A DNA stretch of 26,754 bases from a virus, in IMG/VR virus record IMGVR_UViG_3300031886_000031, positions 1 to 26,754 of that record; one strand, written 5' to 3'. Under the pieces are notes generated by a model, which did no database searches, was not told the DNA's origin, and saw nothing but the letters and a program-made list of their open reading frames with translations. The position numbers were made by a program, and so were the translations under genes. Every line of letters starts with the position of its first letter. Within the stretch, counting starts at the first letter, position 1. Positions 1-26,754 of the stretch are shown piece after piece.

Positions 1-127
1 TTTTTAAAATCTGATTAGCAGAACCATCTGTGCCTGATAGAACATAATCTACACTAGATGTCGCGTTTTCTACTGCGAATGTTGCGCTAGCTGCTGATGT
101 TGCTAAATCTGCAATTACTTTACCCAT
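1..127 (-). CDS. Tail-fibre protein, N-terminal part (cut by window edge)
   Basis: The first 42 residues of an open frame that runs off the left edge. It begins MGKVIADLATSAAS and continues to SGTDGSANQILK. The ATG overlaps the stop of the upstream fibre gene in a TAATG junction, like its neighbours. The GTDGSANQILK segment resembles the DGTSGQVLKTDGAG segment of the fibre gene ending at 849, so I infer another member of the tail-fibre/adhesin array. The tip domain lies outside the window, so its receptor-binding type cannot be said. Confidence 0.7.
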   Translation of the reverse strand, partial: MGKVIADLATSAASATFAVENATSSVDYVLSGTDGSANQILK

Positions 128-849
128 TATTTATACTCCCACACGACTACTGTTCCGTCTGCACCAGTGCCAGAGGTATTATCTCGACCAGCACCGCCAC
201 CAGCACCATATCCTGTACCAGCAACACCTGTCGCACTATCCACAGTTATTCCTGCATTACCCATAAAAGAATCACCACCTTTCACTCCGCTGCCTCCGTA
301 AGCCCCATTACCACCAGCTATTTCTATATCTCCACCAGACGCTGCGCCTCCAGCAGAACCTGTGCCCCCAGCGGTTGTACCAGCAGCGCCACCAAAACCT
401 TTAACCTCAGCCCAACCACCTGAGCCAGATAATTCTGTAAAACTAGAATAACCACCAGCCACTCCCGGATTATTGGTTACCCCTACCGCAGTTCCACCAG
501 CACCGACTACTACTGTTGCTGTAGCGGTGTTTGAAACATCTAAGAACTTCTTAGCATAACCACCACCCGCACCACCCATACAGTTAGCTGCTGAATTCCC
601 ACTAGATCCACTACCTCCAGCTCCTTGAACTTCAACGATAATCTTAGTAATACCAGCTGGTTTTGTCCAAGGTGAACTTGTCATAACTTGAACAGAATTA
701 AATCCAGCAGCTGCACTAGCCCAACTAAGCGCTCCAGCACCGTCGTTCTGAAGAAACTCATTAGCCGATGCATTAGATGTCGGAAGCGTTAAGGCAGTTG
801 TCGATCCGCCTGTCTTTTGTAGTTGATCTACTATAAGTGTTGATGCCAT
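127..849 (-). CDS. Glycine-rich tail-fibre/adhesin protein
   Basis: 240 residues, inferred to be a virion-surface adhesin. Residues 1-46 (MASTLIVDQLQKTGG ... NDGAGALSW) form an N-terminal module shared with the next fibre gene upstream (849-1472) and probably attach to the tail. From about residue 55 the tip starts with a SSPWTKPAGITKIIVEVQGAGG segment typical of the phage glycine-rich tip domain (Pfam Gly_rich_2 type). It then runs through Gly-rich blocks (GGAGGGYAKK, GVKGGDSF, GYGAGGGAG) to the closing VVVWEYK strand. In related phage adhesins such Gly-rich segments pack as polyglycine-II helices and carry host specificity. The start overlaps the previous stop (TAATG), indicating translational coupling. 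The host receptor is unknown. Confidence 0.85.
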   Translation of the reverse strand: MASTLIVDQLQKTGGSTTALTLPTSNASANEFLQNDGAGALSWASAAAGFNSVQVMTSSPWTKPAGITKIIVEVQGAGGSGSSGNSAANCMGGAGGGYAKKFLDVSNTATATVVVGAGGTAVGVTNNPGVAGGYSSFTELSGSGGWAEVKGFGGAAGTTAGGTGSAGGAASGGDIEIAGGNGAYGGSGVKGGDSFMGNAGITVDSATGVAGTGYGAGGGAGRDNTSGTGADGTVVVWEYK

Positions 850-1472
850 TATGGTCTATCCGCCAATCTGATAAAAGTCATACAAGTTTCATTGAGAATT
901 GTATCCCCCCTCCAAGTAGTTGTGCCGCTAGATACGGCCACATCAAATCTAACTTTATGAGTTGACGTGACGGCAACATCCATAATGTAAACACAAGAAC
1001 TACTAGAATAAGTGATTGGCCCCGAAACATTAAATGCCATAGCCGATGCTGCCTCAACATAAGTTGAATCATTCGTTGTAGTCATAATGATTGACTTATT
1101 ATAGGAGTTTCGTGCTGCGGCCGAACTTACAGTATCAAACTTAATCATCCAGTATCCAGTTTCTGGAAACGTAAAAATACCGCTTGATTGTATCATTGGA
1201 TCCCCAAGAACACCAAAACCAACAGGATTATCTACCTGTTCTATTACGCCAGAACTATCACCAACCGGTGTTGCACCACCTGTAAAATCTGCTGATAATC
1301 GCCACTGACTAGCATTAGTTATACCTCCTGGAGCTATTGTCGTCCAACTCAAGTTTCCCGCGCCATCGGTTTTCAAAACTTGCCCAGATGTTCCATCAGC
1401 TGCTGGTAAAGTAAAAATAGCAGGCGATGCACCTGTAGCTTTAGAGATTTGATCTACTTTGAGTTTACTCAT
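849..1472 (-). CDS. Tail-fibre protein with C1q-like tip
   Basis: 207 residues. The first 44 (MSKLKVDQISKATGA ... TDGAGNLSW) are paralogous to the N-terminus of the Gly-rich fibre at 127-849. The rest is quite different: from about residue 55 (ASQWRLSADFTGG) it has the pattern of a C1q/TNF-like beta-sandwich tip, including SSGIFTFPETGYWMIKFD and a closing strand TCMTFIRL. I recognise the GIFTFP-TGYW pattern from other marine phage fibres. The same stalk joined to a different tip points to module swapping. Its stop overlaps the next start as TAATG and its own start overlaps the previous stop as ATGA. Role as adhesin is inferred. Confidence 0.8.
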   Translation of the reverse strand: MSKLKVDQISKATGASPAIFTLPAADGTSGQVLKTDGAGNLSWTTIAPGGITNASQWRLSADFTGGATPVGDSSGVIEQVDNPVGFGVLGDPMIQSSGIFTFPETGYWMIKFDTVSSAAARNSYNKSIIMTTTNDSTYVEAASAMAFNVSGPITYSSSSCVYIMDVAVTSTHKVRFDVAVSSGTTTWRGDTILNETCMTFIRLADRP

Positions 1473-1903
1473 ACTACACTCCAGTTACCTAATACGGTCA
1501 CAGTAGCACTCCCAGAGATTGTGATTGGTCCGGCGCTTACACCGTTATCTGTTGATGCGATACTTAGACTAGTATCGATATCGTTGAAATTCGTTCTTAT
1601 AATGGCTGCTTGATCTGTATCTGCAGCACCTAGCGTCTGATCTATTACAACGCTGTTAGCCTGGACGCCTAAGTATACCACTTCTATGTTAATTCCTGCT
1701 CCCACAGCAGTACCAAAATCTAGTGTAGTTCCAGAGATCGCATAAGCGCCATCTGCTGAGTTCTGCTTAACACCATCTAAGCAAACGATGATTCCTCCTA
1801 CACTCACAGGAGCTCTACTCATCGTGTATGAAGTGGAACCATCCGCGGTTATACTTTCACTTGGGTAGTTTCCGTAAAGTGGTCCTGATCCTATATAACT
1901 CAT
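1469..1903 (-). CDS. Small tail-fibre/appendage protein (MSYIG type)
   Basis: 144 residues starting MSYIGSGPLYGNYPSES. A strand-rich N-terminal region with a GGIIVCLDGVKQ segment, then GTTLDFGTAVGAGINIEVVYLGVQ, matches in order the N-terminus of the larger fibre at 4013-4897 (RVTINGVVQQGG ... LTLGGALVATDDLEVIGIQ). The C-terminal half (VVIDQTLGAADTDQAAIIRTNFNDIDTSL) is likely a short trimerising stalk. It has no separate tip, so it may be an adaptor or a truncated fibre. ATGA overlaps on both sides place it in the same translational chain as the other fibres. Confidence 0.75.
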   Translation of the reverse strand: MSYIGSGPLYGNYPSESITADGSTSYTMSRAPVSVGGIIVCLDGVKQNSADGAYAISGTTLDFGTAVGAGINIEVVYLGVQANSVVIDQTLGAADTDQAAIIRTNFNDIDTSLSIASTDNGVSAGPITISGSATVTVLGNWSVV

Positions 1904-2613
1904 GTTTTATACTCCGCGATAATCACAACTCCGGGCGATCCATCTCCACCACCTGTCGCTTCACCCGAGCCGGCAGAGCCACCGCCTCCATATCCTGTTG
2001 CATCGGGTCCATTACCAGCTACTTTAAGAAACCCACCTAGACCTAATTGAGAACTACCACCAGCTTTCCAAGTTGCGTGAAATCCATCTTGTCCGTTAAT
2101 GTTTATATCGCCAGTAGTTGTCACACCTCCTGCACCCCCAGCACCGCCACTTGCTGCGCCACCAGATCCACCAGTACAGGTTATAGTTGTGAATGAAATT
2201 GTTCCCGGCGCGGCAGATGACGTTCCGCCAGCAGTTCCCGCAGAACCCGATCCATATGCGCCTTTATCACCTTTCGCGCCAACCGTGATTGTTGCTGTCT
2301 GACCCGTGGTTACAGCGATTGGACCTTTTCGCGCATACGCTCCACCCGCTCCTCCAGCCCCCGTGTTTGTTGATCCTGACGCCGCAGCCCCGCCACCTCC
2401 GCCCCCAGCTTGAACCTCAATCACTATAGCGGTGACATCCGCATGTCCACTTGTGCCAGCGGTGTAAGTCCCGCCTGTGGTATAAACTACATATCCCAAC
2501 AAACCTCCGCCAGCATCAACCGCTGCCCATGTTCCATCGCCTCTTAGATAGGTCGATGCACTCGCTGTGCCCGTAGTTTCGAGGAGCGTTTTGTCTACTT
2601 TAGTTAATGCCAT
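1900..2613 (-). CDS. Glycine-rich tail-fibre/adhesin protein (MALTK type)
   Basis: 237 residues. The N-terminus MALTKVDKTLLETTG ... STYLRGDGTWAAVD is a third adaptor type, shared with the gene at 2625-3566. The tip has an ADVTAIVIEVQAGGGGGG strand, a GGAYARKGPIAVTTG segment and repeated GG/GA blocks, ending VVIIAEYKT. This is the same Gly-rich tip architecture as 127-849 on a different stalk. It overlaps the next gene by four bases (ATGA) and follows the upstream fibre by 11 bases. Antisense frames over this segment are long only because of the GGN codon bias. Confidence 0.83.
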   Translation of the reverse strand: MALTKVDKTLLETTGTASASTYLRGDGTWAAVDAGGGLLGYVVYTTGGTYTAGTSGHADVTAIVIEVQAGGGGGGAAASGSTNTGAGGAGGAYARKGPIAVTTGQTATITVGAKGDKGAYGSGSAGTAGGTSSAAPGTISFTTITCTGGSGGAASGGAGGAGGVTTTGDININGQDGFHATWKAGGSSQLGLGGFLKVAGNGPDATGYGGGGSAGSGEATGGGDGSPGVVIIAEYKT

Positions 2614-2624
2614 TATTTATATCC

Positions 2625-3566
2625 CTAAGCCGTATAAGATCCACTAGCGTTAAAAATAAGCACCGTATCTGAACCATCAGTGCTAACAGTTGGAGAACCC
2701 GTTGTCGTTCCTGTGTAATTAGACGTAGCTAATCTTAAGATAACCACACCAGTGCCTCCGTTTCCCCCATTAACTCCTCCTCCAGAGTAACCGCCACCGC
2801 CGCCGCCACCGCCTGTATTAACAGTACCAGCGATTGGAACACCACTTGTCCCAGAACCACCTCCTGCACCACCTCCACCTGATCCTCCAGCGCCAGGGGA
2901 ACCAGTATCATCTCCACCACCCCCTCCACCGCCTCTTGTAACAGAAGCGCCTGTTATGGAAGATGCTAAACCATTACCGCCTGCTCCACCAGTGCCGCCT
3001 CCTGCTGTGCCCACTGCGGAAGCTCCTCCCCCGCCTCCACCATCAGTGCCACTACCGCTTGGTGCGCCGCCACCTGCATAACCTTGTGATGTAGTTCCCG
3101 CACCACCAGTTGGAGAATTTGCATCTCTAGAATCTCCCCCTCCAGAACCACCAACTTGACCATCTACTGCACTGGGCTTGCTACCCCCTCCTCCACCACC
3201 CACAGATGTTATACTAACACCTGATCCTATAATGGAAGAGGATCCACCATCGGCACCCGTTGCGCCAGTTGACGTAGACCCACCACCATAACCACCTACT
3301 GTTACAGTATAAGTACTACCAGCTGAAAATGTAGCACCTCCTTCGTTTCCTGCGCCGCCACCAGATGATTCCGAAGCATAACCATTACGATAACCGCCGG
3401 CTCCACCTCCACCACCCTCGTGACCACCTCCGCCTCCGCCTGCTACAACTAAATATCCTGTGGCGATATTTATCGCTTTCCATGCCATATCACCACGTAA
3501 AAAAGTGGTTGAATCAGATACGCCAGTCGTGGCTAAGTTTGATGCTTCAATTTTAGTTAGTGCCAA
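2625..3566 (-). CDS. Very glycine-rich tail-fibre protein, TTG start
   Basis: 313 residues. N-terminus MALTKIEASNLATTG ... TTFLRGDMAWKAIN is paralogous to the fibre at 1900-2613. From residue about 37 (TGYLVVAGGGGGG) it becomes an extended Gly-rich tip with more than ten runs of three or more Gly, then a C-terminal tail (TGVVILRLATSNYTG) that could be a further beta domain. The start is a TTG at 3564-3566: an AGAGGA ribosome-binding site lies seven bases upstream and no ATG is present at the paralogous position. The 5' end overlaps the small membrane-protein frame at 3553-3717 by 14 bases. Confidence 0.83.
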   Translation of the reverse strand: MALTKIEASNLATTGVSDSTTFLRGDMAWKAINIATGYLVVAGGGGGGHEGGGGGAGGYRNGYASESSGGGAGNEGGATFSAGSTYTVTVGGYGGGSTSTGATGADGGSSSIIGSGVSITSVGGGGGGSKPSAVDGQVGGSGGGDSRDANSPTGGAGTTSQGYAGGGAPSGSGTDGGGGGGASAVGTAGGGTGGAGGNGLASSITGASVTRGGGGGGGDDTGSPGAGGSGGGGAGGGSGTSGVPIAGTVNTGGGGGGGGYSGGGVNGGNGGTGVVILRLATSNYTGTTTGSPTVSTDGSDTVLIFNASGSYTA

Positions 3567-3717
3567 AGTACGATCCTCTAAATTGTTCTGCTATGTATGC
3601 CTTAGCCTCTGTGAGGCAGTTAGGCAGCATCTCGTTCGGTGCTATCGTCATCCACAGCACCAGAAACGGTATTAAAAACCAATGCGCTATTCGCGCGATC
3701 CCAACGATAAAACTCAC
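3553..3717 (-). CDS. Small single-pass membrane protein, GTG start
   Basis: 54 residues, filling what would otherwise be a gap between the fibre gene and the YPSI protein. GTG start at 3715-3717 overlaps the upstream stop in a GTGA junction, the coupling style of this block. The protein begins (M)SFIVGIARIAH and has one strong hydrophobic segment through WFLIPFLVLWMTIAP (about residues 4-27), followed by a soluble tail NEMLPNCLTEAKAYIAEQFRGSYF. No Shine-Dalgarno site is visible, so translation would rely on coupling. I do not recognise the family. A small membrane protein among tail genes could be a lysis protein (holin-like) or a tail membrane factor; this is inference only. Confidence 0.6.
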   Translation of the reverse strand: MSFIVGIARIAHWFLIPFLVLWMTIAPNEMLPNCLTEAKAYIAEQFRGSYFGTN

Positions 3718-4016
3718 TTGGGATATTTAAGTTTGACAGCCTGTCGCTTCGCCTCTAGTTTAGTAACTGCTGCCATTCTTTCTTCTACAACTCCCTCCCA
3801 AAGAGCTACTATCAGTTCATCTATTGATGGGTATTCTGCTTCTCTCTTACGAGCATGATCGTTGTCGTATGCGTCTTTTACTTCTTTCTGTTTAGCGGTA
3901 ATTTGTTCTAGCGTAATAGAATTAGGATTTCCGTCATGCCATGTAATATCTTCACCAATAACTGAAACCTGTGCGGTTGGGTCTAAAGTGAGAATTGCTT
4001 TTAATGTATCAATCAT
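3714..4016 (-). CDS. Conserved small tail-module protein (YPSI...KYPK type)
   Basis: 100 residues. The pattern ITWHDGNPNSITLEQI, an alpha-helical middle, EYPSIDELIVALWEG and the terminal KLKYPK is one I recognise from hypothetical proteins next to tail-fibre genes in many marine phages, loosely like XkdW-type proteins. The C-terminal half is rich in Lys/Arg/Glu and probably helical (VEERMAAVTKLEAKRQAVKLK). Its function is not established; tail-fibre assembly or a small tail structural role is the usual guess. It overlaps both neighbours by four bases (ATGA with the fibre upstream, GTGA with the small membrane protein downstream). Confidence 0.75.
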   Translation of the reverse strand: MIDTLKAILTLDPTAQVSVIGEDITWHDGNPNSITLEQITAKQKEVKDAYDNDHARKREAEYPSIDELIVALWEGVVEERMAAVTKLEAKRQAVKLKYPK

Positions 4017-4897
4017 GAGCTTAACTCCATTACCGTAAACACAACCCTGGATGATGCTAGATTGAAATAGGCACCATTAGCATTCGCCTTAAAGAAAACA
4101 GCATACGTTTGGGCGCTTACACTTGCTGGAGAATGAATCATCATTGCGCTGTTAGTAAAGAAGTTATTTGGAACCATCGTAATATGGTATCGATCGTTTT
4201 CTTGAATCATACTGTATGGTCCAGTGGCAGCAACTTCAGACCCACCAACATAAAATGTAGTCCATACCTCCCCAGCCGCATAATCACTATAAGTAGTACC
4301 ACCAGCAAGGGTTAATATGAATCTACTTGACGTTGATGCTGGTGCATCGGTAGTGATTGTAAGACCCGTTGTAACGTATGATGTGCTGGACGTGCTGATT
4401 GTTGAATTTGAAGAAGTTTCTTTGACTTGCAAAACCATTCCACCAGCGGCAGCCGCCTGGAAAGTTGGTGCAGCACCAGCGCCATTAGAAGTCAATACAT
4501 GAGTGGCTGATCCCGTCGCAACGTGAGCTGGATCACCGCTGGCATCATAAGTAATCAGATTGCCATCTGTACCGCCAGCCATCTTAGCTAGGGTTACAGA
4601 ATCATCAGCAAGTTTAGCTGTAGTAACAGAATTATCTATTGGGGTAATAACATTCCCAACGCTTTGTATACCAATCACTTCTAGGTCATCTGTGGCTACT
4701 AATGCACCGCCTAGCGTCAGATTAGAACCAGAGAGACTGAAAGAACCACCTTGCTGAACTACGCCGTTAATCGTAACGCGTAGACTCTGCTCACTGGGTG
4801 GAACCCAGCCAATATCTACTGTAGTTAGTGTTGAAGAGGTTAGTGAATAATGCTTAATGTTAGCATCGTTCATATCTACCTTGCCTAAATATGACAT
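4013..4897 (-). CDS. Tail-fibre protein (MSYLG type) with beta-rich tip
   Basis: 294 residues. Residues 1-80 (MSYLGKVDMNDANIKHY ... EVIGIQSVGNV) form an N-terminal beta domain paralogous to 1469-1903. A repetitive stalk follows (DNSVTTAKLADDSVTLAKMAGG, then DGNLITYDASGDPAHV and LTSNGAGAAPTFQ), which is a hallmark of phage trimeric fibres. The tip from about residue 155 (MVLQVKETSSNSTIS) to the closing VVFTVMELSS is a Ser/Thr-rich beta domain of the kind placed on marine phage fibres. It is coupled to 4897-5223 (TAATG) and 3714-4016 (ATGA). Receptor unknown. Confidence 0.85.
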   Translation of the reverse strand: MSYLGKVDMNDANIKHYSLTSSTLTTVDIGWVPPSEQSLRVTINGVVQQGGSFSLSGSNLTLGGALVATDDLEVIGIQSVGNVITPIDNSVTTAKLADDSVTLAKMAGGTDGNLITYDASGDPAHVATGSATHVLTSNGAGAAPTFQAAAAGGMVLQVKETSSNSTISTSSTSYVTTGLTITTDAPASTSSRFILTLAGGTTYSDYAAGEVWTTFYVGGSEVAATGPYSMIQENDRYHITMVPNNFFTNSAMMIHSPASVSAQTYAVFFKANANGAYFNLASSRVVFTVMELSS

Positions 4898-5223
4898 TAT
4901 GTAATCTCTAGTATGCCCAGTACTGTTTCTAACGTACTATTCGCACTTGCTGTCATATGAATCTCATCACCAGTCATTAGATCTATTGGTTTATCTATAA
5001 CCAATGAAGAACCAGCTGGGATAGGAACATTCTTAGCTATGTGATAATAGGTCGCACCATTCTGCACAGTAGCCTTGATTCCAACATCAGCGCTATTCGT
5101 GGCATGAATATTAGAGATTATACAAGAATGTATAATGGCTTGCGTAGAAGCAGCAACAGGACCATATATGTCTGCGCCGCCAGTTGTCAACGCCGCACCC
5201 TTGTTAATAAAAGTATTTGCCAT
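4897..5223 (-). CDS. Small virion/tail beta-domain protein
   Basis: 108 residues, MANTFINKGAALTTGG to LETVLGILEIT. Alternating strands (AIIHSCIISNIHATN, ATVQNGATYYHIAKNVPIPAG, SSLVIDKPIDLMTGDEIHMTA) resemble the one-domain beta proteins found beside tail-fibre genes in many marine phages. They are usually annotated as virion structural or left hypothetical. Its ribosome-binding site GGAGGG lies within the last two codons of the upstream fibre gene, four bases from the ATG, and its stop overlaps the next start (TAATG). Expression is thus tied to the fibre genes. Exact position in the virion unknown. Confidence 0.75.
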   Translation of the reverse strand: MANTFINKGAALTTGGADIYGPVAASTQAIIHSCIISNIHATNSADVGIKATVQNGATYYHIAKNVPIPAGSSLVIDKPIDLMTGDEIHMTASANSTLETVLGILEIT

Positions 5224-5224
5224 A

Positions 5225-6622
5225 TTACCCTCCTAGAGCTATGGCCATGGCTACGGCCGTTCCTGCTGGGTCACCACCACCACCTGGCGCTGCCCAACCT
5301 ACTGTGTCCGAACTCGATGTATATGTTAATACATGACCATCTGTGACACCAGATGAAACACTTAGCGTATCAGCCGCATTAGCTACCAATACAGATCCTT
5401 TAGCTATTGTAGTGACCCCTGTCCCCCCACCACCTACAGCCAAAGTGCTAGCTAAGGCAGTAGCAAGAGATGCGGTACCGGTTACATTGCCAGTTAATGG
5501 CCCAGCAAAAGCAGTTGCTGTTATTGTACCTCCAGCACTTAGTGTGGCGGTTGAGTTTTGTATTGTTTTACCGCCCGTACCATCAAACGTTGCTATTGCA
5601 TCGTCTGTAGAACTTCCTGGACCACTAACATCACCAATTCCTGATCCAGAAACTGCCGCCCACGAAGCGCCACCGGATCCATCCTCCTTTAGGTATTTTG
5701 TTCCACCAGTCTCTCCGGTAGACTTTACTTCAGTTCCTTCTAAATCTATATATGCACCATCAATAGCCGTACCAGTCCAAGAACCAGCTGTAACAGCACC
5801 AACATCAGTGATAACAAAATTAGAGCCAGTATCTTGAATTAACTTGCCTGTAAGTGTATCGAAACGAGCAACAGAGTTATTTATAGAGCTAGCAGGTCCT
5901 ACAACATCACCGCCTGTACCTGAACCGGTAGATGCAGCTGTTAGTCGTCCCTGTTGATCTACAGTGATGCTAGCGAGTGTATACGAACCAGGAGTTACTG
6001 CTGTGTCAGCGATATAACCTGCTGCTATATCTGTACCTTGCCATACACCTGTTCCAATTGTTCCTACAGTAACTAAGTTAGCAGCAGTTGTAATAGCTGC
6101 TTGTGTTCCACTAGTTACCGTTGCCGCTGTGGTTGCTGTATCTGCGTTACCAGTTAATGCACCAACAAAATCTGTAGACGTAACCGAAGTCAAACCCGTA
6201 ATGGTTGTATCAAGATTTAATGTTACCGTGCCACTAGTACCACCGCCGTTTAAGTTAGTACCGGCTGTAACACCTTCTATATCACCGGTTGAAACAACAT
6301 CAGATATCAATGCTTTTTTCGTAGAATTATCTGTTATATCTTGGATTATAATGTAATCAGATGTTACCGCGGTAACTGTAGCTAAATTGCTAGCATCTAC
6401 AGATAATTCATATTCTGGGTTGGCCGCTGCATAAGCTGAAGAGGTCTGTGCTAAACCACTATTCGAACTTGTTTTTATACCGCTTAATATAAAATCACGA
6501 ACAACAGAGGCTTGCACTTTCTCATCAGTTAATGGTGCTTCCTTTGTTAGGTACAGAAAATCATTATATGAAAGGTTCGATGTAGATCGAGCCGTCATAT
6601 TGATTACTTTTAAAGTCGGCAT
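5225..6622 (-). CDS. Long tail-fibre protein
   Basis: 465 residues, the longest fibre in view. An N-terminal domain (MPTLKVINMTARSTSNLSYN ... VRDFILSGIK, about residues 1-50) is unlike the others and probably docks to the tail. The rest is a repetitive stalk: FVGALTGNADTATTAATV and FAGPLTGNVTGTASLATAL are internal near-repeats, as are the VVGPASSINNSVARFD and VSGPGSSTDDAIATFD segments and the following K-IQ-T motifs. The C-terminus is short and Gly-rich (GGGGDPAGTAVAMAIALGG) with no folded tip. It may therefore be the central shaft to which the small proteins downstream attach; this is inference. A one-base gap separates it from the next gene. Confidence 0.85.
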   Translation of the reverse strand: MPTLKVINMTARSTSNLSYNDFLYLTKEAPLTDEKVQASVVRDFILSGIKTSSNSGLAQTSSAYAAANPEYELSVDASNLATVTAVTSDYIIIQDITDNSTKKALISDVVSTGDIEGVTAGTNLNGGGTSGTVTLNLDTTITGLTSVTSTDFVGALTGNADTATTAATVTSGTQAAITTAANLVTVGTIGTGVWQGTDIAAGYIADTAVTPGSYTLASITVDQQGRLTAASTGSGTGGDVVGPASSINNSVARFDTLTGKLIQDTGSNFVITDVGAVTAGSWTGTAIDGAYIDLEGTEVKSTGETGGTKYLKEDGSGGASWAAVSGSGIGDVSGPGSSTDDAIATFDGTGGKTIQNSTATLSAGGTITATAFAGPLTGNVTGTASLATALASTLAVGGGGTGVTTIAKGSVLVANAADTLSVSSGVTDGHVLTYTSSSDTVGWAAPGGGGDPAGTAVAMAIALGG

Positions 6623-6631
6623 ATAAAGTTC

Positions 6632-7420
6632 CTACGTAGATGTAGCTGATGTGATATATGTATCTGTGCCTACAGCTGGCGTTATAAACGTGCTAGACGA
6701 AATAATATTATTGATTTGTCTAGTGACGCTAGAACTAAGTTCTTGCTGATCTGTAGATACGGAAAGTACGAAACTAGATGTACGTTTGAATCTACGATGA
6801 CGCTGCGTTAGTGCTGCTCTTATACGACCTAGCAATGATTCCAATTGCCCAGCGTATATCTCGTAATCAGGTTGTCTATAATGCGCTTTCATGGTTGTAA
6901 TACCATGAAGCAATATTAATTGAGGCTCTATCGATGTTAAATCGATATCCTCTGCAAAAGGTTTTAAACCAGAATTATACTCTAGTCTAATGTTATCTTC
7001 AGATGTATCAGGAGCTGGCCATAACTCTAGCTTCGGTACACCACCATCCTCTAAAACATCCCAACGTTCTGGAAGTTGTGTGTTTATGGATTCAAAGTTA
7101 TGCTCTGCTGTAGAGATACCTGGTGGGATAGCAATGTAATTCTCATCGCCAGCGCGCTTAACAGATACAACTAATGGTTTGCGTAAATTGCAATCACTAG
7201 GAACATTATATGTTGTTTGATTAGCAACTGTGGTACCTGGAATGGTATCATTTATTTTGTTGGTTAATACGTCGCCAAACTCATAAAATAACTGTTCTTG
7301 TCCGCTTCTTAAAGCAGAGTTAAGCAGATCCCTTTGGAGTATAGCACCACTACCAGAGGCGCTAAATCCTAGTCTCTGAGCTAGCTCTGTTCTTAGACTT
7401 AGCAGTGTTCTCGCTGCCAT
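6632..7420 (-). CDS. Head-tail adaptor (connector) protein
   Basis: 262 residues. The N-terminal helical pattern LRTELAQRLGFSASG ... LQRDLLNSALRSGQEQLFYEFG, the YNVPSDCNLRKPLVVSV strand region and LPERWDVLEDGGVPKLELWPAPD match the phage adaptor/tail-tube-A-like proteins of podoviruses such as SU10, which form the ring under the portal. A helical hairpin follows (LLHGITTMKAHYRQPDYEIYAGQLESLLGRIRAALTQRHRRFKR). The last 50 residues are Ser/Thr-rich and may be an extension contacting tail parts. Its ribosome-binding site AAGGAG lies ten bases before the ATG, inside the end of the preceding gene, with which it overlaps by 59 bases. Position after the capsid gene fits. Confidence 0.75.
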   Translation of the reverse strand: MAARTLLSLRTELAQRLGFSASGSGAILQRDLLNSALRSGQEQLFYEFGDVLTNKINDTIPGTTVANQTTYNVPSDCNLRKPLVVSVKRAGDENYIAIPPGISTAEHNFESINTQLPERWDVLEDGGVPKLELWPAPDTSEDNIRLEYNSGLKPFAEDIDLTSIEPQLILLHGITTMKAHYRQPDYEIYAGQLESLLGRIRAALTQRHRRFKRTSSFVLSVSTDQQELSSSVTRQINNIISSSTFITPAVGTDTYITSATST

Positions 7421-7709
7421 CTATTTTCTTCTCCTTTTCTATAACACGATTTATAGCGACTTCGATACCATCTATGTAGCTTGCACCAAATACTTCCTTC
7501 AACTTATCAATTCCATGAGCATCTTCCAACCTGCTTACCTCTGATTCGATACTATCTATTTCGTGTCTTTCGTCAGACTTACCTACTATATCAAGATTTT
7601 CTTGACCCCAACCAGATAACCATATAGGGAATTCATGTGCTGGTAAGATCTTATTAACAGCAGAAAATTGATCTTTTTTTACAAGAATTTTTAAAATCGG
7701 TACATTCAT
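7362..7709 (-). CDS. Small head-tail region protein, unknown
   Basis: 115 residues between the major capsid and adaptor genes. It begins MNVPILKILVKKDQFSAVNKILPAHEFPIW and is predicted mixed N-terminally, then helical and charged (SIESEVSRLEDAHGIDKLKEVFGASY). The last 25 residues are Lys/Ser/Asn-rich and look disordered. They are encoded in the 59-base overlap with the adaptor gene, so the tail may simply be tolerated read-out over the adaptor start. I do not recognise the family, although similar small frames sit in this position in other marine phages. A head-completion role is a position-based guess. Confidence 0.65.
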   Translation of the reverse strand: MNVPILKILVKKDQFSAVNKILPAHEFPIWLSGWGQENLDIVGKSDERHEIDSIESEVSRLEDAHGIDKLKEVFGASYIDGIEVAINRVIEKEKKIDGSENTAKSKNRASSETRI

Positions 7710-7732
7710 GTTTCTCTCCCTTGAAGAATCGA

Positions 7733-7750
7733 GGGGGGCCGAAGCCCCCC
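7733..7750 (-). terminator. UUCG-capped GC hairpin after the capsid gene
   Basis: In the minus-strand transcript a seven-base stem GGGGGGC/GCCCCCC is closed by a UUCG tetraloop 16 bases after the capsid stop codon. The bases that follow (TCGATTCTTC) are only mildly U-rich. It could therefore be a partial terminator, or a 3' stabilising hairpin that raises capsid mRNA over the downstream tail mRNA. Confidence 0.65.
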
Positions 7751-7765
7751 AAGACTCAGATTTTA

Positions 7766-8959
7766 CTACGTAGCTAAACCGTTAGCCATAATTACACCGT
7801 GACAATTACTGCGATTCGCGGTTAGCGCGCCCCGCCATGTCATGCCCCAGTAGTAGTTATAACTCGTATGCTCACGGGGAGGCTTCCTCGCGATCATATC
7901 ATTATCCTGAATCGGACGTAGAGTCAGGTGGTTCGTGTTGAGAAAATAACAACGCTTCGACCAATCAACAGTCAAACCGTTACTTACCTTCGCACCAGTG
8001 ATACCATCTAGATCTTCGAACACCGGATCCCAGATAATGGGTATGCCTTGGAAGAACAAACCAGTGAATGTGCCGCCATCTTTAATTTCTAGCGAAGCAT
8101 CCATGTTCCAAGGAGATTGTGCCGTTCCCGGCTGTACAGCATAACGACTTAGTTTAGCATCAACAGCTGCTTCGTATGAAGTAATGAAGTCAGTACCTGC
8201 CAAAAGGAAGTTCGGGCTTCCGCCGTTCTTCTGACATTCACGCCACATCGTCTGCATAGGAGCAAGCAATTCATCACCAGGGTAACCATTACCATAAGAA
8301 GCACCAGTCGTTATATTAAGACCAGCACCCATATCGATTTGATTACGCCAGTAAGAGTTAGCAGCTCGATCGATACCGCCCATTGTGCCAGTGTGAGACA
8401 CGCAAGGAACGATAAAGTCAAGACCGTTGATAGCTTTGTTAGCTAGTGAAGTACCGCCACCTACGCCAATCGTACCATCGAGATGCAAAGACTGATCGAG
8501 GATCTTCTCGAAGCCCAGTCGAAGCACTTCCATAGCTTCATTGAATACGTTTGTTAGCTGTACGAGACCCGCAGCACTTGAATTGCGCGGGCTCTGTGAG
8601 TCACCAATAAGAATACCGTTACCAAGTAAGTAGTCTTCGGAGAACTGGAAACCGTCATGCGCCGAGTTCCAAGGATAATAAGCCTGTCTCACAGTATCAC
8701 GAGTGTTATAAGTAACTGCCGATGAAGTGTTTAGCGCTGAATCACCAAACCACTCAAAGTTGTTACCATAACCCGTACGAATCTGCTCGACGATATTTTC
8801 TTTACCGCCGCCCCAAGGCTTTTTCTTAGCCATTAGAGCTTTGAGCAGGGGACGTTCGGTCGCAACCTGGTCAATAGGTTTATTCTTCAAATAGTTCTGA
8901 AGAGCTACATATCCTAGCTGGGTAATATCATTGGCATGTAAAGCAGTTTGAGTTGCCAT
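7766..8959 (-). CDS. Major capsid protein
   Basis: 397 residues. Recognised by position (after portal and scaffold), size and sequence style. The N-terminal arm is followed by KENIVEQIRTGYGNNFEWFGDS (binding-loop region), a VLRLGFEKILDQSLHLDG spine helix, GLDFIVPCVSHTGTMGGIDRAANSYWRNQ, a SPNFLLAGTDFITSYEAAV segment and a C-terminal NTNHLTLRPIQDNDMIAR beta region. The GGIDR-x(4)-WRN and Y-W-TWRG patterns recur in HK97-fold capsid proteins of marine podovirus-like phages. A strong ribosome-binding site, GGAGGG, lies six bases before the ATG, fitting high expression. No separate decoration protein is evident immediately next to it. Confidence 0.87.
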   Translation of the reverse strand: MATQTALHANDITQLGYVALQNYLKNKPIDQVATERPLLKALMAKKKPWGGGKENIVEQIRTGYGNNFEWFGDSALNTSSAVTYNTRDTVRQAYYPWNSAHDGFQFSEDYLLGNGILIGDSQSPRNSSAAGLVQLTNVFNEAMEVLRLGFEKILDQSLHLDGTIGVGGGTSLANKAINGLDFIVPCVSHTGTMGGIDRAANSYWRNQIDMGAGLNITTGASYGNGYPGDELLAPMQTMWRECQKNGGSPNFLLAGTDFITSYEAAVDAKLSRYAVQPGTAQSPWNMDASLEIKDGGTFTGLFFQGIPIIWDPVFEDLDGITGAKVSNGLTVDWSKRCYFLNTNHLTLRPIQDNDMIARKPPREHTSYNYYWGMTWRGALTANRSNCHGVIMANGLAT

Positions 8960-9059
8960 TTATTTCCCTCCAAAAGGAATGTAATTATGTGGAACAGGGG
9001 TGACCACACGAAGGTCTATACGTGCTACTGGTGATGAATCCAGCTCTCATCTAATCCTG

Positions 9060-10181
9060 TTAGTTATGCATGGCATCCAAATGAGCCTGTAAAAATTCTG
9101 GTGTTACTTCTGCCTGAGTTAATTCAGCCGCATTAACTGTGCCACTGTTGCCTACACCCGGTGCTAGGGGCCGAGACCGTTTACTAGCTTGACCATTCGA
9201 GGTTCCGGCAACTGTCATTCCCCTCGAGATCATGTTGTACTGATTCTGCAAGACTGGCAACCACTGATCAGGTGGTACGTCAGAGTTTGCAAGTTTAGTA
9301 CCCATTTCTATCATTATATCCTTCTTCAAGCTATAGTCGGGATCTTTTTCAGTCAAATCTTGTTCCCAATGTTCTATGTTCTGAAAAGCAGTATTCTTTT
9401 GAACCTCAATTTGATGTGACTGCTGTTGATATTGATTTTGATATTCTTGAAAATTATTGCGAGCTTGGTTGACAGAGTTTTCTGAAACCCTTTGAGATGC
9501 TAATTTACTCGCCCACTCTTCACTCATTTCTAAATTTTCTACTGCATTAGACAGATCTTCAAAATCATTAAAGCTTGATTTCTCATTTGTAGTAGATTCT
9601 ACACCTAGTGTTTTAGCTACTTGGTCTGAGAATTTATCCAAGGCTTTTAAAGAGTTTACAGCTGTCGTATAATCACCAGAATTCAAACCTTTAAACATCT
9701 CTAAAGCCCAACCTAATTGCTGAGGGTTTGTCGTGCTTGTTTGGATAATATCAGCTATTTGGTTGTTTCCCTGCATTAATGACTGATATTCAGCCTCCAC
9801 AGATTTAGCTCTATCTATCCAGTGTTGGAACCTTTCCTGCGCTTTTGGTTTTAAACTCTCATAGACTTCTGCGTCCTCTGCATTTAAGTCTGATGCCTCT
9901 TGTAGTCCCTCGCTTGCTTGAAATTCTTCTTCTGGTTCTTCTGCAATATTATCCCCACTCCCCGTGTCTTGCTGTGCGTCCTGAGCTTCTTGGTAGGTGG
10001 GAGTTTTAACGTCTGATCCTGCGACGACTTCTGACTCTGGTTCGGCATCAACTCTCTCCTCTGAAGCTTCAACTGGCACGTCTTCTGCGACCGGATCATC
10101 TCTGTGTAAGTCATCTAATGCCTCCGACATCACATCAAAGGTTGATTGCTGTACCTCTTCAGCTTGCTGCGTCTCGGCCAT
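9060..10181 (-). CDS. Capsid scaffolding-like protein
   Basis: 373 residues directly between the portal and major capsid genes, the classical scaffold position. The first 130 residues are very acidic and low-complexity (EEVQQSTFDVMSEALDDLH, VPVEASEERVDAEPESEVV, EEPEEEFQASEG). The middle is helical and Gln/Asn-rich (NNFQEYQNQYQQQSHQIEVQ), likely coiled coil. The C-terminus has a small cluster of basic residues (SKRSRPLAPG) followed by a helix (TPEFLQAHLDAMHN) of the type that docks onto coat protein. There is no sequence signature of a protease fused to it. The start abuts the portal stop. The function rests on position and composition. Confidence 0.75.
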   Translation of the reverse strand: MAETQQAEEVQQSTFDVMSEALDDLHRDDPVAEDVPVEASEERVDAEPESEVVAGSDVKTPTYQEAQDAQQDTGSGDNIAEEPEEEFQASEGLQEASDLNAEDAEVYESLKPKAQERFQHWIDRAKSVEAEYQSLMQGNNQIADIIQTSTTNPQQLGWALEMFKGLNSGDYTTAVNSLKALDKFSDQVAKTLGVESTTNEKSSFNDFEDLSNAVENLEMSEEWASKLASQRVSENSVNQARNNFQEYQNQYQQQSHQIEVQKNTAFQNIEHWEQDLTEKDPDYSLKKDIMIEMGTKLANSDVPPDQWLPVLQNQYNMISRGMTVAGTSNGQASKRSRPLAPGVGNSGTVNAAELTQAEVTPEFLQAHLDAMHN

Positions 10182-12233
10182 TTACATTTCTCCCTGTGGT
10201 GGTCGATGTTGGTTTCTAGATCTCTGCATCACTCTATTATTAGGAGCGTTCATAACCTCGTTTGCGCCCTGTGGTGGTGGTGGTTGCTGCACTGCATTAG
10301 GCATACCTTGCTGTTGTCCTTGGCCCATAGACTGTTGCATCATCATGTTTTGCATCATGTGCTTTTGAATTTCTTCAGGCATTGGTGGCAAAAATTTAGC
10401 AATATCTATACGCTCATCAAAGCGCTTAAATGTTTCTTCTAATAATTGGACATAAGGGTTAAACTGATCTGGAACGCCAGATTGTCGCATCATTTGTACC
10501 ATTTGAATATTCTGCATTATAATCGGCATTAACTCTATCCAACGCATTCGCTCCTCGTTGGTGTTTGGCATACCAGTACTACCAGCTGCTATCTTGATAA
10601 AAACAGAATCATAAAGTTGCTGCTTATTAAGTATAGGCCAAAATGCTTGTGGACCAGCAATTTCTATTGCTCTCTGTGGTTCGATCTCTTGTAATAACAC
10701 TTCGGCAGAATACCAAGCTATATCTTTCAACCAATCTTCTGTTATATCAATCTTCTCTTGCATTCTAGACGCCATACCTTCCTGCTGTATATTGGCTTCT
10801 GTTGCTGTCTTTGCACGCATAATACCACCGCGTTGCGCATCGCCTAGACCGCTTATCCATTCCATATCGGTTCTGATTGGTGTGGTGTCATAGACTATTG
10901 GGTTCATAGGTGGAGTCTGCACGGGTTGGAAAACCTGATTAACACCTAAACCAGATGCGTTAATCATAGCAATCTCACCAATAGTTGCGTTACTAAAAAC
11001 TTCTATATCTTCCTCGTTCACACGAGACGCATCCGCTACATAGAATGGAGCTGATAACTTCCTATGCTCTGCTAATTGATCACGTACAGTATTGTACTCA
11101 TCTTGCAAACTCATCATTAACTCTGTCTCAGATACTGGCCATTCTTGCCCATCAATCCAGTTGAGACCAAGAACAAAGTATGGAAAGAATCGCTCGCCCA
11201 TCTTTGTTGGCACCATAGGTTCTCTACACCACTTGTCACTACCTTCGCACCAGGTATACACGGTTTGAGTTGTCTTATCCCAATACTCCCACACAGCAAT
11301 AGCTAAATTAACATCTTCTTCTCCACTGTAAGATGCGCTATCTTTGTTTAATCTATTTGCAATTCCCTCTGTCGTTCTGCGGTATATAGTATATTTTTCA
11401 ATATCTTTCTTAGTCAGTTGGAAACGCTCCATTACATCCGAAGGGGTCATCCAAGTAACATTAGCTATCCACCGCGCAGAATTATAATCTTGTAAAGAAT
11501 CAAGAGAAGTATCCATTCTAAAATCTTCAGGACGAACAAATCCTAGATTTAAACCCTCTTGCTGCATGACCTCAACCCTCTGTGATAAAGAGTTTATTGT
11601 CATTTTTATTTCTTCTACAAGTTCGTCTTTATCGCCATAGTATCCATCACCAGATTCTAGTTGACGTATGTCATCTTGTATTTTTGCTAAACTATCTTGC
11701 GCGTCATTAAACTCTCTACTGATCAGTGGATCCTTGTAGTAATCTCTCTGATACGTTACTTTCACTATACCAATCTTGCTGGTCATACAAGAACGCAAGA
11801 CTTGTTTTGCAATCTTTTTTAGCTTTGCCTTCGTTAGCGACTCATTAAGTATAATTTCCAAAGTGTTAGAGAATAGATCTGCCACTCTATATTGAGATCC
11901 CTGTGGGTCAACATTTAAACCAGGTCGTATCTTGATTTCAGGGTTCTTCGAATAAATGTGCGGCAACAAACCCTGCAGTGTAGCGTGGATAATGTTACCC
12001 TTAATCAATCTTTTGCTTTGGCTGAATAACTGTTCTGAACTCATACCCATTGTTCTATCATTCAACCGCCCAAGGGAATAACGCCGAGCAGACTCTATCT
12101 CTTTGTATCTAGCTTTCCATTTTTGATAAGAAAGCTCTACATTCTGTTGATACTTTCTAATTAACCCCTTCGCATCTGCAGGGATGCCCACGTTAGCATT
12201 TGGGTTAATATTATTTAAGCTTAAATCTTCCAT
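10182..12233 (-). CDS. Portal protein
   Basis: 683 residues. Lies between terminase and scaffold and has the features of podovirus-type portals. These are an N-terminal helical clip/wing region (KGLIRKYQQNVELSYQKWKARYKEIESARRYS), RPGLNVDPQG, a VRPEDFRMDTSLDSL segment, WEYWDKTTQTVYTW with a PYFVLGLNWIDG strand, and the long crown-forming helices after residue 440. The last 60 residues are a Met/Gln/Pro-rich tail (MMQNMMMQQSMGQGQQQG, QQPPPPQG), probably a disordered barrel end inside the capsid. It forms the dodecameric DNA channel and docks the terminase. It starts two bases after the terminase stop. Confidence 0.87.
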   Translation of the reverse strand: MEDLSLNNINPNANVGIPADAKGLIRKYQQNVELSYQKWKARYKEIESARRYSLGRLNDRTMGMSSEQLFSQSKRLIKGNIIHATLQGLLPHIYSKNPEIKIRPGLNVDPQGSQYRVADLFSNTLEIILNESLTKAKLKKIAKQVLRSCMTSKIGIVKVTYQRDYYKDPLISREFNDAQDSLAKIQDDIRQLESGDGYYGDKDELVEEIKMTINSLSQRVEVMQQEGLNLGFVRPEDFRMDTSLDSLQDYNSARWIANVTWMTPSDVMERFQLTKKDIEKYTIYRRTTEGIANRLNKDSASYSGEEDVNLAIAVWEYWDKTTQTVYTWCEGSDKWCREPMVPTKMGERFFPYFVLGLNWIDGQEWPVSETELMMSLQDEYNTVRDQLAEHRKLSAPFYVADASRVNEEDIEVFSNATIGEIAMINASGLGVNQVFQPVQTPPMNPIVYDTTPIRTDMEWISGLGDAQRGGIMRAKTATEANIQQEGMASRMQEKIDITEDWLKDIAWYSAEVLLQEIEPQRAIEIAGPQAFWPILNKQQLYDSVFIKIAAGSTGMPNTNEERMRWIELMPIIMQNIQMVQMMRQSGVPDQFNPYVQLLEETFKRFDERIDIAKFLPPMPEEIQKHMMQNMMMQQSMGQGQQQGMPNAVQQPPPPQGANEVMNAPNNRVMQRSRNQHRPPQGEM

Positions 12234-12235
12234 TG

Positions 12236-13663
12236 CTATATCTCATACAGTTCATCGAGTTGATCAAACCAATCCATTGTAAACTTAGCTGGCCCTGTTA
12301 CCTTAGGTTTAGGTTTTAGTTTCCTGGCTCTCTTCATCATTAGTCCGTATCTCGTTGCGTCAAAGAGGTGATCCTCCGCGCTCGTGTCAATATCTTCAAT
12401 CCTCTTAGGGTCAGCAGGTAAGGAAGGCACCGTGCGCAACCAGTGCTGACAAGTATTAAATACCTTGAGAGTCCCACTATTGAGTCTATCAACCATTTCT
12501 TGTAAACCCTGAACTCTAGATCCGGGGCCCTTCGAACTAGCCTCCCACATAATACCATAATCAGCAAATACGTCTGCAACACTCTTCTGACGACCGTCTC
12601 GCATAAATATCGCCGAGTCCGCCACATTATTTCTGAATCTAACGCGTTGCGCACGCTCATCTTGTTCAAGATCTAAAATCCCCCTTGCGATATCTTCTAT
12701 TGGTGTTTCACTTCCCTTGTTCGGTTTAGAGCTCCAATAACGCTCTCTGTAGATATAGATTATACCATCATAGTCTTGTGTGAACCAGACGCATCCAGCT
12801 GGGGATTTGTATCCATGGTCGTAAGATTTCCACCTTCGCCACTCTAGCGGAACATCAAAAGGTTCAACAACGTGTATAGATGGATCCCAAACGTTTTCGA
12901 AGAAAGCTCCCGGAGCTATGTTCCAGTCACCTTCTAACCAAGCCTTAACTAGCCATGGAGGTCCACTACCTTTTATCCTTTCAATATAACCAGGATCATT
13001 ATCCATGAGTGGTTTGTTGTCTTGAATCTTGGATGGTATGAATATTCTGTTCTTATCATCAACGTCGATGTATCGCTCTTTTACCCAACCATGTCCTGGC
13101 CCGCCTGGGTTAGCAGATGCCCTGAATAGAACCGGTACGCCGGCAGCCGAACGCATAGTAGCCCCGAGCAAATCTATAGGATCGGACGACGGCCAGTTGC
13201 CAAGTTCGTCAAAGCCTAGGAAAGTTACGGAAAAACCCTGCAGCTTCATAGCATCAGCGTCTTCATCAAGATGTTTTAGTTGTAGTACAGACCCGCTGGG
13301 AGAGACCCATTTTCGCTCCCCGACTTTCCATTCCCAACCTTCCTGTACGAAGACATACTGACCCAGCTTAACGAGTTCCCCCGTTTCTGGAAACGTTCTG
13401 CGGAACAGAAGACCTTGCGCCTCCCTTCCGTATTTCTCTGCATGCTTGCGAAACGCTAAAAGCATTCCAACACTTTTAGAACCTCCTCGCGCTCCGCCAA
13501 ACAGTATATGAGGATGCTCACTATTAACAAACTTCTTCTGTGGACCGTCGAGCGCCGTCCAGCGAGTCTTCCGCGTTTCCACGCGTCGTTGCATTTCTGA
13601 TAATAGTAGAGCACGTATCTCTTCCTTTGGCAAACCGTTTGACAACGCCATAGCAAGACTCAT
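12236..13663 (-). CDS. Terminase large subunit
   Basis: 475 residues; ATP-driven DNA packaging motor with a headful or cos nuclease. The N-terminal ATPase has Walker A GGARGGSKS (residues 56-64), Walker B FLGFDE (148-153, D152 and E153) and a SANPGG coupling motif (183-188). The C-terminal RNase H-like nuclease shows the three expected acidic residues: D282 in SYDHGY, D349 in NVADSAIF and D435 in DHLFDATRY. Length is normal and no domain is missing. Its ATG overlaps the stop of the upstream gene (ATGA) and it precedes the portal by two bases, the usual order. Confidence 0.95.
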   Translation of the reverse strand: MSLAMALSNGLPKEEIRALLLSEMQRRVETRKTRWTALDGPQKKFVNSEHPHILFGGARGGSKSVGMLLAFRKHAEKYGREAQGLLFRRTFPETGELVKLGQYVFVQEGWEWKVGERKWVSPSGSVLQLKHLDEDADAMKLQGFSVTFLGFDELGNWPSSDPIDLLGATMRSAAGVPVLFRASANPGGPGHGWVKERYIDVDDKNRIFIPSKIQDNKPLMDNDPGYIERIKGSGPPWLVKAWLEGDWNIAPGAFFENVWDPSIHVVEPFDVPLEWRRWKSYDHGYKSPAGCVWFTQDYDGIIYIYRERYWSSKPNKGSETPIEDIARGILDLEQDERAQRVRFRNNVADSAIFMRDGRQKSVADVFADYGIMWEASSKGPGSRVQGLQEMVDRLNSGTLKVFNTCQHWLRTVPSLPADPKRIEDIDTSAEDHLFDATRYGLMMKRARKLKPKPKVTGPAKFTMDWFDQLDELYEI

Positions 13664-14304
13664 GTGTCAGTAGTCTCCACCATCTCATATGAGGAAACGA
13701 ATCCAGTACCAATAGATCTATCCTGCGTCCAAATACCGTCTCCTAAGTCTGGCGCCGCGTATGCAGCTCTTGTCCATCTACTAGCTTGATAAATGACACG
13801 CATAATACCAGCATTAATATCTCTCGTGATATATGTAACAAACCAAGGGTTTAGTTCTGTAATAGTTAGCGGGGTTGTATGGGTAGCTGCGCTACCGGCC
13901 CATCCTCGACCACCGACCGCTGGTATAACAAACTCGTCATTACCACTCGCGCTGGTGTTCGATGGGTTGATAGAAGTATAATATATACCCTCAGAACCAA
14001 TCTGTATATAACCCGGCGCAGGCCAAGTTGTTAGGGATACAGGCGTGGCCTCAATGATCAGGTCTCCGGCACCTATCGTTGCCACCAATGTCGACGTTTT
14101 GTCGCCATTAAAGTAGCCACCATTAGATGCCCCAACCCGCACACCATGCCAAATAGGATCACCTGTACCTATAGATATTTCCGTTACTTCTGTAGTGGTT
14201 CCAGTAGTGCCCGCATTCATGTAGGCTAACAAATCTGAATAAGTATAAGAACCGTTAAGCGTCAGTATCCTCTGGATGCCTGTTATAAGGTTTGGCGTTG
14301 CCAT
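13660..14304 (-). CDS. Virion-like protein upstream of terminase, unknown
   Basis: 214 residues. Beta-rich with Thr/Gly/Ser-rich surface segments: TYSDLLAYMNAGTTGTTTEVTEISIG, PGYIQIGSEGIYYTSINPSN and VGGRGWAGSAATHTTPLTI. The PGYIQIGSEGIYYTS segment resembles motifs seen in phage structural proteins where a surface strand pair carries a GY-x-I-G-E-I-Y pattern. No catalytic motif is visible. It overlaps the terminase start by four bases. I infer a head or neck component but cannot name it. Confidence 0.7.
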   Translation of the reverse strand: MATPNLITGIQRILTLNGSYTYSDLLAYMNAGTTGTTTEVTEISIGTGDPIWHGVRVGASNGGYFNGDKTSTLVATIGAGDLIIEATPVSLTTWPAPGYIQIGSEGIYYTSINPSNTSASGNDEFVIPAVGGRGWAGSAATHTTPLTITELNPWFVTYITRDINAGIMRVIYQASRWTRAAYAAPDLGDGIWTQDRSIGTGFVSSYEMVETTDT

Positions 14305-14307
14305 TTT

Positions 14308-14466
14308 TTACGAATGAGCACCATATGATGCACCCTTCATTGCATTAGCAATACTCTTCTTTTTAGCCTTCTTCTTCATTGGTTTCCCAGTAGCGGCAGA
14401 TTCTTGTTTAGCCGCTTTCACACCTTCTGGTGTGTAATCAAAATGTTTCTTTCCTACAATTGGCAT
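14308..14466 (-). CDS. Small basic protein (52 aa)
   Basis: 52 residues. ATG at 14464-14466 is preceded by an optimal AGGAGG site six bases upstream; the frame ends three bases before the next gene starts. The protein starts MPIVGKKHFDYTPEGVKAAK, has a lysine cluster KPMKKKAKKKSIANAM (residues 28-43) and ends KGASYGAHS. The SIANAMKG segment resembles IASAMRGS at the end of the next upstream gene. Strongly basic, so DNA or RNA binding, or packaging inside the head, is plausible. I do not recognise a named family. Confidence 0.8.
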   Translation of the reverse strand: MPIVGKKHFDYTPEGVKAAKQESAATGKPMKKKAKKKSIANAMKGASYGAHS

Positions 14467-14475
14467 AACTACCTC

Positions 14476-14922
14476 CTAACTAGGACGACCTTGATATTTA
14501 TCATCAGTACTACCCCTCATGGCGCTAGCAATTCCCCTACCGCCCTTACCTTTACCACCAAACATCTGGCCTTTGCCACCACTCGGCCTATCTCCACCTA
14601 GAGTGCCAACGTGTGCGCCTCTGCCTTTAGGGGGTCCAGAATAACCTCCTCTACCGCCCGAGGGCGCAGAGTAATCTCCTCTATTGGTAGAGGGTCCACC
14701 TCGTGGCGGGTCAGCTATAACAGGTCTCTTGGGTTTGGGTGGGATCCCCGCCGCCCTTCTTGCTGCAGCAGCTGCTTTTTTAGCCGCCCATTCAGGAGAC
14801 GCATGCACTTTAGTTCTATGCGCTGCTCTTACCCTTTCTTGTTTAGCCGCCCATTCGGGAGATGCATGAACTCTTGCTCTATGCTCTGCCTGACGTGGTG
14901 TTAATCGTCTTGGTTTGGTCAT
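14476..14922 (-). CDS. Basic repeat protein rich in Arg, Gly and Ala
   Basis: 148 residues, strongly basic, with a well-placed AGGAGG site five bases before the ATG. Residues 19-27 and 40-48 are an exact repeat HASPEWAAK with a 21-residue period, in a helical Arg/Ala-rich region. Residues 80-110 hold a ten-residue period of RGDYS/RGGYS/RGAHV units in a Gly/Pro-rich, probably disordered region. The end (RGIASAMRGST) resembles the end of the 52-residue neighbour. Nucleic-acid binding or a head-packaged histone-like role is inferred from composition only. Confidence 0.72.
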   Translation of the reverse strand: MTKPRRLTPRQAEHRARVHASPEWAAKQERVRAAHRTKVHASPEWAAKKAAAAARRAAGIPPKPKRPVIADPPRGGPSTNRGDYSAPSGGRGGYSGPPKGRGAHVGTLGGDRPSGGKGQMFGGKGKGGRGIASAMRGSTDDKYQGRPS

Positions 14923-14923
14923 G

Positions 14924-15169
14924 CTATCCTCCTAAGCTGGGATATTTACGGTGTACCGCTTTCCTAATACCGCTAGGATTTGGTGCGTTATGAGCATAGC
15001 TTAACGCAGCTTTAGCTCTTTTTCTTGTGTTAATTGGATATGATCCTTTTGGAGCACCTCCAGATGGGCCTGCGAAGCTCTTAACCCCTGGGTATTTACC
15101 TGCGTTAGAACCACCGGGTTTCTTTCTGTCTGCGCTATAATCACGCTGTTTAGCTGGTCTAGTTATCAT
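14924..15169 (-). CDS. Small basic conserved phage protein
   Basis: 81 residues from the ATG that overlaps the upstream stop (ATGA at 15166-15169): MITRPAKQRDYSADRKK. An in-frame ATG 18 bases further upstream (15187) is possible but has no ribosome-binding site either, so coupling decides the start. The core APKGSYPINTRKRAKAALSYAH and HNAPNPSGIRKAVHRKYPSLG resembles small phage proteins in which a PDGSFPI-like strand is followed by a helix and a basic tail (DUF6582-like, by memory). Function unknown. Confidence 0.7.
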   Translation of the reverse strand: MITRPAKQRDYSADRKKPGGSNAGKYPGVKSFAGPSGGAPKGSYPINTRKRAKAALSYAHNAPNPSGIRKAVHRKYPSLGG

Positions 15170-15621
15170 GTCAATGCTATATAGCAATCAAGATCTGCGC
15201 CGCTTGCAGAATAAGCACTGATAATCTGAAGATCTTCTAATACTGGGGTTGCCACGGTGGTATCATCATCCGCTTCCATCATCGTTGATGCTGTGGTTAA
15301 CATGAAACTACCACTTGGTTCAACCTCTACCCAACAATTTGTAGCATTACCTCGTATGTTTATACTGACTGTGTTGGTATCATCCTTATTAGTGATACGC
15401 AAGTATTTAACGTTAGCCCGCACAAATTCACCAGCTGCAACTGCTCCACCGAAGTTAAACAAAGTTCTAACATTGCCAGAATCTATAGTTACAATACGCT
15501 GGTTAATTTCGTTAATAGAAGCTATAGACAGTGTATTTGTGGCCCCCATATTGGACCCATTCAACGTGATACTTTCTGTAGTTGTCACGGTCAGTGTAGC
15601 CGAACTAATTGTTGATGCCAT
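15166..15621 (-). CDS. Virion-associated beta protein
   Basis: 151 residues. Pattern SIASINEINQRIVTIDSGN, LFNFGGAVAAGEFVRANVKYLRITNKDDTNTVSINI and VEPSGSFMLT is one I recognise from small beta-sandwich virion proteins of marine phages, in which a vKYlRITNlDdtN core is conserved. It ends in a region consistent with a jelly-roll closing strand (DLQIISAYSASGADLDCYIALT). The start overlaps the DUF5681 gene by 17 bases and its stop overlaps the next start. Head decoration or fibre attachment is possible; position does not decide. Confidence 0.7.
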   Translation of the reverse strand: MASTISSATLTVTTTESITLNGSNMGATNTLSIASINEINQRIVTIDSGNVRTLFNFGGAVAAGEFVRANVKYLRITNKDDTNTVSINIRGNATNCWVEVEPSGSFMLTTASTMMEADDDTTVATPVLEDLQIISAYSASGADLDCYIALT

Positions 15622-15919
15622 CGTCTTCCCTCTCTATTCCTGTTTCAAAGTCTTTCATTAAGTCAACCAGTTCTTGATCGCTTAATCCCTTCACAGATTC
15701 ATTGACGTTTATATTCTGATCTAACGCCCGCATTGATGGAACACAACGTTCTACCAAGATTCTAGCTGCCTGAACATCCCCTTCCTTTGCAGCGTTAGCT
15801 AGTACCTCAATAACATCTGGCAGGTGGTCGCTAATCTGACTCCTTAACTGAGCCATCGTTTTTTGACTCTTTCGCGGTCTCCCTCTTGGGTTGCCCGATT
15901 GTCCTTGTTTCCACGGCAT
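15605..15919 (-). CDS. DUF5681 protein, putative terminase small subunit
   Basis: 104 residues starting MPWKQGQSGNPRGRPRKSQK, the signature W-K-x-G-Q-S-G-N-P-x-G-R-P of DUF5681 proteins, which are associated with phage packaging genes. A helical middle (VIEVLANAAKEGDVQAARILVERCVPSMRAL) and a C-terminal helix ending EREDDGINN follow. The ATG at 15917-15919 overlaps the upstream stop (TAATG) and has AGGAGG nine bases upstream. A TTG nine bases earlier directly abuts that site and is unlikely. Five genes separate it from the large subunit. The small-terminase role (DNA recognition for packaging) is inferred from the family. Confidence 0.75.
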   Translation of the reverse strand: MPWKQGQSGNPRGRPRKSQKTMAQLRSQISDHLPDVIEVLANAAKEGDVQAARILVERCVPSMRALDQNINVNESVKGLSDQELVDLMKDFETGIEREDDGINN

Positions 15920-17025
15920 TATGTCCAACCTCCTGCACCCGATCCACCGTCTCCACCGCCATAAGAATCTCCACCGTCTCCTCCCCCGCCGAAGCTTAAG
16001 CCAGCATGGTGTCCGCCTCTCGGTGCTCCGCCTTTCGATTTGCCTCCGCCGCCAAATGATAGTCCTTTGTGGTGTCCTCCTTTTGGAGCTCCACCAGGCG
16101 CCTTACCCTTTCCCCCGCCTCCACTCTTCTTGCTAGCTCTAGCTTTAGCTGCTCTCGCCATTGATGATTTTCTTGCACTGGCCGCTTCGGCTGCAGCTTT
16201 GTGTCCATATGGGTCATGGTCAGAGACACCATCATCCCGTGGAGCGGCTCGCGCTGGTGCAGCTGCAGGAGCAGGAGCAGAAGCAGGGGTAGATGCTGCT
16301 CGAGGAGTTGAAGTAGCAGCTGCTGCCCTGCCTGGTAGACCTAATAAACCTTTAAACCCTGTTACCGCTGTTGGGTTCATAGCTTTAGTATGCGCTGAAT
16401 ATGGATCTTCATCATCCTTTTCAGTACGACTACGTGAGCGACTACGAGCCCCAATGTGTCCAGGAGCTATAGCGGTCATGCCAAAGTGAGGTGCAGCACC
16501 ACGCACTCCAGATGCGCCCATAACGCTCATAGTCCCCATGTCACGACTAGATGGATCTGGATCACTATAAATACCCTGGTTACCTGCTAATGTAACTACA
16601 GCATCTTCCATTTGTTGTTGGATAGCAGCGATGTCTTGCATATTTCTATCCCAAGAACCCTTGTATCCAAACTTACTTTTACCAGAACCTTTAACTGCTT
16701 GGGCCAAATTATGTAGTTGACCTGCAGTAGCTAGACTTTCTACTTTTCCAGGATTTAATTGATTCTCTGCAGGCATTTGTGACATAAAGTTTGCCATCTT
16801 GTCTCTTTGGCCTTGTGCTCTACTAACGCCAGGAACTTGCCCAGGCGTCATGCCTGTTTTGTCTTTTCCTAGGTTTTTTCCTACGGTACCATATGGACCA
16901 ACCTGATCAAAATTTTTAGTAAATTGACGTTCACCCCTACTGTGTGCTTGATGTCTATCCCAACCCTCACTGTCCACGCCATAAAGGCCAGATAGTGCGG
17001 CTCTACTTACTGGATTTGTTGCCAT
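15919..17025 (-). CDS. Low-complexity Gly/Ala/Ser protein, first late gene
   Basis: 368 residues, first gene on the late strand, with AGGAG six bases before its ATG. Residues 1-190 have a moderately complex sequence (LSGLYGVDSEGWDRHQAHSRG, MSQMPAENQLNPGKVESLA) and may fold. An RSRSRSRTEKDDEDPYS stretch (about 195-212), an Ala/Pro-rich linker, Lys/Arg-rich helices and two tandem copies of GGAP-K/R-GGHH-K/A-GLSFGGGG (about 311-328 and 332-349) follow, ending in Gly/Asp. I do not recognise it. A structural or DNA-condensing role in the head is possible; the C-terminus is probably disordered. Confidence 0.72.
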   Translation of the reverse strand: MATNPVSRAALSGLYGVDSEGWDRHQAHSRGERQFTKNFDQVGPYGTVGKNLGKDKTGMTPGQVPGVSRAQGQRDKMANFMSQMPAENQLNPGKVESLATAGQLHNLAQAVKGSGKSKFGYKGSWDRNMQDIAAIQQQMEDAVVTLAGNQGIYSDPDPSSRDMGTMSVMGASGVRGAAPHFGMTAIAPGHIGARSRSRSRTEKDDEDPYSAHTKAMNPTAVTGFKGLLGLPGRAAAATSTPRAASTPASAPAPAAAPARAAPRDDGVSDHDPYGHKAAAEAASARKSSMARAAKARASKKSGGGGKGKAPGGAPKGGHHKGLSFGGGGKSKGGAPRGGHHAGLSFGGGGDGGDSYGGGDGGSGAGGWT

Positions 17026-17219
17026 ATGTGTCTCCTGCCCCCCAGGAATAAGACATATATTCTACCATACTGTAAAAAAATTCAGAAAAAATTTAGTTTC
17101 AAAAAAAGAAGGATCCTGTGTCTCCGTATCAGAACAGACCCCCAATATTATAATATTCTAATATTACTCTATAGTTCAATTGATTTATAGGTAAATGATT
17201 ATGTGCTAATGTACTGTGT
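17026..17219. promoter_or_regulatory. Divergent early/late control region
   Basis: Non-coding and AT-rich, between the first late gene (leftward) and the first early cassette (rightward). It contains a perfect 14-base palindrome AATATTATAATATT (17144-17157) directly followed by another AATATT. The 15-mer ATAATATTCTAATAT at 17150-17164 recurs exactly at 17830-17844. A leftward promoter for the late block should lie here; TAGAAT at 17064-17059 with CTGAAT at 17085-17080 (minus strand, 15-base spacing) is only a weak candidate. Poly-A/T tracts at 17074-17107 may bend the DNA. Confidence 0.5.
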
Positions 17220-17253
17220 GCTTATTTTAATTCACATTTTTTATTTCTATAAT
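17220..17253 (+). promoter_or_regulatory. Early promoter copy 1
   Basis: GCTTATTTTAATTCACATTT at 17220 matches two other upstream copies (18078, 19245) at 18 of 22 columns in all three. Read as a promoter it gives TTTTAA (17225-17230), a 17-base spacer and a consensus TATAAT (17248-17253). Transcription would start near 17260, about 37 bases before the first cassette gene. The conserved ACATTT inside the spacer is unusual for an ordinary host promoter and could be a binding site. Confidence 0.65.
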
Positions 17254-17296
17254 TGAGAGTCATTTCAATTTCAACTACCAAGGGGCCACACCCACT

Positions 17297-17638
17297 ATGA
17301 GCAAAGCACCAATGAAACTTCACACACAAAAAGGCAAGCGTCGACTTTGGCTCGAAGAGCAGAAGTACGGGCTGCCGGGCTTCGCATGCGGTTCGCGATT
17401 CAACGTAGTGTACAACGAAGATTCTGTCGAAATCAAAGCTGATCCGAATGGCACCAACACGGTGTTCACGAGAGTCAAGAAAGCGTCAAAGAGAATTCCA
17501 CAAGATCGTAAATTTTCCATCGTCGGAATTCACAATTCTCGTCTCAAGGAGCTCTTTGGAGATACTGAGAATGGTGTAGATACTCCGGTATCGTATGAGA
17601 TGTCAGAAGGCTACATCAAGATCATGGTGGCATCATGA
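17297..17638 (+). CDS. SymE/AbrB-like small beta-barrel protein, paralog A
   Basis: 113 residues. The core KGKRRLWLEEQKYGLPGFACGSRFNVVY resembles the SymE/AbrB-type swapped-hairpin pattern R-x-W-L-E-G-x2-L-x3-G-F-x2-G-x2-Y-x-V. A similar domain is found alone or at the N-terminus of some phage cytosine methyltransferases. A second half (KFSIVGIHNSRLKELFGD ... YEMSEGYIKIMV) repeats the strand-helix-strand plan. It is about 64 percent identical, by hand alignment, to the protein at 18383-18769. A weak AAGGGG site sits 11 bases before the ATG. As the first early gene, a DNA-binding regulatory or anti-host role is likely but unproven. Confidence 0.75.
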   Translation: MSKAPMKLHTQKGKRRLWLEEQKYGLPGFACGSRFNVVYNEDSVEIKADPNGTNTVFTRVKKASKRIPQDRKFSIVGIHNSRLKELFGDTENGVDTPVSYEMSEGYIKIMVAS

Positions 17639-17715
17639 CTGGTCTTGAAATTCTAGTCTGCACTACATCGTTCTTCTTTCTTGCTTACGTTTTTCTTTGG
17701 TTACACAAGCAGTAA
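17635..17715 (+). CDS. 26-residue membrane peptide
   Basis: ATG overlaps the stop of paralog A (ATGA at 17635-17638), the coupling style used throughout this genome, and the stop lies five bases before a strong terminator. The peptide starts MTGLEILVCTTSFFFLAY and continues through VFLWLHKQ: one transmembrane helix covers almost its entire length, with a short basic end. Such peptides can be small toxins, holin-like factors or regulators of membrane enzymes. No homologue is recognised. Its length makes chance possible, though the overlap and the terminator distance argue for a real gene. Confidence 0.55.
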   Translation: MTGLEILVCTTSFFFLAYVFLWLHKQ

Positions 17716-17720
17716 ATTCT

Positions 17721-17745
17721 GGGGCCCTTCGGGGCCCTTTTTTTT
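17721..17745 (+). terminator. Rho-independent terminator of cassette 1
   Basis: GGGCCC (17722-17727), UUCG loop (17728-17731), GGGCCC (17732-17737), then eight T (17738-17745). An outer G-U pair extends the stem. This is a textbook intrinsic terminator placed right after the 26-residue peptide. Confidence 0.93.
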
Positions 17746-17748
17746 CAT

Positions 17749-17820
17749 GATGTTTTCGCCAATTTTTCGCGAGATGAGGTCGGTTATTCTATTGGGAGAC
17801 CGGTTACGGATGTTTTCGCC
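17749..17820. repeat. Direct repeats in the non-coding region
   Basis: GATGTTTTCGCC occurs exactly at 17749-17760 and 17809-17820, 60 bases apart. Between them CGGTTA occurs at 17781-17786 and 17801-17806, 20 bases apart, flanked by GGTC and GACC that could pair. Together with the elements up to 18073 this looks like an iteron-type or operator cluster. No coding frame is supported in 17746-18148. Confidence 0.6.
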
Positions 17821-17829
17821 TAGCATATC

Positions 17830-17884
17830 ATAATATTCTAATATACTACTTACTGCCCCACCCCGAAGGCAGGGAAGTATATTA
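17830..17884. repeat. AT-rich 15-mer plus large inverted repeat
   Basis: ATAATATTCTAATAT (17830-17844) is an exact copy of 17150-17164. It overlaps an inverted repeat: TAATATACT (17839-17847) pairs with AGTATATTA (17876-17884), and inside it CTGCC (17853-17857) pairs with GGCAG (17868-17872) around a C-rich loop. This gives a 46-base two-part hairpin or cruciform. Confidence 0.6.
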
Positions 17885-17902
17885 GCATTTCATTATATTC
17901 TA

Positions 17903-17975
17903 AAGATGCTTAGAGGACTGGGGGGCCAGATCCTCTTAAGAATCTCAGATTCTCGTGCGTGCGCCCGAGCATCTT
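17903..17975. ncRNA. Branched multi-hairpin element, candidate ncRNA or origin structure
   Basis: An outer eight-base stem AAGATGCT (17903-17910)/AGCATCTT (17968-17975) encloses two strong hairpins. The first is AGAGGA-CTGG, GGGG loop, CCAG-(A)-TCCTCT (17912-17936, ten pairs with one bulged A). The second is AGAATC-TCA-GATTCT (17939-17953). A weak third GC-rich stem may form at 17954-17967. The fold is 73 bases and cloverleaf-like. It is not a tRNA: the first arm is far too long and no T-loop GTTC-like sequence is in place. It has no T-run terminator of its own. The strand is undecided because the structure forms on both. Confidence 0.5.
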
Positions 17976-18054
17976 GATTAAAACAGAACCTCAGATAAGA
18001 TAAAGCGTTGATAATATTATGATCTTGTGATATACCAGCACCATTGTTATCTAT

Positions 18055-18073
18055 GATTATCTGTTTGATAATC
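18055..18073. promoter_or_regulatory. Inverted repeat next to promoter copy 2 (operator candidate)
   Basis: GATTATC (18055-18061), five-base spacer TGTTT, GATAATC (18067-18073). The perfect seven-base dyad ends five bases before the conserved promoter motif of cassette 2. A further perfect palindrome ATAATATTAT is at 18011-18020. Spacing of the half-sites is 12 bases centre to centre, close to one helical turn, as for dimeric regulators. Confidence 0.45.
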
Positions 18074-18077
18074 TGAT

Positions 18078-18111
18078 GCTTAATTTAAGTTACATTTTTA
18101 AAAACTAGAGT
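18078..18111 (+). promoter_or_regulatory. Early promoter copy 2
   Basis: GCTTAATTTAAGTTACATTT at 18078 is the second copy of the conserved motif. Promoter reading: ATTTAA (18083-18088), 17-base spacer, TAGAGT (18106-18111), a weaker -10 than copy 1. The first gene of cassette 2 begins at 18149. Confidence 0.62.
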
Positions 18112-18148
18112 TGGAGATACATTTTTTTTTATAACATTGAGGTATTTT

Positions 18149-18379
18149 ATGGGCGTTCCAAACCATTATCGCCAAGAGGCGATACGTAATATGTATAGCA
18201 GGTGTATCGAGGCTAATGACTGGAGTACTTACAGTCGGACGATGCAAATTGAGTCTGAGTGGGACGATCTGAGCAATGAGCTGAGGATGGACTATGCGGA
18301 CTTTGAGGAGTACGAGGAAGCTGAGTGGATGTTAAATAGTCGTATATACGATGATTCAAACATTAACCGATGGAGCTAA
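18149..18379 (+). CDS. Small acidic protein of cassette 2, unknown
   Basis: 76 residues starting MGVPNHYRQEAIRNMY. The frame could open at a TTG 12 bases earlier, but GAGG (18139-18142) sits six bases before this ATG and overlaps that TTG, so the ATG is preferred. Predicted largely helical and acidic in the second half (DFEEYEEAEWMLN), rich in Tyr and Trp. Not recognised. First gene after promoter copy 2 and three bases before paralog B, so likely a small host-takeover or regulatory protein of the early phase. Confidence 0.72.
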   Translation: MGVPNHYRQEAIRNMYSRCIEANDWSTYSRTMQIESEWDDLSNELRMDYADFEEYEEAEWMLNSRIYDDSNINRWS

Positions 18380-18382
18380 AAC

Positions 18383-18769
18383 ATGTCAGGAATTGAACTG
18401 AAACCGATGAAAATCCATACGCAAAAAGGTAAAAGGCGCTTGTGGCTTGAGCAGCAACGATACGGGCTTGAGGGTTTTACACCGGGTTCCAAGTTTAAAG
18501 TTACATATCATGCCGATTCAATCGAGATCGAGGCTGATCCTGAAGGGTCTAACAAGGTCTTTACTCGAGTTAAAAAGGCATCGAAACTCCACCCAACTGA
18601 GCGACAGTTTGCAATCGTTTCGTTACACAACAGTAAATTAAAAGCTATATTTGGTGATACCGACGATGGTATCGATACTGAATGTCGTTATGAGCAAATG
18701 CCTGGCTATTTAAAAATATGGCCAGTAAATGCAGTAGCGGTTGAACAGGTATATGCCGAAGCTGCGTAA
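18383..18769 (+). CDS. SymE/AbrB-like small beta-barrel protein, paralog B
   Basis: 128 residues. PMKIHTQKGKRRLWLEQQ and VFTRVKKASK are identical or nearly so in paralog A, and the first ~110 residues align without gaps apart from a short N-terminal extension. A C-terminal tail of about 15 residues (NAVAVEQVYAEAA) is unique to B. The GF-x2-G-S-K-F-K-V-T-Y segment fits the SymE/AbrB-like fold. GGAG is seven bases before the ATG. A strong terminator starts ten bases after the stop. Two diverged copies in adjacent cassettes suggest gene duplication together with the promoter motif. Biochemical role unknown; nucleic-acid binding inferred. Confidence 0.75.
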   Translation: MSGIELKPMKIHTQKGKRRLWLEQQRYGLEGFTPGSKFKVTYHADSIEIEADPEGSNKVFTRVKKASKLHPTERQFAIVSLHNSKLKAIFGDTDDGIDTECRYEQMPGYLKIWPVNAVAVEQVYAEAA

Positions 18770-18778
18770 GTAACATTA

Positions 18779-18843
18779 AGCACCAGCATCTCAAGAACGG
18801 GCCGACCAGCGACGCCACGTGAAAGATGTTGGTGCTTTTTTTT
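18779..18843 (+). terminator. Long-stem terminator of cassette 2
   Basis: AGCACCAGCATCT (18779-18791) pairs with AGATGTTGGTGCT (18824-18836) over 13 positions including one G-U, followed by eight T (18836-18843). The 32-base loop contains GGC/GCC that can pair further. The size of the loop, with a zinc-ribbon gene starting 24 bases later and no promoter between, suggests controlled read-through. Confidence 0.88.
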
Positions 18844-18866
18844 ATCTTGAAAACGAGGACAATGAG

Positions 18867-19088
18867 ATGAAGTGCGAGATTTGCGGTGAGAAACTGTACT
18901 ATAGTCAGGAAGAGAATGGTCTTTGTTGGTCTTGTCAACAAAAGACAGAGACTGGTAAGTGCAAGACTTGCGATGAGACATTAACTGTTTTCGAGCTGTA
19001 CGGTAATGGAATGTGTTGGTATTGTGAGAAAGACGATGGACAAACCAATATAATCGAGATGACAACAATGGATGATTGGTGCACATGA
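18867..19088 (+). CDS. Double zinc-ribbon protein
   Basis: 73 residues starting MKCEICGEKL. The frame opens earlier at a GTG inside the terminator stem (18819), but GAGGA (18855-18859) precedes this ATG at seven bases. Two successive four-Cys units are visible: C3-x2-C6 ... C20-x2-C23 and C32-x2-C35 ... C50-x2-C53, with the echo NGLCWSC and NGMCWYC. Each is a short zinc ribbon. The C-terminus is acidic/Thr-rich. Such small ribbons bind nucleic acid or proteins, for example RNA polymerase. Its stop overlaps a second zinc-ribbon gene (ATGA). Confidence 0.75.
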   Translation: MKCEICGEKLYYSQEENGLCWSCQQKTETGKCKTCDETLTVFELYGNGMCWYCEKDDGQTNIIEMTTMDDWCT

Positions 19089-19240
19089 TAAAATGCGAGA
19101 TCTGTGGTGGAACTGAAGAGGTTGTAAATGATATATGTTGGTGGTGTGAGGCAGCTGCAAATGATCCAGATCCATATGTCGATGATAGTCTCAATGAGGT
19201 CAGTATGGGACGATTTGATGATGATCCTCCAGAGTGGTAA
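19085..19240 (+). CDS. Single zinc-ribbon protein
   Basis: 51 residues. ATG overlaps the stop of the double zinc-ribbon gene (ATGA at 19085-19088). It starts MIKCEICGG and has C4-x2-C7 ... C18-x2-C21 (KCEIC ... DICWWC), a third copy of the same unit, followed by an acidic tail (NDPDPYVDDSLNE, FDDDPPEW). The acidic tail is reminiscent of nucleic-acid mimicry, but this is speculation. It ends four bases before promoter copy 3 begins. Confidence 0.72.
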   Translation: MIKCEICGGTEEVVNDICWWCEAAANDPDPYVDDSLNEVSMGRFDDDPPEW

Positions 19241-19244
19241 TGGC

Positions 19245-19278
19245 GCTTAGTTTAAGTTACATTTGTTTAATCTATATA
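19245..19278 (+). promoter_or_regulatory. Early promoter copy 3
   Basis: GCTTAGTTTAAGTTACATTT at 19245 is the third motif copy. Promoter reading: GTTTAA (19250-19255), 17-base spacer, TATATA (19273-19278). With that -10, transcription would start near 19285, past the GAGG site (19281-19284) of the next gene. Either the mRNA has a very short leader or the true -10 is TTTAAT at 19266-19271. Confidence 0.6.
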
Positions 19279-19292
19279 TAGAGGTAAAACTT

Positions 19293-19538
19293 ATGACCGA
19301 AATCTATACACATAGAGTATACAGTGACATACCAAGGCGAGTTCGTAACCGTATCATAGCTAATGTTCAAGCTATCATTGAGCAGCACGGCGATAATCCT
19401 GATCAGCGAGAGGACATGATCGACGATCTTATCGATGTGGCATATGACTCGTATCACGTTGGATGGCAGTCTGGATTCATTGATGACACTCAAGAGGATC
19501 ATGACTTAAGTAATTTCAACCCCGGAGGATCAAAATGA
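19293..19538 (+). CDS. Small acidic protein of cassette 3, unknown
   Basis: 81 residues starting MTEIYTHRVYSDIPRRV. The frame can open at a TTG inside the promoter motif (19263), but GAGG (19281-19284) eight bases before this ATG favours the start given. Predicted helical (RNRIIANVQAIIEQHGDN, EDMIDDLIDVAYDSYHVGW), acidic, with a short Asn/Pro/Gly tail. No family recognised. It leads a run of three overlapping small genes. Confidence 0.72.
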   Translation: MTEIYTHRVYSDIPRRVRNRIIANVQAIIEQHGDNPDQREDMIDDLIDVAYDSYHVGWQSGFIDDTQEDHDLSNFNPGGSK

Positions 19539-19702
19539 GGTTCATACCAGAGCCTGAATGGCGGTTTAACCAAGAATCTTTTCGTAACGCTTGCAATTCG
19601 GAGCGTTCACGGAGGATACGCAGTAACTTTAAACGTTTACAAACTCAACGACGGAGAGCAATGTACAATGCGCAAATACGCGACGCAACGACTTATAGCT
19701 AA
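19535..19702 (+). CDS. Small Arg-rich protein, unknown
   Basis: 55 residues. ATG overlaps the previous stop (ATGA at 19535-19538), with GGAGG seven bases upstream inside the end of that gene. It begins MRFIPEPEWRFNQESF and continues with a strongly basic stretch (SERSRRIRSNFKRLQTQRRRAMYNAQ), probably one amphipathic helix. The charge suggests RNA or DNA binding. Not recognised. Its last 35 bases overlap the start of the next gene. Confidence 0.7.
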   Translation: MRFIPEPEWRFNQESFRNACNSERSRRIRSNFKRLQTQRRRAMYNAQIRDATTYS

Positions 19703-19910
19703 AGATGTACCAGTTCACTTGAAAAGCCTATTCGAAGGACAGAACCTTCGGTTTCGTGGACGTGGTTCACGTGTGAAAGCTGTTGAGAGAGTAATGAGCA
19801 GCAAGGCTCTTCGTACTAAGTACGATGCAGGACCTGGCTTGTTAGCACGATTCATGCAAGATCTACCGCTTGAATTTGCTGATCGTATGTCTGTATATAG
19901 CCGTAGCTGA
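19668..19910 (+). CDS. Small basic protein of cassette 3, unknown
   Basis: 80 residues, MRKYATQRLIAKDVPVHL to MSVYSRS. Net positive with LRFRGRGSRVKAVERVMSSKALRTKY in the middle. GGAG (19653-19656) is 11 bases before this ATG, inside the preceding Arg-rich gene, which it overlaps by 35 bases; the overlapping protein ends QIRDATTYS. Not recognised. The last gene of cassette 3, followed by a structured non-coding stretch and a terminator. Confidence 0.68.
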   Translation: MRKYATQRLIAKDVPVHLKSLFEGQNLRFRGRGSRVKAVERVMSSKALRTKYDAGPGLLARFMQDLPLEFADRMSVYSRS

Positions 19911-20008
19911 TCAGGCGTTAGGAGTCTGGTTAGGATGATACGCCGGCTATAAATTAGGTCCGAGTAAGCCCGGATATGTACGAGAGCTGGCAACGGACCT
20001 ACCGCCCT
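19911..20008 (+). ncRNA. Structured 3' non-coding stretch, candidate RNA element
   Basis: No coding frame is supported. Nested inverted repeats: TCAGGCG (19911-19917) pairs with CGCCCTGA (20003-20010) with one bulge, and inside it TAGGTCCG (19955-19962) pairs perfectly with CGGACCTA (19994-20001). The bases in between contain GC-rich short repeats (GCCGGC 19932-19937, CCCGG 19969-19973). The outer stem shares its last two bases with the first arm of the terminator that follows, so the two folds compete, as in attenuators. Known RNA families could not be matched. Confidence 0.42.
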
Positions 20009-20035
20009 GAGCATGGCGTTAAACTGCTCTTTTTT
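20009..20035 (+). terminator. Terminator of cassette 3
   Basis: GAGCA (20009-20013), 11-base loop, TGCTC (20025-20029), then six T (20030-20035). The stem is short, so termination may be partial, which suits read-through into the genes from 20048. A promoter-like TTAAAC, 17 bases, TAAAAT (20019-20047) overlaps it and could restart transcription. Confidence 0.65.
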
Positions 20036-20047
20036 AACATCTAAAAT

Positions 20048-20590
20048 ATGGAGTACGACGAGACAATGAACGAGTCACCTTGTGACACATGTCATAACTA
20101 CTGGGTCTGCGTAGAAGGATCCAGAGCCTGTTCAGACTTTAAGTTATTCTACGATACGGGTAAGATCACCCATCATGACCGCTCACCTAATTGGTATATC
20201 GACATGCCACCACTAGCTATCACTGTGAGAGAGCTCTCAGAACGCTGTGGCTTCGGCAAAGAAACTAACAAACTGAAACACTGGCTGGGCTTGAAAGTCT
20301 ATCAACTGATAGAGGATCCGCTTGGCTTTTACTTTTTGAGGCACTTAGATGGTGGAATCGAGGATCTACACGAAGGAAAAAGCAGCAAAAGACTACGATA
20401 CGCTAAAGCTGCATGCCGCCAGGTGGTGTTGGAAGCGAAAGCACGAGAAAGTACCACCCGCCAATACGATCACTTGGGAGCAGTGGTTCGGCGAAAAATG
20501 GGGCGAAACATTGCAGAACTACGCAGCGACGAAGATAGCAGCGAGGAGAAACAAGTAAAATGGGTAAAACTATCAGAAACAATGTGGTAG
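20048..20590 (+). CDS. Cys-motif protein with an overlapping gene in its second half
   Basis: 180 residues. The first half looks authentic: SPCDTCHNYWVCVEGSRACSDFKLFY has a C-x2-C-x5-C-x6-C cluster of the small zinc-binding type seen in phage proteins, and PNWYIDMPP with a helical ITVRELSERCGFGK segment follows. From about residue 105 the frame overlaps a second, convincing gene (20349-20558) in another frame, and its own sequence becomes Arg/Ser/Glu-rich and less protein-like. The real C-terminus is therefore uncertain. A second ATG at 20066 is possible. First gene of the long replication operon. Confidence 0.6.
   Translation: MEYDETMNESPCDTCHNYWVCVEGSRACSDFKLFYDTGKITHHDRSPNWYIDMPPLAITVRELSERCGFGKETNKLKHWLGLKVYQLIEDPLGFYFLRHLDGGIEDLHEGKSSKRLRYAKAACRQVVLEAKARESTTRQYDHLGAVVRRKMGRNIAELRSDEDSSEEKQVKWVKLSETMW
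20349..20558 (+). CDS. Small Trp-rich protein nested in another frame
   Basis: 69 residues, MVESRIYTKEKAAKDYDTL to KIAARRNK. GAGG (20338-20341) lies seven bases before its ATG, and it ends one base before the next gene (20560), so it fits the operon chain. ARWCWKRKHEKV and ITWEQWFGEKWGETLQNY look like genuine protein sequence. It lies entirely inside the end of the frame 20048-20590. Either both are translated, or one is the remnant of a frameshift in the other. Function unknown. Confidence 0.7.
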   Translation: MVESRIYTKEKAAKDYDTLKLHAARWCWKRKHEKVPPANTITWEQWFGEKWGETLQNYAATKIAARRNK

Positions 20591-20793
20591 CAAAGCATTC
20601 TGAAAAGTATAATAAGCCGAAGACAATACGTGACAAGAAGAAGGACTTCTACAGGCCTGATGCTAAGAGAGAGTTTGAAGAGGCTATTGAGGATCTATCA
20701 TTCGATGAGGATAACCGTAAAGATGCGATCATCATACAGTACCAGGATGATCTAGCCAGGAGTCAAGAAGATGGATGGCCATACGAGGACTGA
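20560..20793 (+). CDS. Small charged conserved phage protein
   Basis: 77 residues, MGKTIRNNVVAKHSEKYNKP. The KPKTIRDKKKDFYRPDAKREF block is familiar from short conserved proteins in early regions of marine phages. An acidic C-terminal half follows (EEAIEDLSFDEDNRKDA ... ARSQEDGWPYED). It begins one base after the nested gene's stop. Lys/Asp alternation suggests a protein-binding role. Not named. Confidence 0.72.
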   Translation: MGKTIRNNVVAKHSEKYNKPKTIRDKKKDFYRPDAKREFEEAIEDLSFDEDNRKDAIIIQYQDDLARSQEDGWPYED

Positions 20794-20794
20794 A

Positions 20795-20974
20795 ATGGAC
20801 TGCACAACTGAAGCTGTCATGTTGTTTGAGGATGTAGTAGATGTATTCGAGCACCGTATGATCGAAGGATGTATAGCTAACGAATTTAAGTGTACGTACA
20901 ATGCTGAAAAGGGTGAGTTCGTAGCTGAGATCAATGGTAAATTTTATGTGTCAATGACTAGGGAGAAGCGATGA
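20795..20974 (+). CDS. Small protein before the hydroxymethylase gene
   Basis: 59 residues from MDCTTEAVMLFEDVVDVF. An ATG 24 bases upstream is possible, but GAGGA five bases before this ATG, and the stop of the previous gene one base before it, decide the start. CTYNAEKGEFVAEINGKFYVSMTREKR at the end is strand-rich. Its stop overlaps the next gene start (ATGA at 20971-20974). Unknown function; it could act with the pyrimidine hydroxymethylase it is coupled to. Confidence 0.72.
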   Translation: MDCTTEAVMLFEDVVDVFEHRMIEGCIANEFKCTYNAEKGEFVAEINGKFYVSMTREKR

Positions 20975-21807
20975 GGTTCAGGACATTACAAGATGCATAT
21001 GAGGGTATGCGGTACGAGTTGAGGATGAATGGCAGCGAGGTTGTAGCCAAGTCCTCCAAGGGAGACAGCAAGGCAATAGAACTACTCAACCAGAGTATTA
21101 CTATTGAAGACGTCTGTCAGCTTAACATATACAATCCAAAGAGAAAGTTCAATGTTCGCTACGCTATACTCGAATTTATGTGGTATCTATCGATGGATCC
21201 AAAGGTTAGAAATATTGGGAAAGCAGCCTCTATCTGGAAAGATATTGCTGATAGCGATGGTGTCGTACATAGTAATTATGGCGGTTGTCTTTATCGGGGC
21301 TGGGATCGAGTTGTTAATGAGTTGGTGAGGTTTCCAGAGTCAAGGCGAGCTGTGATAGCCTTGAATCAGCCTGATACAGACTATGGTATGAAGGATGTAC
21401 CATGTACTATGTTTGTTCAATTCTTTATCCGAGATGGTAAGCTGGACATGATCTGGAATATGAGGTCCAGTGACTTTGCATTCGGGTTCTGTAACGATGT
21501 AGCTGTGGGTATGCTGTTCATGCAGATGATGCGTAACGAACTGCTTAGCGCAGAAGATGAGTGGATACAACTGGGTTCATTCACATACAATGCGACATCG
21601 TTCCACTGCTACGATAATCACTGGTCTCTTATCTTCGATGACTACCACAATGAGGTATGGGATAAGTTTGAGTTGATCGAAGATTTTACGTGGCAGCATG
21701 TTATGCAGGATATGCTTTACTTACCAAGCAGAGATATGTCACTGGATGGGATGTGGGCTATGGTCGATGAGTTCAAACAAGAGCATTTCGTGGGAGGTAA
21801 ACTATGA
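20971..21807 (+). CDS. Thymidylate-synthase-fold deoxypyrimidine hydroxymethylase, probably dCMP-specific
   Basis: 278 residues. TS-fold landmarks in order: FNVRYAILEFMWYLS (E68), SIWKDIADSDGVVHSNYGG, FPESRRAVIAL, catalytic Cys in DVPCTMF (C145), QFFIRDGKLD, NMRSSDFAFGF (R165, D168, G172) and FHCYDNH (H212, Y214). The motif GFCND puts D176 exactly 31 residues after C145, where TS has its substrate-selecting Asn (E. coli C146 to N177) and T4 dCMP hydroxymethylase has Asp (GFRND). NMRS-x-D-x2-FGF and SNYG also match the T4 enzyme. This predicts 5-hydroxymethylation of dCMP rather than dTMP synthesis. Coupled both sides by ATGA overlaps. Specificity is inferred. Confidence 0.85.
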   Translation: MRFRTLQDAYEGMRYELRMNGSEVVAKSSKGDSKAIELLNQSITIEDVCQLNIYNPKRKFNVRYAILEFMWYLSMDPKVRNIGKAASIWKDIADSDGVVHSNYGGCLYRGWDRVVNELVRFPESRRAVIALNQPDTDYGMKDVPCTMFVQFFIRDGKLDMIWNMRSSDFAFGFCNDVAVGMLFMQMMRNELLSAEDEWIQLGSFTYNATSFHCYDNHWSLIFDDYHNEVWDKFELIEDFTWQHVMQDMLYLPSRDMSLDGMWAMVDEFKQEHFVGGKL

Positions 21808-22214
21808 GTAGAAGTATACTGGAAGAAGCACAGGACATCGTATATAAAAATGCGGGTGGGCATGACTATGGTTCATTCGACCAGAACATGCAAGATGCTT
21901 GTAACTTTGCTATGGTGATGACAGGTAACGCTGTGACTATCGATATGGCCTATGCTATACTGATCGGTCTTAAGTTTGCAAGAGAGAAGCAGGTACATCG
22001 GATTGATAACATGGTAGATGTTTGTGGTTACATGGCTGGATGGTCTGATTACAAAGAGAAACAAGCATGGGCTGACGCCAAGAACAACGATCCAGAATTG
22101 CATGCAACAGAACAACAGAAACGGGAGGTAGCAGAGGATGGCGATACATATAGAGATAACGACGGACGAGAAGAGCGAAGCACAGGCAGCGTTCCAGTTA
22201 GTGAGCTTCCTTAA
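21804..22214 (+). CDS. DUF6378-type phage protein
   Basis: 136 residues. The pattern SILEEAQDIVYKNAGGHDYGSF ... QNMQDACNFAMVMTGNAVTIDMAYAILIGLKFAREK ... HRIDNMVDVCGYMAGW is that of DUF6378, all-helical phage proteins related in look to MazG-like NTP pyrophosphohydrolases. A role in nucleotide control fits its place between hydroxymethylase and dUTPase but is inferred. After about residue 108 the sequence is hydrophilic and overlaps the next gene by 77 bases. ATGA overlap with the upstream gene. Confidence 0.75.
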   Translation: MSRSILEEAQDIVYKNAGGHDYGSFDQNMQDACNFAMVMTGNAVTIDMAYAILIGLKFAREKQVHRIDNMVDVCGYMAGWSDYKEKQAWADAKNNDPELHATEQQKREVAEDGDTYRDNDGREERSTGSVPVSELP

Positions 22215-22326
22215 CCAGTTGGATGTAACAGGTAAAATAGAGGCTTCATGGACTGATCGTAAGCCTATGTCAATCACAGTCGACTGGTCTGGTCGAGTTG
22301 AAACTATCAAGGATCATGTAGAATGA
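22138..22326 (+). CDS. Small protein overlapping the DUF6378 gene
   Basis: 62 residues, MAIHIEITTDEKSEAQAAF to VETIKDHVE. The strand-helix-strand-strand plan (HIEITTD, AAFQLVSFLNQLDV, KIEASWTD, PMSITVDWSG) looks like a small alpha/beta domain. A GGGAGG site sits about ten bases before the ATG. It overlaps the end of the upstream frame by 77 bases and the dUTPase start by four (ATGA), consistent with a real coupled gene. Function unknown. Confidence 0.68.
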   Translation: MAIHIEITTDEKSEAQAAFQLVSFLNQLDVTGKIEASWTDRKPMSITVDWSGRVETIKDHVE

Positions 22327-22823
22327 GCTTACCACAAGTACTAAGGTTCTGTAAAATACGGGATGTAATGTCTCCATCAAGAGCACATCAATATGATGCG
22401 GGTATTGACTTCTACGTGCCAGCTGACTATAAATCAGAGGGTATACAGCCAGGTCACTCACAGAAAATAGCTAGCGGTATCAAGGCTGATGTTACAGTGG
22501 GTATGGCATTAGTAGCTTTCAATAAATCGGGTGTGGCTACAAAGCACGGGCTTCAGGTTGGTGCTTGCGTTGTAGATTCAGGTTACGAGGGTGAGATACA
22601 TCTGCATGTAATGAATGTCAGTCATCGTAATGTATTCATACTGCCTAATACTAAGCTGGTTCAGTTCCTGTATCTTCCCATTGCTCTGCCTCAGGTTATA
22701 GAGGTTGAGCAGCATCGTCTATTTGACATCCAATCACAGCGAGGTGATGGCGGTTTTGGAAGTACAGATGACTTCGGTGGTTGGGACTTCGGTAAGGAAT
22801 TAACTGTCGGGCAAGAGTTATGA
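22323..22823 (+). CDS. dut: Trimeric dUTPase
   Basis: 166 residues; hydrolyses dUTP to dUMP and pyrophosphate, keeping uracil out of phage DNA. All five motifs are visible: I YDAGIDFYV (24-32), II FNKSGVAT (66-73), III GACVVDSGYEGEI (80-92, with the water-activating D85), IV KLVQFLYLP (111-119), and V QRGDGGFGSTD (139-149). Length is normal for the trimeric family, with a 17-residue extension after motif V. Overlaps neighbours by four bases on both sides. Its product dUMP, or dCMP from related steps, would be a pool for the hydroxymethylase three genes upstream. Confidence 0.95.
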   Translation: MSLPQVLRFCKIRDVMSPSRAHQYDAGIDFYVPADYKSEGIQPGHSQKIASGIKADVTVGMALVAFNKSGVATKHGLQVGACVVDSGYEGEIHLHVMNVSHRNVFILPNTKLVQFLYLPIALPQVIEVEQHRLFDIQSQRGDGGFGSTDDFGGWDFGKELTVGQEL

Positions 22824-23317
22824 AAGAGTATCAAATACAAGATATGACAGAAATAGCGGAAGCTATAAAAAGCGGGGACCCAGCAGAGAATGATATAGGT
22901 ACAGTTAAAGATGGGTTCTTTTGGTTCTCTGACGAGATAGCGTGGGCAGCTCAGTGGCAAAAAGACAAGGAACAAGATTCTCCAGATGGGTACTTTGCTA
23001 TGCTGTTAGATCCAGATATCTTTGAAGACGAGGAAGACGAAGAAGAGATAATGGCGGGTATAGAGTATTGGTGGCATCGTAGTCAGATCTACTCAGCTGC
23101 GTATCTGATCAACAACAAGCCACTAGTAGCTAGTCGATATACTGAAGATATAGCTAATGATAGCTTAAGAGATCTGTTGAGAATGCAGAACGAAGTTAAG
23201 GAGGTTTTTGCTAAGAAAGGCGTAAAGGTAGGTGTTGATGCCAAACCTAAGGATATCTGGATGGTTATAAGAACCACAGCTCAAAACATACATGACAACG
23301 TACGAGGGATACATTGA
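22820..23317 (+). CDS. Unknown acidic early protein
   Basis: 165 residues, MKEYQIQDMTEIAEAIKSGD to DNVRGIH. A very acidic loop (LDPDIFEDEEDEEEIMAG) separates an N-terminal part with FFWFSDEIAWAAQWQKD from a helical C-terminal part (SLRDLLRMQNEVKEVFAKKG). No catalytic motif is recognised. Start overlaps dUTPase (ATGA); the stop overlaps the following gene's TTG (TTGA). Placement directly before the initiator and helicase genes hints at a replication accessory function. Confidence 0.75.
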   Translation: MKEYQIQDMTEIAEAIKSGDPAENDIGTVKDGFFWFSDEIAWAAQWQKDKEQDSPDGYFAMLLDPDIFEDEEDEEEIMAGIEYWWHRSQIYSAAYLINNKPLVASRYTEDIANDSLRDLLRMQNEVKEVFAKKGVKVGVDAKPKDIWMVIRTTAQNIHDNVRGIH

Positions 23318-23952
23318 AACAATCCGAAAACTTTTGTATCTTACCCAATAGCTTACTCCCGGCTATGAGTGAGCTCAGCAAGGGAGAGATCAGGGCTCTG
23401 ATAGGTGTGCTATCCTTCAGAGACCCTAACAGTACTAACCTAGCGTTCCCGAGTATCAACACCATAGCTAAGCGGTGTGGTATGACTCCAAGTTATTGCA
23501 GTAAGCAGTTGAATCGTATAGCAGAACGAGGCGGGATACTCAAGATCAACCGGCGGTTTAACAACTCTAATACTTACGACTTTGTATGGACAGGGTGTAC
23601 GCCCCCCGTAGAGGGTGTACTTGAGCCCCCCGTACACGTACCGCTACCTAATAGACCATCTAATAGACCACTATCTGTAGGAGAGTTTTTAAAGCAATAT
23701 CCTAAACCATCTCCACCATCTGGTTGGCAGAGCTATATATGGGCTAATGCAACTAGAGAATGGAAGGACAAAGGACTGGAAGAGATTAAGGATCAAATAT
23801 TTCTGGACATACGTGACCGCTTACAAAGAGAATGGCGCGACGTGGAGTATTGGCCTAACCCAGCTACTTACCTCAAGCAGCAGTGGTGGACACAACCTAT
23901 GGAGGGTCGCACGACAACGGATCGCGAGACATCTGATACGAGGTATTTCTAA
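23314..23952 (+). CDS. Winged-helix replication initiator/helicase loader candidate
   Basis: 212 residues. TTG start overlapping the previous stop (TTGA at 23314-23317). The N-terminal domain is a helix-turn-helix of the replication-initiator type: LSKGEIRALIGVLSF, LAFPSINTIAKRCGMTPSYCSKQLNRIAERGG, then a wing KINRRFNNSNTYDFVW. A Pro-rich linker (EPPVHVPLPNRPSNRP) leads to a C-terminal helical, Trp-rich domain (GWQSYIWANATREWKDKG ... VEYWPNPATYLKQQWW). That plan, a DNA-binding domain, linker and partner-binding domain immediately before a helicase gene, is that of phage replisome organisers. Role inferred from domain order and context. Confidence 0.75.
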   Translation: MKQSENFCILPNSLLPAMSELSKGEIRALIGVLSFRDPNSTNLAFPSINTIAKRCGMTPSYCSKQLNRIAERGGILKINRRFNNSNTYDFVWTGCTPPVEGVLEPPVHVPLPNRPSNRPLSVGEFLKQYPKPSPPSGWQSYIWANATREWKDKGLEEIKDQIFLDIRDRLQREWRDVEYWPNPATYLKQQWWTQPMEGRTTTDRETSDTRYF

Positions 23953-24932
23953 TGGATGAAGTAGCATGGATGTACGAGCAAGATCCTGCGCGTATGAAAC
24001 CAATAGAGGAAAGTCATGGAGAGTTTGTCTCACCCATATCGGAAGAGTTACTTAAAGAGATCTGGGAATATATACAAGACGGAAATAACATGGTCGGGGA
24101 TACTCTTCCCTGGGAGTCGGACTTTAGATTCAAACCGAAGACTCTTAATGTATGGGCTGGTATCAACGCGCATGGGAAATCAGTTGCGCTTCAGCAATGT
24201 GCTCTGCACTGGGCAGTACAAGGTAAGAAAACTGCCATCTGGTCACAGGAGATGCCGTGCGAAACGGTCTACGCTAATCTCATTAGGCAAGCGACGGCCG
24301 TTCCTAAGCCGACGGAAATGTTTCATGCCTTAGTAGCCCAGTGGCTTAACGACTGGGTTATGGTATGGCACCAGCCGAGCATGCGGTTTGAGGACGTCTT
24401 CACGTTCCTCGACGAGGCAAAGAAACAAGATATAAGTCATGTAATTATAGACAATCTCACATCAATTGGATTAACTTCCGACAATCTGTGGATGCATCAG
24501 AGGGAGCTGATCGTCCACCTTAAAAAGGCCTGTATGGAACTGGGTTTGGTGATACATGTTGTGCACCATATCCGTAAGCTAGACTCTGAGAAGAGTCAGC
24601 CAGACAAGTTCGACGTTGTAGGTTCTGGAGACATAACCAACTTAGCTGATAACGTTTTTATAGTTAACCGCAACATTGAGAAACAGGAGAAGGTTAATGA
24701 AGGATGGGGTGCTCAGACTATAAGCTCGTCTGATACGCGCACTTGGGCAGAGCTATCAGATGGACTTATATCAGCTGTAAAGGTACGGTATGGTCAGCCA
24801 TGTCGTATCAAGTTGTGGTGGAACCAAATAGGACCGGACACGGGAGCGTTCACAGATAGTGCGTCAGCACCGTCGATAGTATACTTCCGGGCACCGGATG
24901 ACATGGAGTATGATCAAGATGTACCATTTTAA
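23952..24932 (+). CDS. DnaB/Twinkle-type replicative helicase, C-terminal ATPase domain only
   Basis: 326 residues. RecA-fold motor: Walker A GINAHGKS (70-77), catalytic Glu E100 in WSQEM, Walker B VIIDNL (164-169, D167), the H3/H4 region IHVVHHIRK and GSGDITNLADNVFIVNR (sensor loop and arginine region). There is no N-terminal primase or collar domain; the first 60 residues are a short linker, so primase should be encoded elsewhere. It unwinds DNA at the fork as a ring. The ATG overlaps the initiator stop (TAATG), tying loader and helicase. Confidence 0.87.
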   Translation: MDEVAWMYEQDPARMKPIEESHGEFVSPISEELLKEIWEYIQDGNNMVGDTLPWESDFRFKPKTLNVWAGINAHGKSVALQQCALHWAVQGKKTAIWSQEMPCETVYANLIRQATAVPKPTEMFHALVAQWLNDWVMVWHQPSMRFEDVFTFLDEAKKQDISHVIIDNLTSIGLTSDNLWMHQRELIVHLKKACMELGLVIHVVHHIRKLDSEKSQPDKFDVVGSGDITNLADNVFIVNRNIEKQEKVNEGWGAQTISSSDTRTWAELSDGLISAVKVRYGQPCRIKLWWNQIGPDTGAFTDSASAPSIVYFRAPDDMEYDQDVPF

Positions 24933-24943
24933 GGGAGAACAGA

Positions 24944-25534
24944 ATGGAAGTGTATATGTATATTTGGACTGCGTTATGTATTGTAGCTGTTATAGTAGCT
25001 TTACAGCAAAGAAGGAATATTGAATTATTCCAAAAGGAATATTGGATATTCTTAACGCAACCATGGAAGGTTATCTTATTTATAATGGCAACCACATGCT
25101 GGACTATCGCGGCTCCATACTCCTCTGACCCTACTTGGGATTATACAGATGCTGTATTTATATCATTGTTTACATATGCTACAGCACCATGGTGTATTGG
25201 AGCGGTATACAAGCATTATAAATCGTTTAGCACGATGTACTTAGCATTATGTATCACTATGTTTTCTGTATGTTGGTCTTATGAATTGTACGTACTGATT
25301 AGATATGGATATTATCCAGAAACATGGCTGATAAACATACCATTATCTATACCTATATACGTACTAGCAGGTATGACTTGGAATCTATGTTGGGATCATG
25401 AAGTAACATTTGCTTACAAAAGGGAGAAATGGTTTGATAATAAAAATGATTTCGTAAAAATATTTCCTGCATTATCAGCTTTTAGTTTAATAGTGACATC
25501 AGTAATAATCGCTTTTGTAGCGCAAGGGGTATAA
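24944..25534 (+). CDS. Six-helix integral membrane protein, unknown
   Basis: 196 residues; a clear AAGGGAG site lies six bases before the ATG. Hydrophobic segments, about: 6-20 (YIWTALCIVAVIVAL), 43-59, 69-88, 95-117, 128-150, 169-193, giving six predicted membrane helices. Loops are short and include WDHEVTFAYKREKWFDN between helices 5 and 6. No signal of a transporter or holin family is recognised. At 196 residues with six helices it is not a canonical holin. An inner-membrane protein inside a replication operon is unusual; superinfection exclusion, membrane anchoring of replication, or an acquired host gene are options. Confidence 0.75.
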   Translation: MEVYMYIWTALCIVAVIVALQQRRNIELFQKEYWIFLTQPWKVILFIMATTCWTIAAPYSSDPTWDYTDAVFISLFTYATAPWCIGAVYKHYKSFSTMYLALCITMFSVCWSYELYVLIRYGYYPETWLINIPLSIPIYVLAGMTWNLCWDHEVTFAYKREKWFDNKNDFVKIFPALSAFSLIVTSVIIAFVAQGV

Positions 25535-25915
25535 ATGAGAACGAATAATTGGAAGAATGTAGAACGAGAGGTAGCAAAGCTATTCGGTGGAAAACGAACA
25601 GGTAATAACGGTGATAGCCGCAGGGATGTGGAGCATCCGATCTTCTCTATTGAGGTGAAGCATCGGAAGACCTTCCCAGACTGGTTACACTCAGCCTATG
25701 GGCAAGCTGATCGTGAGAAAGAGCACAGGATACCCATTGTAGTACTCCACGAGAGACACACAAAGTTCGAAGACTCCTATGTCGTTATTAAAGCAGAACA
25801 TTTTTGTAGACATTATAAGGATATTCCTATTCAGATTTCGACCAAAGTGGCTGATTCTAGTATAATAGAACCTTCAAATAAAGGAGAAATGAATGGCCCG
25901 CAAGTTTACAAATGA
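25535..25915 (+). CDS. PD-(D/E)XK nuclease, Holliday-junction-resolvase-like
   Basis: 126 residues. NWKNVEREVAKLFGGKRTGNNGDSRRDVEHPIFSIEVKHRK shows the resolvase-like PD-(D/E)XK order: E10 on the first helix, D31, then E40-x-K42 (IEVK) on the central strand. A short basic loop with GNNGDSRRD precedes D31, as in Hjc-like and restriction-like nucleases. The C-terminal part (DIPIQISTKVADSSI) is short. Possible tasks are junction resolution, DNA degradation or packaging clean-up. It starts immediately after the membrane protein stop with AAGGGG five bases upstream, and the next gene starts inside it. Confidence 0.75.
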   Translation: MRTNNWKNVEREVAKLFGGKRTGNNGDSRRDVEHPIFSIEVKHRKTFPDWLHSAYGQADREKEHRIPIVVLHERHTKFEDSYVVIKAEHFCRHYKDIPIQISTKVADSSIIEPSNKGEMNGPQVYK

Positions 25916-26754
25916 GAACAATTATCCGCATTGGCTGTATCATACGCTTACCACAAATAACTATACCAAGGGTACAAAGCCTAGTGATATTTCAGTTACA
26001 CGGCTTATTGACAGTCCTCAAATAAATGCATTACGGTATAAACATGCAGATGAACTAGTCGAAGATGTTAGAGACCGAGTATGGTCTATTTGGGGATCAG
26101 CAGTACACTCTGTAGTTGAAAACACTAACGAAAGCAATTCAGATGTATTAACTGAAAAGCGATTCTACCACGATTATGACGGTAAAGTGGTAACAGGCCA
26201 GATCGATGTCTACGACATGTCAGATAAAATCTTATACGATGTAAAGACAGTCAGCGCCTGGAACCTAGTTAACGGTTATAAAAAATCGTGGGAGTTTCAG
26301 CTCAATGTTCTAGCCGATCTCATGCAAGAGAACGATTGGAAAGTCAAGGGTTTAGCTATCGTAGCTATAGCTCGCGACTGGAACGCTAGACAGGCGTCCA
26401 ATACAGAGACGTACCCTCAACACTCTATGACGGTGGTAGATATTCCGCTATGGAAACCTATGCACCGAAAAGCATACATTCATCAACAGTTAAGCAGACA
26501 TTTCGATGAAGAGCATTATTGCAATGATGAGGAGCGATGGCAGTCTGAGGAAAAATGGGCGGTAATGAAAGAGGGCCGAAAGAATGCTCTTCGGCTACTG
26601 GATACAGAGCAAGATGCAATAGATTACTTGAACGACTTGATTGACCCGACCAAGTCTACAATAGAGCATAGACCCGGGTCACCCAAGCGGTGTTGGACGT
26701 ACTGTAATGTACGTAATTTTTGTCCACAACTAAGAGCCGAGAGGCAGGAGAAGC
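25893..26754 (+). CDS. RecB/Cas4-like PD-(D/E)XK nuclease (cut by window edge)
   Basis: 287 residues visible; ATG at 25893 with AAGGAG six bases upstream, inside the end of the resolvase-like gene. RecB-family motifs: GSAVHSVVE (68-76, H72), GQIDVYD (102-108, D105), ILYDVKT (113-119, D116-x-K118) and Q136 in WEFQLNVL. Near the end, C267, C271 and C277 in KRCWTYCNVRNFCPQ, plus possibly C210, resemble the iron-sulphur cysteines of Cas4/AddB-type nucleases. Probably an exonuclease of phage recombination or host DNA breakdown. The reading frame continues past the window. Confidence 0.85.
   Translation, partial: MARKFTNENNYPHWLYHTLTTNNYTKGTKPSDISVTRLIDSPQINALRYKHADELVEDVRDRVWSIWGSAVHSVVENTNESNSDVLTEKRFYHDYDGKVVTGQIDVYDMSDKILYDVKTVSAWNLVNGYKKSWEFQLNVLADLMQENDWKVKGLAIVAIARDWNARQASNTETYPQHSMTVVDIPLWKPMHRKAYIHQQLSRHFDEEHYCNDEERWQSEEKWAVMKEGRKNALRLLDTEQDAIDYLNDLIDPTKSTIEHRPGSPKRCWTYCNVRNFCPQLRAERQEK

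Follow-up and report, generated by a model that had tools for sequence, protein, structure and literature searches.

A probable T4 gp42-type dCMP hydroxymethylase leads a conserved gene cassette with DUF6378 and dUTPase in uncultivated phages

The window, namely the whole stretch of 26,754 nucleotides analysed here, very probably encodes a folate-dependent dCMP hydroxymethylase (HMase) of the T4 gp42 type at the head of a gene cassette, and its likely purpose would be to bring hydroxymethyl-dCTP into the phage DNA as a protection from restriction. The new point is that the genes for HMase, the DUF6378 protein and dUTPase form a conserved, tightly packed cassette. The phage is uncultivated and approximately 45 kb in size, and it would represent a further lineage of phages which likely carry hydroxymethylcytosine (hmC) in their DNA without the helper genes of T4. 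The constant company of HMase and dUTPase makes the role of DUF6378, a widespread phage protein, biochemically testable. The genes concerned are the following.

20771..20974, + strand: 67-aa ORF, with its stop overlapping the HMase start (ATGA)
20971..21807, + strand: predicted dCMP hydroxymethylase (TS superfamily), 278 aa, from homology, residues, profile, tree and structure model
21804..22214, + strand: DUF6378 protein (PF19905), 136 aa, with its start overlapping the HMase stop (ATGA)
22323..22823, + strand: trimeric dUTPase (PF00692), third cassette gene, from a Pfam match

Substrate and reaction type of the HMase

The HMase ORF matched the thymidylate synthase (TS) family PF00303 of Pfam at 1.1e-18, and four environmental relatives were found at 77–86% identity. 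The dN/dS of 0.11–0.17 among the window and three relatives revealed purifying selection, so the gene appears to be maintained. The HMase was aligned with E. coli ThyA (EcTS), T4 gp42 and phage homologues in a set of 23 sequences, four of which were canonical TS. The first-pass annotation had equated the spacing of C145 and D176 with that of C146 and N177 in EcTS and compared the Asp with T4 gp42; the alignment agreed, with a distance of 31 residues and with Asp in the HMase at the column (EcTS 177) where Asn occupied all four canonical TS. The two motifs quoted there (GF-x-ND and NMRS-x-D-x2-FGF) were likewise present, as GFCND and NMRSSDFAFGF, and matched GFRND and NMRSNDVVFGF of T4. The codons of the key residues are as listed.

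21271..21279, + strand: S101-N102-Y103, equivalent to T4 S94/Y96 (proton-abstraction water; role from PMC6400193)
21394..21396, + strand: D142, at the position of Leu143 in E. coli TS and of T4 D145, the residue which activates the substrate water
21403..21405, + strand: C145, catalytic nucleophile by alignment, equivalent to T4 C148 and EcTS C146
21496..21498, + strand: D176, cytosine-selective Asp, equivalent to T4 D179 and EcTS N177

The signature of the T4 enzyme comprises the cytosine-specific D179, the D145 which activates the substrate water and precedes the Cys by three residues, S94, Y96, V85 replacing TS Trp83, and the absence of the TS tail (PMC6400193). The HMase shared with T4 gp42 (PDB 1b5e, 6a9b) the Cys, Asp179, Asp145, Ser94-x-Tyr96, Glu60 and the Ser/Arg phosphate site, at an overall identity of about 30–33%; its I92 stood at the Trp83 position, E68 and the Arg pair R125/R126 were also present, and S166 with R125 formed the Ser/Arg pair that selects a deoxynucleotide. 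The C-terminus was longer than in T4 (278 vs 246 aa) and ended in EHFVGGKL, without the V-A-(I/V) terminus of TS; thus the TS-type sealing tail was absent, as in T4. Furthermore, positions 147 and 177 were reported in MetaGPA to best separate TS homologues of modified from those of unmodified environmental contigs, position 177 being mostly Asp on the modified ones (PMC8670742); the HMase has Thr, in place of TS His147, and Asp at these two determinants. A phmmer search gave the T4 dCMP hydroxymethylase as the best solved relative (3.5e-23, compared with approximately 1e-11 for E. coli ThyA), and the phylogenetic tree placed the clade of the window, which was long-branched, together with the T4 gp42 clade and apart from TS with a support of 96/93.

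An ordinary thymidylate synthase that had drifted in sequence would share the fold, the superfamily and the PF00303 match, and the nearby dUTPase would supply its dUMP for conversion to dTMP. This reading is nevertheless highly improbable in the light of four replacements (Asp for Asn177, Asp for Leu143, Thr for His147 and Ile for Trp83) and the missing C-terminal tail. When ten aligned HMases served as the query of a scan, at least 599 stretches came up, at least 584 of them encoding relatives; among the 80 environmental relatives kept and examined, Asp at 176 and D142-x-x-C-T, hence also the Thr after the Cys, could be seen in every one. The scan patterns covered MRS and SNYG, which biases counts of S, N and Y by selection, while the conservation of D176, whose column the patterns left out, and of D142 is free of this bias.

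The first-pass annotation had taken the Asp as the mark of a dCMP hydroxymethylase. The assignment itself held well; the Asp alone proved insufficient, since RB69ORF048c also has Asp at 177, and further residues are required. According to literature cited in PMC8670742, this Asp by itself turns TS into a dCMP methylase, as in the engineered N229D TS, and such an enzyme would give DNA with 5-methylcytosine, as in phage Xp12. In addition, TS-scaffold proteins with the Asp switch adjoin DUF6378 in seven loci. A dCMP methylase is still quite improbable in the window, as the HMase has D142 and S-x-Y and is without the TS tail or Trp83, features linked to hydroxymethylation in T4 (PMC6400193). The seven proteins, which carry P-V-Y, Leu at -3 and Cys-His and end in VNVIK, are themselves predicted from sequence to be natural dCMP methylases giving 5-methylcytosine DNA; each lies directly after DUF6378.

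L140:650-1426, Asp-bearing TS-scaffold protein
L141:755-1531, Asp-bearing TS-scaffold protein
L143:1122-1898, Asp-bearing TS-scaffold protein
L144:2020-2796, Asp-bearing TS-scaffold protein
L168:1250-2026, Asp-bearing TS-scaffold protein
L177:1373-2149, Asp-bearing TS-scaffold protein
L192:4054-4830, Asp-bearing TS-scaffold protein

The 5-hydroxy-dCMP synthase of Mosigvirus is a TS-superfamily enzyme and a homologue of the HMase (PMC13390438). RB69ORF048c was near-identical to AfhB (PDB 9iqc, 9iqu), a TS-fold dCMP hydroxylase found by structure search, and we infer from this near-identity together with PMC13390438 that it is the 5-hydroxy-dCMP synthase. A flavin-dependent enzyme of this type has in common with the HMase the fold, the dCMP substrate and Asp at 177 (PMC13390438); it is nonetheless very improbable here. 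RB69ORF048c carries A for W89, T-F-Y for S-N-Y, E for D142, N for D168 and F for Y214, a residue set (A89, T-F-Y, E142, N168, F214) which may define 5-hydroxy-dCMP synthase activity, whereas the HMase retains the T4 residues at these divergent sites. The Asp matching D168 orients the folate in TS (PMC6400193), and the differences at W89, S101, N102, D142, D168 and Y214 therefore make the HMase look like the folate type. In a profile built from 27 window-like sequences, the T4 enzyme scored 243 bits, compared with 135 for MilA, 89 for EcTS and 83 for AfhB. Arabinosyltransferase or sugar genes were also not recognised.

The AF2 model of the HMase (pLDDT 91) adopted the TS-superfamily fold. The closest solved structure in the VIA structural alignment was the CMP hydroxymethylase MilA (Z 26.4; PDB 5b6e), with AfhB and TS next (22–23); the T4 enzyme was among the top Foldseek matches, not among the VIA matches listed. 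MilA also shares the hydroxymethylation chemistry and the Asp with the HMase. Its preference for CMP rests on Ala176/Lys133 (PMC5175136), which are the dCMP-selective Ser/Arg pair S166/R125 in the HMase, and the gene setting in the window is one of dNTP metabolism, which makes a MilA-type ribonucleotide hydroxymethylase extremely improbable.

Thus, the assignment of the HMase as a hydroxymethylase acting on dCMP and not dUMP is strongly supported by residues, profile, tree and structure comparison, and its predicted product is most likely hm5dCMP. By analogy with T4, C145 would attack C6 of dCMP, D176 would recognise and protonate the cytosine N3, E68 would activate methylene-tetrahydrofolate, and D142 with S101/Y103 would position a water molecule to quench the exocyclic methylene. 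This water quench would yield 5-hydroxymethyl-dCMP and not the reduced methyl product.

Conservation of the three-gene cassette

The DUF6378 and dUTPase genes close to the HMase had been suspected to form a nucleotide-pool module; the neighbours were real and more conserved than suspected. In a six-frame search, all 24 close loci whose sequence continues downstream of the HMase had a DUF6378 start between -16 and +48 nt relative to the HMase end; two more close loci end at the HMase and stand outside this count. The dUTPase came next in 22 of these loci, and L048 and L054, where it was missing, have only 234 and 259 nt downstream, compared with at least 423 nt wherever it was found. The 24 loci and the window represent 13 groups at 70% HMase identity, L038/L002 and L039/L004 being the same contigs and L041/L042 near-duplicates. 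The cassette genes are apparently translationally coupled. The closest relatives also carry a small ORF at the position equivalent to the 67-aa ORF.

The reverse search, started from DUF6378 alone, returned 80 loci, with a TS-family gene within 5 kb in 57 and a readable key column in 54. The TS was of the Asp type in all 54 of these loci (three also had a canonical Asn TS), some contigs overlapping with the HMase-started set and the loci being phylogenetically non-independent. As a background for this count, the 2% of phage records with tblastn matches to the HMase (1,008 of 50,697, many T4-like) serve as a rough guide only, and a scan started from dUTPase gave only close relatives. A whole-contig search of 26 loci with a missing or cut TS gene found a match in three, two of which were cut genes at the contig end.

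Directly upstream of the HMase, L059 (4916-5944) shares with 10 further close loci a protein family of approximately 330 aa (MKYxxGNN...); the L059 member had no Pfam or NCBIfam match, and the family was not seen in the lineage of the window. A scan of bacterial genomes with a narrow alignment gave three MAG contigs. The cassette was present on the bacterial MAG contigs L216 and L217, which come from Flavobacteriales and Methylococcaceae bins and are possibly mis-binned phage contigs; the Methylococcaceae contig measures 305,838 bases.

DUF6378 and the supply of hydroxymethyl-dCTP

The first-pass annotation had noted no glucosyltransferase or dCTPase in the window, which was confirmed, and had suggested a search of the remaining genome for a dCTPase and a dNMP kinase. 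The near-complete sister genome G003 (42,894 bases, approximately 80% identity to the window across long stretches) did not provide them: dCTPase, dNMP kinase and glycosyltransferase were recognised neither in the window nor in the searches of G003. Likewise, the dUTPase_2, MazG and PRA-PH families were found neither in these two nor in three other relatives, the Walker A motif occurred in the window and G003 solely in the DnaB-like helicase, and among the G003 proteins scanned no DNA polymerase or glycosyltransferase was recognised. Since no phage kinase was recognised, phosphorylation of hmdCMP would presumably fall to a host kinase, unless the phage has a kinase that escaped recognition. 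Without a recognised kinase or dCTPase, the supply of hmdCTP and full replacement of cytosine would therefore hang on host or unknown enzymes. If hmC is truly in the DNA, either a host kinase acts and plain dCTP is tolerated, or DUF6378 replaces T4 gp56.

The DUF6378 protein matched PF19905 with 35.3 bits (cut-off 27.1), and its model was all-alpha with a pLDDT of 73. No match to PDB folds was obtained; the best VIA match, CmTad1 (Z 6.7 over 51 residues), was in the usual range of helical bundles and not meaningful. The hhalign comparisons with PRA-PH-like and Nmad1-like sets, made with shallow profiles, gave no significant match, and a reading of DUF6378 as a MazG/dCTPase homologue had neither profile nor fold support. 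Judged from gene order, DUF6378 may be a dCTP remover or a partner of the HMase. A broader proposal, in which it would be the cognate partner of Asp-type TS (dCTP remover or HMase subunit) in a gp56-independent pathway of cytosine replacement, is tentative and somewhat doubtful; if true, the cassette would be a minimal hmC-DNA kit for small phages using host polymerase and kinase.

Two other readings of DUF6378 were rejected. The Walker A motif of a P-loop kinase was absent, and as an exclusive marker of cytosine modification it was rejected upon its occurrence in ThyX-bearing mycobacteriophages and dhillonviruses, which indicates that its role is wider than cytosine modification; DUF6378 is thus found in phages lacking HMase as well. 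PHROG 474 / 1167 and RefSeq phage records call DUF6378 'phosphofructokinase', while other database entries list it as hypothetical, and nothing was found which supports the 'phosphofructokinase' name.

Related phage systems and the phage lineage

The first-pass annotation had pointed out that hydroxymethylcytosine made by a phage outside the T4 group would imply DNA modification as an anti-restriction shield. Such an enzyme outside T4 is not new, because Asp-type TS is present in several cultured non-T4 phages, namely Xanthomonas phage Xp15, Bacteroides phage BF503P2, Lactobacillus phage ATCCB, Enterococcus phages and Acinetobacter phage MD-2021a, and in MetaGPA contigs (PMC8670742); non-T4 dCMP hydroxymethylase was thus already known. 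Xp15, BF503P2, ATCCB, MD-2021a and the modified MetaGPA contigs resemble the window phage in the Asp/Thr signature and the nucleotide-metabolism setting. In Xp15 a carbamoyltransferase lies near the TS homologue and in ATCCB a beta-glucosyltransferase adjoins it, whereas neither was recognised in the lineage of the window. Similarly, the linked glucosyltransferase, gp1 kinase and gp56 dCTPase of T4 had no recognised counterparts in the window phage.

The genome of G003 was circularly permuted relative to the window, and about 2 kb of the window (13.6–15.7 kb) was missing from it. G003 also encoded exonuclease-like and SSB-like proteins. A class II-type ribonucleotide reductase (insertion-domain match) was located past the window end at G003rc 9465-11324 (L004), and a 2567-aa protein without a Pfam match was encoded at G003rc 12609-20312 on the strand opposite to the early genes. 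Finally, two ORFs of the window (17297-17638 and 18383-18769) had near-identical N-termini (PMK-[LI]-HTQKGKRRLWLE) and are likely duplicates, and a likely duplicate pair with the same N-terminal motif could also be observed in G003rc at 522-866 and 1348-1770.
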